From: Cohnella herbarum
GTDB taxonomy: Bacteria > Bacillota > Bacilli > Paenibacillales > Paenibacillaceae
DNA length: 64,000 nucleotides
Direction: 5' to 3'
NCBI RefSeq assembly: GCF_012849095.1
Contig: NZ_CP051680.1
Span: 310,001 to 374,000 of the forward strand
Shown here: positions 1 to 64,000 of the stretch, piece after piece
Position numbering within the stretch: the first letter of the stretch is position 1
Layout of the letters: each line of letters begins with the position of its first letter
Notes under the pieces: generated by a model
The model's database searches: none
What the model saw: the letters and a program-made list of their open reading frames with translations, nothing else
What the model was told of the DNA's origin: nothing
Made by a program: the position numbers and the translations under genes

Positions 1-3000
1 CTGGCGGAGCCTATGTCCCGTTAGACCCGGCCTACCCGGAAGAGCGTCTATTCTACATGCTGCGGGATAGCGGGATCGAGCTCGTGCTTACGCAATCGGA
101 TACCGCGTTGTCGTTACCCGTCAATACGATCCTATTAACTGATACTAGCCTGTACGCCGGAGAAGATTCGAATTTGCCTTCGATATCCGGTCCGTCTCAT
201 TTGGCCTACGTGATCTATACTTCCGGTTCGACGGGGAAACCGAAGGGAGTCATGATCGAGCATCGTTCCGTCATGAACCGGCTGAACTGGATGCAGAAGC
301 AATATCCGTTAACGGGCGACGACGTTCTTCTTCAGAAAACGAGGTACAGCTTCGACGTATCCGTATGGGAAATGTTCTGGTGGTTTTTGGCCGGGGCCCG
401 GTTAAGCGTTCTATCTCCGGAAGCGGAGATGGACCCGAATCGGCTTGCGGAGACGATCGAGCGCGATGGCGTCACGGTGATTCACTTCGTTCCGTCGATG
501 CTGAACGCTTTCTTGGATTACGCGGAGCCATCGGATACCGTCGCGAAAGGGATCTCTTCCTTGCGGTGGGTCGTATGCAGCGGCGAGGCATTGCCGCTCG
601 TTTCCGTCCAACGATTCAACCGCATTCTAGGCCGTCCGCATTCCATCCGGCTGGTTAATTTATACGGGCCGACGGAAGCAACCGTGGACGTGACGTACTT
701 CGATTGTTCGCCGAACGATGACGATACGATCATCCCGATCGGAAGACCGATCGATAATACGTCGGTATTCGTCGTAGATCCGTTAGGCCGATTGCAGCCG
801 ATCGGCGTCATCGGCGAATTATGCATCGCTGGCATTGGCTTAGCGAGAGGATATGCCGGGGAACTGGGCCGTACGCAAGACCGGTTCGTCGACCATCCTT
901 ACGTTTCGGGCGAGCGCATGTACAAAACCGGCGATTTGGCAAGGTGGTTGCCGGACGGTTCGATCGAATACCGGGGCAGATTAGATCACCAGGTTAAGAT
1001 ACGCGGCTTCCGAATCGAGCTAGGCGAGATCGAGGCGCAACTGTCCGCGTATCCAGCCATTCGTGAAGCAGCGGTCATCGATCGGTCGGATGCGCAACAA
1101 TCCCGTTATTTGTGCGCATATTACGCTTCCAATGAGGAAATACCGGTATCCGAACTAAGGGCGTATTTGTCGAGCAAGCTGCCCGACTATATGATTCCTT
1201 CCTACTTCGTGAGATTGAATCGGATGCCGCTAACGGCAAACGGTAAGCTAGATCGAAGACTGTTGCCCGAGCCGGTCGAACTTATTCATACCGGAAAGCC
1301 ATACGCCGCGCCGCGCGACGCATGTGAACGGCGTTTAGCCGAAATCTGGCAAGAGTTATTAGGGATCGAAACCGTGGGGCTTCGAGATCATTTCTTCGAG
1401 CTGGGGGGGCACTCGCTGAAAGCGATGGTACTCGTATCGCGGATTCAGAAGGAGATGGGCGTCGAAGCCCAGGTTCGGGAAGTTTTTCAGCACCCGATCT
1501 TAGAGGAATTGGCGGAGTGTATCCGAGTGAAGGAAATTCGCGGTTATGACGCCATTCCGAGCGCGGAGATTCTGGAGTATTACCCGATGTCGGCGGCGCA
1601 GCGAAGAATGTTCATCCTGAATCAAATGGAAGGGAAGGGCGTGCAATACAATAATCCAAATGCCTTTCTACTGGCTGGAGCGATCGACGAGCGACGACTA
1701 GCGGAAGCGTTACGGCAGTTGCTAATGCGCCATGACACATTACGAACTTCGTTCGCCATGGAGAACGGGCTTCCGGTGCAGCGCATCGCCTCTGATGCGG
1801 CTATATCTATCGAACGGTACGAGATGAGTCGATCAAAGACATCTGAACGGAGCTCCCTAGAGGACATCATAAGCCGTTTCGTTCGGCCGTTCGACTTGCA
1901 TGCCGCCCCTCTATTGCGAATCGGGCTGGCAAGGATTGCGGAAGACCGCCATTTACTGTTGTTCGACATGCACCATATTATATCCGACGGCGTATCGATG
2001 GGGATTTTCGTCCGTGAATTCATCGCTCTCTATGAAGGCAAGGAACTGCCCGCGCTGCGAATCCAATATAAGGATTTCGCGACTTGGCAGCAGGAGGCGG
2101 CTTATCAAGACGCTTTGCTGGATGACGAGACCTATTGGCTTAACAGATTCGCCGGCGAGCTTCCGGCATTGGACTTGCCTTCGGATGAGAGAAGGCCGGC
2201 CGTGTTCAGCTATGAAGGAGATCGGATTCAGTTCTCCGCGAACAGAGAAATGACGGAAGGGCTGCATCGGGTCGCGGCTCGGACGGGCAGCTCGATATAT
2301 ATGGTACTGCTCGCGGCCTATAACGTATTGCTGGCGAAGGTTACGGGACAGACCGATATCGTGGTCGGATCTCCGATCGCGGGAAGGTCGCACGCGGATC
2401 TGGAAGGCATGCTGGGCGTATTCATTAACACGCTTGCGATGCGGAACGCGCCGGAGCCGGATAAGACGTTCGAGCAGCTTCTGCTCGAGGTGAAGGAGAA
2501 CGCCCTGCAGGCGTACGCGCACCAGGACTACCCGTTCGAGCAATTGGTAGACAAGCTAAATGTTCGCAAGGACCTCAGTCGCAACCCTTTGTTCGATACG
2601 ATGTTTATTCTGCAAAATATGGATCAAGCGCAGCTCGAAATTCCGGGATTAACGTTAACGCCGTATCCGTTCGACTTGCGAACGTCAAAGTACGACTTGA
2701 CTCTGCAAGCCTCGGAGGAAGCGGGCGTCCTTTCGTTCACGATGGAATTCGGCACCAAGCTGTTCAAGAAGGAGACGATCGAACGTCTGTCTAGGCACTG
2801 GCTGCGAATTCTCCAATGCATCCTCTTAGACCCGTCGCGAAGTTTGGCGGACATCGATATTTTGCCTGAGGAAGAACGGCGGTCGATCGTCCATGATTTC
2901 AACGAAACGACGATCGATTACGCAAAAGACAAGACGTTGCTTCAAATGTTCGAGGAGCAAGCGGCGGCAAGACCGGACGAAGTCGCGATCGTATTCGAAC

Positions 3001-4688
3001 ACGAGCGGCTAACCTATTGGGAATTGGATGAACGGTCGAATCGGCTCGCCCATACGCTTCGGGAGCGCGGCGTAACGCAGGATACGGTCGTCGGTCTGAT
3101 GGCGGAGCGATCGCTGGAGATGTTCATCGGGATCTATGGCATTCTGAAGGCGGGCGCCGCGTATTTGCCGATGGATCCGGCATACCCGCAGGAAAGGCTC
3201 GATTATATGTTACAGGATAGCGGTGCGAAGCTCGTTCTGTCGCATACGAGCCAATCCGTGCCGATTTCCGTCGAGTCGATGCAACTGGCAGATCCGGACA
3301 TCTATTGCGATAACGGAGCTGCCCTGCCGGCGATTGCCGGACCTAAGAGTTTAGCTTACGTCATCTATACGTCGGGTTCGACCGGGAAGCCCAAAGGCGT
3401 CATGATCGAGCACCAATCGCTAGCTAATCTGTTTGCCGGCATGACGCAAGAAATCCCTTTCTCAGCAGGCGATTCGATCTTGACGCTCACTTCGATTTCA
3501 TTCGATATATTCGTTCTGGAATCGCTCATTCCGTTAGCCGCAGGGATGACTTTGGTTGCGCCCGCGCAACAACGGGAACGCGACCTGCGTTCGTTGGAAC
3601 AATACATCGCCGAGCATCCGGTCAAGACGATGCAGCTCACGCCTTCGCGTTTGCGCATGCTGCTGGACGGGCAAATCTTAGAACCGCTTCGTCGGGCAAG
3701 TTCCTTGCTTATCGGCGGGGAAGCCTTCCCCGCGGATTTGCTGCAAACGTTACGGGCAACGACTATGGCTCGGATATTCAATATGTACGGACCGACGGAA
3801 ACGACGGTTTGGTCCGCGATCCGGGAATTAACCGAATCGGCCGACATTGCGATCGGCAAGCCGATCGCGAATACGAGAATGTACGTGCTCGATCGCTCGG
3901 ACCGGGTGCAACCGATCGGCGTAGTAGGCGAACTATGCATTGCGGGGGAAGGCTTGGCGAGAGGGTATTGGAATCGTCCGGATTTGACGAACGAGAAATT
4001 CCCTCCCGATTCAATCCAAAATCAGGGTCGAATGTATCGAACGGGCGATTTGGCCAAATGGTTGCCGGATGGAAATCTGGCTTACATGGGAAGAATCGAC
4101 CACCAAGTCAAAATTCGCGGCTACCGGATTGAACTGGGAGAGATTGAAGCCGTTCTGCGGCGGCATTGTTCCATTCAAGAAGCCGTCGTCATCGCGCGCG
4201 AAGACGATAACCGCCCGTCTTACTTGTGCGCTTACGTGGTCGCGAATGAAGAGCTAACGACGGCGCAATACAGGGAACAGGCGATGCAATCGTTGCCGGA
4301 ATATATGGTCCCTTCCTTTTTCGTTCGACTGGACGGCATCCCGCTGACTCCTAATGGAAAGATCGACCGAAGGGCGTTGCCGGTACCGCAAGGTAATATC
4401 CATGGCGGAGTCGAATACGTGGCACCCCGCAACGAGACCGAAGCGAAGCTCATGGAAATCTGGTCGGAGATCTTGGAACTCGAAACGATTGGCGTTCATG
4501 ACGATTTCTTCGATCTCGGAGGCAATTCCATACAGCTTGTGCGTCTGCATATGGCGCTGGAGCGGGAGGAGATGCTGCCGGAGCGGGATACTTCGTTATC
4601 CTTCCAGTACCGGACGATCGAAGCTTTGGCGAGTTACATCGAGAACCGGCCGGTCATCTCGGTCGAGGTAGAGGAGGTTGCGGAATGA
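1..4688 (+). CDS. Nonribosomal peptide synthetase, C-terminal part (A-PCP-C-A-PCP), 5' truncated by window
   Basis: The reading frame is open from base 3, so the gene starts before the window. Domain order is the rest of an adenylation domain (A3 motif YTSGSTGKPKG near base 215), PCP1 (GGHS near 1410), a condensation domain (HHIISDG near 1970), a second A domain (A3 near 3370) and PCP2 (GGNS near 4520). Reading the ten Stachelhaus positions by alignment to GrsA from memory gives DVWHVSLVDK for A1, a serine-type code, and DILQLGMVWK for A2, a glycine-type code. The HHxxxDG motif is intact and there is no epimerase domain, so a normal LCL condensation is expected. The protein ends about 50 residues after the PCP2 serine, with no thioesterase or reductase domain, so release must use another protein. 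The next gene overlaps the stop (ATGA). Confidence 0.95.
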   Translation, partial: GGAYVPLDPAYPEERLFYMLRDSGIELVLTQSDTALSLPVNTILLTDTSLYAGEDSNLPSISGPSHLAYVIYTSGSTGKPKGVMIEHRSVMNRLNWMQKQYPLTGDDVLLQKTRYSFDVSVWEMFWWFLAGARLSVLSPEAEMDPNRLAETIERDGVTVIHFVPSMLNAFLDYAEPSDTVAKGISSLRWVVCSGEALPLVSVQRFNRILGRPHSIRLVNLYGPTEATVDVTYFDCSPNDDDTIIPIGRPIDNTSVFVVDPLGRLQPIGVIGELCIAGIGLARGYAGELGRTQDRFVDHPYVSGERMYKTGDLARWLPDGSIEYRGRLDHQVKIRGFRIELGEIEAQLSAYPAIREAAVIDRSDAQQSRYLCAYYASNEEIPVSELRAYLSSKLPDYMIPSYFVRLNRMPLTANGKLDRRLLPEPVELIHTGKPYAAPRDACERRLAEIWQELLGIETVGLRDHFFELGGHSLKAMVLVSRIQKEMGVEAQVREVFQHPILEELAECIRVKEIRGYDAIPSAEILEYYPMSAAQRRMFILNQMEGKGVQYNNPNAFLLAGAIDERRLAEALRQLLMRHDTLRTSFAMENGLPVQRIASDAAISIERYEMSRSKTSERSSLEDIISRFVRPFDLHAAPLLRIGLARIAEDRHLLLFDMHHIISDGVSMGIFVREFIALYEGKELPALRIQYKDFATWQQEAAYQDALLDDETYWLNRFAGELPALDLPSDERRPAVFSYEGDRIQFSANREMTEGLHRVAARTGSSIYMVLLAAYNVLLAKVTGQTDIVVGSPIAGRSHADLEGMLGVFINTLAMRNAPEPDKTFEQLLLEVKENALQAYAHQDYPFEQLVDKLNVRKDLSRNPLFDTMFILQNMDQAQLEIPGLTLTPYPFDLRTSKYDLTLQASEEAGVLSFTMEFGTKLFKKETIERLSRHWLRILQCILLDPSRSLADIDILPEEERRSIVHDFNETTIDYAKDKTLLQMFEEQAAARPDEVAIVFEHERLTYWELDERSNRLAHTLRERGVTQDTVVGLMAERSLEMFIGIYGILKAGAAYLPMDPAYPQERLDYMLQDSGAKLVLSHTSQSVPISVESMQLADPDIYCDNGAALPAIAGPKSLAYVIYTSGSTGKPKGVMIEHQSLANLFAGMTQEIPFSAGDSILTLTSISFDIFVLESLIPLAAGMTLVAPAQQRERDLRSLEQYIAEHPVKTMQLTPSRLRMLLDGQILEPLRRASSLLIGGEAFPADLLQTLRATTMARIFNMYGPTETTVWSAIRELTESADIAIGKPIANTRMYVLDRSDRVQPIGVVGELCIAGEGLARGYWNRPDLTNEKFPPDSIQNQGRMYRTGDLAKWLPDGNLAYMGRIDHQVKIRGYRIELGEIEAVLRRHCSIQEAVVIAREDDNRPSYLCAYVVANEELTTAQYREQAMQSLPEYMVPSFFVRLDGIPLTPNGKIDRRALPVPQGNIHGGVEYVAPRNETEAKLMEIWSEILELETIGVHDDFFDLGGNSIQLVRLHMALEREEMLPERDTSLSFQYRTIEALASYIENRPVISVEVEEVAE

Positions 4689-5398
4689 AGTTAATATGCA
4701 TCCCCTATGCGGGAGGATCCGCGACTGTTTATTATCCGTGGAAGAAGCTGATTCACTCTTCGATCAAAGTCGTGCCCCTCGAATTGTCGGGCAGAGGGGA
4801 GCGGATGGGACAAGCGTTCTACCGCAGCATTGAAGGCGATGGAACCGACGATCTATACCGCTGCGTGGAGAAGGAGTTAGACGGTTCGCCTATTGCCCTG
4901 TTCGGGCACAGCATGGGGACGTTATTCGCTTATGAGCTGGCGCATCGAATCGTTCGCGAGACCGGACAACCGCTGGCGCATCTTTTTCTATCCGGGCGCG
5001 GCGCCCCGCATACGGGGCGTTCGGAGCCGTGGATTCACGAATTGCCCGATTCGGAATTCCAAGCCGAAGTGTTGCGATTGGGCGGAACGCCGGCGGAGCT
5101 GTTCGAACATAAGGAGCTGAGCGACATCTATATGCCGATTCTTCGCTCGGATTACCGCCTGTCCGAAACCTATCGCGACACGGGAAAACCGGGCAAGCTG
5201 GATTGCGGGATTACCGTTATGCGAGGCACGAAGGATAGCTATGGGCGGGCGGATGCAGAGGAGTGGAGCCGGTACGTCAATGGCGACACCCGTATCGTCG
5301 AATTCGACGGCGGCCATTTTTTCATCCATGAATTCCGTCAGCAGGTGCTAAGCGCTATCCATGAATCGTTGTTATATACGCGTTCATCCCAAATCTAG
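4685..5398 (+). CDS. Type II thioesterase of the NRPS operon
   Basis: An alpha/beta hydrolase of 237 residues with the N-terminal signature PYAGGSATVYYPW, the nucleophile elbow FGHSMGT and the catalytic histidine in GGHFF near the C-terminus. These are hallmarks of stand-alone (GrsT/SrfAD-type) thioesterases that hydrolyse wrong or stalled acyl groups from carrier proteins. It overlaps the NRPS stop codon by four bases (ATGA), which indicates translational coupling. Because the NRPS lacks its own terminal thioesterase, this enzyme might also take part in product release, but the family role is editing, so that is inference. Confidence 0.92.
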   Translation: MKLICIPYAGGSATVYYPWKKLIHSSIKVVPLELSGRGERMGQAFYRSIEGDGTDDLYRCVEKELDGSPIALFGHSMGTLFAYELAHRIVRETGQPLAHLFLSGRGAPHTGRSEPWIHELPDSEFQAEVLRLGGTPAELFEHKELSDIYMPILRSDYRLSETYRDTGKPGKLDCGITVMRGTKDSYGRADAEEWSRYVNGDTRIVEFDGGHFFIHEFRQQVLSAIHESLLYTRSSQI

Positions 5399-5412
5399 GA
5401 GGTTAAATAGCT

Positions 5413-6441
5413 ATGTCGGTAAAAACGCTTCCTTTGGCCGAGCCGAGAGTACTCGGTTACCTGCATCATGCTTACGTGTTATCCATCGCCGGCAATTGCC
5501 CGAATTTCGAAGATTGGTACTATAGCAGCTACGTTCAGCTATACGACGATTACTTGTCGGGCGGATTAAACTTCTACGAGCATGATTTCACCCGTTTCCG
5601 GCAGCCGCTTCTCGACCATCATTCGATGTGCATCGATGCATTTATGAAAGGCCGCTACGATGTAGTGGAATTCGCTAAACACTGTTTGGATACGGAATAT
5701 TATTTCTATACATTCGTCGACGAACGTTATATTCCAGGTAAAGGGGCTTACAAAGCCAAGGTAACTTTTCCCCACGAAATAATGGTTTTCGGTTACGACG
5801 AATCCGCGAAACATTTTCACGCCATCGGCTTCTCCGAGAAGTTCCAGTACGAGAAATACACGGTCGGCTTCGAACATTTTGCCCAGGGTTTCGACAATCT
5901 CAAGATGACGGCCAGTTATATGAACAACATTCACCTGTTAAAACCCGCCTACGACGCGGAGTATCCGTTCCGGCTGAAACAAGTGGCAAGCCTATTGGAG
6001 GATTATTGCTTATCGCGTAACACGTCGGAGCAATACAGCATGGTTCGGGAGCCTTTTCGTTCCGCGTTCGGTATGGCCTGTTACGATTACTTGATCGACT
6101 ATTTCGAGAAGGTATTAAAGGGCAAAGCCCAGTTGAAAATCAATTCGCTCCACATTTTATGGGAACATAAGAAATGCATGATCGAACGGGTAGCCTATAT
6201 GCAACGCAAGCATGGGTTGTTAAAGGATTTCGACCTGGGACCTCTCAAGGAAGTCGAACGGCTGGCCTATAAAACTCGGGATGAGATCATCGTGTATTCG
6301 TTCAGCAACGATCCGAAATGTTTTCAAAATATTATAAAGTACTTGAATCAGCTAAAGGAAAAGGAAACAGCGGCGCTCGGCTTGTTGTCGGATCGGATTT
6401 CTTCCTTGGTATATCTCGGCACGGGAGTCAATAACGGGTGA
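5413..6441 (+). CDS. NRPS-associated protein of unknown function (possible BtrH/C39-like fold)
   Basis: A soluble protein of 342 residues preceded by AGGAGG and an ATG at good spacing, 14 bases after the thioesterase. I recognise it only as a type of protein that recurs beside NRPS/PKS genes in Paenibacillaceae. It has an aromatic-rich N-terminal half with a motif like MVFGYDESAKHFHAIGF and a C-terminal segment HILWEHKKCMIER. The general pattern recalls butirosin BtrH-like or cysteine-peptidase-fold proteins, in which BtrH moves an acyl chain from a carrier protein to an acceptor. I cannot confirm that relation from sequence alone. It sits between thioesterase and phosphopantetheinyl transferase, so a role in peptide release or tailoring is plausible but unproven. 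Confidence 0.8.
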   Translation: MSVKTLPLAEPRVLGYLHHAYVLSIAGNCPNFEDWYYSSYVQLYDDYLSGGLNFYEHDFTRFRQPLLDHHSMCIDAFMKGRYDVVEFAKHCLDTEYYFYTFVDERYIPGKGAYKAKVTFPHEIMVFGYDESAKHFHAIGFSEKFQYEKYTVGFEHFAQGFDNLKMTASYMNNIHLLKPAYDAEYPFRLKQVASLLEDYCLSRNTSEQYSMVREPFRSAFGMACYDYLIDYFEKVLKGKAQLKINSLHILWEHKKCMIERVAYMQRKHGLLKDFDLGPLKEVERLAYKTRDEIIVYSFSNDPKCFQNIIKYLNQLKEKETAALGLLSDRISSLVYLGTGVNNG

Positions 6442-7193
6442 AAGCGAATAGGAATGAAGTCGGCGTATACTGGATCGCCATTCCACCGAAGGCGCAAACA
6501 TCGTTAGCGGATCGAGCTGTCGATTGGCTAGATGACGAGGAACTCCATACATACAGATCTTACCGGGTTGATTTCAAAAAGATGGAGTTCATGACCGGTA
6601 GAATTCTGATGAAGACTCTGCTGGCGGAGCGATGCTCTTTACCGTCTCCGCGTCGCATTCGCCTCCGTAAAAATCAATACGGAAAACCACTGCTGGATCA
6701 TGCGCGAATGAAGGGGGAGTATCCCGATAACCCCGGGTTCAATTTGTCCCATACGACGTTACTTGTAGCTTGCGCGATCGTAGACTCCGGTGAAGTCGGC
6801 ATCGACGCGGAAGACATCGGGAGGGACAATTCGTGCCTGATGAACCGAGTATTCACCGAACGAGAGATCGGATATGTGGAGAGCAGGGGGTCTGCTCAAG
6901 AGAAGCGGGAAGCCTTCTATGAAGTATGGACTCGCAAGGAAGCGTATGTGAAGGCCACCGGGCTAGGGCTTAGCATTCCGCTACGTTCCTTCGAGGTACC
7001 TTTTCTAGAGTGTTCAGGCACGCAAGATGGTTGGAAGTACTTCAGCGACCGGCTGTCGGAACAATACGTGATTTCCGTCGCGGTTAGAGAAAGCGCCGGC
7101 GTCGTCTGGAGACGACATCTATATGAAGTCGATTTCAACCAACTCTACGAATCGGCATTAACCTCGGCACCGTTCCGACTGAGGCAAGTCTAA
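6438..7193 (+). CDS. 4'-phosphopantetheinyl transferase (Sfp type)
   Basis: The enzyme transfers the phosphopantetheine arm of CoA to the PCP serines of the NRPS. Visible family signatures are GIDAEDI (Mg-binding Asp region) and the C-terminal WTRKEAYVKATGLGL motif. The length of 251 residues is close to Sfp (about 224). The start is a GTG that overlaps the stop of the preceding gene (GTGA), so translation is coupled within the NRPS operon. It is the last gene of the operon; a tRNA-like fragment follows within a few bases. Confidence 0.93.
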   Translation: MKANRNEVGVYWIAIPPKAQTSLADRAVDWLDDEELHTYRSYRVDFKKMEFMTGRILMKTLLAERCSLPSPRRIRLRKNQYGKPLLDHARMKGEYPDNPGFNLSHTTLLVACAIVDSGEVGIDAEDIGRDNSCLMNRVFTEREIGYVESRGSAQEKREAFYEVWTRKEAYVKATGLGLSIPLRSFEVPFLECSGTQDGWKYFSDRLSEQYVISVAVRESAGVVWRRHLYEVDFNQLYESALTSAPFRLRQV

Positions 7194-7194
7194 A

Positions 7195-7250
7195 GGCGTG
7201 ACCCCGTTATCGGCCGTGGAGGTTCGAGTCCTCTTATCCGCGCATACTCT
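7195..7250 (+). pseudogene. tRNA-Leu-like 3' fragment (possible attachment site remnant)
   Basis: The segment reads as a long variable arm followed by a T arm (GGAGG TTCGAGT CCTCT, five pairs with one G-T) and a 3' acceptor half TATCCGC, as in Gram-positive tRNA-Leu genes whose 5' end is GCGGATA. No matching 5' half, D arm or anticodon arm precedes it: the phosphopantetheinyl transferase coding sequence ends at 7193. CCA is not intact (GCA follows). Such 3' fragments are what site-specific integrases leave at one end of an island. Identification as Leu is from memory of the family and is moderate. Confidence 0.45.
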
Positions 7251-7271
7251 TCTTTTAAGATGAATAGGTTT

Positions 7272-7315
7272 CCGATTTGCTCGTTCGGGCAGATCGGGAA
7301 TCTTTTTTGTTTTTC
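7272..7315 (+). terminator. Rho-independent terminator after the NRPS operon
   Basis: CCGATTTGC and GCAGATCGG form a nine-pair stem (one T-G pair) around a TCGTTCGG loop, followed by GAATC and a T-rich run ending near 7315. It lies between the NRPS operon and the surface-protein gene. Confidence 0.75.
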
Positions 7316-7400
7316 GCTAAAAAAAGATATTAAAACCGTTTTACCGCTAATTAACCTGGGGTTGGTAAGATGTCCTAAAAAGTTAGGGAAGGGGATATCA

Positions 7401-10400
7401 ATGAAATATCGCGGTCCTATAAAGTCTATTAAAGTACTTCTGCTTTTCTTGGCACTATCTGTTCTGCTAGCGGCAATCTTACCGCCTGGTCGGGCGGTGC
7501 ACGCTGTCGATTTCAATGGTTTTGACGGAGGCACGGGTACGTTAAGCGATCCCTACTTGGTTTCAACTCCGGCACAATTGGATGCCATTCGTAACAATTT
7601 GAGCAAATCCTTCAAGCTGACCGCCGATATCGATCTAAGCGAATACGGAAGCGGCGCAGGTTGGGTGCCTATCGGCACTCTTGGCGTGGGGTTGATGTTC
7701 AAAGGCAATATAGATGGCGATGGACATTCGATTACGAATCTAAAGATCAATAGACCTACTGCGAACTATGTGGGTTTGTTCGGAGTTCTTTCGGGGGGGA
7801 GTATCAAAAATCTGCGCTTAATCGGACCGAACATTACGGCCCAAAATTATGCAGGCCCATTGGCTGGCCGGGTTTGGGGAATCTACGAGGGGCAGCAATC
7901 CGTTATCAGCAACAGCAGCTCGTCGGGCGGAAGCTTGACGGGGGCAGGGTGGTTAGGCGGTTTGGTCGGAGACAGCTTGCGCAATGCGATTGATAATTGT
8001 TACTCCTCGACCGCCGTGACGGGTACTAATTCCGTCATAGGCGGTTTGGTAGGCGTAATTGGTCAGGGAACGATCGACAAAAGTTATGCCACCGGAAATG
8101 TAAAAGCGGGCGGAATCGCCGTTGGAGGCTTGGTTGGTTTTAATAGTTCCGTTATCGATATAAGTTTACCCTCCTTAATTCGAACCAGCTATGCTACGGG
8201 TAATGTCGAAGGGAACAAATCCGTAGGCGGCTTGGTCGGCATTAACGAGAATTCGGCGAGTTCCTTGAGCTTGTCCGTAATTAGCGACAGCTATGCCGTA
8301 GGAAGAGTGAAAGGGGCCGAGCGAGTTGGCGGCTTGGTCGGATATAATCATACCGCATCAATCCTCAATAGCTACGCGATCGGAGCAGTGGAAGGGACGA
8401 CCGAAAGAGGCGGCTTGGTTGGTGCGTCGGCAACCGATCGTATTCTTTTAAGCTATTACGACAAAGAAACAACGGGAATAAATGAAGTAAATCAATACTC
8501 CAAATCAACCGAACAGATGAAGACATCTGATACGTATACGGGTTGGGAATTCAATGGCACATGGGCAATCTATAGCAGTATCCATGGAGGTTATCCGTAT
8601 TTACCGGTAGCGGTGTTGACGGCGACGGCGGCGCTTGGACAAGGAGCCGGGACAACGAAGTTGACAGCGGCGGCTAGCGCCGGCAATCGGCTGGTCGTTC
8701 AGGTGTCCGCGAATGATCGGGCTGCGCCCGGATTCGGAGACGTCGTTCCCTCATCGGGAGTAACGGATCCCTATCTTCCCGGTTTGGATATCGAAGGAGT
8801 AGATGCCGCAACTAATAAATATATAAGCGTGTATGAGGCTAACAAGGATAATAAGGTGGTCAAATTCACGCAGATTACGTTGACGGAAGACGACATTCTC
8901 ACTTATGCAATTGATGAGCTAGGCGATCAAATATTAGGCGCTTTAACGGTCGGCTATGTCTCGGGGTCGCAATCCGCCCATTCCGTTACAGTAACACGCA
9001 GGGGAACAGGAGATTTATCGAGTCTATCCGTTGAAGCAAGCGGAGGCGCGTTCACGGTTACGCAACCGGCTGTCACTACGTTGGACGCAGGAGTGCCTTC
9101 GACAAGCTTCGTCGTGACAGCGAAGGATGGACTCGCCGTAGGAACGCATACGTCTATCGTTACGGTATCCGCGGATCATATGACTCCCAGGACGTTTACG
9201 GTTACCCAAGTCGTCAACGCTCCGGGAGCTCCTTCATTGCAAATTACGAACGTAGGCAATGCGCAAGCGACGCTCGAATGGAGCGCGATAAACGGTTCGA
9301 CAAGTTACCGGATATACAAACGGATCTCTGCGGGCGTCTATGATCGGGAGGAAGCTACCGTGACGAGCGCCACCTATCGCTACTCTGTCACCGGATTGGT
9401 CAATGGGACGAACTATAACTTCATCGTCAGAGCCGTTATCGGCGTGGCAGAAGGAGCGGACTCCAACGAAGTCAGCGCAACGCCGATGACCGTGCCGGGA
9501 GCGCCGACGAACGTAATGGCTACAGCGGGAGACGGGCAAGCGAGCGTTGCGTTCGCTGCTCCTGCGGACGATGGCGGCAGTTCCATAACAAGCTATACGG
9601 TTCAGTCCTCGCCCGGAGGCATAAACAAAATCGGAACGGCAAGCCCGATCGTCATTACGGGTTTGTCGAATGGCACGATATATACTTTTACGGTTAGTGC
9701 TACCAACAGTAAGGGAGACGGTCCAGCATCTGAAACGTCTAATGCCGTCATGCATCCGATAGGAGTGCCGATCCAACAGTCCCCGATTGAAGGAGATAAA
9801 CAAGTCACGCTGAAATGGAGCGCGGTTGGCGAGGCGACGGGTTACCGGATCTATAAGAGTACGGTACCTGGAACGGATGGAACGTTGGTAGACTCGGTAA
9901 GCCCGGCTACGTTAAGCTATACGGTTACGGGATTGACCAATAACACGAGCTATTATTTTACGATCAGAGCGATGAATGGCGGAATCGAAAGCGCCGCCTC
10001 CAATGAAGTCGACGCTATGCCCGTCAGGTGGGCCGGACCCGGCGCGCCGGCAGGAACGTTCGCGGGAGGCAAGGGCATAGTGGAGGATCCCTACTTAATT
10101 GCGAACGCAGCGCAACTGAACGCCGTCAGAAATTATTTGAACGGTTCCTTCAAGCTGGCAATGGATATCGATTTAAGCGGCTATGCCGATGCAGCCGGTT
10201 GGGAACCGATCGGGAGCAACGATCCTGCTAGGGTATTCAGCGGCAATATGGACGGGGACCGCTATGTTATTAAGGGGTTGAAAATCAATAGGCCGACCGA
10301 TGATTACGTTGGCTTATTCGGATTTGTGACCGGGAACGTTGCGAATCTAACTTTGGACGCGGCGAATATCGTTGGCCGCGATTACGTCGGTGGAGTGGCG

Positions 10401-11003
10401 GGGTTCGTTAAGTACGGCGCGATCAGCAATAGCCGTATCTCGGGAGCGGTTACTGGAAACAACGATGTCGGCGGTTTGGTCGGCAAAGTATTTCCCGGTA
10501 AGGTCGGAAATAGCTTCAGTACAGCAAACGTAACGGGGTTTTATCGAATCGGCGGCTTGGTCGGATCAGGCTCCGACGCCGCGATAATCAGCGAAAGCCA
10601 TAGCGCGGGGACCGTGACGGGAGTAGCGGATTCCTTCTACGTAGGCGGCTTGGTCGGACAAATAGACGGTTCGCGAGCAACAGTCCGTAATAGTTACGCG
10701 ACCGGAGAGGTGCAAGGGGGCAACCAAGTCGGAGGTTTGGTCGGTGCTAGTCTGGCGGCCAACATCGAAACGAGCTACTCCGTGGGAGACGTAACGGCGA
10801 TTTGGTCGGCTGGCGGATTAGTAGGCATGAATAATTTCGGAACGGTTACCGACAGTTACACGCGATCCAGCGTGACCCTGCAGATAGGCAGGATCGGCAG
10901 CTTCGTAGGCTATAATGCGGGAACGGCGGTTATCCGCAATTACGCCGCGGGAGCCGTGACGGGGGAACGTCGGCCCGTGGCGGTTTTGCAGGCTCTTATG
11001 TAG
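7401..11003 (+). CDS. GLUG-repeat/FN3 surface protein, 5' portion of a frameshifted SLH gene
   Basis: The start at 7401 is chosen because GGAAGGGG precedes ATG and the product then begins with a signal peptide (about residues 1-35, basic start, LLLFLALSVLLAAIL core, cleavage near AVHA). An array of GLUG motifs (VGGLVG followed by SYATG-like strands) occupies about residues 95-330. A linker domain follows, then about three fibronectin type III domains (roughly 605-880) and a second GLUG array to the end. The last residues (ERRPVAVLQALM) are out of frame: GLUG-like sequence continues in another frame and joins the next entry. The intact protein would be about 1,898 residues, secreted and held at the wall by the SLH domains encoded downstream. 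Confidence 0.85.
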   Translation: MKYRGPIKSIKVLLLFLALSVLLAAILPPGRAVHAVDFNGFDGGTGTLSDPYLVSTPAQLDAIRNNLSKSFKLTADIDLSEYGSGAGWVPIGTLGVGLMFKGNIDGDGHSITNLKINRPTANYVGLFGVLSGGSIKNLRLIGPNITAQNYAGPLAGRVWGIYEGQQSVISNSSSSGGSLTGAGWLGGLVGDSLRNAIDNCYSSTAVTGTNSVIGGLVGVIGQGTIDKSYATGNVKAGGIAVGGLVGFNSSVIDISLPSLIRTSYATGNVEGNKSVGGLVGINENSASSLSLSVISDSYAVGRVKGAERVGGLVGYNHTASILNSYAIGAVEGTTERGGLVGASATDRILLSYYDKETTGINEVNQYSKSTEQMKTSDTYTGWEFNGTWAIYSSIHGGYPYLPVAVLTATAALGQGAGTTKLTAAASAGNRLVVQVSANDRAAPGFGDVVPSSGVTDPYLPGLDIEGVDAATNKYISVYEANKDNKVVKFTQITLTEDDILTYAIDELGDQILGALTVGYVSGSQSAHSVTVTRRGTGDLSSLSVEASGGAFTVTQPAVTTLDAGVPSTSFVVTAKDGLAVGTHTSIVTVSADHMTPRTFTVTQVVNAPGAPSLQITNVGNAQATLEWSAINGSTSYRIYKRISAGVYDREEATVTSATYRYSVTGLVNGTNYNFIVRAVIGVAEGADSNEVSATPMTVPGAPTNVMATAGDGQASVAFAAPADDGGSSITSYTVQSSPGGINKIGTASPIVITGLSNGTIYTFTVSATNSKGDGPASETSNAVMHPIGVPIQQSPIEGDKQVTLKWSAVGEATGYRIYKSTVPGTDGTLVDSVSPATLSYTVTGLTNNTSYYFTIRAMNGGIESAASNEVDAMPVRWAGPGAPAGTFAGGKGIVEDPYLIANAAQLNAVRNYLNGSFKLAMDIDLSGYADAAGWEPIGSNDPARVFSGNMDGDRYVIKGLKINRPTDDYVGLFGFVTGNVANLTLDAANIVGRDYVGGVAGFVKYGAISNSRISGAVTGNNDVGGLVGKVFPGKVGNSFSTANVTGFYRIGGLVGSGSDAAIISESHSAGTVTGVADSFYVGGLVGQIDGSRATVRNSYATGEVQGGNQVGGLVGASLAANIETSYSVGDVTAIWSAGGLVGMNNFGTVTDSYTRSSVTLQIGRIGSFVGYNAGTAVIRNYAAGAVTGERRPVAVLQALM
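10974..10984 (+). other. Frameshift site in the surface-protein gene
   Basis: In the first frame GTG GCG GTT TTG leads to a stop at 11001-11003. Adding one G to the GTGG run gives PVGGFAGSYVGLM, a normal GLUG unit that continues directly into the downstream frame. A single-base deletion, real or a sequencing error, is the simplest explanation. Confidence 0.8.
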
Positions 11004-11005
11004 GA

Positions 11006-13096
11006 TTGATGCCTGATAGCAATTACTACGATCTGAGCAGAATCGGATTGAACGACGTTTTTGCCCAACCTGTATCCACGGCTTTGATGAAGACATCCGG
11101 AACATATGCGAATTGGGATTTCAGTCATACGTGGGGGATAGAGGAGACCCTTAATGACGGCTATCCTTATCTTCGGTATTTAGCTCCCGACTTGCCGGCA
11201 ACAGCGGCGCCCGGGGATAGCGGCGGGACGACGAAAGTAACCGCGGAGCCAAGCTTCGGCAACCATTTGGTCATTCAGGTGTCGTCCCAAGAAATCGCTA
11301 CGCCTAAGATAAGCGATGCCATTCCCTCTTCGGGCGTCACGAATCCTTACGTCTCCGGATCCGATATCGACGGAGTAGATGAAGGGACGAACAAATTTGT
11401 TGTTGTGTATGAAGCGGATAATGACAATAGGGTCGTGAAATTCGCACAACTTACGCTGACGAGCGGAGAAATCCGTCCTTATTATCTCATTGAACGGGTA
11501 AATAATCAGTCGCTGGCAACGTTGACCGAGGGCTATGCGCTGGGTACGCGGGAAACGAAGACGATACCGATTACGCGAATTGGGACGGGCGATATAGACA
11601 ACTTGGCGGTGACGGTGAGCGGGACATCTTTCGAGCTTACGCAGCCGACGGTAACAACGCTGAACAACGGAACGCCTTCGACTCGGTTTACGGTGAAGGC
11701 AAAGGGAGGATTAGCGGCCGGTACCTATACCTCAACCGTAACCATATCGGCAGATCATTTGGCGAACGTGACTTTTACTGTCACGCAAGTCGTACAGCCC
11801 GTAGTACGCGTGAAGAATGCTCCTCAGGGCGGATTTTCGGTTGTTCCACCAAGCCGAACGACGATAGACCTTGGAGATGAGAACACCGGAGCAACGATTC
11901 AAGTGAGAGCGGATGTGCAAACCTCTGCGAGCGGAGCAACCTTTTCCAATGTAGAAGTGGATGATGACGTGCTCGTTCAACTGCTAGGGGCATTAAAGGA
12001 TAAGAATGCCGCCTCCCAAACCGTCACAACCGTTGTCGAGGGGGGAGCCGATCAAGTTGTCGTTGATCTTCCGCTGGCTGCAATAAGGAAAGCGATGGTC
12101 GCGAATACTCGCGGTACCCTCATTGTAAGAACGGATTCTACGACCTATGCGATGCCATTGAGCTTGTTGCGGGAATTATCCAAGGATTCGACGGAGGAGA
12201 TGATCTCGATCTCCATTAATAGAATAAGCGGATCGCTCAAGGAAAAAATCGAAAGGGCTGCGAAAGCTCAAGGATTGCTGCTATTGAATCGCCCGACAGA
12301 ATTCAAAGTCGCTATCGGAGATCAAGAAAGATCTGATTTCGGCGAAAATTACGTGGAGCGGATTGTCGATGTAGATTCAGGTGCCGATCCGTCCAAGGCG
12401 ACGGCGGTGCGGTACGATCCGGTTACGGAGTCTTTTCTCTTCGTGCCCTCAACGTTCAAGACAAAAGATAAAGCAACCGAAGTCGTAATGAAATCAACGC
12501 ATAACAGCATCTATATGGTCATTCGAACGGAAAAAACGTTCTCGGATTTACGGGGACATTGGGCGAAGGGAAATATGGAGCTGCTAGCGTCCAAGCTGAT
12601 CGTTAAAGGCTTATCGGCAACCGAGTTCGGGCCCGGGGTTAGCATAACGCGCGCGGAATTTACGGCGTTGCTCGTCCGTTCTCTCGGACTCGGCGCCATT
12701 GCATCCGATCGATCGTTTCAAGACGTGAATGCGAAATCTTGGTATTTCGACGATGTTCAGGCGGCGGTTAAAGCCGGATTGGTTAAAGGTTTGGCGGATG
12801 GAACCTTCCGTCCGGATGATCTTATTACGCGAGAGCAGATGACGGTGATTATGGCGGCGGCTTTAAGATTCGTAGGCAAGGAGCCTGCGGATGCGGACGA
12901 AAATAAATCGCTCGATAGATTTACGGATGAGGATAAAATTCATGCATGGGCATTGGATTCAGCGGCTATTTCTGTTAAGGCGGGAATGATTACTGGCCGT
13001 GAAGATTCGACATTCGCGCCGACCGCATTCGCTACCCGTGCCGAAGCGGGTTCTATGTTGGTGAGAATGCTGCGTTATATTGAATTTATCGACTAG
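11006..13096 (+). CDS. SLH-domain surface protein, 3' portion of the frameshifted gene
   Basis: The frame encodes the continuation of the GLUG protein. Its N-terminal part (tracts such as IPSSGVTNPYV and FTVTQVV) is a diverged copy of a segment in the 5' portion (VPSSGVTDPYL and FTVTQVV), so the gene contains an internal duplication. The C-terminus carries three SLH domains, about residues 511-690 of this frame: SDLRGHWAKG, SFQDVNAKSWYFDDV and RFTDEDKIHAWA, each ending in an ITRAEFTALLVR-like helix. SLH domains bind pyruvylated secondary cell wall polymer. The first in-frame codon offered (TTG/ATG near 11006) has no convincing ribosome binding site and the product lacks a signal peptide, so on its own it is unlikely to be an expressed gene. 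Confidence 0.8.
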   Translation: MMPDSNYYDLSRIGLNDVFAQPVSTALMKTSGTYANWDFSHTWGIEETLNDGYPYLRYLAPDLPATAAPGDSGGTTKVTAEPSFGNHLVIQVSSQEIATPKISDAIPSSGVTNPYVSGSDIDGVDEGTNKFVVVYEADNDNRVVKFAQLTLTSGEIRPYYLIERVNNQSLATLTEGYALGTRETKTIPITRIGTGDIDNLAVTVSGTSFELTQPTVTTLNNGTPSTRFTVKAKGGLAAGTYTSTVTISADHLANVTFTVTQVVQPVVRVKNAPQGGFSVVPPSRTTIDLGDENTGATIQVRADVQTSASGATFSNVEVDDDVLVQLLGALKDKNAASQTVTTVVEGGADQVVVDLPLAAIRKAMVANTRGTLIVRTDSTTYAMPLSLLRELSKDSTEEMISISINRISGSLKEKIERAAKAQGLLLLNRPTEFKVAIGDQERSDFGENYVERIVDVDSGADPSKATAVRYDPVTESFLFVPSTFKTKDKATEVVMKSTHNSIYMVIRTEKTFSDLRGHWAKGNMELLASKLIVKGLSATEFGPGVSITRAEFTALLVRSLGLGAIASDRSFQDVNAKSWYFDDVQAAVKAGLVKGLADGTFRPDDLITREQMTVIMAAALRFVGKEPADADENKSLDRFTDEDKIHAWALDSAAISVKAGMITGREDSTFAPTAFATRAEAGSMLVRMLRYIEFID

Positions 13097-13184
13097 TTTT
13101 TTCGTTGAAGTTGGATTCCTTAAGTTGCTTTAGAATGGTGGATTTATGAACTAATCTTGGATTAGAGGTACCAATAATGCAATA

Positions 13185-13220
13185 TGAGGCTGTCCCATAA
13201 GGGGCAGCCTCATTGCGTTT
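13185..13220 (+). terminator. Terminator after the SLH gene
   Basis: ATGAGGCTGTCCC and GGGGCAGCCTCAT form a long stem with a four-base ATAA loop, followed by TGCGTTTT. It is nearly symmetrical and could act in both directions. Confidence 0.75.
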
Positions 13221-13304
13221 TCAAACGAATAGTTTTTTTGAGAATTTATCATATGAATATTTTCCTGTGCGTTCAAACTGACTTAGCTCGGCAACGGCCG
13301 ACTA

Positions 13305-13469
13305 TCAAGTGATAGAGTTAGAACTTTCAAATCTAGGATAGCATTCAATTTGACCAAAATATCTAAACCCAGTATCTATGACGATATTGTCAATGATTTT
13401 CCGGGAGCCTCTATACTCAATTTCCAATGAAGTGAATAGCAGGCCGTCTCTATACTCGATGTTTATCAT
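13305..13469 (-). pseudogene. Truncated retropepsin-like aspartic protease fragment
   Basis: The minus-strand frame of 54 codons starts MINIEYRDGLLFTSLEIEYR and reaches IVIDTG, the active-site triad expected in small retropepsin-like proteins. After DTG the sequence changes to unrelated residues and stops, whereas family members I know run to about 120 residues. It overlaps the end of the preceding small gene by 20 bases, the arrangement expected for a coupled pair. It looks like a degenerate, deleted gene. Identification rests on the start motif and DTG only. Confidence 0.4.
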
Positions 13470-13719
13470 AATTTTCTCTAAACCCGAACAGAGGCTTTAT
13501 TTCGATTTCTATTTTTTCTTTACCAGTGTGATAAACGAGCAGATCGTTTTTCGAACGAACGAGTTCTCTGGTTGCAATCTTTTCATCTTCAAAGGCTTGA
13601 ATGACTGCAACTTCTTCTACGTAACGAACCTCATCTTCAATGTGGGATTTTAGGATTTGCATTTTCACAAAGCGGTCGGGATACAATTGTCTAACCTCCT
13701 GCCATTGCAAGGTGAACAC
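13450..13719 (-). CDS. Small conserved protein of unknown function
   Basis: The 89-residue product starts MFTLQWQEVRQLYPDRFVK and is rich in charged residues (VRYVEEVAVIQAFEDEKIATREL), with no signal peptide or membrane segment. I recognise this as a type of short soluble protein found in Bacilli, without a known function. It is followed by the retropepsin-like fragment, with overlapping ends. The GTG start is the longest option; its ribosome binding site is weak, so the true start may differ by a few codons. Confidence 0.6.
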   Translation of the reverse strand: MFTLQWQEVRQLYPDRFVKMQILKSHIEDEVRYVEEVAVIQAFEDEKIATRELVRSKNDLLVYHTGKEKIEIEIKPLFGFRENYDKHRV

Positions 13720-13890
13720 CCCCGAGTATTTGATGATTTGATCATAACATTTGGCTATTGGACATGCTACTTAATTGATTTAATTTGCAATTTATCTGTA
13801 TTATTTCTTATATCATCTACATGTAAAAATTGGGTATGCAGTCGACTAAAATGAATACTAAACGTAGAGAAAGTACTAAATCACTATCAG

Positions 13891-14191
13891 GTTTCAATCC
13901 ACGCTTTCCATTTGGAGAGCGACGCCGTATGTTGACCCCGAATAGGTCAGGGTGATTATTTCAATCCGCGCTCTCTATACGGAGAGCGACGAAAATGTCC
14001 AAGCGATCGGTGTTACCGATTAATATTTCAATCCACGCTCTCCATACGGAGAGCGACCTAAGGCTTGTAAACATTGCGGGGCGACAAAAGGATTTCAATC
14101 CACGCTCTCCATACGGAGAGCGACGTAAGCAAATGAAGGAAGCTGAAGCACAGAAGACATTTCAATCCACGCTCTCCATACGGAGAGCTAC
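13891..14191 (-). CRISPR. Short CRISPR array, 5 repeats and 4 spacers, type I-C-like repeat, no cas genes
   Basis: Five 33-bp repeats lie at 13891-13923, 13958-13990, 14025-14057, 14092-14124 and 14159-14191. All four spacers are exactly 34 bp (13924-13957, 13991-14024, 14058-14091, 14125-14158). On the plus strand the repeat starts ATTTCAATCC and ends GGAGAGCGAC, with the palindrome CTCTCC-ATAC-GGAGAG. On the minus strand it ends in ATTGAAAT, as in type I-C repeats, so transcription is probably leftward. The leftmost repeat has changed bases (CTTTCCATTTGG), which fits the old trailer end; the rightmost has one change (GCTAC). No cas gene lies anywhere in the window. Confidence 0.9.
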
Positions 14192-14198
14192 AGCGAGA

Positions 14199-14231
14199 GC
14201 TGCCAGCCCTTGTCCAACTAAGGCTGGCAGC
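14199..14231. other. Perfect inverted repeat beside the CRISPR array
   Basis: GCTGCCAGCC and GGCTGGCAGC are perfect complements separated by 13 bases. It begins eight bases after the last CRISPR repeat, on the presumed leader side. No clear T run follows on either strand. On the minus strand the region further right contains GGGAGATTCGCACC, which recalls type I-C leader sequences; I hold that loosely. Confidence 0.5.
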
Positions 14232-14405
14232 CTCAATAATGCGTTTCGATTGAAAACATCGATGAAAACTCGTGCATTTACTAGGAAAAACCCTAGAGGC
14301 CTTGTCTGGAGCGAGGTGCGAATCTCCCGGGAATATCATGTTGCAAGTCGCGATATAGCGGAACATAGCAAGACAAAAGACAAGAAATAAATACTGGAAA
14401 GGGAG

Positions 14406-14591
14406 GTGCGAGGAATAGGTTATTACGACTATTTACGTCGCGTGAGAGACAAGGAATTAGATGAATATGAATTGTCCAAGCAGTTATTCTTCGAACATGT
14501 CATCAGCGAGCAAAACTTCCATTCGTATGTGGAGCAGGCCGCGAGTGAATTGGAGACGTACCTCAAGTCCCCTTCTGGGGATAGTGGATGA
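14406..14591 (+). CDS. Small hypothetical protein (61 aa)
   Basis: The frame begins with GTG inside GGGAGGTGCGAGG, and a terminator follows 30 bases after the stop. The product is acidic and helical-looking (KELDEYELSKQLFFEHVISE) with no membrane segment or known motif. I do not recognise it. The transcription signal downstream and the biased composition make a real gene likely, but the start is uncertain because the GGGAGG overlaps it. Confidence 0.5.
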   Translation: MRGIGYYDYLRRVRDKELDEYELSKQLFFEHVISEQNFHSYVEQAASELETYLKSPSGDSG

Positions 14592-14618
14592 ACGCAGTTA
14601 ACCTCAGACAGTCGACGA

Positions 14619-14652
14619 AGCCCTGGCTTTTGTGGGCTTTGTTTTTTTGTTC
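14619..14652 (+). terminator. Terminator after the small ORF
   Basis: AAGCCC and GGGCTT pair around TGGCTTTTGT and are followed by TGTTTTTTTG. Confidence 0.65.
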
Positions 14653-14907
14653 AGAATTGAAATTTCCTGCATGGCCAGTATTTTCTACGTAAACGTATAT
14701 GACAGCGTTGGCTCCTTCGTTAAAGGTCCAATTAAATTATTGAGCGACATAGAAAGTTGAATGCAGTCACTTAAATTCCAATTTGATGAAAGCGGCCTGC
14801 ACCGTTCTATTTTAATAGACACCCAATATTGCAATTAATACCCTCTTTATTTTTGCAACTATTAAATCCTCAATTCTCGGCAACATAAGTGGATCGCATC
14901 GCACATT
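14653..14907. other. AT-rich non-coding stretch
   Basis: Between the terminator and the next minus-strand frame I see no conserved gene, repeat or strong hairpin. Stop codons are frequent in all frames. Confidence 0.5.
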
Positions 14908-15150
14908 TCATCTCGAACTCTTCACGCGAAGAGCAACTATGTTCCATCTCGCCCCGCAAGCAAATAATACCTCGGCTATAACCGCAGCATCTTTATCCGT
15001 GCCTGTTGATTTCTTCGCAGATGAAACCTGAATGATATTTTGAAGTTTGGTTTGGAAAGAGGAATTGCTAGCCTCAACGGCATCCCCGAGAACGCGCTCG
15101 CATTGGGCTTGAGCTTTTTTTTCCCGGGATTGTTTTCCGAAATTCATCAA
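14908..15150 (-). CDS. Doubtful small ORF following the LtrA-like gene
   Basis: The 80-residue frame starts with TTG/ATG overlapping the stop of the LtrA-like gene (sequence CTTGATGAAT), which could allow translational coupling. The product (MNFGKQSREKKAQAQCERV at the start) has no signal peptide, membrane helix or motif that I know. Codon use is not distinctive. It may be a real small gene or chance. Confidence 0.3.
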   Translation of the reverse strand: MMNFGKQSREKKAQAQCERVLGDAVEASNSSFQTKLQNIIQVSSAKKSTGTDKDAAVIAEVLFACGARWNIVALRVKSSR

Positions 15151-16274
15151 GTCGTCAACTTAGCATATACAACAAAGAACACCATAACTTCGCCAATGAT
15201 GATGTAATTGGGGAGCAAGAATAACAAGTCCACTATGAAAAATACGCCAAGCAACCCCAAGAAGAACGCTAAATGTGCTCCGCCTAATCTTTGATGCGCA
15301 TGTCTATATTTATGGAAAACTAACGAGGTTGAAAAAAAGTAGAGCAATACGGATCCGAAAATAAAACTTAACATAAACGTATAATTTAACTGTTCCAAAA
15401 ATAAAAGTTGAATCGAAGCCGCGATCATGGACATGGATAAATAGATAAAAAGATGACCGTAGATTATCGTTTGCCCCGCAGTCTCCAAGGACTTGTTCAC
15501 TTTCTTCTCGACATTATCGAAATACTGCCACCACATCGCGATGATTAATACGAAAGTTAACGAAGCAAATAAAATAGATTGCCAAGTCCAGTAACTGGAC
15601 TGTAGAACCGCTAGAATACTGATTACGGATTCGCCAAGTAAAATAAGCGTAAACAGCGAGAAGCGTTCCAATAAGTGGTGTGTATGTATAGGACTTTTCA
15701 CCAAGTATCGCCGACCGAGTATCGGGAGCAAGATGTCTACGGCAATTCCCGCATACAAAACAGCATAGCGAATCCAGGAGTCGAAGAATAGGGATAAAGA
15801 AGATATCGCCAAACCAATCCAGAAGCGACTTCCCAAATATCGGGCCGTGTTCTTTCTGTGCGACTCTTCCTTTTTATGAACCGCAAGGTATTGAATGGCC
15901 GTCATTGCTCTTAATCCAATGTAGCCTATTAGGAACGGAACGTAATATTGATCAAAATCAACCGAGAGGCTGGCCGTCATGATTAACACGAAAAATAACT
16001 GTAGGATCAGAAAAATCCGGTGAGATAAGATGTCTTGACCAAACCGGTTTACGAAAAGCGATTGTCCTACCCAAGCCCACCAGATCGGAACGAAGATGAG
16101 GACGAATTTCATTAAGTATTCGAACGAAATGTAGCCGTTTTCGACATGTAATAAGACATGGCCCGCTTTTGACACCGCCGCTACGAACAGCAAATCATAA
16201 AATAATTCAAGCCAAGTAACCTTCCTATCTGACGAGGCTGGATGGTGTTGATTCGTCGTAGCTTCTTTGTTCAT
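15147..16274 (-). CDS. ltrA: Low temperature requirement A (LtrA) family membrane protein
   Basis: An integral membrane protein of 375 residues with about ten hydrophobic helices. The N-terminal signature KVTWLELFYDLLFVAAVSKA is the hallmark of the LtrA family (first described in Listeria, cellular role unclear). The start at 16274 is chosen because AAAGGAG lies eight bases upstream; an earlier in-frame start 14 codons away has no ribosome binding site. The pattern of paired helices and the RFGQDILSHRIFLILQLFF segment are typical of the family. No operon partner other than the doubtful small frame that overlaps its stop. Confidence 0.85.
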   Translation of the reverse strand: MNKEATTNQHHPASSDRKVTWLELFYDLLFVAAVSKAGHVLLHVENGYISFEYLMKFVLIFVPIWWAWVGQSLFVNRFGQDILSHRIFLILQLFFVLIMTASLSVDFDQYYVPFLIGYIGLRAMTAIQYLAVHKKEESHRKNTARYLGSRFWIGLAISSLSLFFDSWIRYAVLYAGIAVDILLPILGRRYLVKSPIHTHHLLERFSLFTLILLGESVISILAVLQSSYWTWQSILFASLTFVLIIAMWWQYFDNVEKKVNKSLETAGQTIIYGHLFIYLSMSMIAASIQLLFLEQLNYTFMLSFIFGSVLLYFFSTSLVFHKYRHAHQRLGGAHLAFFLGLLGVFFIVDLLFLLPNYIIIGEVMVFFVVYAKLTT

Positions 16275-16397
16275 ACTTCGAGCTCCTTTACGTTGATGGG
16301 TCGATTCCCTACTCATAATTTACTTGAATACTCACCTATCTTAGCTGATGAGATAGATTACGAATAGGGAAATATGATGATTCTAGTTAAATTTCAA

Positions 16398-17597
16398 TTA
16401 TTCCCTAGCAGTTCTTTTACCGATGAAAAAATAAAGCAAAGCCAGAAGCGGCAGGGAGACACCGATGAGAGAGGCGATAGTCCAGCCCCCGTACGCATAA
16501 GACCAACCGCCCAGCGAGGAACCAATGGCTCCGCCGACGAAAAAGATAGACATAAACAGCCCGTTAAGCCGGCCTCTCGCTTCACTTCCCAATGAATAAA
16601 TCACACGCTGACCAAGCACAAGATTTCCCGATACGGCCATATCCAGCGTGATCGCGGAAACAAACAACAGGATAAGAGCAATAGTCGTGTGGCTTTGAAA
16701 AAGCGAAATGAGTAAGAAGGACAAAGCGGCAATGATCATGGCAAGTCCGGTTAACCGCGAGCTCCATCCTTTATCCGCTAGTCTTCCGGCAATCGGAGCT
16801 GCTACCGCACCGCCCACCCCTACTAAAGCGAACCATGCGATGCCTTGCTGCGACATTCCAAAATCATCCGCCAACCGCAGAGGAACGACCGTCCAAAAGA
16901 GGCTAAAAGCTCCGAATAAACACGCTTGATATAAGGCGTAGCGACGTAAAGCGGGCGTCTGTTTCAAGAGGGGGACTAAAGAGATCAATAATTTACCGTA
17001 GGTAACCCCGGGCGCAGGACTACGCTCAGGAAGAGCGCGCGAGAGCAGTATTGCCAACAACGCGATGAGGATTGCCGACAAAACGAATACGGCTTGCCAA
17101 GTCCAGATGCTAGTTACAAAGCTTGCCACCGGACGGGCGAACATGATGCCGAGCAAGAGTCCGCTCATGACGTTCCCGACCACGCGGCCCCTCTGTTCTT
17201 CGGAAGCTAAAAAGGTCGCATAAGGCACGAGGATTTGGGCTACCACGGATCCGATTCCAATAAACAGGGACGCGGTCAGGAACAGCGCCGCATTAGGCGC
17301 GAATGCGGCTGCCAGCAACGCAACGACCGCAACCGCTAGCGTTCCTACCGTTAGACGCCGATTCTCGATAATGTCGCTAAGCGGTACGATAAACAGTAAC
17401 CCCACGACATAACCGATTTGAGTTAATGTGACGATCAATCCTGCTGCGGTGGAAGAAAGGCTCGTCGTAACGCTGATCGGGCCAACAAGAGTTTGAGCAT
17501 AATAGAGATTGGCAACGATCAGACCGCATGAGGCCGCGAGCAGAAACATCATCCAACTTGAAATACGAGCTCCGTTCTTTGCTTGTTCTTTGTGCAT
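16398..17597 (-). CDS. MFS transporter (drug:H+ antiporter type)
   Basis: A protein of 399 residues with twelve predicted transmembrane segments and a central loop near residue 200. The segment QIGYVVGLLFIVPLSDIIENRR is the conserved loop 2-3 motif of the major facilitator superfamily, and the AQTLVGPIS start recalls DHA1-type exporters. Start 17597 follows AGAGGAGG at good spacing. It is divergent from a TetR-type regulator, and the shared intergenic region has three copies of TACTGAACGT, so it is very probably repressed by that regulator and induced by an export substrate that cannot be named here. Confidence 0.9.
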   Translation of the reverse strand: MHKEQAKNGARISSWMMFLLAASCGLIVANLYYAQTLVGPISVTTSLSSTAAGLIVTLTQIGYVVGLLFIVPLSDIIENRRLTVGTLAVAVVALLAAAFAPNAALFLTASLFIGIGSVVAQILVPYATFLASEEQRGRVVGNVMSGLLLGIMFARPVASFVTSIWTWQAVFVLSAILIALLAILLSRALPERSPAPGVTYGKLLISLVPLLKQTPALRRYALYQACLFGAFSLFWTVVPLRLADDFGMSQQGIAWFALVGVGGAVAAPIAGRLADKGWSSRLTGLAMIIAALSFLLISLFQSHTTIALILLFVSAITLDMAVSGNLVLGQRVIYSLGSEARGRLNGLFMSIFFVGGAIGSSLGGWSYAYGGWTIASLIGVSLPLLALLYFFIGKRTARE

Positions 17598-17638
17598 AGA
17601 GATCCTCCTCTTGTTTTTCGCATGTTAAATAAAAACTA

Positions 17639-17756
17639 AACGTTCAGTACACTAATTATATAACTGAATAATATACTGAACGTATGGTTTTGTAAATAGT
17701 CAGTTAAGCATTTATTTTCCTTGGATTATTGAATATACTGAACGTATGGTTTTGTA
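17639..17756. promoter_or_regulatory. TetR operator cluster between the MFS and TetR genes
   Basis: A 10-base core TACTGAACGT occurs three times: on the minus strand at 17639-17650, and on the plus strand within two identical copies of ATATACTGAACGTATGG (starting 17671 and 17733, identity continuing through TTTTGTA). The copies sit where the divergent promoters must be. Autorepression plus repression of the exporter is the natural reading. Confidence 0.75.
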
Positions 17757-17798
17757 TTATTGCGAAATAGAATAAACACGCGAAAGGTGAGGATTCGG

Positions 17799-18377
17799 AT
17801 GCAAGGCCAAAGAGGGCGCCCGCGTAATGTTGAAACGCAGAAGTCTATCCTTTCCGCTGCTTATGATTTATTGCTGGAAAACGGCTTTGGAGCGGTCACG
17901 GTTGAAAAAATTGCCGATCGGGCCAAGGTGAGCAAAGCCACGATCTATAAATGGTGGCCGAACAAGGCTGCCGTAGTCATGGACGGTTTTCTATCTGCCG
18001 CCGCGGACAGACTGCCGGTGCCTGACACGGGTTCCGTGCGGAATGATATTCTCGTACATGCTACAAATTTAGTCCTGTTCTTGATAAGCCGAGAGGGTAA
18101 GATCATTACGGAAATCGTAGGGGAAGGGCAATTCGATTCAGGATTGGCGGAGGCTTACCGGACACGATACTTCCATCCTCGCCGGCTTGAGGCTAGGCGT
18201 CTTCTGGAACAAGGGGTTCAGCGCGGGGAATTGAAAGAAAATCTGGATATCGATTCGATCATCGATCTGATTTACGGGCCGATTTTCTATCGCTTGCTGG
18301 TGACCGGCGATAAATTGGACTCTTCCTACGTGGAGGAATTGGTGATGTATGCTTTTGAAGGTATCCGCTCGACGTGA
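17799..18377 (+). CDS. TetR/AcrR family transcriptional regulator
   Basis: A 192-residue regulator with an N-terminal helix-turn-helix: AAYDLLLENGFGAVTVEKIA followed by KVSKATIYKWWPNKA, typical of TetR proteins. The C-terminal ligand domain has DSIIDLIYGPIFYRLLVTG, as in TetR_C-type subfamilies. Start 17799 is chosen because AAGGTGAGG precedes the ATG by six bases; longer in-frame starts lie inside the operator copy. It is divergent from the MFS exporter and probably regulates it and itself. Confidence 0.92.
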   Translation: MQGQRGRPRNVETQKSILSAAYDLLLENGFGAVTVEKIADRAKVSKATIYKWWPNKAAVVMDGFLSAAADRLPVPDTGSVRNDILVHATNLVLFLISREGKIITEIVGEGQFDSGLAEAYRTRYFHPRRLEARRLLEQGVQRGELKENLDIDSIIDLIYGPIFYRLLVTGDKLDSSYVEELVMYAFEGIRST

Positions 18378-18455
18378 AGTCTTTGAGGGACAGGTCGAGC
18401 GCTTATTTGAAGCTTCTTACCGCAATCTAGAGATGACAGGTCTCCGTAAAATAAT

Positions 18456-18881
18456 CTATTTGTCAGCGGCTTTCAAGGGAGAAAACTGATCTATCAAAGC
18501 GTAAACTAAACCGAAGAAGCTGAATATTACGATTGAAGTACTGATCTGCAAGTCGTAACCTCGAACAAAATAATCGTCATACAAGAAACGGAAAATAAAC
18601 ATCCCGCATAGGCCACCAAGGAGCGTATAGAAGGCGATGCGAATAGTAGGCGACTTCACCCATTTTCTAATTAGCCAAGTCAGCGGCAGTAAGGTAACGG
18701 GGTAGAGAAAGCTGGTTGTCAGAAAGATCATACCTATGAATATGATCCCGATGTTTTGAAGTCCGTAATATTCGGTTGTCGTAATTTTATTGCCTTCCAA
18801 TATCTCCAAACCAAGCACGGAGAGATTGAACAAAATGGCAAACGAAACCCACATCGTTAAACAGTACCTGAATTTGTACAA
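18456..18881 (-). CDS. Small membrane protein of unknown function
   Basis: A 141-residue product with four hydrophobic segments (starting MWVSFAILFNLSVLGL; then IGIIFIGMIFLTTSFLYPV; FYTLLGGLCGMFIFRFLY; STSIVIFSFFGLVYAL). I do not recognise a family. The start used is a TTG; the ATG ten codons further in is also possible. It is isolated, with the TetR gene on one side and the repeat arrays on the other. Confidence 0.65.
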   Translation of the reverse strand: MYKFRYCLTMWVSFAILFNLSVLGLEILEGNKITTTEYYGLQNIGIIFIGMIFLTTSFLYPVTLLPLTWLIRKWVKSPTIRIAFYTLLGGLCGMFIFRFLYDDYFVRGYDLQISTSIVIFSFFGLVYALIDQFSPLKAADK

Positions 18882-18981
18882 GCCAGTATCACCCGCATTC
18901 GTTTATTACTACTTCAGACGTAACCGGGTTGGAAAAGTTTTAAGGTTTCGAAAATATTAGTAACTATTCTCGCAGGATTAA

Positions 18982-19202
18982 CTCGGATTTCGACCAATTA
19001 GACCGTTACCAACGGCTTGTAGCACAAAGATCCTCGGATTTCGACCAATTAGACCGCTACCAACGGCATGTAGCACACAGATCCTCGGATTTCGACCAAT
19101 TAGACCGCTGTCAACGGCTTGCAGCACACAGTTCCTCGGATTTCGACCAATTAGACCGCTACCAACGGTTTGTAGTACACTGTTCCTCGGATTTCGACCA
19201 AT
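18982..19202. repeat. Tandem repeat array A, 51-bp unit, 4.3 copies
   Basis: Units start at 18982, 19033, 19084, 19135 and 19186, exactly 51 bases apart. Each begins CTCGGATTTCGACCAATTAG and continues with ACCG, a variable CAACGG segment and GTAGCACAC. Divergence between units is a few bases, and the last copy breaks off after ACCAATT. No gene is apparent in the array. Confidence 0.95.
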
Positions 19203-19283
19203 TCACTGAAAGTAATCTACATCCACCATTCAATTCTTCACGCTGAACAATAAAGTATTGTGAGTACTCAAACCCTGTCAGTT

Positions 19284-19415
19284 GGCTCCCGGAGCAAAAT
19301 AGTGGTGCCCAGCACCCTTATTTCTCCAGAAAGGCACTCCCGGAACGAAATAGAGTTGCCCAGCACCCTTATTTCTCCAGAAACCCGCTCCCGGAGCAAA
19401 ATAGAGGTGCCCAGC
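19284..19415. repeat. Tandem repeat array B, left part (51-bp unit)
   Basis: The landmark CAGCACCC occurs at 19310 and 19361, and CAGC at 19412, 51 bases apart. Each unit contains GCTCCCGGAGC (near-palindrome), AAAATAG and a GGTGC-CCA-GCACC hairpin followed by CTTATTT. The third unit is interrupted at 19415 by the IS3-family element and resumes at 20845. Confidence 0.93.
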
Positions 19416-19509
19416 GGTTAGACCCCCTAAATCCGGAGTATTACTGATGAAATACGTTGCTGTCGTAAAAATACTTGGTTTACTAGCGTTTTCCTCAGGA
19501 TTTCGATTC

Positions 19510-20649
19510 TTAAACGGCTCGAGTGTACTTTTCTAAAGAATCAGTCGTTTGCTCCACCCACTTCATGAAAGCCGTTGGGGACCGTTTTCCCAGGCTTCTG
19601 TGCATGCGGCGGTTGTTGTAAAAATCAATGTAATTCCGTACAGCTTCGTGTGCCTCCTGAAAAGATTCAAAGCTCTCTTTTCCAAGCAGATCTCGCTCAA
19701 GGGTGGCATGAAAGGACTCGATGTATGCATTCATATTAGGTGTCTTTGGAGGAATGCGCTCATGCATAATTCCCTCTGCTTCGCATAACTCTCCAAACGC
19801 CTTGCTGATAAATTGGGGGCCGTTATCGGTGCGAATGATCGGCTTGCTCTCTTCGGGCTTTAGACGTGACTGTAACGCCTTTTTCACAGCTTCGCATACG
19901 TGTTTGGCTTCGCAATTCGTACCGATATGGATGCCGACGATACTGCGATCGTAAACGTCGATCATATCTGCGATGTAGAAAAACTGATCATACCCCGCAA
20001 CGTATCCATACTTAATATCGAGCTGCCAGACTTGGTTGGAACCTGTTATCGTGTGATTGCGTGCTAGGCGCCTTGGATAGTGAACCTTCTTACGTCGTTG
20101 CGGATGAAGAATACCGAGCTTCTTACAGAGGCGGTACACTTTTTTCTTATTGATGATGAGTTGGCGCTGTACGTGTAAGCATTCTGTTAACAACAGATAG
20201 CCGTAGCTATGCTCTTCGCCAGACACCAGCTCCATTAACCACTCTTCAATCTGTGCATTACTTATTACGTTTCCGCAAACCGTTAGAGAATGCTTAGTTA
20301 CAGGGCGTCCTCGGAGTGGCATTTTTGTTTCTGTAGTTGTATCCTCACGTGATGCTTTCTTTCGTTCGTAGTACGTCGAAGACGCGGCCCCCACAATGCT
20401 TAAGATGTTAGCTACTGTATGTCCCTGCTCAATGAACGTCTGGGCAACGTCGAGTTTGTCATTGAGGCAGGGTTCGTCTTTTTTACGAGTTCGCGCAGCA
20501 CCTCGATCTCTAACTCTTTTTGCCCTAACGCCTTTAATGCACGCTCGTACTTTTCTTCCAGATCTGCAAGTCGCTTGGACTCCATAACTCGTTCGTCGAT
20601 CGTTGGCAATGAATCTGCCCCAAACGTCTCTTGATATTCCACTACCCAT
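19510..20649 (-). CDS. IS3-family transposase OrfB (DDE integrase domain)
   Basis: The frame holds the catalytic domain: DIKYGYVAGYD with the first Asp, RTDNGPQF with the second, and the Glu in the helix before the C-terminal YIDFYNNRRMHRSLGKRSP motif. This is an rve-type DDE transposase. True synthesis is probably as an OrfAB fusion by -1 frameshift at AAAAAAG (20484-20478), giving ELVKK joined to DEPCLNDKLDVAQTF and about 420 residues in total. The upstream part of the open frame, before about 20478, is not the natural N-terminus. No internal stop or deletion is visible, so the element may be active. Confidence 0.9.
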   Translation of the reverse strand: MGSGISRDVWGRFIANDRRTSYGVQATCRSGRKVRACIKGVRAKRVRDRGAARTRKKDEPCLNDKLDVAQTFIEQGHTVANILSIVGAASSTYYERKKASREDTTTETKMPLRGRPVTKHSLTVCGNVISNAQIEEWLMELVSGEEHSYGYLLLTECLHVQRQLIINKKKVYRLCKKLGILHPQRRKKVHYPRRLARNHTITGSNQVWQLDIKYGYVAGYDQFFYIADMIDVYDRSIVGIHIGTNCEAKHVCEAVKKALQSRLKPEESKPIIRTDNGPQFISKAFGELCEAEGIMHERIPPKTPNMNAYIESFHATLERDLLGKESFESFQEAHEAVRNYIDFYNNRRMHRSLGKRSPTAFMKWVEQTTDSLEKYTRAV

Positions 20650-20771
20650 GCTCTAATTGTTTTCGGAGTCACGTCATACTTTCTGGCCAGCACGCCTGCT
20701 TTCATTCCCGCAAGAGCCTCTTGTGCTGCTTTGTAACGTACTTCCTTAAAGGCATTATTTCGCTGTCTCAT
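20412..20771 (-). CDS. IS3-family transposase OrfA (HTH)
   Basis: A 119-residue frame with an N-terminal helix-turn-helix (AGVLARKYDVTPKTIRAWV) and a leucine-zipper-like helix (LADLEEKYERALKALGQKEL), the usual OrfA layout of IS3 elements. It supplies DNA binding for the terminal repeats and, by frameshift at the A6G run, the N-terminus of the OrfAB transposase. Past that run the 23 or so C-terminal residues are specific to the unshifted product. Confidence 0.88.
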   Translation of the reverse strand: MRQRNNAFKEVRYKAAQEALAGMKAGVLARKYDVTPKTIRAWVVEYQETFGADSLPTIDERVMESKRLADLEEKYERALKALGQKELEIEVLRELVKKTNPASMTNSTLPRRSLSRDIQ

Positions 20772-20844
20772 TTCCGCTCGCCCCCCTAATGAAATACTAC
20801 CTTATTTCCCTAGCCATTCTCCAATTCATTTAGGGGGCTTAATA

Positions 20845-21281
20845 GCCCAGCACCCTTATTTCTCCAAAAAGGCACTCCCGGAGCAAAATAGCGGTGCTCA
20901 GCACCCTTATTTCTCCAGAAACCCGCTCCCGGAGCAAAATAGCGGTGCCCAGCACCCTTATTTCTCCAGAAACCCGCTCCCGGAGCAAAATAGCGGGTGC
21001 TCAGCACCCTTATTTCTCCAGAAACCCGCTCCCGGAGCAAAATAGCGGTGCCCAGCACCCTTATTTCGCCAGAAACCTGCTCCCGGAGCAAAATAGTGGT
21101 GCCCAGCACCCTTATTTCTCCAGAAACCTGCTCCCGGAGCAAAATAGCGGTGCCCAGCACCCTTATTTCTCCAGAAACCCGCTCCCGGAGCAAAATAGAG
21201 GTGCCCAGCACCCTTATTTCGCCAGAAACCTACTCCCGGAGCAAAATAGTGGTGCCCAGCACCCTTATTCCCCAGAACCCT
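20845..21281. repeat. Tandem repeat array B, right part (51-bp unit, about 9 copies)
   Basis: CAGCACCC landmarks fall at 20848, 20899, 20950, 21002, 21053, 21104, 21155, 21206 and 21257: every step is 51 bases except one of 52. The unit is the same as in the left part. Because 51 is a multiple of three, long frames stay open across it on both strands (repeating ISPETRSRSKI or REQVSGEIRVLG), but these are side effects of the repeat and not genes. Units differ at a few positions (CTCC/CGCC, TAGCGG/TAGTGG). Confidence 0.94.
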
Positions 21282-21450
21282 GCGTCCCGCCGGATGCAGT
21301 TTCGCAAGCGATTGCCCTCCAAGTAAAGGAGGGTTATTTACATTTCGCCAAATAGCATCCTGATCTTCCCCTTCCACCCATTATCTTCGGAAATTGGCAT
21401 AATTTACGGGGAATTGGAGCAAAACAAGGAGCAAAGGGAGGAGGGAAATC

Positions 21451-22968
21451 GTGAAAGGTGCGATATCGGAACAATCTCAATTGAGCGATGCCGCGATGAA
21501 AGCAAAATTGTCGGGCAATCTCGAGGAAAACGTTCGGGTGCTGGGAACGATTTTCTTCGGCTGCGAAGACGTCATCACTCACGATTTCAGCGTCGATGGG
21601 CAACGGAAGGCAGTGACGGTGTACCTGAAGGGGATGATTAACACCGAGCTGCTGGATCGGCAGGTGCTTAGTATTCTTAAGAGTGCCGATTCTTCGACCT
21701 TCGAATCCTTACAAGTAGCCCGGGAGAAATTGTCCGTGTCCGACAGCAGACAAATCGGCACGATCGAACAATTCGTACGGGAGGTCATGGGGGCTAGTCC
21801 CGTGATCATGATCGACTCTCTCGAAGGGGCAATCGTCGTCGGATTGACCCAATACGATAAGCGGTCCATCGAGGAGCCCCAAGCAGAGTCCGTCGTTCGC
21901 GGTTCCCGCGACGGGTTCATTGAATCGATGACCGTGAATACGTCTCTCATCCGCCGGAGATTAAGAACGCCCGCTTTGAAATTCGTGTCCTTCAAGGTAG
22001 GCCGATATTCGGAGACAACGGTTAGAATCGGATATATTGATGGAATCGCCAAGCCGGAAGTCATCGCGGAAGTGTCGGACAAAATATCGCAAATCGATAT
22101 CGACGGAGTACCCGAGAGTGCGACGATCGAGGAATGGATCGAAGATGACAATTACTCTCCGTTTCCGCAATTGCAGTCGACGGAACGTCCGGACGTAGCG
22201 AGCTCCGCGCTTCTTGAAGGTCGGGTAGTGATCTTGACGGATAATACGCCGATCGTGCTGATCGCGCCCACGACTTTCTGGTCGTTGATGCAATCTTCGG
22301 AAGATTACTACGAGAGATTCCTTATCGGCACCCTCATCCGGTGGCTCCGCTACCTTTTTTTCGTCGTCGCATTGCTGGCTCCATCCGTCTATGTCGCCAT
22401 CCTGACTTTTCATCACGAAATGGTGCCGACGACGCTGCTTCTTCGCATCGCGAAATCGAGAGAGGAAATTCCTTTCCCGGCATGGATGGAAGCCTTCATT
22501 ATGGAAATTACTTTCGAGGCTTTGCGCGAAGCCGGGGTTCGGTTGCCGAAGCAGATCGGCTCCGCGGTCAGCATCGTGGGAGCTCTCGTTATCGGTCAGG
22601 CTGCAATACAAGCCGGAATCGTGTCGGCTCCGATGGTTATGATCGTTGCGATTACAGGTATTTCCTCGTTTATGCTTCCGCAATACTCGATGAGCGTCTC
22701 GCTCAGGATGCTTAGATTCCCGATTATGATTTTGTCCGCGATCGTGGGTTTGTACGGACTTATTATTTGCGTAATCGTCATCATCAGCCACCTGTGCATC
22801 CTTCGGTCTTTCGGAGTTCCTTATTTGTCTCCTATCGCTCCGATCACGGCGAACGGATTGAAGGATACTCTTATTCGTGCACCGCTGAAGAAAATGAAGC
22901 GCCGACCGGCCTTCTTCGCGAAAGGGGACTTGATCCGCAATGGGAGGCGATCCGACGATCCGACTTAA
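21451..22968 (+). CDS. Spore germination protein, GerA family (A subunit)
   Basis: The 505-residue protein has the soluble N-terminal domain and C-terminal membrane helices of germinant receptor A subunits. Visible family motifs include GTIFFGCEDVITHDF, MIDSLEGAIVVGLTQYDKRSIEEP, RGSRDGFIES and APTTFWSLMQSSEDYYERFL, followed by helices from about residue 290. It is a component of the inner-membrane receptor of spores that senses germinants. The GTG start follows GGGAGGAGGG. The gene opens an A-C-B operon; expression in the forespore under sigma G is expected from family knowledge, but I could not identify the promoter with confidence. Confidence 0.94.
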   Translation: MKGAISEQSQLSDAAMKAKLSGNLEENVRVLGTIFFGCEDVITHDFSVDGQRKAVTVYLKGMINTELLDRQVLSILKSADSSTFESLQVAREKLSVSDSRQIGTIEQFVREVMGASPVIMIDSLEGAIVVGLTQYDKRSIEEPQAESVVRGSRDGFIESMTVNTSLIRRRLRTPALKFVSFKVGRYSETTVRIGYIDGIAKPEVIAEVSDKISQIDIDGVPESATIEEWIEDDNYSPFPQLQSTERPDVASSALLEGRVVILTDNTPIVLIAPTTFWSLMQSSEDYYERFLIGTLIRWLRYLFFVVALLAPSVYVAILTFHHEMVPTTLLLRIAKSREEIPFPAWMEAFIMEITFEALREAGVRLPKQIGSAVSIVGALVIGQAAIQAGIVSAPMVMIVAITGISSFMLPQYSMSVSLRMLRFPIMILSAIVGLYGLIICVIVIISHLCILRSFGVPYLSPIAPITANGLKDTLIRAPLKKMKRRPAFFAKGDLIRNGRRSDDPT

Positions 22969-24124
22969 AGAAAAACGGGCAACGATCCGGATGATCCTAC
23001 TCATTCTGATGGTTGTGCCGCTATCGGGATGCTGGGATCAGGACGAAGTTAGCCATGTCGGCTTCATCATCTCGGCCGGTATCGATTCAACCTCTAATGA
23101 CAAAGTTGATTTGACTGTCCAAGTGTTCATTCCTAATCCGACTTCTGGCGGAACTAGCGAAGGCGGAGGAGAAGGCCGGGTATTCACCTACACGAAGAGA
23201 GGAGATTCCATGCCGGAAGCGCTGTCGTCTTTGCAGAAGAGACTTCCGCGAACGTTGTCTTGGGACCACACCAAGCTAATTATTATCGGGGAGCAGCTTG
23301 CTGCGCGAGGAATGAGGGACGAGATCGACTTTCTTTTCAGGGATGTCGAGCCGAGGGAGCAAGCGAATTTTCTAGTCTGCAAGGGCACGGCAATGAAGTT
23401 GCTGCAATCGTTGGACGATCCTAATACTTACGACACGATCATCCGGATCGCCGACATGCCTTCCGTAGGGACATACAACATGAATTATGTCGAGGAGTCG
23501 ATCGCCGGAGAGTCCGATGCGTTCATATTACCCGTTGCCGACACGATTGAGCTTATGATGAGTAAATCCCCGAAGACGGTGCTTACGATAAAGGGAGTGG
23601 CGGTCATCAAGGACGTCAAGCTTGCGGGCTGGATGAGCGAGCAGGACAGTTCGGGGCTTCACTTGGGTTTTCAATGGTTGCATCAGACGAGTATCGGCCA
23701 TAATTTATCGGTTACCGTCAAGAAAGACGGGGGGAAGATCACGGCTAAGCTAGTGAGAAGAAAATTGCAATTGTCTCCAAGTATTCGGAATGGGAAATGG
23801 TCCATGAAGGTGAAACTGAAGGTAGACGCCGATATCGTTCAGAATTCGTCCTCCATCGATCTATTGAGCTCGAAAGACTCGCTGCGGGCTCTTCAAGGCG
23901 TCTTCGAAGACGAGATTAAGCAAATGCTGCAGCGGACGCTTGATGAGGTGCAGACGCGAATGGATGCGGACGTCGTCGGCTTTGCGAGGTCGTTCCATAA
24001 GAAGCATCCTCACCAGTGGAAGAAAGTAGAGAGAGAATGGGATTCCGTGTTTAGAACCATCGAAGTCAAGCTGGAGGTCATATGCAATCTCCGCAAGTCG
24101 GGTATTTCCAACGTCAAGATATAG
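22940..24124 (+). CDS. Spore germination lipoprotein, GerC family (C subunit)
   Basis: A 394-residue lipoprotein with lipobox VPLSGC, then WDQDEVSHVGFIISAGID, the usual GerC start after the acylated cysteine. Later it has FTYTKRGDSMPEAL, QKRLPRTLSWDHTKLIIIGE, and the C-terminal KAFG-like region (HKKHPHQWKKVEREWDSVF). It is anchored outside the inner spore membrane and works with the A and B subunits. It overlaps the end of the A-subunit gene by 29 bases, a sign of coupled expression. The ATG at 22940 has a distant AAAGGGG upstream. Confidence 0.93.
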   Translation: MGGDPTIRLKEKRATIRMILLILMVVPLSGCWDQDEVSHVGFIISAGIDSTSNDKVDLTVQVFIPNPTSGGTSEGGGEGRVFTYTKRGDSMPEALSSLQKRLPRTLSWDHTKLIIIGEQLAARGMRDEIDFLFRDVEPREQANFLVCKGTAMKLLQSLDDPNTYDTIIRIADMPSVGTYNMNYVEESIAGESDAFILPVADTIELMMSKSPKTVLTIKGVAVIKDVKLAGWMSEQDSSGLHLGFQWLHQTSIGHNLSVTVKKDGGKITAKLVRRKLQLSPSIRNGKWSMKVKLKVDADIVQNSSSIDLLSSKDSLRALQGVFEDEIKQMLQRTLDEVQTRMDADVVGFARSFHKKHPHQWKKVEREWDSVFRTIEVKLEVICNLRKSGISNVKI

Positions 24125-24164
24125 GAACGCAGTATCGAACACAAGGAGGCTAAGAGATAACAAG

Positions 24165-25277
24165 ATGATCGACATGACGCTCACAAGCCGACAAATATTC
24201 TGGATGATGATCAGCATGCAGATCATTATGACGCTACTATTAACGACGGCTCCTGCCTTCCAAACGGCGAAGCAGGATGCGTGGATATCCGCACTGATCG
24301 GAACCGGGATCGGATGCGGAATCGCTTATGTATGCGCAAAGCTGAATTTAATGTTTCCGGGCAAAACGCTCATTGAATACAGTCGGGTCCTCGTCGGGAA
24401 ATGGCTCGGGGGGCTCGTCGCATCCCTGTATTTGATCTTTTGGATTTCCTTGTTCGGGCTTATATTGCAACAGTTCAAGATGTTCATTCTCGCAACGATA
24501 TTGCCGTTCACGCCTCCTTATATCATCGTACTTCTCCTGATAGGAGTTGTTCTTTATCTGACGCTACACGGGGTGGGAGCGATTGCCCGCTGCTGCGAAG
24601 TGATGGGGCCGATCATCGTTTTCGGGGTTCTCGCTCCCGTTCTATTCGCCATCAATCGGGTCGATTTCGATCAACTTCTCCCTGTTTTTGTGGACAGCGG
24701 GGCGTTCGCCATCTTTAAGGGGGCACTTCCGACAGCGACGTTCCTCGGGGATTGTATCCTAATGACGGTACTTCTATCCTTCGTCGGAACGAAACGCAAA
24801 GTCGTGCGCCATGCCGTCATCGGCGTACTCGTCTCTGGCATGTTCACGGTTCTATCCGTGTTCGCTTGTCTCCTCATCTTCGGTTATCACGTCACTCAGG
24901 GATATCCTTATCCGTTTCTGATCGTCGTGCGTTCGATATCTCTCAGCGGCGTAATCGAGAATCTAGATGCCTTTCTCATCGCCGTATGGATCATGAGCGT
25001 GTTCGTGAAGTTGGCGCTTTACTTGTTCGTGTCGAGCTACGGAACCGCTCAATTGATCGGAATCAAGAGCTGGGTGAAACTCGTTTGGCCGATCGCGGCG
25101 ATAGGCACGATTATGGCGTTGATCCCCCTCAACTACGTAGAATCGTCGATTATCATTCCCACTAAGCTGTTTGTTCCGTATACGCTTCCGACATTGATGT
25201 CCGGATTACCGTTGGCGATGTTCATTATTGCTATAATTAGACGTAAGAAGACGGGCGCGGCTTCGGCGGGAAAATGA
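24165..25277 (+). CDS. Spore germination protein, GerB family (B subunit, amino-acid permease-like)
   Basis: A polytopic membrane protein of 370 residues with about ten helices, starting MIDMTLTSRQIFWMMISMQI. Family features are TAPAFQTAKQDAWISALIGT and GKTLIEYSRVLVGKWLGG, in the APC-type spore permease family. It is the membrane-embedded, ligand-sensing subunit of the germinant receptor. It lies 40 bases after the C subunit, with AAGGAGG some 16 bases upstream of the ATG, a little far. It completes the receptor operon. Confidence 0.93.
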   Translation: MIDMTLTSRQIFWMMISMQIIMTLLLTTAPAFQTAKQDAWISALIGTGIGCGIAYVCAKLNLMFPGKTLIEYSRVLVGKWLGGLVASLYLIFWISLFGLILQQFKMFILATILPFTPPYIIVLLLIGVVLYLTLHGVGAIARCCEVMGPIIVFGVLAPVLFAINRVDFDQLLPVFVDSGAFAIFKGALPTATFLGDCILMTVLLSFVGTKRKVVRHAVIGVLVSGMFTVLSVFACLLIFGYHVTQGYPYPFLIVVRSISLSGVIENLDAFLIAVWIMSVFVKLALYLFVSSYGTAQLIGIKSWVKLVWPIAAIGTIMALIPLNYVESSIIIPTKLFVPYTLPTLMSGLPLAMFIIAIIRRKKTGAASAGK

Positions 25278-25354
25278 TATAATGGACTTCGTGATCGGTA
25301 ACAATCGTCGAATCGAGCAGGGCGTCCTGTTTTCGCTGAAAGGAGTAATCAACA

Positions 25355-25516
25355 TTGAGCAATCGTTCCAATTTTCCCGTTATCGCGCTTGTCGGGGGTC
25401 TGATGTGCATGGGGTTATCCATCGCTTTAACTTCGCTAGCGTTAACAATCGTCTTCTCCGTTGCGGGATTTGCCGGGATCGCTCTCGGAATTCGCGGTAT
25501 AATACGGATGAAATAA
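25355..25516 (+). CDS. Small membrane protein after the ger operon (53 aa)
   Basis: A TTG start preceded by AAAGGAG opens a 53-residue frame ending in a stop at 25516. The product is SNRSNFPVIALVGGLMCMG, then a second hydrophobic stretch (IVFSVAGFAGIALGIRGII) ending RMK. Two hydrophobic segments separated by a short turn predict a helical hairpin in the membrane. A terminator follows within 35 bases. It may be the last gene of the germination operon; small extra proteins near ger operons are known, but I do not recognise this one. Confidence 0.55.
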   Translation: MSNRSNFPVIALVGGLMCMGLSIALTSLALTIVFSVAGFAGIALGIRGIIRMK

Positions 25517-25548
25517 TGACGAACGATCTATCCTATCCTCGTAAATCG

Positions 25549-25580
25549 GAGTCTACCTGCTGAGGTAGTCTCTTTTATTT
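25549..25580 (+). terminator. Terminator after the ger operon
   Basis: GAGTCTACCT and AGGTAGTCTC pair around a GCTG loop (one T-T mismatch), followed by TTTTATTTTC. Confidence 0.8.
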
Positions 25581-25769
25581 TCGGAAACCAGCGGTAATTT
25601 TCCATAATTTTGCTCGTCTAAAAATAAATTATCACCCCTCGTAAATCCCGGAATCCCTTGATTTTATGCGGAAATTGTCGGTTTGTGCCCAACAGTCTTT
25701 CATTATTCTTTCATTCGGAATCTTTAAAATTGATCTATTAACGATGAGTGCAGAAGGAGATGAACGCTC

Positions 25770-27014
25770 GTGCCGAATGCCGTCAAAGTTCGTAAAGAGG
25801 ATGAAGGTGCAACCCGCAGCGGTTCCCGTTCGGGGGAGAGCATCGAACAAGAGGAACAATCGGAGGAGCAGGCCGGAGAGCGACCCGATAAAGCCGCGAT
25901 TATGAAAAGATTGAAAGCCCAAGGGGCCGTTCGCGTCTTTCCGGGGATGGATGCGGAATCCGCGACGGAAGCTCCGGTAGAAGCACCGAAGGCACCGGAA
26001 GCGACGGCGGCTTCGGCTTCGGCGGAGACTCGATCGACGGCGCCCTCCAGCGAAGTCGCGGCGACGGAAAGCGAATCCGAGCAATCCGGCGGCATCGACA
26101 AAGGATTTCACGAGCGCGTTCAACGGGAAACGGATGCGGCCAACAACCCCAAATGGTACGATCTCCCTCAACACGTCAGCAATGCCCGTCATGGCAAATG
26201 GGATTTATCCCAAAGCCGCGAGCGCAGTGGTAACCGGCGGCAGGACGAGAATCTCGAAGAGGATGTAAGGACGAACCAGATTGAAAAGCGGATGATGCCG
26301 GGGATGTTCGACGTCAGTCAAAAGGCGAAAAATGCGGTAAACGATGTGGTGCAAAATCCGGGACAGACGGCCGCGGGCATGATTCCGCTCGTTGGCAAAG
26401 GTATCAAGCAAAAGATGGCCGAGAAGTTCGACGTGAAAGAACGCGATTTGCTTAAAGGGATCGCGGCAACGTCAACGAATGAAGCGATTCAGACGAGGGC
26501 GGCATCCCAAGCGAAAGCGGTCGGCACTAAGATCACCGCAGGCCGGGTCAAGGCGGGAATCGGCACGGTGACCGGGATCGCGGGAGACTTAATACCGGGT
26601 GCGGGACAAGTTGCCGGAGCCGTCGGTTCGGCTGCCGGAATGATCGGCGATCTGGCAACGTCAAGCGAACAGACGCAGGTGAAGAAAACTCGGGCAAGGG
26701 AAGAAGCTCGCAAGGTGATGGGCAAGAAAGAATTCGCGGGCTATGAGAATATCGACGAGTTCATCGGTCTGGAGAAGCAAAGACATGCCCTTGTCGCCGC
26801 GGGCAAAGGAAAAGCAGGAGCGGGCGCGCCGACCGTGGACAGCGAGGAGCAAGTTCAGCGGTTGACGGCGCACGCTCGGGGAGAAACGGCGCACCACGAA
26901 CATTACAAGCGGCGAGCGAAAGAAGTGGAACAGGAAAGAGCCGCAGCCGCCAAGCCCAAGGAAGAAGGCACAGGCATGTTGTCCAGAGTCAAAAGGTTTT
27001 TCGGCCGCTCCTAA
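25770..27014 (+). CDS. Low-complexity protein paired with an eCIS-like AAA ATPase
   Basis: The GTG start follows AGAAGGAGATG. The first 110 residues are disordered (rich in E, A, S and P), then a soluble region (NNPKWYDLPQHVSNARHGKW), and about residues 255-300 form a glycine/alanine-rich hydrophobic stretch (IAGDLIPGAGQVAGAVGSAA) flanked by charged helices. The C-terminus is strongly charged and coiled-coil-like (HHEHYKRRAKEVEQERAAAA). There is no signal peptide. It ends 41 bases before the AAA ATPase gene and is probably co-transcribed. The layout resembles cargo or accessory proteins of extracellular contractile injection systems, where a disordered N-terminus and a hydrophobic membrane-active segment occur; that comparison is inference. 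Confidence 0.7.
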   Translation: MPNAVKVRKEDEGATRSGSRSGESIEQEEQSEEQAGERPDKAAIMKRLKAQGAVRVFPGMDAESATEAPVEAPKAPEATAASASAETRSTAPSSEVAATESESEQSGGIDKGFHERVQRETDAANNPKWYDLPQHVSNARHGKWDLSQSRERSGNRRQDENLEEDVRTNQIEKRMMPGMFDVSQKAKNAVNDVVQNPGQTAAGMIPLVGKGIKQKMAEKFDVKERDLLKGIAATSTNEAIQTRAASQAKAVGTKITAGRVKAGIGTVTGIAGDLIPGAGQVAGAVGSAAGMIGDLATSSEQTQVKKTRAREEARKVMGKKEFAGYENIDEFIGLEKQRHALVAAGKGKAGAGAPTVDSEEQVQRLTAHARGETAHHEHYKRRAKEVEQERAAAAKPKEEGTGMLSRVKRFFGRS

Positions 27015-27055
27015 TCGTGGCCGGCTGTTCGTGTATGGATTGAGGAGGGGAAACG

Positions 27056-29197
27056 TTGGAACCGGTTATTGCGATGCATAAGACGGGGACGGTAACAGCC
27101 GAAAGTCCCTATGCCGACGGAATCGAATATGTGAACGGATGGCTCCGCTGGTTGGATGCCGGCATCGAATTGCGGTTATGTTCGGATGACGGAGACAGGG
27201 CGAAGTTAGCGGAAAGGTGGGAGAACGCGCTTCGAAGAGCCGAGCTGCGTACGAGTCTTAGCGAGCAAGCGGACGTGTTCTTGCCCCTTCCTTACTTGAA
27301 GCGGGTATTCGGTCTCACTCCGCTTGAGGTCAAGATTGTCTTCATCTGTCTTGCCATCGAAGTGGATCGTAAATACGAAGCCTCGTTCGAAATGTTGCAG
27401 GAAGAACGGGGCGCGATTTATCCCCGTCGGGATTTAATCGCTTCCTTGGTCGGCGGCGACGAAGAGGAGCGGTTTCAGGCGGTGAGGGCCCTTAGGGACG
27501 ATGGCAGGCTTCGGCGGTTTTTCCTGCGCGAGCCTTCGGGAGCCCGCAAGTACGAAACGACGATTAACCGATACTGCCGATTGGACGAGAGAATTGTTCG
27601 ATTTGCGTTGGATTCGGCCGGTTTGCCGGCGGCGATGAAACGTTATGCGAGCCTAGTTCCGCCTTCCGCGGTGCCTCCGGCGAAACTTTTTCATGAGGAC
27701 GTTCATGTTAAGCTTCGCAATTGGATTTCACGGCGCTCTGCCGATTCGGATTTTTCGGAAACGGCTTTGCTTATTTCTCTATGGGGAAATGAAGGGTCCG
27801 GCAAGAAAACGCAAATGGCTCATTTGGGCCGATATTTCGACGAGCCTTTGCTGATCGTGGATATGTCGAAACTTCCGGAGGAGGAGAGCGAGGGGCCTAA
27901 CGCGCTAGACAACGTTTTCCGCGAAACGGCGATTCAACAGGCTTTGCCCGTTCTTTGCGGATTCCTCTTGCAAGAGGATACGGAGAGCGAGCGGAAACGT
28001 AAACGGGAATTACTCGAACGGCTGTCGGGGATATCCGGCATCGTTTTTCTTCTCTCGGAGGCGCCGTGTCGACCGATTGATCTTAGCAGCCGCATTGAAC
28101 TGGAAGTGGAAATCCCCCCGCTTCAAGACGAGCAACGAACGGTAGCCTGGCGAACGCTTGCCGAATCGTACGAAATGGAGGATTCTTTGGACTGGGACAT
28201 GTTAGCCTCCCGTTTTCTGTTTAATCCGGGTCAAATCACGAATGCGCTGCGTACGGCAAGATCGTTATCCGAATGGAAACAGGAAAACGGAGAGTCTACT
28301 CCGATTCGATGGAACGTGATGGTCGAAGCGTGTTACAAACAGTTGAATCATCGTCTGGGAACGAAGTCCAAGCGACTGTCGCCGAAAAGCCGGTGGGAGG
28401 ACCTCGTGCTTCCCGGTGCCCAAACTCGCAAGCTTCGCCACGCTTGCAATCATATTCAGTATAAGCATACCGTATACGGAACATGGGGGTTCGACCGGAA
28501 GCTCAGCTACGGCACGGGGGTCAGCCTGTTGTTCTCCGGACCGCCAGGCACGGGGAAAACGATGGCCGCGGAGATCGTTGCGAAAGAATTGGATATGGAA
28601 ATCTACAAAATCGATCTCTCGCAGATTATTAGCAAGTATATCGGCGAGACGGAGAAAAATTTGCGCGAAATCTTCGACGAAGCGGCTTCGAGTTATGCGA
28701 TCCTGTTCTTCGACGAAGCCGATGCCTTGTTCGGCAAACGTTCGGAAGTCAAAGATTCCCACGATAAGAACGCGAATACGGAAGTGGCCTTTTTGCTGCA
28801 AAAGATGGAAGAGTACCGAGGAATATCGATATTGGCGACGAACTATTTGCAAAATATGGACGAAGCTTTTTTACGTAGAATCAATTACGTGATTCGGTTC
28901 TCCTTCCCCGACGAGGAGCAACGGGAAGCGATTTGGCGCGGTATTTTTCCTCGCGAGACGCCGCTCGATCAAGGGCTCGATTACGGTTTTCTTGCTAGAA
29001 AATTGCCGATGTCCGGAGGGAGCATTAAGAATATCGCGCTGACTGCGGCCTTCCTGGCTAGCGGTAGTGCGGAAACCGTCGGGATGAAACATATTTTCAA
29101 AGCGTATCAATACGAATTGGATAAAACGAATCGCACGATATCCAGAGACGAGCTAGCGGAATACTCTCATTTTTTTGATGAAATCCATCGTCCATAA
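27056..29197 (+). CDS. Tandem AAA+ ATPase, eCIS (Afp15-like) type
   Basis: The 713-residue protein has a helical N-terminal domain with LPLPYLKRVFGLTPLEVKI, typical of this ATPase group. A first AAA module with a divergent P-loop (GNEGSGKKT near residue 245) is followed by a second, canonical one: Walker A SGPPGTGKT near 500, Walker B ILFFDEADALFG near 548, and an Arg-rich sensor region (AFLRRINYVIRFSFPD). In afp/PVC-type extracellular contractile injection loci such an ATPase is needed for particle assembly or effector loading. Here no sheath, tube or baseplate gene is in the window. The TTG start follows GAGGAGGGG. Confidence 0.85.
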   Translation: MEPVIAMHKTGTVTAESPYADGIEYVNGWLRWLDAGIELRLCSDDGDRAKLAERWENALRRAELRTSLSEQADVFLPLPYLKRVFGLTPLEVKIVFICLAIEVDRKYEASFEMLQEERGAIYPRRDLIASLVGGDEEERFQAVRALRDDGRLRRFFLREPSGARKYETTINRYCRLDERIVRFALDSAGLPAAMKRYASLVPPSAVPPAKLFHEDVHVKLRNWISRRSADSDFSETALLISLWGNEGSGKKTQMAHLGRYFDEPLLIVDMSKLPEEESEGPNALDNVFRETAIQQALPVLCGFLLQEDTESERKRKRELLERLSGISGIVFLLSEAPCRPIDLSSRIELEVEIPPLQDEQRTVAWRTLAESYEMEDSLDWDMLASRFLFNPGQITNALRTARSLSEWKQENGESTPIRWNVMVEACYKQLNHRLGTKSKRLSPKSRWEDLVLPGAQTRKLRHACNHIQYKHTVYGTWGFDRKLSYGTGVSLLFSGPPGTGKTMAAEIVAKELDMEIYKIDLSQIISKYIGETEKNLREIFDEAASSYAILFFDEADALFGKRSEVKDSHDKNANTEVAFLLQKMEEYRGISILATNYLQNMDEAFLRRINYVIRFSFPDEEQREAIWRGIFPRETPLDQGLDYGFLARKLPMSGGSIKNIALTAAFLASGSAETVGMKHIFKAYQYELDKTNRTISRDELAEYSHFFDEIHRP

Positions 29198-29244
29198 CGC
29201 CAGGATAGTTGACGGCGTAAAGGCGCGGCTTTTATAATTATTCT

Positions 29245-31938
29245 ATGAATATACCAATATTATCCACAAAATTATATATCCCTCGTCTACGGACTAAAGT
29301 TGTCCCCCGTCCTCGCCTTCAGGAGCGAATGAACGAGGGCTTGCACCGAAAGTTGACCCTGATCTCCGCCCAAGCCGGCTTCGGTAAAACGACGCTGGTC
29401 AGCGAATGGGTTACCGGTTGCGAGCGCCCGTACGCTTGGCTGTCGCTTGACGAAGGGGACAACGATCCGACCCGATTTATTACCTATCTTATCGCCGCCT
29501 TGCAGACGATTGCGCCGAAAATCGGGGAAGGCGTATTGGGCGTACTCCAATCCCTCCAGCCTCCGCCAATCGAATCGATTGTGCCTCTGCTGGTTAATGA
29601 AATTTCCGCCGTCCCTGACCCTTTCGTCCTCGTTCTCGACGATTACCATGTGATTGAATCCGACATGACCAACCATGTCCTGGCGTTCCTGATCGAACAT
29701 CTGCCGCCGCAAGCGCATTTGGTTATCGCAACCCGCAAGAAGCCGCATCTCCCATTGCCAAGATTACGAGTCCGAGGACAATTAACCGAGCTGCGCGGTT
29801 CGGACTTGCGCTTTACGCTATCCGAGGTCGCGGGTTTTCTTAACCAAGCCATGGCTCTTAACCTCGCAACGGAGGAGATCGCGCAGCTTGCATCCCGCAC
29901 GGAAGGCTGGATTGCCGGATTGCAACTAGCGGCGATATCATTGCAAGGACATACGGACGCCGCCAGCTTTATTAATTCTTTCTCGGGCAACCATCATTAC
30001 GTGTTGGACTATCTCGTGGAAGAAGTATTGCACCGGCAATCCGAAGACGTTCAGCATTTCCTCTTGCGAACTTCCATTCTCGACCGTATGAGCGGTCCGC
30101 TTTGCGATGCTTTATTGGCTAAAGCGGATAGACATCAAGAGAATGAGAGACAATCTTCGTCAGCGTTAGCGTCAGTTTCCGGGCAAGCGAATCTGGAATA
30201 CCTCGAACAAGCCAACTTGTTCATCGTTCCCTTAGACGACGAACGTCGCTGGTACCGTTATCACCATCTCTTCGCGGAATTGCTGCGTCAGAGATTGCAA
30301 CAGCGTATAGATTCGTCCTTGGGCGCTGAAGAGACGGACTTGGACGCATTACACCTCCGGGCCAGCGAATGGTTTGAAGACAACGGTCTGGAGATGGAAG
30401 CCTTTCACCATGCCGTCGCCGCCAATGCGGTGGATCGAGCCGCACGTCTAATAGAAGGAGAGGGAATGCCCCTGATCTTTCGAGGGGCGGCGACGTCCGT
30501 ACGGAACTGGTTGGAATCTCTGCCGACGAAAGTGCTTGATGCCAAGCCTTCGTTGTGGGTGACCTATGCCGTGGCGTTATTGTTCGGCAGTCAGATCAGC
30601 GGCGTTGAATCGAAATTGCAAGCGGCGGAAGCGGCATTGAAGGACGTCAAGGCGGACGAAACGACACGAGATCTCGTCGGGCATATGGCTTCCATTCGGG
30701 CCACGATAGCCGTCACTCAACATCAAGTTGAAACGATCCTCGTTCAATCGCATCGCGCGTTAGAGTACTTGCATCCCGACAATCTGCCCGTTCGGACGGC
30801 CACGACATGGACATTGGGATATGCCTATCATCTCCAAGGAGATCGTGCATCGGCCATGCGGGCTTATTCCGAAGCTATATCGATTAGCGGGAGAATTGGT
30901 CATTTCATTGTTCTGATCATGGCGACGATAGGTCTTGGCAATATCCAAGAGACGGATAACCAATTAGAGCTAGCTGCCGAATCTTACCTGCGCGTCCTCG
31001 AGTTGGCTGGCGATCCGCCGCTGCTGGTGGCCAGCGAGGCGCATCTTGGCTTAGCGCGCATCGGTTATGAGCGGAACGACTTGGAGTTCTCCAAGAAGCA
31101 TGCGCAACGGAGCGCTCAATTGGCCCGGATAATAGAAAACACGGACAGGTTTATCGCCAGCGATGTTCTTCTCTCCCGATTAATGCTTGCGGAAGGAAAC
31201 GTAGCGGGAGCGGCTGCGTTGCTAGCCAAGGCAGATCAACACGCTCGCAGTCATAACTTCGTGTCTCTGATCCCGACAATCGCCGCAGCAAGAACGCTGA
31301 TATTGCTTCGCCAAGGCCATCCGGCGGAAGCCGCCCGGATGGCTCGGACGAACGAGCTTCCGCTCAGCCTCGCCCGCGTGCAACTGGCTCAAGGAGACGC
31401 CTCCAAAGCATTGGCGATCTTGGATCAGGCGCGCCGGCAAGCGGAGGCAAGAGGCTGGGAGGATGAACGGCTCAAAGCGCTCGTGCTCGAGGCGCTCGCG
31501 CTACGCGTCCTTGGCCAGAAGAGCAAAGCTTTGCGTCGGTTGAGCGAAGCGTTGGCTATGGCCGAACCGAGCGGTTTCGTGCGTATCTTCGTCGACGAAG
31601 GGATTCGGATGGAGAAGCTATTGTCCGAAGCGGCTTCTCAAGGGATCATGCCCGTCTATACCGGGAGGTTGCTCGCCGTTTTCGAAGCGGACAATCGGCT
31701 GCGCGAACCGGAATCGGACGCGCTCTCCAAGGTTCGTCCGCTGATCGAGCCATTAAGCAGGCGCGAGTTGGATATCCTCCAGCTCATTGCCGAAGGTCTC
31801 TCGAATCGCGAGATAAGCGAGCGACTGTTCTTGGCCTTAAGCACGGTGAAAGGGCATATTCAGAATATTTTCGGCAAATTGCAGGTTCAAAGACGCACGG
31901 AAGCCATCGTACGCGCCCGCGAGTTAGAACTATTGTAG
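29245..31938 (+). CDS. MalT-like LuxR-family transcriptional activator (STAND ATPase)
   Basis: A large regulator of 897 residues. The N-terminus has a signature VPRPRLQERMNEGLHRKLTL and P-loop SAQAGFGKTTLVSEW, with LDDYHVI as the Walker B-like strand. The centre is a TPR-like helical sensor (about residues 400-800). The C-terminus carries a LuxR helix-turn-helix (LSRRELDILQLIAEGLSNRE to FGKLQVQRRTEAI). Such MalT/STAND regulators need a small inducer and ATP to oligomerise and activate transcription. It is followed by a terminator. Its target is unknown: the ATPase pair upstream or the sugar locus downstream are both candidates by position. Confidence 0.92.
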   Translation: MNIPILSTKLYIPRLRTKVVPRPRLQERMNEGLHRKLTLISAQAGFGKTTLVSEWVTGCERPYAWLSLDEGDNDPTRFITYLIAALQTIAPKIGEGVLGVLQSLQPPPIESIVPLLVNEISAVPDPFVLVLDDYHVIESDMTNHVLAFLIEHLPPQAHLVIATRKKPHLPLPRLRVRGQLTELRGSDLRFTLSEVAGFLNQAMALNLATEEIAQLASRTEGWIAGLQLAAISLQGHTDAASFINSFSGNHHYVLDYLVEEVLHRQSEDVQHFLLRTSILDRMSGPLCDALLAKADRHQENERQSSSALASVSGQANLEYLEQANLFIVPLDDERRWYRYHHLFAELLRQRLQQRIDSSLGAEETDLDALHLRASEWFEDNGLEMEAFHHAVAANAVDRAARLIEGEGMPLIFRGAATSVRNWLESLPTKVLDAKPSLWVTYAVALLFGSQISGVESKLQAAEAALKDVKADETTRDLVGHMASIRATIAVTQHQVETILVQSHRALEYLHPDNLPVRTATTWTLGYAYHLQGDRASAMRAYSEAISISGRIGHFIVLIMATIGLGNIQETDNQLELAAESYLRVLELAGDPPLLVASEAHLGLARIGYERNDLEFSKKHAQRSAQLARIIENTDRFIASDVLLSRLMLAEGNVAGAAALLAKADQHARSHNFVSLIPTIAAARTLILLRQGHPAEAARMARTNELPLSLARVQLAQGDASKALAILDQARRQAEARGWEDERLKALVLEALALRVLGQKSKALRRLSEALAMAEPSGFVRIFVDEGIRMEKLLSEAASQGIMPVYTGRLLAVFEADNRLREPESDALSKVRPLIEPLSRRELDILQLIAEGLSNREISERLFLALSTVKGHIQNIFGKLQVQRRTEAIVRARELELL

Positions 31939-32041
31939 AGCGGAGCTTCTACCCCGCTGCTTGATATTGATATTCGGTTCGTTGAGGAAGGGGCAAGCGG
32001 ATAGAGCAGCTTCCAATAGAAGGACCAACTATACAGATCCG

Positions 32042-32073
32042 GAAGGGCCTTCTTAGCAAGGCTTCTTTTTTTT
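32042..32073 (+). terminator. Terminator after the LuxR gene
   Basis: GAAGGGCCTT and AAGGCTTC pair around CTTAGC with a bulged base, followed by eight T residues. The remaining bases up to 32215 hold the promoter region of the next operon and I see no other structure that closes. Confidence 0.75.
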
Positions 32074-32215
32074 CTGTTTATTTTTTACGGGAGGCACAGG
32101 TACGATTTGAACCCCCTTAAATCTTAAGAGCTTAGAAACCATCGCTTGTGAGAGTAATTGTTATTTGTTACTGTGAGCGCAAGTAGTTGAGAACAACGAA
32201 GAGGAGAGATTCAAT

Positions 32216-33940
32216 ATGGAAAAACGAAGACTTCCCGATACGCTAACGTTAGAGGATAGAGCTGGAATTGCGATGAATGCCATCGTGGGTATGGCCGACC
32301 AGGATTACAACCATATTCCTTTTTTTGCGGCGAATCTGATGTCAGACCCTGCTAACCTTACGCACGGAGATTGGGATTACGGCTCTTCTCATGGACGCAT
32401 GGTTGATGCGTTGGTACTGGCTCGTCATATGTCGGGCGAGACGTTGGGCACGGATATTGAAGAGATCTACCGTTCCAACCTGTTGTCATTTTTCCAAGAG
32501 GACGGACTCAGCTATCGTCAAACAAATCCAAACCACAAATGGGAGCCCAATGCTAATTTTATCGATCAGCGAGCAGTCATTTTATCGCTTACGTCTTGGT
32601 ACATGGACACGGGAGACTTGAAGGTAAAAGAAGCAGCGGACAAGCACGTTGCGGCTCTTAAACACGTGGCTATTAAGGAACGGGATGTCTGGTACTATCC
32701 TGCATCGGAATACAAGGAAGGCGGCTGGCCTTCCTCCAACGCGATTCTGCTTCGTCTTGCACCGGATCCTGCTGCTTTCTGCGGACGTTTAGTTATGCCG
32801 TTGCTTAAATACCATGAGTTGACAGGGAATCAGGATGCATTCGAGTTATGCCAATTTTTCACTCAACTGATCGTACATCGGAGCGGGGTGTTCAATCCTG
32901 ACGGCAGCTTTAACGATTCGTTGGCTTATCGTAGCGGACATTTCCATACCCGGCTCGGCACGCTCGACGCGCTAGCCCGATTCGGGGTATTTACCGGGGA
33001 TGCGGCTTTAATCGGCTATGTTGAAAAAAGTTTTGCTTGGGCAACGACTCAATGCACGGCTTTCGGCTGGACACCGGGTGACCTGAAAGAACAGGCCTAT
33101 GAACATGAAACCTGCTCGCTGGTCGACCTGATCGCGACCGGAATCACGCTAGCGAAAAGCGGTTATACGAAGTACTGGGGGACAGTGGAAAGGTATATTC
33201 GCAATCATCTCGTCGAATCGCAGCTGTTGGACATGGATTGGGTGAAGGAGACGGACGATCTCTCGAAGGAAATTACAGGTAAGATTACTTTCCAAAATAT
33301 CGGCCAACGCACGCGGGGCGCATTCGCGGGTTATTCTGCGCCAAATGACTTCTGCTGTGATGTGAATTACGGCCGCGGGCATACGAATGATTTGCAGATT
33401 TGCTGCCTCGGCTCGGGAACTCGCGGTCTTTATATGGGCTGGAGCAATACGATTGCGGAGAAGGATGGCGCGATTAGCGTTAACTTCTTACTGAATCGTG
33501 GTTCTGTTTGGCTCGATGTGGACAGCTATCTGCCGCATGAGGGCAAGCTGGTACTGCATATTCATCGTGACCTTCCTAGATTGCAGGTTCGCATTCCGGA
33601 ATGGGCCGGTTATGCGAAGGTTAGCTATACCCGTGAATTGGACGGCGAGATAAGATCGGGCAGAGGAAACGAACCAAGCACCTGGGTGAACGAGCACTTC
33701 CTTCTACTTGGTGCGGCGAAAGCCGGAGAATTAATTACAATCGAATTCCCATTGTCGCACCGTACGACGACTGAAACAGCAATCGGCCAAGTGTTCGAGA
33801 CGACGTGGCGCGGGGACGATGTCGTTGCTATTTCTCCGTCGGGGACGAAGCATCCGTTTTATTCCGGTCGTCAAGTGTTCGATAAGGCGCCAATGCGCGA
33901 GGGTTCATTACGTCGTAACGAGAATGAGTTAGTTTGGTAA
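32216..33940 (+). CDS. GH127/GH146-like glycoside hydrolase, putative (first gene of apionate-type operon)
   Basis: The 574-residue protein has the alpha/alpha barrel followed by beta-sandwich pattern of GH127-type enzymes, including VRIPEWAGY in the sandwich. Near residue 300 the string HETCSLVDL resembles the Glu-Thr-Cys of GH127 (Glu338 and Cys340 in the model enzyme), and two CC pairs, FCC near 379 and ICC near 396, could supply further zinc-coordinating cysteines. No signal peptide is seen, so it should act in the cytoplasm on small oligosaccharides. GH127 members are beta-L-arabinofuranosidases and, in RG-II degraders, also aceric-acid-releasing enzymes. Its place before a RuBisCO-like protein/kinase pair makes an apiose- or aceric-acid-releasing role thinkable. 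RBS GAGGAGA precedes the ATG. Confidence 0.6.
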   Translation: MEKRRLPDTLTLEDRAGIAMNAIVGMADQDYNHIPFFAANLMSDPANLTHGDWDYGSSHGRMVDALVLARHMSGETLGTDIEEIYRSNLLSFFQEDGLSYRQTNPNHKWEPNANFIDQRAVILSLTSWYMDTGDLKVKEAADKHVAALKHVAIKERDVWYYPASEYKEGGWPSSNAILLRLAPDPAAFCGRLVMPLLKYHELTGNQDAFELCQFFTQLIVHRSGVFNPDGSFNDSLAYRSGHFHTRLGTLDALARFGVFTGDAALIGYVEKSFAWATTQCTAFGWTPGDLKEQAYEHETCSLVDLIATGITLAKSGYTKYWGTVERYIRNHLVESQLLDMDWVKETDDLSKEITGKITFQNIGQRTRGAFAGYSAPNDFCCDVNYGRGHTNDLQICCLGSGTRGLYMGWSNTIAEKDGAISVNFLLNRGSVWLDVDSYLPHEGKLVLHIHRDLPRLQVRIPEWAGYAKVSYTRELDGEIRSGRGNEPSTWVNEHFLLLGAAKAGELITIEFPLSHRTTTETAIGQVFETTWRGDDVVAISPSGTKHPFYSGRQVFDKAPMREGSLRRNENELVW

Positions 33941-33975
33941 GATCACCAATTGTATAGCTGTGGAGGCGATATGAT

Positions 33976-34662
33976 ATGAGAACGGTTGTAGCCATCTATA
34001 CCGGTCAAGGATTGGCGGACCCGCTAAAAGCGGTATTCAAAGAAAAACTGCCGAATGTTCGGCTTGTTAATATTATCGATGACAGTCTGATCGGAGATGT
34101 TGTTCAAGCCGGTCATGTTCCGCCGGGAGTCGCAAGAAGACTTGTCCAGTACTATCATAATGGCGAAGAGCTTGGAGCGGACGTCATCTTGAACACCTGT
34201 TCATCGGTAGGAGAGGTTGTGGACAGCGCAAGCGCAATGATCGGGATCCCCATTGTCAAGATTGACCAGGCGATGGCAGCTAAGGCTGCCGCTGAATACT
34301 CAACGATTGCCGTCCTTGCAACATTGCCTTCTACGCTTGAGCCGACTATGCGCTTAATCTCGAAGGAGGCTTCCTTGCTAGGTAAAGAAATCAAATTAAT
34401 TCAAGGGCTGGCGGCCGGAGCATTTGATTCGCTAGTTGGAGGCAAGCCTGAAGAGCACGATCGGATATTGTTAGAAACGGCTAAGCGAATATCGGAGAAA
34501 GCGGATGTTCTCGTACTGGCTCAGGGCTCGATGGCGCGTATGGCGCATTCGTTGCATGAGGCGACGGGGAAGCCGGTGCTGTCTAGTCCGCACCTTGGCG
34601 TAGAGCAAGTGAAAGCGATATTGGAGCAGCTTGATCGCGAGCAAGCAGGAATCAACAGCTAG
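33976..34662 (+). CDS. Asp/Glu racemase superfamily protein retaining only one of the two cysteines
   Basis: The 228-residue protein starts VVAIYTGQGLADPL and has NTCSSVGEVVDSA around residue 75, the site of the first catalytic cysteine of aspartate/glutamate/hydantoin racemases. The second site, normally LGCTHY, is LAQGSMARM here, so the second cysteine is replaced. A two-base racemase is therefore unlikely; a one-cysteine decarboxylase or isomerase related to AMDase or maleate isomerase is more likely. It sits between the GH127-like gene and the RuBisCO-like gene with GGAGG before its ATG. Its role in the pathway is unknown. Confidence 0.8.
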   Translation: MRTVVAIYTGQGLADPLKAVFKEKLPNVRLVNIIDDSLIGDVVQAGHVPPGVARRLVQYYHNGEELGADVILNTCSSVGEVVDSASAMIGIPIVKIDQAMAAKAAAEYSTIAVLATLPSTLEPTMRLISKEASLLGKEIKLIQGLAAGAFDSLVGGKPEEHDRILLETAKRISEKADVLVLAQGSMARMAHSLHEATGKPVLSSPHLGVEQVKAILEQLDREQAGINS

Positions 34663-34677
34663 AATGGAGGTCGCCCA

Positions 34678-35937
34678 ATGAACCAAGATCGAGTAAATGC
34701 CACGTACCTCGTGGAAACTCCCTATTCCCTGCAGGTTGCGGCTGAAGTGATTGCGGGCGAGCAATCTACCGGAACGTTCACTGCGGTTCCGGGTGAGACA
34801 GATGCGCTTAAGATGAAGTTCGGTGCCCGAATTGAGAAGATTGCGGAGCTTGGAACAGCAGGGAAACCTACGCTTCCAGGCTACAATATACCTGCTGGGC
34901 ATGATGGGCTTTACCGCAGCGGGTTAGTGACTTTGTCGTTCCCCTTACACAATTTCGGACCATCCATACCTAATCTGATGTCTTCCATAGCAGGTAATCT
35001 GTTTGAATTGCAGCAATTGTCCGGTTTGCGATTGGTGGATCTGGAGCTTCCAATCGCCTTCGCCGATAGGTATCCCGGACCTAAATTCGGGATAGAAGGC
35101 ACGCGCAAGCTGACAAACGTGTACGATCGTCCGATTCTAGGTACAATCGTTAAGCCCAGTATTGGATTGGCACCGGAGCAACTGCAGAAGATGATTATTG
35201 AAGTGTCTTCAGCGGGCTTGGATTTCATTAAGGATGACGAGTTGAACGCCAATCCGCCCTATGCTCCTCTTGAGATGAAAGTGAAGGCAGTTATGGAGGC
35301 CGTTGAGAAAGCAGCGGACGCGACGGGTAAGAGGATCATGTATGCATTCAATATAACCGGCGACATTGAAGAGATGAAGCGCAATCACGAGCTTGTTGTC
35401 AAGGCTGGCGGTAATTGCGTAATGGTCAGCATCATGAGCGTCGGGCTGGCGGGTTTGGCTCATTTGAACGAGTATAGCGAAGTGCCGATTCACGGACACC
35501 GCAATCAATGGGGGATGATGACGCGTTGCCCTAATCTCGGCTTCGAGTTTGCGGCTTATCAGAAGCTATGCCGGCTCGCGGGTGCCGATCATCTTCATGT
35601 GAACGGGTTGAACAGCAAGTTTTACGAAAGTAATGAATCCGTCGTTCGTTCAATTCAGGCATGCATTTCACCGATGTACGGCGGATATGCATCGATGCCG
35701 GTCGTCTCCTCAGGACAGTGGGCGGGGACAGCGATCGACACTTATGCAGCCACGAAATCCGTAGATGTCATGCATCTGGCCGGCGGAGGTATCCTGGCTC
35801 ATCCAGACGGGGCGGCAGCCGGATTCGAGAGCATGAAGCTCGGCTGGGAAGCAGCTGTGAATGGCATTCAGCTCAATGAATATGCGAAGAAGCATCCATC
35901 GCTGAAGAGGGCGATCGAGAAATATGGAAAGGGCTGA
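34678..35937 (+). CDS. RuBisCO-like protein, probable 3-oxo-isoapionate-4-phosphate acting enzyme
   Basis: The 419-residue protein has the form III/IV RuBisCO large-subunit layout. Catalytic positions visible are GTIVKPS (Lys159), DFIKDDE (Lys185, the carbamylated lysine, with Asp187 and Glu188 as metal ligands), HGHRNQWG (around 272-275), LNSKF (Lys314), VVSSGQW and GGGILAHPDG. All key residues for metal and enolisation are present, unlike many degenerate form IV proteins. A DUF1537 kinase gene follows after three bases. This RuBisCO-like/kinase pair is the combination described for 3-oxo-isoapionate kinase plus decarboxylase or transcarboxylase (OiaK with OiaC/OiaX) in D-apiose catabolism. 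Which of those two reactions it performs cannot be read from sequence. Confidence 0.88.
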   Translation: MNQDRVNATYLVETPYSLQVAAEVIAGEQSTGTFTAVPGETDALKMKFGARIEKIAELGTAGKPTLPGYNIPAGHDGLYRSGLVTLSFPLHNFGPSIPNLMSSIAGNLFELQQLSGLRLVDLELPIAFADRYPGPKFGIEGTRKLTNVYDRPILGTIVKPSIGLAPEQLQKMIIEVSSAGLDFIKDDELNANPPYAPLEMKVKAVMEAVEKAADATGKRIMYAFNITGDIEEMKRNHELVVKAGGNCVMVSIMSVGLAGLAHLNEYSEVPIHGHRNQWGMMTRCPNLGFEFAAYQKLCRLAGADHLHVNGLNSKFYESNESVVRSIQACISPMYGGYASMPVVSSGQWAGTAIDTYAATKSVDVMHLAGGGILAHPDGAAAGFESMKLGWEAAVNGIQLNEYAKKHPSLKRAIEKYGKG

Positions 35938-35940
35938 GCC

Positions 35941-37377
35941 GTGATGGCCATACGTTCACAGGAAGAAGCTGATGCAAATCCAGTAGCCATAAGCCTGTCC
36001 AGTGGTCGCTTTCGTAAGCTGCTCTGTTATTACGGAGATGATTTTACTGGCTCGACAGATGTATTGGAATCGCTATTCCGTGCCGGCATCAAGTCGGCTC
36101 TATTCTTAGATCCGCCGAACGATGAGCAACTGCGGGAAGAGCGTTACGCTTCCTTGGATGCCTTCGGCGTTGCTGGTATCGGACGTTCCCTAACGCCTGA
36201 AGAAGCGGAGAAGGAGTTACTTCCGATCTTCCAGACGCTGAAGAGAGCGGGGGCTGCTATCATACACTATAAAATTTGCTCCACCTTCGATTCGTCGCCG
36301 GGAATAGGCAACATCGGTGTTGCGGCTCGGTTGGGGCGCGAAACGTTCGGCGGTCGGTATATTCCTTTGCTAGTCGGAGTGCCCTATCTGGGCAGATATA
36401 CGTTGTTTGGCAATCATTTTGCCAAGTCGGGGACGGAGGTGCACAGGCTGGATCGACATCCGACAATGTCCAGGCATCCGATTACACCTATGAAAGAGGC
36501 GGATTTGCGTAAGCATCTCACCGAGCAGAGCGATGACCGGATTTCCTTATTTGACATTATGGCTTTGGAAGGCAAGCTGCCTGATGTTCGTATGCGGCTG
36601 GAGCGACAGGTTGTGGCGGAGCAGCCGGATATGCTGCTGTTCGACGTACTCGATGAAGAGCGGTTGGAGACAATCGGGCACCTGCTGTGGGAGGAGGCTT
36701 TACGCAGTGAAGGGTCATTCGTGATCGGATCCTCCGGGATTGAATATGCGCTCGGAGCTTGCTGGAAATCCTTACAGCTATCGGAACTGCAGCCGGACGT
36801 GCCGACAAGCGTCTCTCCTGTCGATCGATTGCTGGTCGTGTCAGGAAGCTGCTCTCCCGTAACGGAGGCGCAGATCCATGCAGCGGTAGCATCGGGATTT
36901 GTCGGAATTCGCGTACCGGTTCATACGCTTATCGATCCTGAACTTGCGGCACAGACAAGTCGGCAGCTACTGGAAGAAGCGAAGGAGCATCTTGAGAGGG
37001 GAAGAAGCGTCCTCTTATATTCGGCTAGCGGACCAAGCGACAGTAGTATTGAGCAGCTTCGCAAGGCGCTGGTTGCAGGCGGATTCCGAGCTGAAGATAG
37101 CAGTAAATTGCTAGGTGGGATTCTGGGCTCGTTGGCCCGTTCACTCCTTATTGAGACCGGGCTGACCCGTTTAGTTATCGCAGGTGGAGACACATCCGGT
37201 TATGTGACCCGTGAGCTTGGTATCCGCTCGCTGGAGTGCACGGCCGTAGTAACTCCCGGCGCACCGTTATGCCGGGCAGCATCGGAGCATGCTCGGATTG
37301 ATGGCCTCGAGCTTGTGCTCAAAGGCGGACAGGTTGGCGGAATTGATTTCTTTAACCAAGTGAAGAACGGTAATTAA
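35941..37377 (+). CDS. Four-carbon acid sugar kinase family protein (DUF1537), probable 3-oxo-isoapionate kinase
   Basis: The 478-residue protein has YYGDDFTGSTDVLESLFRAG at the start (sugar-acid binding domain) and GGDTSGYVTRELGI with TPGAPLCR at the end (nucleotide domain). This is the PdxA2-associated DUF1537 kinase family, whose members phosphorylate threonate, erythronate, tetronates and 3-oxo-isoapionate. Its direct neighbour is a RuBisCO-like protein rather than PdxA or an aldolase, which favours the isoapionate branch. The GTG start (ATG at 35944 is an alternative) follows GGAAAGGGC. It is the last gene before a terminator. Confidence 0.88.
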   Translation: MMAIRSQEEADANPVAISLSSGRFRKLLCYYGDDFTGSTDVLESLFRAGIKSALFLDPPNDEQLREERYASLDAFGVAGIGRSLTPEEAEKELLPIFQTLKRAGAAIIHYKICSTFDSSPGIGNIGVAARLGRETFGGRYIPLLVGVPYLGRYTLFGNHFAKSGTEVHRLDRHPTMSRHPITPMKEADLRKHLTEQSDDRISLFDIMALEGKLPDVRMRLERQVVAEQPDMLLFDVLDEERLETIGHLLWEEALRSEGSFVIGSSGIEYALGACWKSLQLSELQPDVPTSVSPVDRLLVVSGSCSPVTEAQIHAAVASGFVGIRVPVHTLIDPELAAQTSRQLLEEAKEHLERGRSVLLYSASGPSDSSIEQLRKALVAGGFRAEDSSKLLGGILGSLARSLLIETGLTRLVIAGGDTSGYVTRELGIRSLECTAVVTPGAPLCRAASEHARIDGLELVLKGGQVGGIDFFNQVKNGN

Positions 37378-37433
37378 GCACGTCGTCCGAGAGAGTTTCG
37401 CAATAGAAACGATCATTACCTAAATGAATACCA

Positions 37434-37485
37434 CGCCCCGGACTATCCTGCCAAATCTTGCAGGGTGGCAGGGGGCGTTTTTTTT
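37434..37485 (+). terminator. Terminator of the RuBisCO-like operon, with the T tract at the IS junction
   Basis: CGCCCC (37434-37439) and GGGGCG (37472-37477) close a stem with an inner CTGCC/GGCAG pair, followed by eight T residues (37478-37485). The insertion sequence begins at the next base. Confidence 0.75.
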
Positions 37486-38031
37486 CTACGACTGACCAAT
37501 TAACATGCAATACTTATTTTCAAGTGCTTGAAGATACTTTGCAGGGTTTCTTCTAAATCGTCGACGTTTGGTGGTTTCCTCTAATCGACGAAACCATCTT
37601 TGCCGCTCGTTTTGGAATTCGGCATAGCTTACACTTTGAAGTCGTTCAATGAGATTGCTTTGGCGGAGTGCATCATCGACGAACACAACAAACTCTCCGG
37701 AGCGGACGATATATTCGTTCCAGCTTCGGAGTCCTGTCATCCTACGGTGTCGTGTCTTCGTTTTACGAAAAAATCTTTCGTGGTCATTATTCGTACGATG
37801 AAGATAAGGGTAGTCGTAACAGTTAAACAAACCCTTCCAAAACCCTTTTGTGTAACTCTTTAAATTAGATAACATCGGATGGTCGGATTCTTTTGAGTAA
37901 GTTACATCTAGCCATTGAAGTAAGCAATGCATATGGAACCGTACGGAATCGCTGCTTTGGTCAACTGTGGGATTGAGGACGGTGGCGACATGCTGTAGAG
38001 CGTATGACCAGCGCTTTACTTCTTCATACAA
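37486..38031 (-). pseudogene. Transposase, C-terminal portion in the other frame
   Basis: This frame, open from about 38091 on the minus strand, gives YEEVKRWSYALQHVATVLNP at its first ATG region and contains YLHRTNNDHERFFRKTKTRHRR, with a likely third catalytic Glu (NDHERFFRKTK). It ends in TAG whose three bases are the outermost bases of the terminal inverted repeat. It has no ribosome binding site of its own and needs the upstream portion. Confidence 0.8.
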
Positions 38032-38062
38032 TGAGCGATACTCTTCAAGTTTACTGAAAATT

Positions 38063-39079
38063 CTAAATACGTTTTGGAGTAGAGATGGCTCTTTTTTTAC
38101 TCAGGCAGCTTAGCAGCGATGCCTGTATGACTTCGGATGTTTCAAACACTCGAATGCCTGGCAAATCTAAAGGAGGGTTCCCATCTTCAAGTAGTACCGA
38201 GCGCACAGCGGCTAGATAATCCTTCGCAATTTCTGAATCCTCGGAGTTGTCTTTAACCAGCTTCCGTTCAATAGCTCGGATTCCTCGGAGACTTTTCTTG
38301 ATGCCGGTTTTTAATTTCCGATCCAGTTCTACAATGGGCTTGGCAATATCCTTCAAGTAATGATACTGGCAGTACTGATAGGGCACTTCAGGAAGCAGGG
38401 ATTCCATGGCAAGCCGAATAGACTGTTGTCCGTCTGTCACGATTCCGATGATTGGAAATCCAAGATCGATAACGGGTTGAATAAGACTTTTTAGTTCTTC
38501 AGTAGAACTGCTTTTGACGTTCTTGGCGACAAGAATCGTTCCGCTGAATACTTCTCGAATAACATACAGGGTTTCATTACCTTTCTCTGGCTGCACACCA
38601 TCCATCGAGATCATAATTCCTTTACGTAGATCGACAACCTGCTTAAGCTGTTCTTTTACAAATTCCGTTACACTTGAACGCAATAGCGTCAGATAACGCT
38701 CATAAAGTCTTTGGGCATTTCGCTCTGATGTGGCCACACCCCGTCCAGTTAGTTCTTCCGTGATCTCAGCTATGGTCATATGATGCTTGAAACGTAGCTG
38801 ACCAACTAAAGCAAGCACGTCAAAACCATATGAAGTGTGCTTCATAGCCAGTGAATCTGCTTCCACTGATTTGTAGTAGGTTTTTGGAAATGAACAGCTT
38901 GGATTTGCGCATACATAAGCCATGCTCCAAGCTTGAATGACACCATGTAAGGTGGATATATTTTTCTTCCAAGCTGTGTGACTTCGTTTCAACTTTCCAC
39001 CACATTGAACACAACAAGTAACTTCTGGTTTAAAGTAAATCTTTTGTTCCGGAATGATTCGGTTCTTAGGCAATGGCAT
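38063..39079 (-). CDS. Transposase, N-terminal portion (frame interrupted at an A7 run)
   Basis: The protein starts with a zinc-finger-like VTCCVQCGGKLKRSH and YVCANPSCSFP, then RFKHHMTIAEITEELTGRGV and the DDE-type sequences GIMISMDGV and IVTDGQQS, which probably hold two catalytic Asp residues. It runs into out-of-frame sequence (RAISTPKRI) right after a run of seven A (38098-38092). With six A the frame would read KKEPSLLQNVFRIFSKLEEY and join the downstream part. The full product would be about 530 residues. Confidence 0.85.
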   Translation of the reverse strand: MPLPKNRIIPEQKIYFKPEVTCCVQCGGKLKRSHTAWKKNISTLHGVIQAWSMAYVCANPSCSFPKTYYKSVEADSLAMKHTSYGFDVLALVGQLRFKHHMTIAEITEELTGRGVATSERNAQRLYERYLTLLRSSVTEFVKEQLKQVVDLRKGIMISMDGVQPEKGNETLYVIREVFSGTILVAKNVKSSSTEELKSLIQPVIDLGFPIIGIVTDGQQSIRLAMESLLPEVPYQYCQYHYLKDIAKPIVELDRKLKTGIKKSLRGIRAIERKLVKDNSEDSEIAKDYLAAVRSVLLEDGNPPLDLPGIRVFETSEVIQASLLSCLSKKRAISTPKRI

Positions 39080-39315
39080 GAGAAACCTCCGTCAAAGTGA
39101 GTTCTAATTATCTTCGACAGAGGCTAATGGAAATCCTTGTTAGTTAATTCGTCAGTCGTAGTTTTTTTTCGACACGATTATAACTCTTGTTAGCTATACA
39201 GAAGGTATTGATCTTAAAAATGAGCTATACCATTCTAAGTTTTCATCAATATTCAGCGTTTGCTAATGGTTCTAGAATAAGAGTATGAGATTGCTCAGCC
39301 AGCTTTCATACGAAA

Positions 39316-39329
39316 TGGAAACGATTACA
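39316..39329 (+). promoter_or_regulatory. Candidate CcpA cre site before the ABC importer
   Basis: TGGAAACGATTACA matches the catabolite-responsive element consensus TGWNANCGNTNWCA except at the W position (G here). It lies 29 bases before the ATG of the first permease gene, where it could give carbon catabolite repression of the locus. Confidence 0.55.
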
Positions 39330-39357
39330 GTAAAAGAGAAAGAAGGAGAGAGCCGCT

Positions 39358-40284
39358 ATGTGGAGCGACATAAAGAGACAAAAGTATGCCCATATGTTCG
39401 TACTGACCGGAATGCTGATTGTATTCATCTTCCAGTACCTGCCGATGTTCGGCATTCTAATGGCCTTTAAACAGTATTCGATTACTTCCGGCATTAAAGG
39501 TATTTTTACGAGTCAGTGGGTAGGTCTTAAGTATTTCGTAGAATTTTTCAATGCATACAATTTCGAGCAAATGGTGAAAAACACGATTGGAATCAGCTTA
39601 CTGAAGCTGGTATTCACCTTTCCGGTGCCAATCTTGCTGGCGATCATGCTAAACGAAGTCAGGAGTCGTTTTTTCAAGCGATTCGTGCAAACGGTCAGCT
39701 ACTTTCCGCACTTTATCTCCTGGATCGTCGTATCCGGATTGCTCGTAATTTTTTTCTCGACGAACTCCGGCATTGTTAATGACGCGCTGTTATCGCTGGG
39801 CATCATTGATGAACCGATCGCTCTATTAAGCGACCCCGACTACTTCTGGGGCTTGGCCGTAGGCAGTGCGATGTGGAAGGAAGCAGGCTGGTGGACGATC
39901 ATTTTTCTGGCGGCGATTAGCGGGTTGGATCCTTCGCAATATGAGGCGGCCGAAATCGACGGAGCCGGACGGATGAAAAGAATCTGGCACATCACATTGC
40001 CTGGCATTAGGGGAACGATTGTCGTCGTGCTTATATTGGCAGTCGGAAGCTTGCTTGGCGGCGGTTTAGTCGGTTCCAATTTCGAGCAATCCTATTTACT
40101 AGGAAACGTCATGAATAATGAAAAGTCCGAAATTCTACAAACCTATGCGTTCAAGATGGGGCTAGCGCAAGGAAGATATGCATTCGCAACCGCAATCGAC
40201 CTGCTGCAATCCCTTATCGCGATCGTTCTAGTATTCGGCAGTAACTATATTTCTAAGAAGACGACGAAGAGCGGTTTATTTTAA
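39358..40284 (+). CDS. ABC transporter permease, LplB-type (CUT1)
   Basis: A permease of 308 residues with six helices, starting MWSDIKRQKYAHMFVLTGML. The cytoplasmic EAA loop reads YEAAEIDGAGRMKRIWHITL, the contact to the ATPase. LplB/YtcP-type permeases in Paenibacillaceae import oligosaccharides from plant polymers. It is followed after 22 bases by the partner permease and then the binding lipoprotein. No ATPase gene is nearby, as usual for importers that share an MsmX-like ATPase. Confidence 0.94.
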   Translation: MWSDIKRQKYAHMFVLTGMLIVFIFQYLPMFGILMAFKQYSITSGIKGIFTSQWVGLKYFVEFFNAYNFEQMVKNTIGISLLKLVFTFPVPILLAIMLNEVRSRFFKRFVQTVSYFPHFISWIVVSGLLVIFFSTNSGIVNDALLSLGIIDEPIALLSDPDYFWGLAVGSAMWKEAGWWTIIFLAAISGLDPSQYEAAEIDGAGRMKRIWHITLPGIRGTIVVVLILAVGSLLGGGLVGSNFEQSYLLGNVMNNEKSEILQTYAFKMGLAQGRYAFATAIDLLQSLIAIVLVFGSNYISKKTTKSGLF

Positions 40285-40306
40285 CGAAGTCAGTGAGGTG
40301 AGAAGT

Positions 40307-41188
40307 ATGCATCGGAGAACAAATGAAGACCGCATTTTTGATTTTATTAATATCCTCGTATTAAGTTTGATTGCCATTGTCACGACGTATCCTTTCTACT
40401 ATATGGTTGTCATTTCATTCAATAACGGATTGGATTCTACATTGGGAGGAATCTATTTTTGGCCAAGAAGCTTTACTTTAGATAACTACACCGAATTTTT
40501 GAACGACCCCAAATGGATGCAATCGTTCTTCGTTTCGATAGCGCGAACGATAGTCGGAGCTTTCATTACGATATGGTTTACTTGCTTGGCAGCTTATGGT
40601 TTGGCCTACAAAAATCTTAAATTCCAAAAATTGTACTATAGCTTTTTTATCATTGGGATGTATACTGCAGGGGGTCTTATCCCGTACTACGTCGTCCTTC
40701 GCGGTCTGGGATTGCTTAATACTTTCTGGGTGTACGTTATACCGGGTGCGATCAATATCTTTTTCCTGATCGTTGCCGTTTCTTTCTTTAAAGAAATTCC
40801 TGCCGAGATGGAAGAGTCGGCGAAAATGGATGGCGCTTCCGATCTTAAAATTTATTATAAGCTGATCCTACCGGTATCCAAGCCGTTGTTAGCTGCAATG
40901 GGACTGTTCGTGGGGGTAGGGCAATGGAATTCTTGGCTGGACTCGGCGTATTTCGTCAACAACAATAGCCTGCGGACATTAACCTATCGGATGATGGAAA
41001 TCATTAACCAGGGAATGTCTCCATTGGATGCGGAAAGCGCGGAACGAGCGGCTGCCGTAACCGGGGTCACGACCTTCTCGATGCAGATTACGGCAATGGT
41101 TATCGCAGTGCTTCCTATCTTATGCGTTTATCCGTTCCTGCAAAAGTATTTCGTTAAAGGAATTATGCTGGGTTCCGTTAAAGGGTAG
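40307..41188 (+). CDS. ABC transporter permease, YtcP-type (CUT1)
   Basis: The second importer permease, 293 residues, with about six helices and the EAA loop EESAKMDGASDLKIYYKLIL. The ATG at 40307 is preferred over a GTG three codons upstream because GAGGTGAG then sits at proper spacing. The C-terminus FLQKYFVKGIMLGSVKG is the standard YtcP ending. It pairs with the LplB-type permease upstream. Confidence 0.94.
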   Translation: MHRRTNEDRIFDFINILVLSLIAIVTTYPFYYMVVISFNNGLDSTLGGIYFWPRSFTLDNYTEFLNDPKWMQSFFVSIARTIVGAFITIWFTCLAAYGLAYKNLKFQKLYYSFFIIGMYTAGGLIPYYVVLRGLGLLNTFWVYVIPGAINIFFLIVAVSFFKEIPAEMEESAKMDGASDLKIYYKLILPVSKPLLAAMGLFVGVGQWNSWLDSAYFVNNNSLRTLTYRMMEIINQGMSPLDAESAERAAAVTGVTTFSMQITAMVIAVLPILCVYPFLQKYFVKGIMLGSVKG

Positions 41189-41298
41189 GCATTCCAATCT
41201 GGTGTCGAACAAGTTGGAGTGCAACCCGGATCTGCTGCGCGTTGTGCTTCAACTGGTTTCACATATATAATCTGCGATAAGAAAAGGGAGGAAATGAA

Positions 41299-42873
41299 AT
41301 GGTGGGTAATAAAAAGAATGCGTTAGTGATCTTATCTCTTGTGATCGTCATGTTGATTTCGGCATGCGGTGGCGGCGAGAAGAAAAACGAGGCTTCTCCT
41401 TCGGCCAGCTCCGGTTCGAGCGCTTCGAGTTCTCCAAGCGAATCGGCAAGCGAAGCGCCGAAAGAAGTCGTTGAGCTTACTTTGCTAGTGAACCATCCAT
41501 GGTGGCCGTTCAAGGAGTGGAAGGGTAAAATTCCTGAGGAAATTACGAAGAGAACGGGCGTTAAGCTTAATATTCAGCTCGCTGTCGACGATAAACAGCT
41601 TCCGCTTCTCATTGCTTCGAATGAATTGCCGGACCTGGTCTACACCGCATCCGATCTGACCCGAATGGCTAATCCTGATATTTCCTATGCTTGGAATGAG
41701 CTTATTCCGCAATATGCTCCTGATTTCAAGATTGATCAGAGCCGGATTGGCGTCAACACGATGCCTGACGGGAACTATTACACGATCAAGAATGGATATT
41801 CTACGGAGCAAGAATGGAAGGATAATCCGAAAGCGTTACCAGGCGGTTCAGGTCTAGCGATTAGACAAGATATTTTGGATGAGCTTGGTAATCCGAAGCT
41901 GGACACGCTTGAGGATCTGTATCAAATCCTAATGTCCGTCAAGCAGAAGTATCCGAAAATGATGCCGATTATTTTCGATAAAGATCAAATCGGTCAGTTT
42001 TTCCGCATTAACTTCGGCTTGAAAAGAAATACGGGCTTTATCGATCTGAATGGGAATGCCGTTCATTACTTGAAGGATCCTAACTATTTGGACTACTACT
42101 TGTACATGAACCGTCTCTATCGCGATAAATTACTGACTGCCGAGAATTTCACTTTCAAGGATGCTCAGCAGGACGATCAATTATCGCTTAACGGACAAGT
42201 ATTCGTGCACGGTGGAGCGATGGCGGATACATTAAATGCTCAATTGTTAACGTTGAAGAAGGATTTCTCCTTTATGTCATTGCCTAAAGTATTAAGCGAC
42301 AAAGCGGGCACGCCGATGGGCGGATCGGGCTGGTCAGGCATGTACATTACGAAAAACAATAAAAACGTAGAAGCTTCCATCAAATTCATGCAGTTCATGA
42401 TGAGCGAAGAGGGACAGCGTCTAGGCGTGTGGGGTATTGAAGGCGAAGATTGGACTTGGAACGAAGAAGGACAATTTCCCGTGATGAATTACGATATGAA
42501 TAACGCCGAAGTACAAAAGGAATTCGGTTATGTTTACTGGGGACTGCTTGGAAGCAGCGGAGTTACGGAAGCGCTTCAACGATACGACGAGAAAGCATTG
42601 CAAACGCCTTGGGGACTCGCGCTAAGGGACACGCTCAAGTTTAACCCGGCGCTTGGTCTTGTCGCAACGAATCCGGACACGGACGAGCAGGTCATCGAGA
42701 GCCAAATCAAAAATATGGTTGCAACGGAAGAATTGAAAATCTATATGGCCAAATCCGAGGAAGAGGCTAAGAAGGCATATGAAAAAATGATTGCGCAAAT
42801 GGAAAGCATGGGGCTAAGCAAGCTGGAAGCTTGGGCTACGGCGCAGTACAAAGAATATCAGAAAAATTTCTAG
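41299..42873 (+). CDS. ABC transporter substrate-binding lipoprotein (oligosaccharide, LplA-type)
   Basis: A 524-residue lipoprotein: signal ALVILSLVIVMLISAC, then a Ser/Ala/Glu-rich linker, and the binding domain (family 1 extracellular solute-binding). Features are PWWPFKEWKGKIPEEI near the start and GGSGWSGMYITKNNKN near residue 340. RBS GGGAGG precedes the ATG. It provides substrate capture for the two permeases upstream. The preferred sugar cannot be told; the enzymes around suggest pectin side-chain oligosaccharides. Confidence 0.94.
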   Translation: MVGNKKNALVILSLVIVMLISACGGGEKKNEASPSASSGSSASSSPSESASEAPKEVVELTLLVNHPWWPFKEWKGKIPEEITKRTGVKLNIQLAVDDKQLPLLIASNELPDLVYTASDLTRMANPDISYAWNELIPQYAPDFKIDQSRIGVNTMPDGNYYTIKNGYSTEQEWKDNPKALPGGSGLAIRQDILDELGNPKLDTLEDLYQILMSVKQKYPKMMPIIFDKDQIGQFFRINFGLKRNTGFIDLNGNAVHYLKDPNYLDYYLYMNRLYRDKLLTAENFTFKDAQQDDQLSLNGQVFVHGGAMADTLNAQLLTLKKDFSFMSLPKVLSDKAGTPMGGSGWSGMYITKNNKNVEASIKFMQFMMSEEGQRLGVWGIEGEDWTWNEEGQFPVMNYDMNNAEVQKEFGYVYWGLLGSSGVTEALQRYDEKALQTPWGLALRDTLKFNPALGLVATNPDTDEQVIESQIKNMVATEELKIYMAKSEEEAKKAYEKMIAQMESMGLSKLEAWATAQYKEYQKNF

Positions 42874-42896
42874 ATGCATAGCTCACGCAATAATAA

Positions 42897-42942
42897 GGAG
42901 GGGGTGGGCAGGGAATATTCCTGCTCTCCCCTCCTTTGTTCA
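42897..42942 (+). terminator. Terminator after the ABC importer operon
   Basis: GGAGGGG and CCCCTCC form the base of the stem, with an inner palindromic segment GCAGGGAATATTCCTGC; TTTGTT follows. A partial readthrough to the next gene is possible because the gene follows within 40 bases. Confidence 0.7.
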
Positions 42943-42979
42943 TATGCGGTATGAATCATGAGAAAAGGAGCATCAATAG

Positions 42980-43981
42980 ATGGATATTCAACCCTATGTA
43001 ACTCCCTACAAGTATAGCGAACCAGTATTGGTCGGGTCAGGTAAGCCGGGGAGCTTTGACCGGAATTCCGTAGATTGTCCATTCGTATTCGAGCATCGCA
43101 GTCGCTTCTATATGATGTATGTCGGTTATGACGGCATTGGCTATCAGACCGCACTGGCAGTTAGTGACGACCTCCTTAGTTGGGAGCATCTTAGCGTTAT
43201 ATTGCCGAGAAAAGAGGATGGTGCGTGGGACTCGCAAAATGTCGCAGGAACTTGGATCCTGAGAGAGAATGAGCTGGATGCACCGCCGATTCTAAAAAAG
43301 TGGGACAACAAGTATTGGCTCGTCTACCATGCTTATCCTCATAAAGGGTATGAGGAAGGACCGGCGAAGATCGGATTGGCATGGACAGAGGATGAGAACT
43401 TGCTGAATTGGCACCGTCTTCCGGAACCGATACTTGTGCCTGAAGAAGGCGCGGAATGGGAGCGAGGAGGCTTATATAAGGAATGTCTCGTAGAGCATGA
43501 GGGGAGCTTCTATTTGTTCTATAATGCCAAGACAACGGACGTTCCATGGGTGGAGCAAACGGGTGTAGCCTTCTCCGCGAATTTGCGTGATTGGACGAGA
43601 TACGAGCATAATCCAGTCCTTCCTGTAACTCCTGGGGGCTGGGACAGCGGCTTCGCAAGCGATCCCTGCGTCCTCAGACGCGGTTCCCAATGGGTCATGT
43701 ATTATTTCGGATTTAATTTCAAGAAGGCTCAGGAGGGACTTGCATTGTCCGATAATTTACTGGACTGGAGCAAGTATCCTGAACCGATTATAGAGGTCGG
43801 CGAGGCGGGAGATATCGATGCCGTATTCGCACACAAGCCCTCCGTTATCTCGCACAACGGCGTGCTCTATCATTTCTATTGCTCTTGCAGGAAAACGCAG
43901 GAGGGGGATCGCACGATTAACATGGGTAACGAATTTCGGACGATTACCGTAGCGGCTTCACGGGATGTATTCAGAAAGTAG
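42980..43981 (+). CDS. Five-bladed beta-propeller glycosidase (GH43/GH130-clan type)
   Basis: A 333-residue soluble protein with repeated propeller blades: FYMMYVGYDG, YWLVYHAYP, FYLFYNAKTT, WVMYYFGFN and LYHFYCSCR, each preceded by a DxW-like or SDDLLSW turn. The N-terminal FDRNSVDCPFVFEHRSRF and the central GGLYKECLVEHEGSFY are typical acidic/aspartate positions of GH43, GH32 or GH130-type propellers. No signal peptide, so it acts on imported oligosaccharides. AAAAGGAG precedes the ATG. The exact family is uncertain. Confidence 0.75.
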   Translation: MDIQPYVTPYKYSEPVLVGSGKPGSFDRNSVDCPFVFEHRSRFYMMYVGYDGIGYQTALAVSDDLLSWEHLSVILPRKEDGAWDSQNVAGTWILRENELDAPPILKKWDNKYWLVYHAYPHKGYEEGPAKIGLAWTEDENLLNWHRLPEPILVPEEGAEWERGGLYKECLVEHEGSFYLFYNAKTTDVPWVEQTGVAFSANLRDWTRYEHNPVLPVTPGGWDSGFASDPCVLRRGSQWVMYYFGFNFKKAQEGLALSDNLLDWSKYPEPIIEVGEAGDIDAVFAHKPSVISHNGVLYHFYCSCRKTQEGDRTINMGNEFRTITVAASRDVFRK

Positions 43982-44029
43982 AATGATGCCCTCCTGCCCT
44001 CCATTCATCGCAGATTGATGCGCATATAT

Positions 44030-44057
44030 ACCCGCAGCCGACCAATTGGCTGCGGGT
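44030..44057. terminator. Bidirectional terminator between convergent genes
   Basis: ACCCGCAGCC and GGCTGCGGGT are perfect ten-base complements around GACCAATT, placed between the propeller enzyme (plus) and the GH78 gene (minus). Confidence 0.75.
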
Positions 44058-44115
44058 TTGGCGTCGATTCGAGGACTTCGAAGCTCGAACCGAAGTCTAA
44101 GTCTAGCAAGCCCTC

Positions 44116-46815
44116 CTAATCTCCTGCAACGTTAAAGCTGTATTGGCCGGAGGCTAATTGCAGTACCGTCCAACCCGGCTTATAGCCTTCGAGCAAGATT
44201 CCGACAGCAGCGTCGATGGGATTTCCATTTTCGGTTATTTTCAGCGTATTAGAACTTGGGATATGGGCAGTCGCGGTGCTGTTTACAGGTACGGTTAGGT
44301 CTAGCTTTAAGCTTCCGTCGTCGCTACGTTTCCATTCGACGCTCATTTCACCTAAGTCCGCTCGAACTTTTGCCTTGACGAAAACAAGACTTTCTTCGAT
44401 ATGGGGCTTAATCGCATAATGAATGGCTTCCGTAACGGGATCATGCGAATAATCGATGCCAGCCAAGTCTCGATAGAACCATTCTTCCAAATGACCCAGC
44501 ATAAAGTGGTTTTGAGACTTGCCGACCGTTGGTCCGTCCCACGCTTCCGTTAACGAGGTTGCGCCATGTTGAATCTGATAGCCGTAGCTTGGATGTTCCG
44601 TTTGACTGGACATCTTCAGGATCAGATCATTGCAATTGCGCCGTGACAACGCGAGCAGAACAAAGCGATAGGCAACATCGCCAGCGGACGTATGATAGCC
44701 GCGTGCCGTAATATCATTTACCAGATGGCTCAGTACGTCCGACTCGTATTCCTCATCGACTAAACCAAGCGCGAGCGACATCGCTTGCGCTGCCTGGCTA
44801 CCGGATCCATATTGCTTGGTTATTGGATCGAAGAACGCATCCTCGTATGCGATTTTAATTCGTGAACGGAGGGAAGCAAATTGCGCTTCATCGTCACTAT
44901 GACCCAATAGGGCTGCAATTTGCCGTAGTACGTCAACGATATGATAGAACATGGCGGTTTCGGGAAGCGCAATCGGAGTGTTCTGGGTAAAGCCCGGACC
45001 TTGCTCGCCAACGTCATACCAATCTCCAAGTCCATCCTGAATAATAAGCTCTTCCGAATGATTCACCAGGAATTCGATGTATTTTTTCATATTTGGATAG
45101 TGCTCGTTCATGACTTTTCGATTTCCGTATTTGGTATACAGGATCCAAGCATTCAGAATATAAGTTGCACCCCAGGGAACGGAATGCCGGAAAATATCCC
45201 ACGGCTTCTCGAAGATCACGAATTCGGGAGCGGTTGTCGGAACCATCCCGTTCGGAAGCTGGGCGTCACGTATGTCGTCCATAATTTTAGTGAGCAGGAC
45301 TTCGATGGAGTAATTGTAGATCATGGAAGGACCCATGAGATGTACCTCTTCCAGCCAACCAAACTTCTCGCGATGAGGACAGTCGGTTAAGACGCTCTTC
45401 ATATTGCTGAGGATAGCCCAATTTATTATCTCGTGAGTTCGATTCAGCAACGAGTCCGAGCATTCGAATTGACCGCTAACTTCGATGTCTGGGTAGATCA
45501 TTTGACCTTCCAAGTCGAATAGAATTGGAAGCTCGCTAGCCGTGTCGCTATTCTGCGCCGCCTCGCTTGCAGGAACGGCGCCTTCAACCTGAACGTAACG
45601 AAATCCGGAATAAGAGAAGCGGGGCTTCCAGCTTTCGATGCTTTCGCCGCACAAAGTATAATGCCACTCATACGGAGAACCCGTCCATTTTTGGTTTACG
45701 GTACCATCGTCGTTCAGCAGCTCTGCAGGAGTGAGCTTCACGCGTGAATTCGATCGTCCTTGGACCGTAATCCTGACCCATCCGGAGAAGTTTTGTCCAA
45801 GGTCGTACACGTATTTGTGCGATTCGATACGCGTAATCTTGAGCGGTCGAAAGGTTTGCATGACCTTTAACGGTGATGACTTGTCCCATTTAAGTTGACC
45901 AAGTGGGGCTAGCGTTTCTTCTGCCTTCTGCCAGGAAGACAGGGCAGAGAAAGCAGGCTGATCCCATCCGGGCTGCCAGAGCCGGGCATCGTAATCTTCC
46001 CCTCCGTATACAGTAGAGAAGGTAATCGGACCTTTCGCTGCAGCCCACTCCGCGTTGCTGCCGATCGTCTCGACCGTGCCGTCGATATATTCGATTTCGA
46101 TTTGTACGATACATCGGGGTCTTCCGAACGACTTCTCGTACTTCGCGTAACGTCCGCTGCTTGTCACATGATAGAAGCCGTTGCCTAGCATGATACCGAC
46201 AGCGTGTTGTTCTGCCGTTAACAGCTTAGTTACGTCATATGCCTTGTAGAGGCACGTGCGGTCATAATGGGTCCAACCAGGTTCGAGTACATGATCTTCG
46301 ACCTTGTAGCCATTGATGCGTAGTTCATATTGGCCTAATCCGCAAATGTATGCTCGTGCACGATGGATTGATTTCTGCGTGATAAATTCATGCCTGAAGA
46401 GAGGCATCGACAAGTCGTTATCCATTCCGTCTTCGTCTGTTCCATGGCAGATCCATTTGGCTGACCAATCGTCCGCGTGGAGCAACCCCATTTCCCACCA
46501 GCTTGTTTGGCTCTCCATCATGCGATCTTGGTTATCCCAAATTTGAACCTTCCAATAATAACGATTACGGGATAACAGCGGTATACCCTCGTATTCAATG
46601 CCGGATTGACGTCGGCTATGGACGATTCCGCTATCCCATACGTCCCATTGCTCTAACTCTGTCGCATGCTCGTTCGTGGAGACGAGAACGCGATATGCGC
46701 TTTGATTTTCCATTCTTTCTCCAGCGCTGGCGAGACTCCAACTCAATGTTGGCTGATGGCTGTCAAGGCCTAATGGATGGATCTGGGCATTCACATACAG
46801 GTTTCCGACGTACAT
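44116..46815 (-). CDS. Alpha-L-rhamnosidase, GH78
   Basis: The start at 46815 gives MYVGNLYVNAQIHPLGLDSH, the usual GH78 N-terminus, and AAAGGAT lies upstream; a longer in-frame start has no ribosome binding site. Domains are two N-terminal beta domains, an alpha/alpha6 barrel with the signature DCPHREKFGWLEEVH near residue 480 (general acid), and a C-terminal beta domain. The length of about 899 residues is normal. It is cytoplasmic (no signal) and removes terminal rhamnose from imported oligosaccharides. It is the only gene of the sugar locus on the minus strand and is divergent from the next giant enzyme. Confidence 0.93.
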   Translation of the reverse strand: MYVGNLYVNAQIHPLGLDSHQPTLSWSLASAGERMENQSAYRVLVSTNEHATELEQWDVWDSGIVHSRRQSGIEYEGIPLLSRNRYYWKVQIWDNQDRMMESQTSWWEMGLLHADDWSAKWICHGTDEDGMDNDLSMPLFRHEFITQKSIHRARAYICGLGQYELRINGYKVEDHVLEPGWTHYDRTCLYKAYDVTKLLTAEQHAVGIMLGNGFYHVTSSGRYAKYEKSFGRPRCIVQIEIEYIDGTVETIGSNAEWAAAKGPITFSTVYGGEDYDARLWQPGWDQPAFSALSSWQKAEETLAPLGQLKWDKSSPLKVMQTFRPLKITRIESHKYVYDLGQNFSGWVRITVQGRSNSRVKLTPAELLNDDGTVNQKWTGSPYEWHYTLCGESIESWKPRFSYSGFRYVQVEGAVPASEAAQNSDTASELPILFDLEGQMIYPDIEVSGQFECSDSLLNRTHEIINWAILSNMKSVLTDCPHREKFGWLEEVHLMGPSMIYNYSIEVLLTKIMDDIRDAQLPNGMVPTTAPEFVIFEKPWDIFRHSVPWGATYILNAWILYTKYGNRKVMNEHYPNMKKYIEFLVNHSEELIIQDGLGDWYDVGEQGPGFTQNTPIALPETAMFYHIVDVLRQIAALLGHSDDEAQFASLRSRIKIAYEDAFFDPITKQYGSGSQAAQAMSLALGLVDEEYESDVLSHLVNDITARGYHTSAGDVAYRFVLLALSRRNCNDLILKMSSQTEHPSYGYQIQHGATSLTEAWDGPTVGKSQNHFMLGHLEEWFYRDLAGIDYSHDPVTEAIHYAIKPHIEESLVFVKAKVRADLGEMSVEWKRSDDGSLKLDLTVPVNSTATAHIPSSNTLKITENGNPIDAAVGILLEGYKPGWTVLQLASGQYSFNVAGD

Positions 46816-46981
46816 AGGTTCAACATCCTTTCGAGTGGAGCGCACATGATTATCCATCCTAAGCTTAGCATGTTGCCTTCCGGATTTAGATTCCGAAAAT
46901 TAAGGCTTTTTGTTAAAAATGATCGCTATGTTCATCCTGCGGAACGAACTATACTTGAACGAAAGATTGGAGGCGATCCTT

Positions 46982-49900
46982 GTGACAACGATAATGGAAG
47001 TTAGAAAGCGCTTCAGCCATGCCGATCCGAATTTCGGCCCGTTACCCTTCTGGTGGTGGAGCGCGGAAGAAGTTACGGCCGAACGAGTACGTTGGCAATT
47101 GCAGAAGTTTCGTAGCGGTGGCCTCCGGAATATCGGCATTATTAATATCGCTCCTACGGGTCCTCAGTATGGAAGCGTAAGCGACAATCCCGTTCACTAC
47201 TCGGAACGCTGGTGGACGATGTTCGAGATCGCATTACGCGAAGCGGAACGTCTCGGAATGCGTCTATACTTCTATGATCAAATCGGATTTTCCGGATCCA
47301 ATATTCCTTCAAGACTCGTAACCGAGAACCCTGAATATGCCGGCTATGGCTTGCGCCGCTTGCCGGTAAGCGATCCGTTGCCGGAAGGCGCGACGTTGCT
47401 CCTAGATCGTGAAGATTACCGCTACGTTGCCGTTAGACAGGGCTTCAATTGGCTCGACCCGGTTGCGACCGCGTCTTTGTTCAAGCTCGTCCATGGCGAA
47501 TTCGAGCGGAGATTCCCGAATGATCTGGGTAAGACGCTCGGCGGAAGCTTTCAAGACGAATTGCCGCCGCTACCGTTATGGACAGCAGAATTACCAACAA
47601 GATATAAGCTTCAATACGGTGAGGAAATATATCCCGAGCTGCCGGCTTTATTCGATAATCTGCCTAATTCGGCGAACGTGCGAAGACGGGTGTATAAGCT
47701 GGCGGCAGAGTTCGCAGAGCAATCTTTGTTCATTCCGCTTGCCCAGTGGCATGAGAAGTATGACATGCTGCTCTGCTGCGATCAGGCGGGACCTGCACGC
47801 AGGGCAGACGTGCATGGCGCCCAGCGATTGTATTTGGATTATTTCCGAACGCATCGCTGGTATAATGCGGCGGGCAGCGACATGGACGGAGAGATTAAGC
47901 CGCATTCTTCGATGGTGCATCTCCATGGAGGGAAGCGCGTATTTCTGGAAGCGTTCCATACGAGCGGATGGGGCGGAACGCTTGAAGAGACGTTACATTG
48001 GCTCATTCCGTGGCTGCAAGCGGGAGTCACCTTATATAGCCCTCATTCCGTGTATTACAGCACGAGAGGAGGCTGGTGGGAGTGGGCACCGCCGGATACC
48101 GGTTGGCGTCAGCCCTATTATGAGCACTATTCGATCTTCGCGGATACGATCAGCCGAGTGTGTTCATTATTAAGCGAAGGTTCTCATGTAGCGGATATCG
48201 CAGTACATTATCCAGCACACGCGGTATGCGGGTATATGTCTTTGGCTGACGGCGGAGATCTGGAGCATCCGATGGTCGTTGCTAATCAGATGCCGCATCC
48301 CTCGCTGCAGCACATTCATGATACGTATGTAAGCATAACGGGGCGTTGGGGACGGAAGGAGCAACGCAATCTCGGAGCGCTTAGAGAAGCGTTCCGAGAT
48401 TACGACATCGTGGATGACTCGGCATTAGAGAAATCCAGCGTTGAGGACGGTAAGCTCGCGATTGCGGATGAGCGGTTCACTGTACTCCTGCTCTGCGGAA
48501 CAACAGAAATGGACGAAGCTGCTCGATTGCGGGTGGAAGGGTGGATTAAGCAAGGAGGGCTAGCGATTGTAGTCGATGTCCTTGACGAACAGCCTCCGCT
48601 TGAAGGGGCGATCTATGCGGCTTCTGCCCAAGAAGCGGCAGCGATAATTACCGCAAATGTACCCGCAAGAGTAGAGGGACCGGGGATGAGCCTGCAACGT
48701 CGCACGGAGGATGCGGATTTGTTCCTGTTATTGCCTGAGGAAGGTGCTCTGCTCAGAATGCACGAGCCGGCGAACGAACGCACGACTGTGCAGCGACTCG
48801 GTACTTATCGCTTGCGCACGGCTGGAATCCCTCAGATTTGGGATCCGGTTAGCGGGGAGATACGTGATGCTGAATATAAACGAGACAGAGAATGGGTAGA
48901 GGTTGACGTGCCTTTCGATACTTGGCCTGCGGCATTAGTTGTATGTCACCTACCATCGTCTTTAACGACGACAGCTATGGCGCAAGCTTCGGGACCCGAT
49001 TTCAAGCACGGTCCAAGGCCGGCGCACGTTCGAGGAGTACATACACCTGGTCAAGAAATCGAGATTCCGAGCGATGCGTGGCGGATTCAAGCGGTGTCGA
49101 CACTGGATAATCGATATGGGGATTTTGATCTTCATGGCGAGCATAGCGAGTATGTACCGATTGAAACGAGGCTTGTTAAGGTTCAAAGAGAGTCCGGTGA
49201 TCTGACTGGATTGCAAGCGGGCTGGCACTTGGGCGCGTATGACGATTCCGAGTGGAAGCAACGTCTGTGGAGCGAAGCGGATTATTGGTCGGCCTCGAAG
49301 GGAGTGCAATACGATCCCGATCATTGTTGGCCCGTTACTTACTCGCAAATCATGGGGGATATGAAGTTCAGAACTTGGGCTGGGCGGATGGGTAGAGTCC
49401 CGCGAAGATTTCTCAACCTCGGGTACCTGGAAGCTGGGGAAACGGTGTGTGCAACCACGAATGTCATCGCACCGTCCACAGGACGCTATTGGATCCGAGC
49501 AGAGAGCAATGCAAGGTTAGAGGGTTCGTTGAACGGCAAAACGATACAGTGGACTGGCGGACCAGAAGAACAGACGGCATGGCTGGAACTAGACTGCGGA
49601 GCAAATGCACTATTCCTTCGCGCGAAGGCTATCGTTAAGGGGGTCATCCGAGCAGCCGTTGAAGTCAATACAGTAGCTCGCCCTGCTTTGCCGAAATGGA
49701 TATATGCGAAGAATCCGAATAGGAGCTCTTCTCTAAAGCTTACGATTCAATCCGGCGATGGACCGGTGCAAAAGGCTCGAATGGTTTTCGCAGCCAAAGG
49801 CAGAGCTATCCTGATCGTAAACGGGGAGCAGGTTATCGAGCATGGAGACTTCAACCCCTATATTCGTCAAGGACAGGAGGAGCTGGATCTGACTTCGCTA

Positions 49901-50860
49901 TGGTGCAGCGGAGAGAACGAAATAATATTCGTGCTGCCCGAAGGCGTGGGCGAGGTATTCGCGGACGGGATCATTGAACGAGTAGACGGAGATGCGATCT
50001 CCTTCTGCACGGGGGAGCATTGGCAGGACGAACGGGGTAACGCCCCGTCCCTATTGCATGAAGCGGTCCTGCAGTTCGCAGAGACGGAATCGTTGTGGAT
50101 CACGGACCGAGATCATCCGCTTTCCGGCGTGGGGTGGTTGATGCCGGACTCCATACCGGATCCCAAGCCGCTTAGTTTTCAGCGAAATCCTTCCGGAGCG
50201 GATAAAGCGATTTGGCTGCGATACTCGTTGCCGATTGGGGCTAACCGGATGAAGCTGAACTGTGCCGGTAAGAGCAGATTATGGATCGATGGGCAGGAGA
50301 TCCTCGTTCGTAATGGCATAGCGGACTTTGCGCCGCAGCCTGCCCATGCTCAAGCTGCAGTAAGAATCGAACCGTACGGCATATGCTCGGATGCGGATGT
50401 GTTGAAGGGTCCTATTCGTTATGAGACCGTTCCGACACGGGGAAGGGTAGGAGATTGGCGGTCTGCACTCAATATGCCGCATTACAGCGGAGCGGTAGAA
50501 TACGAAACGACGATTGAATGGCAAGGTACAGGACAAGCGGATCTTGAATTGGGTCATGTTCGCGGAACGGCGGAATGCTGGCTAAACGGTCAATCGCTCG
50601 GAGTTAGGGCTTGGCGGCCCTATCAGTTCAGAATGGGGAATGACCTTCCGGCAGGCCGATATGCTCTTCGCGTCCGCGTGACGAATACGTTGGGTACGCA
50701 TTATGAGGTAGGGCGTCCAACCAGTAACGTAGGCGGCAGCATGGATCCGAAAGTATCGTATTGGGCGCTATCTTCGATGAGTCCGACCGCTCAGGATGAT
50801 TTCGCTTCAGGCGGATTATACGGTCCCGTTCGTGTTAGCGCGCAGTCATCGGGAAGCTAA
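46982..50860 (+). CDS. Very large glycoside hydrolase, GH106-like (putative alpha-L-rhamnosidase)
   Basis: The GTG start at 46982 is chosen because GGAGG lies seven bases upstream; the frame is open further back without a signal. The 1,292-residue product begins near FWWWSAEEVTAERVRWQLQK and GLRNIGIINIAPTG, then YFYDQIGFSGSNIPSRL, a pattern like GH106 enzymes (WfWNGxl..., YDExxWPSG). A central region EAFHTSGWGGTLEE could hold a catalytic acid, and the C-terminal third has galactose-binding-like beta domains (AECWLNGQSLGVRAWRPYQF). No signal peptide, so it should be intracellular. GH106 members remove rhamnose from pectins including RG-II. The family is read from patterns only. Confidence 0.65.
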   Translation: MTTIMEVRKRFSHADPNFGPLPFWWWSAEEVTAERVRWQLQKFRSGGLRNIGIINIAPTGPQYGSVSDNPVHYSERWWTMFEIALREAERLGMRLYFYDQIGFSGSNIPSRLVTENPEYAGYGLRRLPVSDPLPEGATLLLDREDYRYVAVRQGFNWLDPVATASLFKLVHGEFERRFPNDLGKTLGGSFQDELPPLPLWTAELPTRYKLQYGEEIYPELPALFDNLPNSANVRRRVYKLAAEFAEQSLFIPLAQWHEKYDMLLCCDQAGPARRADVHGAQRLYLDYFRTHRWYNAAGSDMDGEIKPHSSMVHLHGGKRVFLEAFHTSGWGGTLEETLHWLIPWLQAGVTLYSPHSVYYSTRGGWWEWAPPDTGWRQPYYEHYSIFADTISRVCSLLSEGSHVADIAVHYPAHAVCGYMSLADGGDLEHPMVVANQMPHPSLQHIHDTYVSITGRWGRKEQRNLGALREAFRDYDIVDDSALEKSSVEDGKLAIADERFTVLLLCGTTEMDEAARLRVEGWIKQGGLAIVVDVLDEQPPLEGAIYAASAQEAAAIITANVPARVEGPGMSLQRRTEDADLFLLLPEEGALLRMHEPANERTTVQRLGTYRLRTAGIPQIWDPVSGEIRDAEYKRDREWVEVDVPFDTWPAALVVCHLPSSLTTTAMAQASGPDFKHGPRPAHVRGVHTPGQEIEIPSDAWRIQAVSTLDNRYGDFDLHGEHSEYVPIETRLVKVQRESGDLTGLQAGWHLGAYDDSEWKQRLWSEADYWSASKGVQYDPDHCWPVTYSQIMGDMKFRTWAGRMGRVPRRFLNLGYLEAGETVCATTNVIAPSTGRYWIRAESNARLEGSLNGKTIQWTGGPEEQTAWLELDCGANALFLRAKAIVKGVIRAAVEVNTVARPALPKWIYAKNPNRSSSLKLTIQSGDGPVQKARMVFAAKGRAILIVNGEQVIEHGDFNPYIRQGQEELDLTSLWCSGENEIIFVLPEGVGEVFADGIIERVDGDAISFCTGEHWQDERGNAPSLLHEAVLQFAETESLWITDRDHPLSGVGWLMPDSIPDPKPLSFQRNPSGADKAIWLRYSLPIGANRMKLNCAGKSRLWIDGQEILVRNGIADFAPQPAHAQAAVRIEPYGICSDADVLKGPIRYETVPTRGRVGDWRSALNMPHYSGAVEYETTIEWQGTGQADLELGHVRGTAECWLNGQSLGVRAWRPYQFRMGNDLPAGRYALRVRVTNTLGTHYEVGRPTSNVGGSMDPKVSYWALSSMSPTAQDDFASGGLYGPVRVSAQSSGS

Positions 50861-50914
50861 TTTCTTTGAAATGAACATCGTTATCTTATAAATATGCACT
50901 TTCGATTTCACTGA

Positions 50915-50949
50915 AGTAACGGTACAATGCATGTACCGTTACTTTTTTT
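50915..50949 (+). terminator. Terminator after the GH106-like gene
   Basis: AGTAACGGTACA and TGTACCGTTACT are perfect twelve-base complements around a five-base loop, ending in seven T residues. Confidence 0.85.
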
Positions 50950-50958
50950 ATCGTTCTA

Positions 50959-50972
50959 TGAAAGCGCTTAAA
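50959..50972 (+). promoter_or_regulatory. Candidate cre site before the two-component system
   Basis: TGAAAGCGCTTAAA matches the cre consensus except for the penultimate base. It lies in the short leader before the histidine kinase gene. Confidence 0.4.
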
Positions 50973-51015
50973 GCGAAATAAAATATTGATTATTCGGAAA
51001 AGCAGTGATTTCGGT

Positions 51016-52839
51016 ATGAAAAGCAGGGGGGCGTTTACGTTCTTCCGTCCATTGTGGGATAAGTTCAGTAGCGTTCGTATCGTAAGAAAAATGGCTTTAG
51101 GTTACATTCTCCTTGTTATCGTTCCGGTCATTTCCTTCGGATATTATTTTTTTAATCAAATCTATGACGAAATGATGAATGAATACTCACGAGGGAAGCA
51201 AGAGCTGGTTAGACAAGCGGCAGGAAGCTTTGATGTCAGTCTTGAGCAGGTGAAGTCGGTCCATTCGCTGTTCCAATATAATCAGCAAGTTCTTGAATAC
51301 TTGAATGGCAATTATTTGACGGAGGTCGATCAGGTTTATAATTATTTGAAAGACGTCCGTCCGGCATTTTCTTTTGCTTATCTTGGCAACGAGGCGATTA
51401 AGTCAATTCGCTTGTACAAAACGGATTACTCGGTATTGGCCGTACAAGGAGAAGTGGACAATTTGAATGCGCTTCCTAACCCCAAGATTCTACAGCAGCT
51501 GAACCAGCTCAAGGTAAGCCAGGGATTGTGGCGTAAACAAGATGAGACCGGAAGCTCAGGCGTTCCTTATATTGCCTATTATCAAAGGCTATATAACAAC
51601 AGTTATGCCAGGCAACTGGCTGTTATGGAAGTCATGGTGGATGACACGATTTTATCCAATTTTATGAACACGGTGAAGGCATCTAAGGGAACGGAAGTCA
51701 TGATCGTTCACGATCATGAGGTCATATATCGGGATAAAAGCGATAGCTTCAATGCTGAAAGAGAGCAAGCGGCTTTAGCTGCGTTCAAAGGTAAGAACGG
51801 CTACTGGAAAGATGGGAATCTACTCGTTAACGTACTTGTGCGAGAGGATCTTCAGCTAACCTTTTATTTTTTCAGTCCGTTGGACGAGATGTTTTTGGAT
51901 TTTCGTAAAGAGACCTTGGTTACCGGAAGCATTCTCTTAGTCCTGCTCATCGTGCTTTCCGTTCTTTATTATTTGATCGCTTCTCTGCTGACGAAGCGAA
52001 TTTTGAAGCTAGCGAAGCATATGCGACGAGTGGATGAGAACAATCTGAGTCTATACGAGGGCGAGACGGCGAGCGATGAGATCGGATTCCTGACTCATTC
52101 CTATAACTCCATGATTCATCGGATCGATGAGCTGTTAAATAAGGTTCAGAAAGCGGAATTGATGAAGAAGGAAGCCGATTATTTAGTTATGCAGGCACAG
52201 ATTAAACCGCATTTTCTATACAACACATTGGAATCGATTCGCATGCTGGCAGAGATAAACGACGATCAAGAAGTCGTTGATGCGACTTACACGTTCGGCA
52301 AATTGCTGCGTTACACGTTATCTTCGGGAGAAAATGAAACGCCGCTTGTGGACGAATTGGAGAATATTCGCAATTACCTGGAAATGTACAAGCTGCGGAT
52401 GCTAGATCGTCTAAGCTATGAAATCCAAGTGGATATAGATATATCCAGAATATATTGTCCGCGCTTTATCCTCCAGCCCCTCGTTGAAAATTGCATTCAT
52501 CATGGAATATCCAAGAGTCGAGGCCAAGGTGAGATTATAGTGAAGATAACGGATAATGATCCGTTTATTCACATCGCCATTTCCGACAACGGCGCGGGCA
52601 TAACGGAGGAGCGACTTTCTACCATCAGGGGTGTGCTCGATAATCGATTGAATCGAAGCGAACTGCAAACCGATGATTCAGGTATGGGGTTATACAACGT
52701 AAGCGAGCGAATCAAGGTTTATTTCGGAGAAAGCTCCGGATTGGATATACACAGCAAAATGGGTGAAGGCACGCTTTATGTTGTTAGGCTTTTTAGAGAA
52801 AGGGGTACTTCAAATGCTAAATCTGATGATCGTGGATGA
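51016..52839 (+). CDS. Sensor histidine kinase, YesM type
   Basis: A membrane kinase with an N-terminal helix (MALGYILLVIVPVISFGYYF), an extracellular sensing domain (about residues 50-300), a second helix (GSILLVLLIVLSVLYYLIA), a HAMP segment, and the His_kinase motif QAQIKPHFLYNT, with the phospho-accepting His near residue 400. The ATPase N box is FILQPLVENCIHHGI and the G box DNGAGI. This is the YesM/LytS-like class. The ATG at 51016 is preferred; a TTG ten codons earlier is open too and neither has a strong ribosome binding site. It overlaps the response regulator gene by 26 bases. Confidence 0.92.
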   Translation: MKSRGAFTFFRPLWDKFSSVRIVRKMALGYILLVIVPVISFGYYFFNQIYDEMMNEYSRGKQELVRQAAGSFDVSLEQVKSVHSLFQYNQQVLEYLNGNYLTEVDQVYNYLKDVRPAFSFAYLGNEAIKSIRLYKTDYSVLAVQGEVDNLNALPNPKILQQLNQLKVSQGLWRKQDETGSSGVPYIAYYQRLYNNSYARQLAVMEVMVDDTILSNFMNTVKASKGTEVMIVHDHEVIYRDKSDSFNAEREQAALAAFKGKNGYWKDGNLLVNVLVREDLQLTFYFFSPLDEMFLDFRKETLVTGSILLVLLIVLSVLYYLIASLLTKRILKLAKHMRRVDENNLSLYEGETASDEIGFLTHSYNSMIHRIDELLNKVQKAELMKKEADYLVMQAQIKPHFLYNTLESIRMLAEINDDQEVVDATYTFGKLLRYTLSSGENETPLVDELENIRNYLEMYKLRMLDRLSYEIQVDIDISRIYCPRFILQPLVENCIHHGISKSRGQGEIIVKITDNDPFIHIAISDNGAGITEERLSTIRGVLDNRLNRSELQTDDSGMGLYNVSERIKVYFGESSGLDIHSKMGEGTLYVVRLFRERGTSNAKSDDRG

Positions 52840-53608
52840 TGAACCGTTCATGATTAAAGGTCTGATGAATATTATCGAGAAGGGAAATACGCCTTGTTCG
52901 GAAGTGATCAAGGCTTCCGATGGTTTCGATGCGCTGGAGAAGCTGGAAAACTTCAGACCCGACTTGATGATTACGGATATCCAGATGCCGGAGATGGATG
53001 GTCTCGAACTCATCCGCCGAGCCCAGGAAAGAGGTCTTTGCAAACGCTTCATTATTCTGTCCGGTTATGACGATGTGAAGTATATGCGACAAGCGATTAA
53101 ACGCCGAGTGATCGATTACTTGATGAAGCCGATCGACAAAACCGAGTTATACGACATCTTGGCGAATACTTCGCTTGAGCTGTTGAACTCGGCGCCACCC
53201 AAGGAATATTCGAGCTTACAAGACCATATCGTATCCGATCCGACGATTGACGAATTAGAGGTAAGCCGGCTCTCTAAGAACGTGAAAAAAATCATTTATT
53301 ATATCGATCAGCACTATACGAAGGATCTTTCCCTGGATCAAATCGCCGACCATGTTTTCTTGCATCCGAACTACATCAGCGCTTTATTCCGGAAGGAAAC
53401 GGGGCTTACTTTCATTCATTATTTGCATCTGTACCGGATCAAGAAAGCCAAGGAAATGATGGTCAAGGATATCGAGCTGTCGTTTCATCAAATCTCGGAG
53501 CGAGTGGGTTACGAAAGCGTGAGACATTTCTTTAATGTGTTCAAAAAATACAGCGGGGCGACGCCCGGAGAATATCGGGAACAATTCAAGCTTCAAATTC
53601 GTTGCTAA
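52814..53608 (+). CDS. Response regulator with AraC-type HTH, YesN type
   Basis: The 264-residue protein has a receiver domain (MIVDDEPFMIKGL; DLMITDIQMPEMDG with the phosphorylated Asp near residue 54; MKPIDK) and a C-terminal AraC DNA-binding domain (LDQIADHVFLHPNYISALF; VGYESVRHFFNVFKKYSG). The start at 52814 has AAAGGGG upstream; longer in-frame starts lie inside the kinase gene. It is the partner of the kinase and very probably controls the surrounding sugar genes, as YesMN-like systems do for rhamnogalacturonan genes. Confidence 0.93.
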   Translation: MLNLMIVDDEPFMIKGLMNIIEKGNTPCSEVIKASDGFDALEKLENFRPDLMITDIQMPEMDGLELIRRAQERGLCKRFIILSGYDDVKYMRQAIKRRVIDYLMKPIDKTELYDILANTSLELLNSAPPKEYSSLQDHIVSDPTIDELEVSRLSKNVKKIIYYIDQHYTKDLSLDQIADHVFLHPNYISALFRKETGLTFIHYLHLYRIKKAKEMMVKDIELSFHQISERVGYESVRHFFNVFKKYSGATPGEYREQFKLQIRC

Positions 53609-53641
53609 TGACAGCTTTGAAAACAAAACATGGACTACGCA

Positions 53642-53706
53642 TAGAACATATCGAAGGCCGAATGCTTCAAAAAGAACATTCGAACCTGAGATATGTTCTA
53701 TTTTGT
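53642..53706 (+). other. Long two-level inverted repeat between the response regulator and GH42 gene
   Basis: TAGAACATATC (53642-53652) and GATATGTTCTA (53690-53700) are perfect complements. Inside them CGAATG and CATTCG can form an apical stem. TTTTGT follows. It may be a terminator or a regulatory leader for the GH42 gene; there is no other terminator here. Confidence 0.55.
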
Positions 53707-53752
53707 ACAGACGTTTTTCATGTGAAAATAAGTGGATAAGGATGTGATGCCA

Positions 53753-55798
53753 ATGTTTAATAAACCTATCCCAAAAATGCTTTATGGCGGGGATTACAAT
53801 CCAGAGCAATGGCCCGAGGAAATATGGCAGGAGGATATGCGGCTCTTTAAGCTTGCCGGGGTCGATATTGCGACGATAAACGTGTTCTCATGGGCGTTGA
53901 ACCAGCCTGACGAGAAGACATATGAATTCGGCTGGCTTGATCAAGTGATGGACATGCTTCATGCCAATGGTGTATACGCTTGCATGGGAACGGGGACGGC
54001 TGCTCATCCGGCTTGGATGGCGACCAAGTATCCCGACGTACTGACTGTCGACTTTGAAGGTCGAAAGAGAAAATACGGTCGACGGCATAATTCATGCGCC
54101 AACAGTCCGACGTTCAGAACTTACTCCCGGCAAATTGCATATCGACTTGCCGAACGATATAAAGACCATCCGGCCTTGCTGTTATGGCACGTGAATAACG
54201 AATACGGTTCGCGCTGTTATTGCGAGAATTGCGAGAAGGAATTTCGGAAATGGCTGCAGCGGAAGTATGGTAGCTTAGATGCTCTTAACGAGGCCTGGTA
54301 CACTCGATTCTGGGGACACTCGTTCTATGACTGGAACGAGATTGTCCTGCCGAACGCGCTGAGTGAGCATCTGAGCTCAAGCAATCAGGATGCGACGGCC
54401 TTTCAAGGGATTTCCTTGGACTATGCCCGCTTTAATTCGGATAGCATTCTGGATAGCTATAAGATTGAACGGGATGCGATCAAGAGCGTTGACCCGAATG
54501 CGGTTGTGACTACGAATTTCCAAGGGAACGGAACGTATAAGCCGCTGGATTATTTCAAATGGGCTAAGGAGCTCGATGTGATCGCGCTCGATAGCTATCC
54601 GCCAGACGATGCGCCACCCAGTTATTCGTCAATGCGGCATGATCTGATGCGAGGGCTTAAGGGAGGAGCGCCGTTCATGCTGATGGAATCTTGTCCGAGC
54701 CAGCTGAACTGGAAGCCGCAAAATCCGCTTAAACGGCCGGGGGTATCGAGGCTATGGAGCTATCAATCGATCTCTCGCGGAGCGGATAGCATCATGTATT
54801 TTCAAATGAGACGATGTGCGGGAGCTTTCGAAAAATTCCATGGGGCAATGATTGATCATGCCGGCCATGAGAATACTCGCGTATTCCGGGAGTGCGCCTT
54901 AGTCGGACAGGAGCTTGGACAGCTGGGCGATCGAATTGTCGGCGCGCGTACGCCGGCAAAGGCAGCTATCGTCTTCGATTGGGACAATTGGTGGGCGATC
55001 GAATATTCGAGCGGTCTAACCGATCAGCTAAAGTATTTGCAGGAGATTCAGAAATACTATGATGCTTTTCATGGTCGTAATATAACAGTCGATTTCGTCA
55101 GTACGGAATGCGATCTCAGCGGATATGACGTCCTCGTAGCTCCAGTGCTGTATATGGTGAAGGAAGGCTATGCCGAGAAGCTGGAACAGTTCGTTTCCGC
55201 CGGGGGAACATTTTTGACGACTACCTATAGCGGTATCGTAGACGAGAACGACAAAATCCCGCTCGGCGGTTACCCGGGCAAGCTGCGGAAGCTGTTAGGA
55301 ATATGGGTTGAAGAGATTGATGCGCTTCTGCCTTTGCAGCGCAATCTGATGCGCGTAAGCAATCCGGTCGGAGAGCTTACAGGGTCGTATGAATGCAGCA
55401 TTTTGTGTGATGTGCTGCATTCCGAAGGTGCCGAGGTGATAGCGGAGTTTGGTCGTGAATTTTATCAAGGAATGCCAGCGTTAACCCGTCATTCCTTCGG
55501 CAACGGCGAAGCGTGGTATGTCGCCACTAGCCCGGAGCCGGTTTTCTTGGATAAGCTTGTGCTGCATCTGTGCGCGAATAAAGGGATTACCCCCTTGTTG
55601 GATACCCCATCGAATGTCGAAGCGACGTTCAGAGAAAAGGAAGAGAACCGTTATTTGTTCGTGCTTAATCATAATGATGATGAGAAATTGGTGAACATTG
55701 GCCCGCTACCGTATATGGATCTGTTGCGCGGTGGCGATATAAGCGGCGAAGTTAAGCTTGAACCCAAAGGCGTGTTACTGTTGCAAATAGGAGTGTGA
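53753..55798 (+). CDS. Beta-galactosidase, GH42
   Basis: A 681-residue protein with the GH42 start [20 protein letters not shown], acid/base HVNNEYG near residue 149, a zinc cysteine cluster [10 protein letters not shown], and the nucleophile [11 protein letters not shown] near 311; the trimerisation and C-terminal domains follow. The start at 53753 is chosen because AAGGATG lies at good spacing; earlier in-frame starts overlap it. GH42 enzymes release beta-D-galactose (or alpha-L-arabinopyranose) from small oligosaccharides in the cytoplasm. The GH95 gene overlaps or directly abuts its end. Confidence 0.94.
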
Positions 55799-55806
55799 GC
55801 GTATCG

Positions 55807-58203
55807 ATGAGCATAAGGAGCATAAGTAAAAACAACGCGATGCTGCTCTGGTATCAAGATCCAGCCGAGGAGTGGGTGGAAGCACTGCCGCTCGGGAACG
55901 GCCGACTGGGTGGCATGGTCTATGGCGGCATTAAACGAGAGCGCATTTCGTTAAACGAGGACACCCTGTGGACGGGCTCGCCAAGGGAAGCCGACAATAT
56001 GGAAGCGGTTAAGCATTTGGATGAATCGCGTAAGTTGATTTTTGCTGGGCAATACCGGGAAGCTCAGACGGTTATCGAGAATCATATGCTCGGTCCTTGG
56101 TCTGAAGCTTATCAAGCACTGGGTGACCTGGAGCTGGAGATGGAGCATGGCTCCAACGTACAGTCCTATCGCCGCGAGTTGGATCTTCGCAGCGGAATTA
56201 GCCGCACTGAATATACGCATGGAGATACGACTTATGTTCGTGAAGCTTTCATTTCAGCCGTCGATCAAGTCATGGTTATTCGGATTACTGCGGATCAGCC
56301 CAAAAAAATAAACCTGCATGCTTCATTGTGCAGTGCGTTGAATTATACGACAGGAAAAATAGGTGTGGATCGCATTTTCATGGCTGGTGCAGCCCCTAGT
56401 CGTATGGATCCAATGGGTAGCCCTGCCGAAGAAACGGTATTCTTCGAGGAGAACAAAGGGGTACGCTTTCAAGTTCAACTTCAGGCGATAGCGGAGGAAG
56501 GGCATGTCGAGACGCATGGCGCACGTTTGCTCGTCAGGTCCGCGAAGGCGGTAACGCTTCTGCTGAGTGCAGCTACCAGCTTTAACGGCTATGACAAGGA
56601 TCCCGTAACCGAGGGGAAAAACCCGGCAGAGCTGTGCGAAGGCTCGATAGCCGAGGCTTCTCGTTATAGCTATGCACAATTGAGGGAGCGGCACGTCGCG
56701 GATTTTCAACCGTACTTCGATCGAGTGGAGTTGGAGTTGGGCGGGGAGAGCCGAACCGGGCTGCCTACGGATGAACGTATTATTGCTGTGCGGGAAGGCG
56801 GGGAGGACTCGCAGCTCGCAGCGTTATTTTTCCAATACGGCCGTTATTTGATGATCAGCAGCTCGCGGCCCGGCACGCAGGCCACCAATCTTCAGGGCAT
56901 CTGGAACAACATGACGAAGCCGCCTTGGTCATGCAATTATACGACGAATATCAATACGGAAATGAACTACTGGCCAGCCGAAAGCTGTAACCTCGCAGAG
57001 TTCCATTATCCATTATTCGATATGCTTAACGATCTTCGGACGACAGGCGGTAAAATGGCAGACGTCTATTACGGCGCTCGGGGCTGGACCGCGCATCATG
57101 GCGTTGATCTATGGCGGACTGCCACACCGCAGGGAGGACCGTCTAAAGGACCGGCGACTTGGGCTTACTGGCCGATGACAGGGCCTTGGATGTGCCAGCA
57201 CTTATGGGAGCATTATGCCTACAATGGCGATGCTGATTTCTTGAGGGATGTCGCCTATCCGATCATGAAGGAAGCGGCTATGTTCTGCCTCGATTATCTG
57301 GTCGAGGATGAGAACGGGAATCTCGTATCGTCTCCTTCGACATCGCCGGAGAATACGTTCATCGCGCCGGATGGATCGCATGTCGCAGTTGGGATGAGCT
57401 CTACGATGGATATTGCGCTCATGCGCGAGCTATTTGCTAACTGCATGGAAAGCTATAGGATATTGAACGAAACCGATGGCTTCAGGGATACGCTGAGCCA
57501 AGCCTACGATCGTTTATTGCCATTTCAGATTGGCCGGCATGGGCAGCTTCAGGAATGGTTCCGGGACTTTGAAGAAGCGGAGCCGGGCCATCGACATACG
57601 GCTCATCTATACGGACTGCATCCGGGCAACCAAATTACGGTTCGCGGAACGCCTGAGCTGGCGCAAGCCGTACGAAAGACTTTAGATCGCCGTCGAGTGT
57701 ATGAGGGCACGGATACGATCGGTTGGTGCTTTGCTTGGAATATTAACATTTACGCACGGCTGGAAGATCCGGACAACGCCTACGGATATTTACGAAAACT
57801 GCTCGGCAATCCGTTTCCTAATCTCTTTAACGCGCATCGGCATCCGAAAATTACGTTTTACCCTTTTTCGATCGAAGCGAACTTTGCGGCTACCGCGGGT
57901 ATTGCCGAGCTGCTTGTACAAAGCCATGCAGGCGAATTACATTTGCTGCCCGCATTGCCTTCAGCTTGGAGCAGCGGCAGCGTGAAAGGACTTCGCGCCC
58001 GCGGCGGATATGAAATTAGCATGGAATGGGAGCAGGGGAGATTGCATCATGCGATTATTCAAGCATCCTTGAACGGGAATTGTAGATTGCGAGTATCCGA
58101 GACAGTCGCAATTGAAGGAGTATCGAGTGAGATTGCGGCTGATGGTGCTATAGAGTTCACGACGCAAGTAGGGCAACGTTATGAGGTTATTACGTTAAAA
58201 TAA
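55807..58203 (+). CDS. GH95 glycoside hydrolase (alpha-L-fucosidase / alpha-L-galactosidase)
   Basis: The 798-residue protein starts near [20 protein letters not shown] and [16 protein letters not shown], the GH95 N-terminal domain, and continues with the barrel region [20 protein letters not shown] (inverting mechanism) and [16 protein letters not shown]. No signal peptide, so an intracellular enzyme. In RG-II degradation a GH95 enzyme acts as alpha-L-galactosidase; elsewhere the family is alpha-1,2-L-fucosidase. The ATG is 13 bases after AGGAG; an alternative GTG overlaps the GH42 stop at 55795. Confidence 0.93.
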
Positions 58204-61395
<3,192 letters not shown>

Positions 61396-61440
61396 ATTAA
61401 GGATCTCGGACGAGATTAATTTTCAGGGGAGGATATTGGA

Positions 61441-62142
61441 ATGAATATCATAATTACGGGTGCGAATCGAGGCCTAGGACTCATGCTTGTGCTGGAAGCA
61501 GCAAAGCGGGGACATAGGGTTTGGGCAGGAGTCCGGGATGTATCGTCACAAGCGGCCGGCAGCTTGATCAATATTGCAAAGCAATATACGGGAATGGTCG
61601 AGATCGTGCCTCTGGATGTATCCGACGAGGTTGGGATCGCCAGCTTAGCAAATCGGCTGCGGAAGGAAGGACGGAGCATCGATTCCATTATCAACAATGC
61701 TGCGGTCCTAATCGGCAGGGAGCGCAGCTTGGAAGAGCTCGATATTTCCGAACTAGAACGTACGATGGATGTGAACGTATACGGTCCGGTACGAATGGTG
61801 AAGCACTTCATGCGGCTGCTGCCTGTTGGCTCAAGTACGATCGTGAACATTTCGTCTGCATCGGGTAGCTTCGAAAGAGCTTACGGAGGGGATTATTCTT
61901 ACGCGATCTCCAAGGCAGCGCTCAATTTATTTTCCCATCAGCTTCATCATTTGCTTGAACCGAAAGGAATTCAGATCTACGCGGTTCATCCTGGATGGCT
62001 GAGAACCGATATGGGCGGCCCCCAAGCAACAAACGATCCTTCTATGCCCGCGCCAGGAATTATCGATCTCGCGGAAGGTAAGATCAAATGCGAGGGAGCT
62101 CATGTATTCGTAGACCACAATGGCAACGCATTGCCAAAATGA
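61441..62142 (+). CDS. Short-chain dehydrogenase/reductase
   Basis: A 233-residue enzyme with TGANRGLG (cofactor glycine motif, residues 6-13), INNAAVL, the catalytic Ser in NISSASG and the YAISK active-site pair near residue 152. The cofactor is probably NAD(P). RBS GGGGAGG precedes the ATG. It closes the string of sugar genes and is followed by a strong terminator. The substrate is not known; a sugar acid or aldehyde would fit the location. Confidence 0.9.
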   Translation: MNIIITGANRGLGLMLVLEAAKRGHRVWAGVRDVSSQAAGSLINIAKQYTGMVEIVPLDVSDEVGIASLANRLRKEGRSIDSIINNAAVLIGRERSLEELDISELERTMDVNVYGPVRMVKHFMRLLPVGSSTIVNISSASGSFERAYGGDYSYAISKAALNLFSHQLHHLLEPKGIQIYAVHPGWLRTDMGGPQATNDPSMPAPGIIDLAEGKIKCEGAHVFVDHNGNALPK

Positions 62143-62659
62143 GTGAAATCAGCTTGGATTGCGGGATTAAGCCGCTGTTTCGCTAACGGAACGGAGAGGC
62201 GTTATTTGACCGGTAAGCGGCCCGATTAAACGATTTTCTATTAAGTAGCTTTCTGGCACTATATTGCACCATCCGTGCTCGAGAGCGAATTCTGAGTAAC
62301 GTAATGGATTCTTTATTGTCGTCTTTATCGTTTAGAAAGCTTTTCTCTTTCTAACGACTAAGTGTAAAACCTCAGAGTGTCGAAAAAGCCCAGCGGGCTT
62401 TTCGGCACTTCTTTTTTTATGTAGTCCCGGGAATGTCACGGCACAGTTGATCTTCTACTCCATTTCAAACACGCTAATATTAGACCGTGATGTTAAATTA
62501 TTGTCCTTCCATGGCGAGGCGCAAGCGCCTACAATAAAACCACTCCCGCTGTAAAAGATGGCCGAGTCCGCTCCTGCGAACAGACTGTGAAGAGATCGGA
62601 ACAGACTCGAACCTCGGGGTCAGCGGGTAAGGTGAGATACGGAAGGAGAATACGACCAA
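62143..62659. other. Intergenic region with terminator, otherwise without visible genes
   Basis: I see no protein-coding frame with a ribosome binding site in this stretch. A strong terminator lies at 62376-62418 and the end holds the GGAAGGAG ribosome binding site of the next gene. The remaining sequence shows no clear tandem repeat. Confidence 0.6.
62376..62418 (+). terminator. Strong terminator after the SDR gene
   Basis: AGTGTCGAAAAAGCCC and GGGCTTTTCGGCACT pair around AGC (with G-T or A-C irregularities), followed by TTCTTTTTTT. It separates the SDR from the dehydrogenase operon. Confidence 0.85.
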
Positions 62660-63691
62660 GTGATGAAAGCGGCGGTTGTCCAAGGTGCTTTCCAGTTTGC
62701 AATCGAAGAGCGCCCCATTCCCGAGCCGCAATCGGGCGAAGTGCTCGTTCGCATCATGGCGGTGGGCATATGCGGATCGGATATTCACGGGATGACCGAG
62801 GACGGCGGCGTTCGGCGGCGACCGGGACTCATTATGGGCCACGAGGCAGCCGGAGTCATCGAACGTCTGGGCGAGGGCGTGGAGGGCTGGCGGCCCGGGG
62901 ATCGCGTTGCCCTTGACCCGCAATGGTCTTGCGGACAATGCGAGCCTTGCCGTCACGGCTGGCTGAATCTGTGCGAGAACGGATTCATCTTCGGTTCATC
63001 GAAGCTCAAATTCACGCATGGAGCCATGTGCGAGTATTTGGCCGTACCGCAGAAGCAGTTGAACCTATTGCCCGATCAAGTAACCTTCGCCGAGGGCGCG
63101 TCTCTCGATTATGTCGGCAATGCGATGCACGCCGTCAACGAGTCGCAAAGCCGGTTCGGCGATACGTTCGTCGTCATCGGCACCGGCGCAATCGGTCTAG
63201 TTGCCATTCAGATTGCAAGGCTAAGAGGTGCCGGTAAAATTATTGCCGTAGGTACCTCCCCTCACAAGCTGGCTATGGCGAAAAAGTTCGGAGCGGATCG
63301 GGTTATTCACTCCCGCGAGGAGAATGCGTTAGAAGTCATCATGGAAGAGACGGACGGGAAGGGGGCAGAAGTTGTCATTGAAGCCGTCGGCGTAAGCGAT
63401 ACCTACGCTTTGGCCGTTCAAGCGGCGAAGCGGCGCGGCAAGGTTATGGCTCTTGGCTTTGCCTCCAATGAGATCACGATCCCGGTACAGCCCCTTCTGT
63501 TCCGTGAAGTCAGTCTCATCGGGATTACCGGCTATGTATTCGAGGCCGCTCCCGTATTGAAAATGATTGCCAACGGAAAGATAGACGTTAAATCCATAAC
63601 GACGGAGCTTCCGCTGGAGGAAGTTCAGAAAGCTTTCGAGATGATCGTCGGCAAGAAAAACGAGGTTATTAAAGTCGCGCTTATCCCTTGA
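62660..63691 (+). CDS. Zinc-dependent medium-chain alcohol/polyol dehydrogenase
   Basis: A 343-residue MDR enzyme: catalytic zinc site GICGSDIHG with MGHEAAG, structural zinc cysteines CGQCEPCRHGWLNLC and a Rossmann motif GTGAIGLVAIQIARLRGA. These are typical of threonine/sorbitol/galactitol-type dehydrogenases. The start is the GTG at 62660 or the ATG immediately after; GGAAGGAG is 11 bases upstream. It is followed by a DapA-family gene 55 bases later, so it probably acts in the same sugar-acid pathway: oxidation of a sugar or deoxysugar acid before aldol cleavage. Confidence 0.92.
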   Translation: MMKAAVVQGAFQFAIEERPIPEPQSGEVLVRIMAVGICGSDIHGMTEDGGVRRRPGLIMGHEAAGVIERLGEGVEGWRPGDRVALDPQWSCGQCEPCRHGWLNLCENGFIFGSSKLKFTHGAMCEYLAVPQKQLNLLPDQVTFAEGASLDYVGNAMHAVNESQSRFGDTFVVIGTGAIGLVAIQIARLRGAGKIIAVGTSPHKLAMAKKFGADRVIHSREENALEVIMEETDGKGAEVVIEAVGVSDTYALAVQAAKRRGKVMALGFASNEITIPVQPLLFREVSLIGITGYVFEAAPVLKMIANGKIDVKSITTELPLEEVQKAFEMIVGKKNEVIKVALIP

Positions 63692-63745
63692 AAGCCAAGC
63701 ACGGACGGGGAGCGTCATCATCTATTTACAGGAGCTGAACCAGGG

Positions 63746-64000
63746 ATGAAACATCTTTACGGAGTTACGACAGCAATGGTCACCCCCTTCGATTCAGAGG
63801 GCAAGGTAGATACGCATAAAGTGGAACGATTAACGGAATTTCTGATTACAAAAGGTGTCAATTGTTTGTACCCGCTCGGCACGACCGGAGAAATGCTTCG
63901 AGTATCGGTGGAGGAACGGAAAAGGGTAGCGGAGGCGGTCGTCCGGACGGCTAACGGCCGGGTTACGGTATTCATCCACGTCGGCGCGATGAACGCGACC
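63746..64000 (+). CDS. Dihydrodipicolinate synthase/2-keto-3-deoxy sugar acid aldolase family (3' end beyond window)
   Basis: The first 85 codons begin MKHLYGVTTAMVTPFDSEGK and contain YPLGTTGEMLRVSVEERKRV, the GTTGE motif of the DapA/NanA family. The catalytic lysine lies beyond the window. In a sugar locus and directly after a dehydrogenase, an aldolase for 2-keto-3-deoxy sugar acids is more likely than lysine biosynthesis. AGGAG lies upstream of the ATG. Confidence 0.88.
   Translation, partial: MKHLYGVTTAMVTPFDSEGKVDTHKVERLTEFLITKGVNCLYPLGTTGEMLRVSVEERKRVAEAVVRTANGRVTVFIHVGAMNAT

What the first reader, a model, noticed from the sequence alone, without database searches (positions are those of the whole stretch)
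33976..37377. RuBisCO-like protein plus DUF1537 kinase operon, apionate (apiose) type, with an extra one-cysteine racemase homologue
Seen: an RLP with KDDE carbamylation motif and other active-site residues intact, directly followed by a DUF1537 kinase. Known: OiaK plus OiaC/OiaX process 3-oxo-isoapionate in D-apiose catabolism. Inference: this operon carries out that route. New here is the Asp/Glu racemase homologue and GH127-like enzyme in the same operon. The apionate-forming genes (apiose dehydrogenase, lactonase, apionate oxidoisomerase) are not evident in the window, so the upstream chemistry may differ.
Basis: partly seen in the sequence, partly recalled or inferred. Interest (0 to 1): 0.8.

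Follow-up and report, generated by a model that had tools for sequence, protein, structure and literature searches.

The report
Predicted breakdown operon for aceric acid
A soil Cohnella carries a four-gene operon (a GH127-like sugar-releasing enzyme, a one-cysteine racemase relative, a RuBisCO-like protein and a kinase) that most likely digests aceric acid, a rare branched sugar acid of the plant polysaccharide RG-II, by a route for which no published description was found.

Summary
The four genes are real: GH127-like hydrolase (32216-33940), one-cysteine racemase homologue RAC (33976-34662), RuBisCO-like protein RLP (34678-35937) and DUF1537 kinase (35941-37377). RLP and kinase resemble OiaX and OiaK but miss their NCBIfam cut-offs; so do RLPs standing beside ApnO elsewhere, so that alone does not exclude apiose. 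Genome evidence does speak against the apionate route: no ApnO match in this genome, none in 32 of 40 family genomes with the GH127-like gene, and an apiose-type module of another kind beside the second operon copy. Among 394 family genomes the GH127-like gene (40) and RAC (40) coincide in 39. In 33 of the 40 the RLP is present; the other 7 all have GH127-RAC-kinase-BKACE, so RLP and a beta-keto-acid cleavage enzyme seem interchangeable. GH127-RLP-kinase pairing recurs in actinobacteria and on an alphaproteobacterial plasmid among pectin-type hydrolases. Best reading (0.47): aceric acid from RG-II, released by the hydrolase, is isomerised by RAC to a beta-keto acid homologous to 3-oxo-isoapionate, phosphorylated, and decarboxylated or split to 3-phosphoglycerate and lactate. 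Substrate and activities are inferred; nothing was assayed.

The parts
32216..33940 (+). GH127-like glycoside hydrolase, 574 aa, no signal peptide seen by eye; proposed aceric acid hydrolase
   Evidence: No Pfam or NCBIfam hit at E 0.001; model pLDDT 91; the 21 best Foldseek hits are all GH127/GH146, BT_1003 (5mqo) among them; E298-x-C300 and C396-C397 in 81 of 81 rows
33976..34662 (+). RAC: one-cysteine Asp/Glu racemase homologue, 228 aa; proposed aldose-ketose (keto) isomerase
   Evidence: PF01177 70 bits; Cys75 and Gln183 invariant in 12 of 12; Gln183 stands where allantoin racemase 5lfd has Cys
34678..35937 (+). RuBisCO-like protein, 419 aa; proposed to decarboxylate, or transcarboxylate and hydrolyse, a phosphorylated beta-keto acid
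   Evidence: PF00016 and PF02788; OiaX 462 of 700 bits; tree
35941..37377 (+). DUF1537 kinase, 478 aa (GTG start)
   Evidence: PF07005 and PF17042; OiaK 466 of 700 bits
39358..42873 (+). ABC importer: two permeases (39358-40284, 40298-41188) and solute-binding protein (41299-42873); probable oligosaccharide uptake
   Evidence: PF00528 on the first permease; PF13416 and PF01547 just under cut-off on the binding protein; second permease by eye; same order after the kinase in L045 and, without a call for the second permease, in L042
42980..43981 (+). GH137-type protein, like the N-terminal part of the beta-D-glucuronidase/beta-L-arabinofuranosidase model
   Evidence: NF049877, model positions 31-343, 169 bits, under its whole-protein cut-off of 1800
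44116..46857 (-). GH78-type alpha-L-rhamnosidase
   Evidence: PF17389, PF08531, PF05592
46910..50860 (+). GH106-like alpha-L-rhamnosidase
   Evidence: PF17132 34 bits against 29, over residues 46-129 only
53732..61395 (+). GH42 (53732-55798), GH95 (55795-58203) and GH2 (58264-61395) glycosidases
   Evidence: PF02449, PF22124, PF02836

Best explanation
The operon is a redox-free catabolic cassette for aceric acid (3-C-carboxy-5-deoxy-L-xylose, a branched sugar acid of RG-II side chain B). Imported RG-II oligosaccharide is trimmed by the neighbouring glycosidases, and the GH127-like enzyme releases aceric acid. RAC, working with one catalytic cysteine, isomerises the C1 aldehyde to a C2 ketone, giving HOOC-C(OH)(CHOH-CH3)-CO-CH2OH, which is 3-oxo-isoapionate with one extra methyl. 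The DUF1537 kinase phosphorylates the terminal CH2OH. The RLP then decarboxylates the beta-keto acid to a 5-deoxypentulose 1-phosphate (an aldolase elsewhere giving DHAP and acetaldehyde) or, like the known transcarboxylase/hydrolase RLP, moves the carboxylate and hydrolyses to 3-phosphoglycerate and lactate. Shown: gene order, families, kept residues, co-occurrence, RLP/BKACE alternation, pectin-type surroundings. Inferred: the substrate, every reaction and the order of steps. The structures of aceric acid and 3-oxo-isoapionate and the place of aceric acid in chain B are recalled.
For: (1) GH127-like and RAC are each in 40 of 394 family genomes and together in 39. (2) 33 of the 40 GH127-like genomes have the class-A RLP; the other 7 all have GH127-RAC-kinase-BKACE, and none of 80 named loci has RLP and BKACE together. 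DUF849/BKACE are beta-keto acid cleavage enzymes (PMC10971088, passages), so the shared intermediate is probably a beta-keto acid, with GH127 and RAC upstream of it. (3) BT1003, a GH127, is reported as aceric acid hydrolase (PMC10850190, passages), and the GH127-like model has the GH127/GH146 fold. (4) Surroundings: GH78, GH106-like, GH42, GH95, GH2 and a GH137-type gene in the window; in 80 loci GH78 in 54, GH2 in 31, apiosidase-like in 14 and 2 by two queries. (5) GH127 with RLP and kinase recurs in Kribbella and Streptomyces and Croceibacterium, whose RLPs lie in other clades. (6) No dehydrogenase in the window's cassette, as fits a sugar that already bears a carboxylate. (7) An apiose-type module beside copy 2: split transketolase 48 and 38% to aptA and aptB and FGGY kinase 41% to aplK of E. 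coli SE15 (apiose growth in PMC13001218, passages). (8) In Deinococcus taeanensis an RAC homologue stands between an NAD(P) oxidoreductase and a DUF1537 kinase, as expected of a keto-isomerase acting before the kinase. (9) One in-frame RAC-RLP fusion, L064 (Cohnella rhizosphaerae by contig place).
Against: No activity is known. The GH127-like protein reaches no Pfam model, and its fold does not single out BT_1003: it is 21st of the 21 GH127/146 hits by E-value, though with the lowest rmsd, 6.4 A. Croceibacterium's GH127 is nearer to 5opj than to BT_1003. Failing the OiaX cut-off does not exclude apiose, because RLPs beside ApnO fail it too, and ApnO-linked RLPs are scattered over the tree. Only 3 columns separate class A from B and C, none catalytic. 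RAC also stands beside apiosidase-like genes in L218, L219 and L191, so it might act on apiose. RAC with RLP and kinase occurs in haloarchaea and Nonomuraea away from evident RG-II genes. Kribbella loci lack RAC, and of 4 Kribbella genomes 2 have only 34-35% matches and 2 none. Redox genes do stand next to RLP or RAC in other lineages: an alcohol dehydrogenase in Streptomyces, Gfo/Idh in class D. 8 of 40 GH127-like genomes have ApnO. The FGGY kinase beside copy 2 reaches NCBI's glycerol kinase cut-off (538 and, in L043, 613 of 498), while E. coli aplK just misses it at 490, so its name is unsure. GH139, which removes the methyl-fucose of chain B (PMC12282258, section read; GH95 is there said to act on L-fucose only), was not searched. 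Counts are not corrected for kinship.
Confidence: 0.47

Rival explanations
1. One reading: D-apiose/D-apionate route. Kinase and RLP process 3-oxo-isoapionate; dehydrogenase, lactonase and oxidoisomerase lie elsewhere or are replaced, and RAC and the GH127-like enzyme serve the same or another sugar.
For: Best NCBIfam hits are OiaX and OiaK; apiose joins both long RG-II chains to the backbone (PMC12282258, section read); RLPs beside ApnO also miss the OiaX cut-off; RAC lies beside apiosidase-like genes in L218, L219 and L191; four apiosidase-like genes exist in the own genome.
Against: ApnO not found in this genome nor in 32 of 40 GH127-like genomes, by a query that found it in 26 of 394; an apiose-type module of another kind beside copy 2; RLP keeps company with RAC and GH127-like, whereas class C loci, with ApnO, have neither; no dehydrogenase in the cassette.
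Confidence: 0.2
2. The cassette serves another sugar acid released by the GH127-like enzyme from pectin or a plant glycoside; RAC is a keto-isomerase and kinase plus RLP (or BKACE) act on its beta-keto product.
For: RAC-RLP-kinase also occurs where RG-II genes are not evident; the GH127-like fold does not choose between arabinose and aceric acid.
Against: Among the RG-II sugars (list recalled) aceric acid is the one branched acid whose ketose is a homologue of 3-oxo-isoapionate; pectin-type glycosidases keep appearing next to the cassette.
Confidence: 0.23
3. RAC acts after the RLP, for instance as epimerase of the decarboxylated sugar phosphate, and the aldose-ketose step is done by another isomerase.
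For: One RAC-RLP fusion; Kribbella cassettes work without a nearby RAC; isomerase-like gene beside copy 2.
Against: RAC stays when the RLP is replaced by BKACE in 7 of 7 genomes; in Deinococcus RAC stands with oxidoreductase, kinase and aldolase and no RLP within the 16.7 kb shown; a racemase normally needs two bases and RAC has one cysteine.
Confidence: 0.1

Closest known systems
OiaK with OiaX or the transcarboxylase/hydrolase RLP in D-apionate catabolism (Carter et al. 2018, recalled; one passage in PMC6302742)
   Same: DUF1537 kinase next to an RLP with kept active-site residues, presumably acting on a phosphorylated 2-hydroxy-3-oxo acid
   Different: Under both equivalog cut-offs, own RLP branch, no ApnO in the genome, no dehydrogenase in the cassette; RAC and GH127-like gene instead
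GH127 BT1003, aceric acid hydrolase of Bacteroides thetaiotaomicron (PMC10850190, passages; structure 5mqo)
   Same: GH127/GH146 fold, E-x-C and CC residues
   Different: 14% identity in the fold match; no PF07944 hit; no signal peptide seen; activity unknown
2-oxo-tetronate/3-oxo-tetronate isomerase step of threonate catabolism (OtnI, recalled)
   Same: RAC would sit at the same place, before a DUF1537 kinase
   Different: RAC is of the Asp/Glu racemase superfamily, OtnI is not (recalled)
Class C loci of Paenibacillaceae: RLP-kinase-ApnO-Gfo/Idh-apiosidase-like
   Same: Same RLP superfamily and kinase family
   Different: Other RLP branches, ApnO and apiosidase-like genes, no RAC, no GH127-like gene

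Membership tests
OiaX (3-oxo-isoapionate-4-phosphate decarboxylase) | NCBIfam NF042437 at or above 700 bits | tested here: not met
   462.3 bits; positive controls L235 and L236 reach 783 and 771
OiaX (3-oxo-isoapionate-4-phosphate decarboxylase) | groups with RLPs that reach that cut-off | tested here: not met
   separate branch in a 55-row tree
OiaX (3-oxo-isoapionate-4-phosphate decarboxylase) | decarboxylation of 3-oxo-isoapionate-4-phosphate | not testable with these tools
   needs an assay
Transcarboxylase/hydrolase RLP (OiaT, name recalled) | groups with a characterised member | tested here: inconclusive
   no characterised sequence was at hand; RLPs beside ApnO in Phyllobacterium and Roseibium lie in another branch
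OiaK (3-oxo-isoapionate kinase) | NCBIfam NF042436 at or above 700 bits | tested here: not met
   465.8 bits
MtnW (DK-MTP-1-P enolase) | TIGR03332 and PRK09549 cut-offs | tested here: not met
   166 of 513.6 and 205 of 409 bits; own MtnW as control 533 and 601
RuBisCO superfamily | PF00016 and PF02788, carbamylation Lys and metal ligands | tested here: met
   240 and 43.5 bits; K185, D187, E188 kept
DUF1537 kinase | PF07005 and PF17042 | tested here: met
   175 and 126 bits
GH127 | PF07944 profile match | tested here: not met
   no Pfam hit at E 0.001; 2 of 120 listed relatives carry a precomputed PF07944 hit
GH127 | GH127/GH146 fold | tested here: met
GH127 | Glu-x-Cys and Cys-Cys of the zinc site (recalled from HypBA1) | tested here: met
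   E298, C300, C396, C397 in 81 of 81
Asp/Glu racemase (two-base) | PF01177 match | tested here: met
   70 bits, cut-off 31
Asp/Glu racemase (two-base) | two catalytic cysteines | tested here: not met
   one Cys in the protein; Gln at the second place (kept in 14 of 14 readable rows)
RG-II degradation locus | RG-II-diagnostic families such as GH138, GH139 and GH141-GH143 | not tested
   only GH137-type, GH78, GH106, GH42, GH95, GH2 and apiosidase-like genes were looked at

The most novel reading that the evidence does not exclude
A complete, dedicated and redox-free pathway for aceric acid: GH127-like aceric hydrolase, RAC as an aldose-ketose isomerase of the Asp/Glu racemase superfamily working with a single cysteine, a DUF1537 kinase for the aceric ketose, and an RLP that by transcarboxylation and hydrolysis turns the phosphorylated ketose into 3-phosphoglycerate and lactate, with a BKACE as unrelated substitute for the RLP in other Paenibacillus.
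Probability: 0.28. Interest if true: 0.88.

Novelty: new variant of a known kind. Interest (0 to 1): 0.72.

Why it matters
Aceric acid is known from RG-II (recalled; named there in PMC12168206, passages), and my searches of the held library for its use by microbes showed no pathway in their listings (one search found 58 papers with the term and listed 40; none was read whole, and most subscription papers are not held). A named operon makes the question directly testable. If true it would add a substrate to the RuBisCO superfamily, give a one-cysteine branch of the racemase superfamily a role, and show two unrelated enzyme families, RLP and BKACE, at the same place of one operon scaffold.

Tried and rejected
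Apionate route as the sole function: set lower for the reasons given under rivals. MtnW or plain RuBisCO: rejected by family scores and tree. RAC-RLP fusion as a rule: long open frames suggested several, but reading them left one in-frame fusion (L064); L061 and L067 were reading artefacts. Residues that separate class A from B and C: three columns, none catalytic, so no word on substrate. First model of the GH127-like protein (14 rows, pLDDT 56) was poor and its fold match showed only alpha/alpha-barrel and similar folds, no GH127; it was replaced by an 81-row model. Aldolases: 8 class II places in the own genome, too many to choose between the two endings. Apiosidase-like genes: four in the own genome, none in the window, neither for nor against. 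Croceibacterium's GH127 as a link to BT_1003: best solved relative 5opj, 5mqo last of six. The Fisher value for GH127 against RLP-or-BKACE is biased, because BKACE was looked for only in the 7 genomes without the RLP, in 80 named loci and in the own genome (none); I do not lean on it. The class-A limit of 67% identity was set after looking. One row (NonoT) was in a wrong frame and is not counted.

Because of these I lowered the main reading from 0.50 to 0.47, raised the apionate rival from 0.17 to 0.20 and lowered the novel case from 0.30 to 0.28. I also corrected counts for class B and distances in Nonomuraea.

Carter 2018, Ndeh 2017 and Zhang 2016 were not read; what is said of them is recalled or comes from passages in PMC6302742, PMC10850190, PMC13001218 and PMC10971088 and from passages and one section of PMC12282258. 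Of PMC12168206 passages only were seen. The names ApnO, OiaT, OtnI and the apiose isomerase are recalled or taken from those passages; ApnO is my label for genes annotated as phosphogluconate dehydrogenase C-terminal domain protein beside OiaX.
Full report
Observation. The window (G000:C1:310001-374000 of an 8.5 Mb genome; nearest named relative Cohnella sp. WQ 127256, 94% in RAC and 97% in the GH127-like protein) holds four consecutive genes on the + strand: GH127-like 32216-33940, RAC 33976-34662, RLP 34678-35937, DUF1537 kinase 35941-37377. RAC has one cysteine. The RLP keeps the carbamylation Lys, the metal ligands and the catalytic Lys and His. The genome has two further OiaX-like RLPs and one MtnW. 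The second RLP sits in a paralogous copy of the same four genes about 47 kb downstream. The third is in another locus type: RLP-kinase-GntR-alcohol dehydrogenase-TRAP-class II aldolase.

Locus classes. RLP matches at E 1e-60 or better were found in 45 of 394 family genomes; 55 stretches were taken and compared with the own loci. Class A, the window's: GH127-RAC-RLP-kinase, often with an ABC importer, GH2, GH78, GH106 or the GH137-type gene. Class B (ten loci, the own one included): RLP-kinase-GntR-dehydrogenase-TRAP-aldolase. Class C (six loci): RLP-kinase with an ApnO homologue in six of six, a Gfo/Idh gene in five and an apiosidase-like gene in four (Pfam check of two apiosidase-like genes, one Gfo/Idh from L080 and one ApnO homologue). 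The ApnO homologues are 45-51% identical to the gene beside the OiaX of L235 and L236. L080 looks like a class C locus whose ApnO reads in two pieces. Class C fits apiose; class A lacks these genes. The gene picker missed an RLP in L093 that one search shows.

OiaX or not. RLP and kinase hit OiaX and OiaK best but at 462 and 466 bits against cut-offs of 700; two Rhizobium/Marivivens RLPs annotated OiaX reach 783 and 771. In a 55-row tree class A is one branch (support 89/74 with Bacillus solitudinis L143, 99/95 without it), apart from those OiaX, from RLPs beside ApnO in Phyllobacterium and Roseibium and from the own MtnW. This does not exclude an apiose role by itself: the Phyllobacterium and Roseibium RLPs also miss the cut-off (411 and 416 bits), and ApnO-linked RLPs are not one branch. 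The genome evidence is stronger: ApnO was not found in the own genome by a query that found it in 26 of 394 family genomes; of 40 GH127-like genomes 32 lack it and 8 have it. Beside copy 2 stand an isomerase-like gene (weak L-fucose isomerase domain, 26 bits under a cut-off of 29.3), a split transketolase 48 and 38% identical to aptA and aptB and an FGGY kinase 41% identical to aplK of E. coli SE15, a cluster whose apiose use was confirmed by growth (PMC13001218, passages). The FGGY kinase also reaches NCBI's glycerol kinase subfamily cut-off (538 of 498; 613 in L043), which aplK just misses (490), so its naming rests on the neighbours.

What travels with what. In the 394 genomes the GH127-like gene (66% identity or more; seven matches at 32-33% dropped) is in 40, RAC (59% or more; one match at 48% dropped) in 40, both in 39. 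Class-A RLP (67% or more) is in 34, of which 33 have GH127-like. The exception G275 has RAC and kinase beside GH2, GH42, GH95 and the GH137-type gene. The 7 GH127-like genomes without class-A RLP all carry GH127-RAC-DUF1537 kinase-BKACE (L144, L146; L223-L227; Pfam BKACE 222 bits in L144). The GH137-type gene is in 45 genomes, 20 of them among the 40. These counts are not corrected for kinship, and limits were set after looking.

Wider loci. A scan of named genomes with the GH127-like alignment kept 80 of 90 loci found, in Paenibacillus, Cohnella, Bacillus, Nonomuraea, Streptomyces and Kribbella. All four genes: 44 of 80; GH127-like with RLP and kinase but no RAC: 13; with RAC only: 4; alone: 19, some cut by contig ends. 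Of the 13, three are Paenibacillus, and all three have RAC elsewhere in the genome (55-64%), in two of them in an apiosidase-like-RAC-GH42-GH95 cluster (L218, L219). The other ten are Kribbella (9) and Streptomyces (1); of four Kribbella genomes searched two have weak RAC matches and two none. Two loci counted as GH127 alone (L129, L132) have RAC-RLP-kinase just beyond the stretch (L210, L211). On plasmids: Croceibacterium has GH127 (PF07944)-RLP-kinase among galactosidases, fucosidase, GH28 and GH2, and an RAC homologue beside an apiosidase-like gene 33 kb away on the same circle. Rufibacter has RLP-kinase-RAC-bile acid:sodium symporter-type transporter beside pectinesterase, GH28 and polysaccharide lyase. 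Streptomyces NBC_00184 has the GH127-like gene (55%), an alcohol dehydrogenase, RLP, kinase, GH78, GH2, galactosidase and fucosidase. Against a purely RG-II role, Natronosalvus, a haloarchaeon, has RLP-kinase with RAC-SDR nearby, and Nonomuraea thailandensis has RAC-RLP-kinase about 64 kb from its GH127-like gene among CoA-type genes judged by eye; in N. jabiensis RAC and kinase lie about 90 kb away and no RLP was called.

The GH127-like enzyme. It has no Pfam or NCBIfam hit. An 81-row AlphaFold model (pLDDT 91) matches GH127 and GH146 structures first, BT_1003 among them, and the E-x-C and CC residues are in 81 of 81 rows. I call it GH127-like, not GH127, because the family profile is not reached. 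BT1003 is reported as aceric acid hydrolase (PMC10850190, passages), but the fold does not choose between aceric acid and arabinose.

RAC. The profile aligns Cys75 with the first catalytic Cys of aspartate racemase (catalytic role recalled) and puts Gln183 where allantoin racemase has a Cys; both are invariant in 12 of 12 close rows and kept in 14 of 14 readable rows that reach into Bacteroidota, Deinococcota, proteobacteria, actinobacteria and haloarchaea. A racemase of this kind uses two bases, an aldose-ketose isomerase needs one (general enzymology, recalled). RAC stays when the RLP is replaced by BKACE, and in Deinococcus taeanensis it stands between an NAD(P)-dependent oxidoreductase and a DUF1537 kinase followed by an aldolase. 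This points to a step before the kinase that makes a keto acid.

Mechanism proposed. Aceric acid (structure recalled) after C1/C2 isomerisation is HOOC-C(OH)(CHOH-CH3)-CO-CH2OH, the next higher homologue of 3-oxo-isoapionate (structure recalled). Kinase and RLP would then do what OiaK does together with the decarboxylase or the transcarboxylase/hydrolase RLP (two RLPs with these activities are named in PMC6302742, one passage). The second ending gives 3-phosphoglycerate and lactate and needs no aldolase, in line with none in the cassette, but an aldolase elsewhere cannot be excluded (8 class II places). The window's cassette has no dehydrogenase, as expected if the sugar already bears the carboxylate; in other lineages redox genes do stand beside RLP or RAC. 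All of this paragraph is inference.

Confidence. That class A is a functional unit distinct from the apionate route: about 0.75. That its substrate is aceric acid: 0.47. That RAC is the isomerase: about 0.45. Whether the RLP ends in 3-phosphoglycerate and lactate or in CO2 is open, about even.

Noticed in passing
window 37486-39079 (-): Two transposase-like ORFs by eye (181 and 338 aa, no Pfam hit) lie between the kinase and the ABC permease; relatives L042 and L045 have only about 300 bp there, so this looks like an insertion in this strain.
   Followed up: partly
L008:12639 to L009:920 (own genome) and nine other class B loci: RLP-DUF1537 kinase-GntR-alcohol dehydrogenase-TRAP transporter-class II aldolase: an uptake and breakdown unit for an unknown acid, possibly another RLP pathway.
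   Followed up: partly
L134, L210, L211, L215: Class D: Gfo/Idh dehydrogenase, a 666-690 aa abhydrolase and RAC side by side, followed by RLP and kinase in L134, L210 and L211; these RLPs form their own branch next to two class C ones.
   Followed up: partly
L192:7078-11798: Deinococcus taeanensis plasmid: NAD(P) oxidoreductase, RAC homologue, DUF1537 kinase, class II fructose-bisphosphate aldolase and GntR, perhaps a tetronate-like pathway with RAC in place of the known isomerase.
   Followed up: no
L189, L240 (haloarchaeal plasmids): Haloarchaea carry RLP-DUF1537 kinase pairs whose RLP is 56 and 53% identical to the window's, with RAC-SDR or a TRAP transporter nearby.
   Followed up: no
L080 (G009:C8:875948-876749): ApnO homologue reads in two pieces beside a class C type RLP and kinase; may be decay or an assembly error.
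   Followed up: no
window 20894-21355: ORF made of head-to-tail repeats (HPYFSRNLLPEQNSGAQ-like); a similar repeat ORF lies at L007:13098-13463. Looks like non-coding repeats rather than genes.
   Followed up: no
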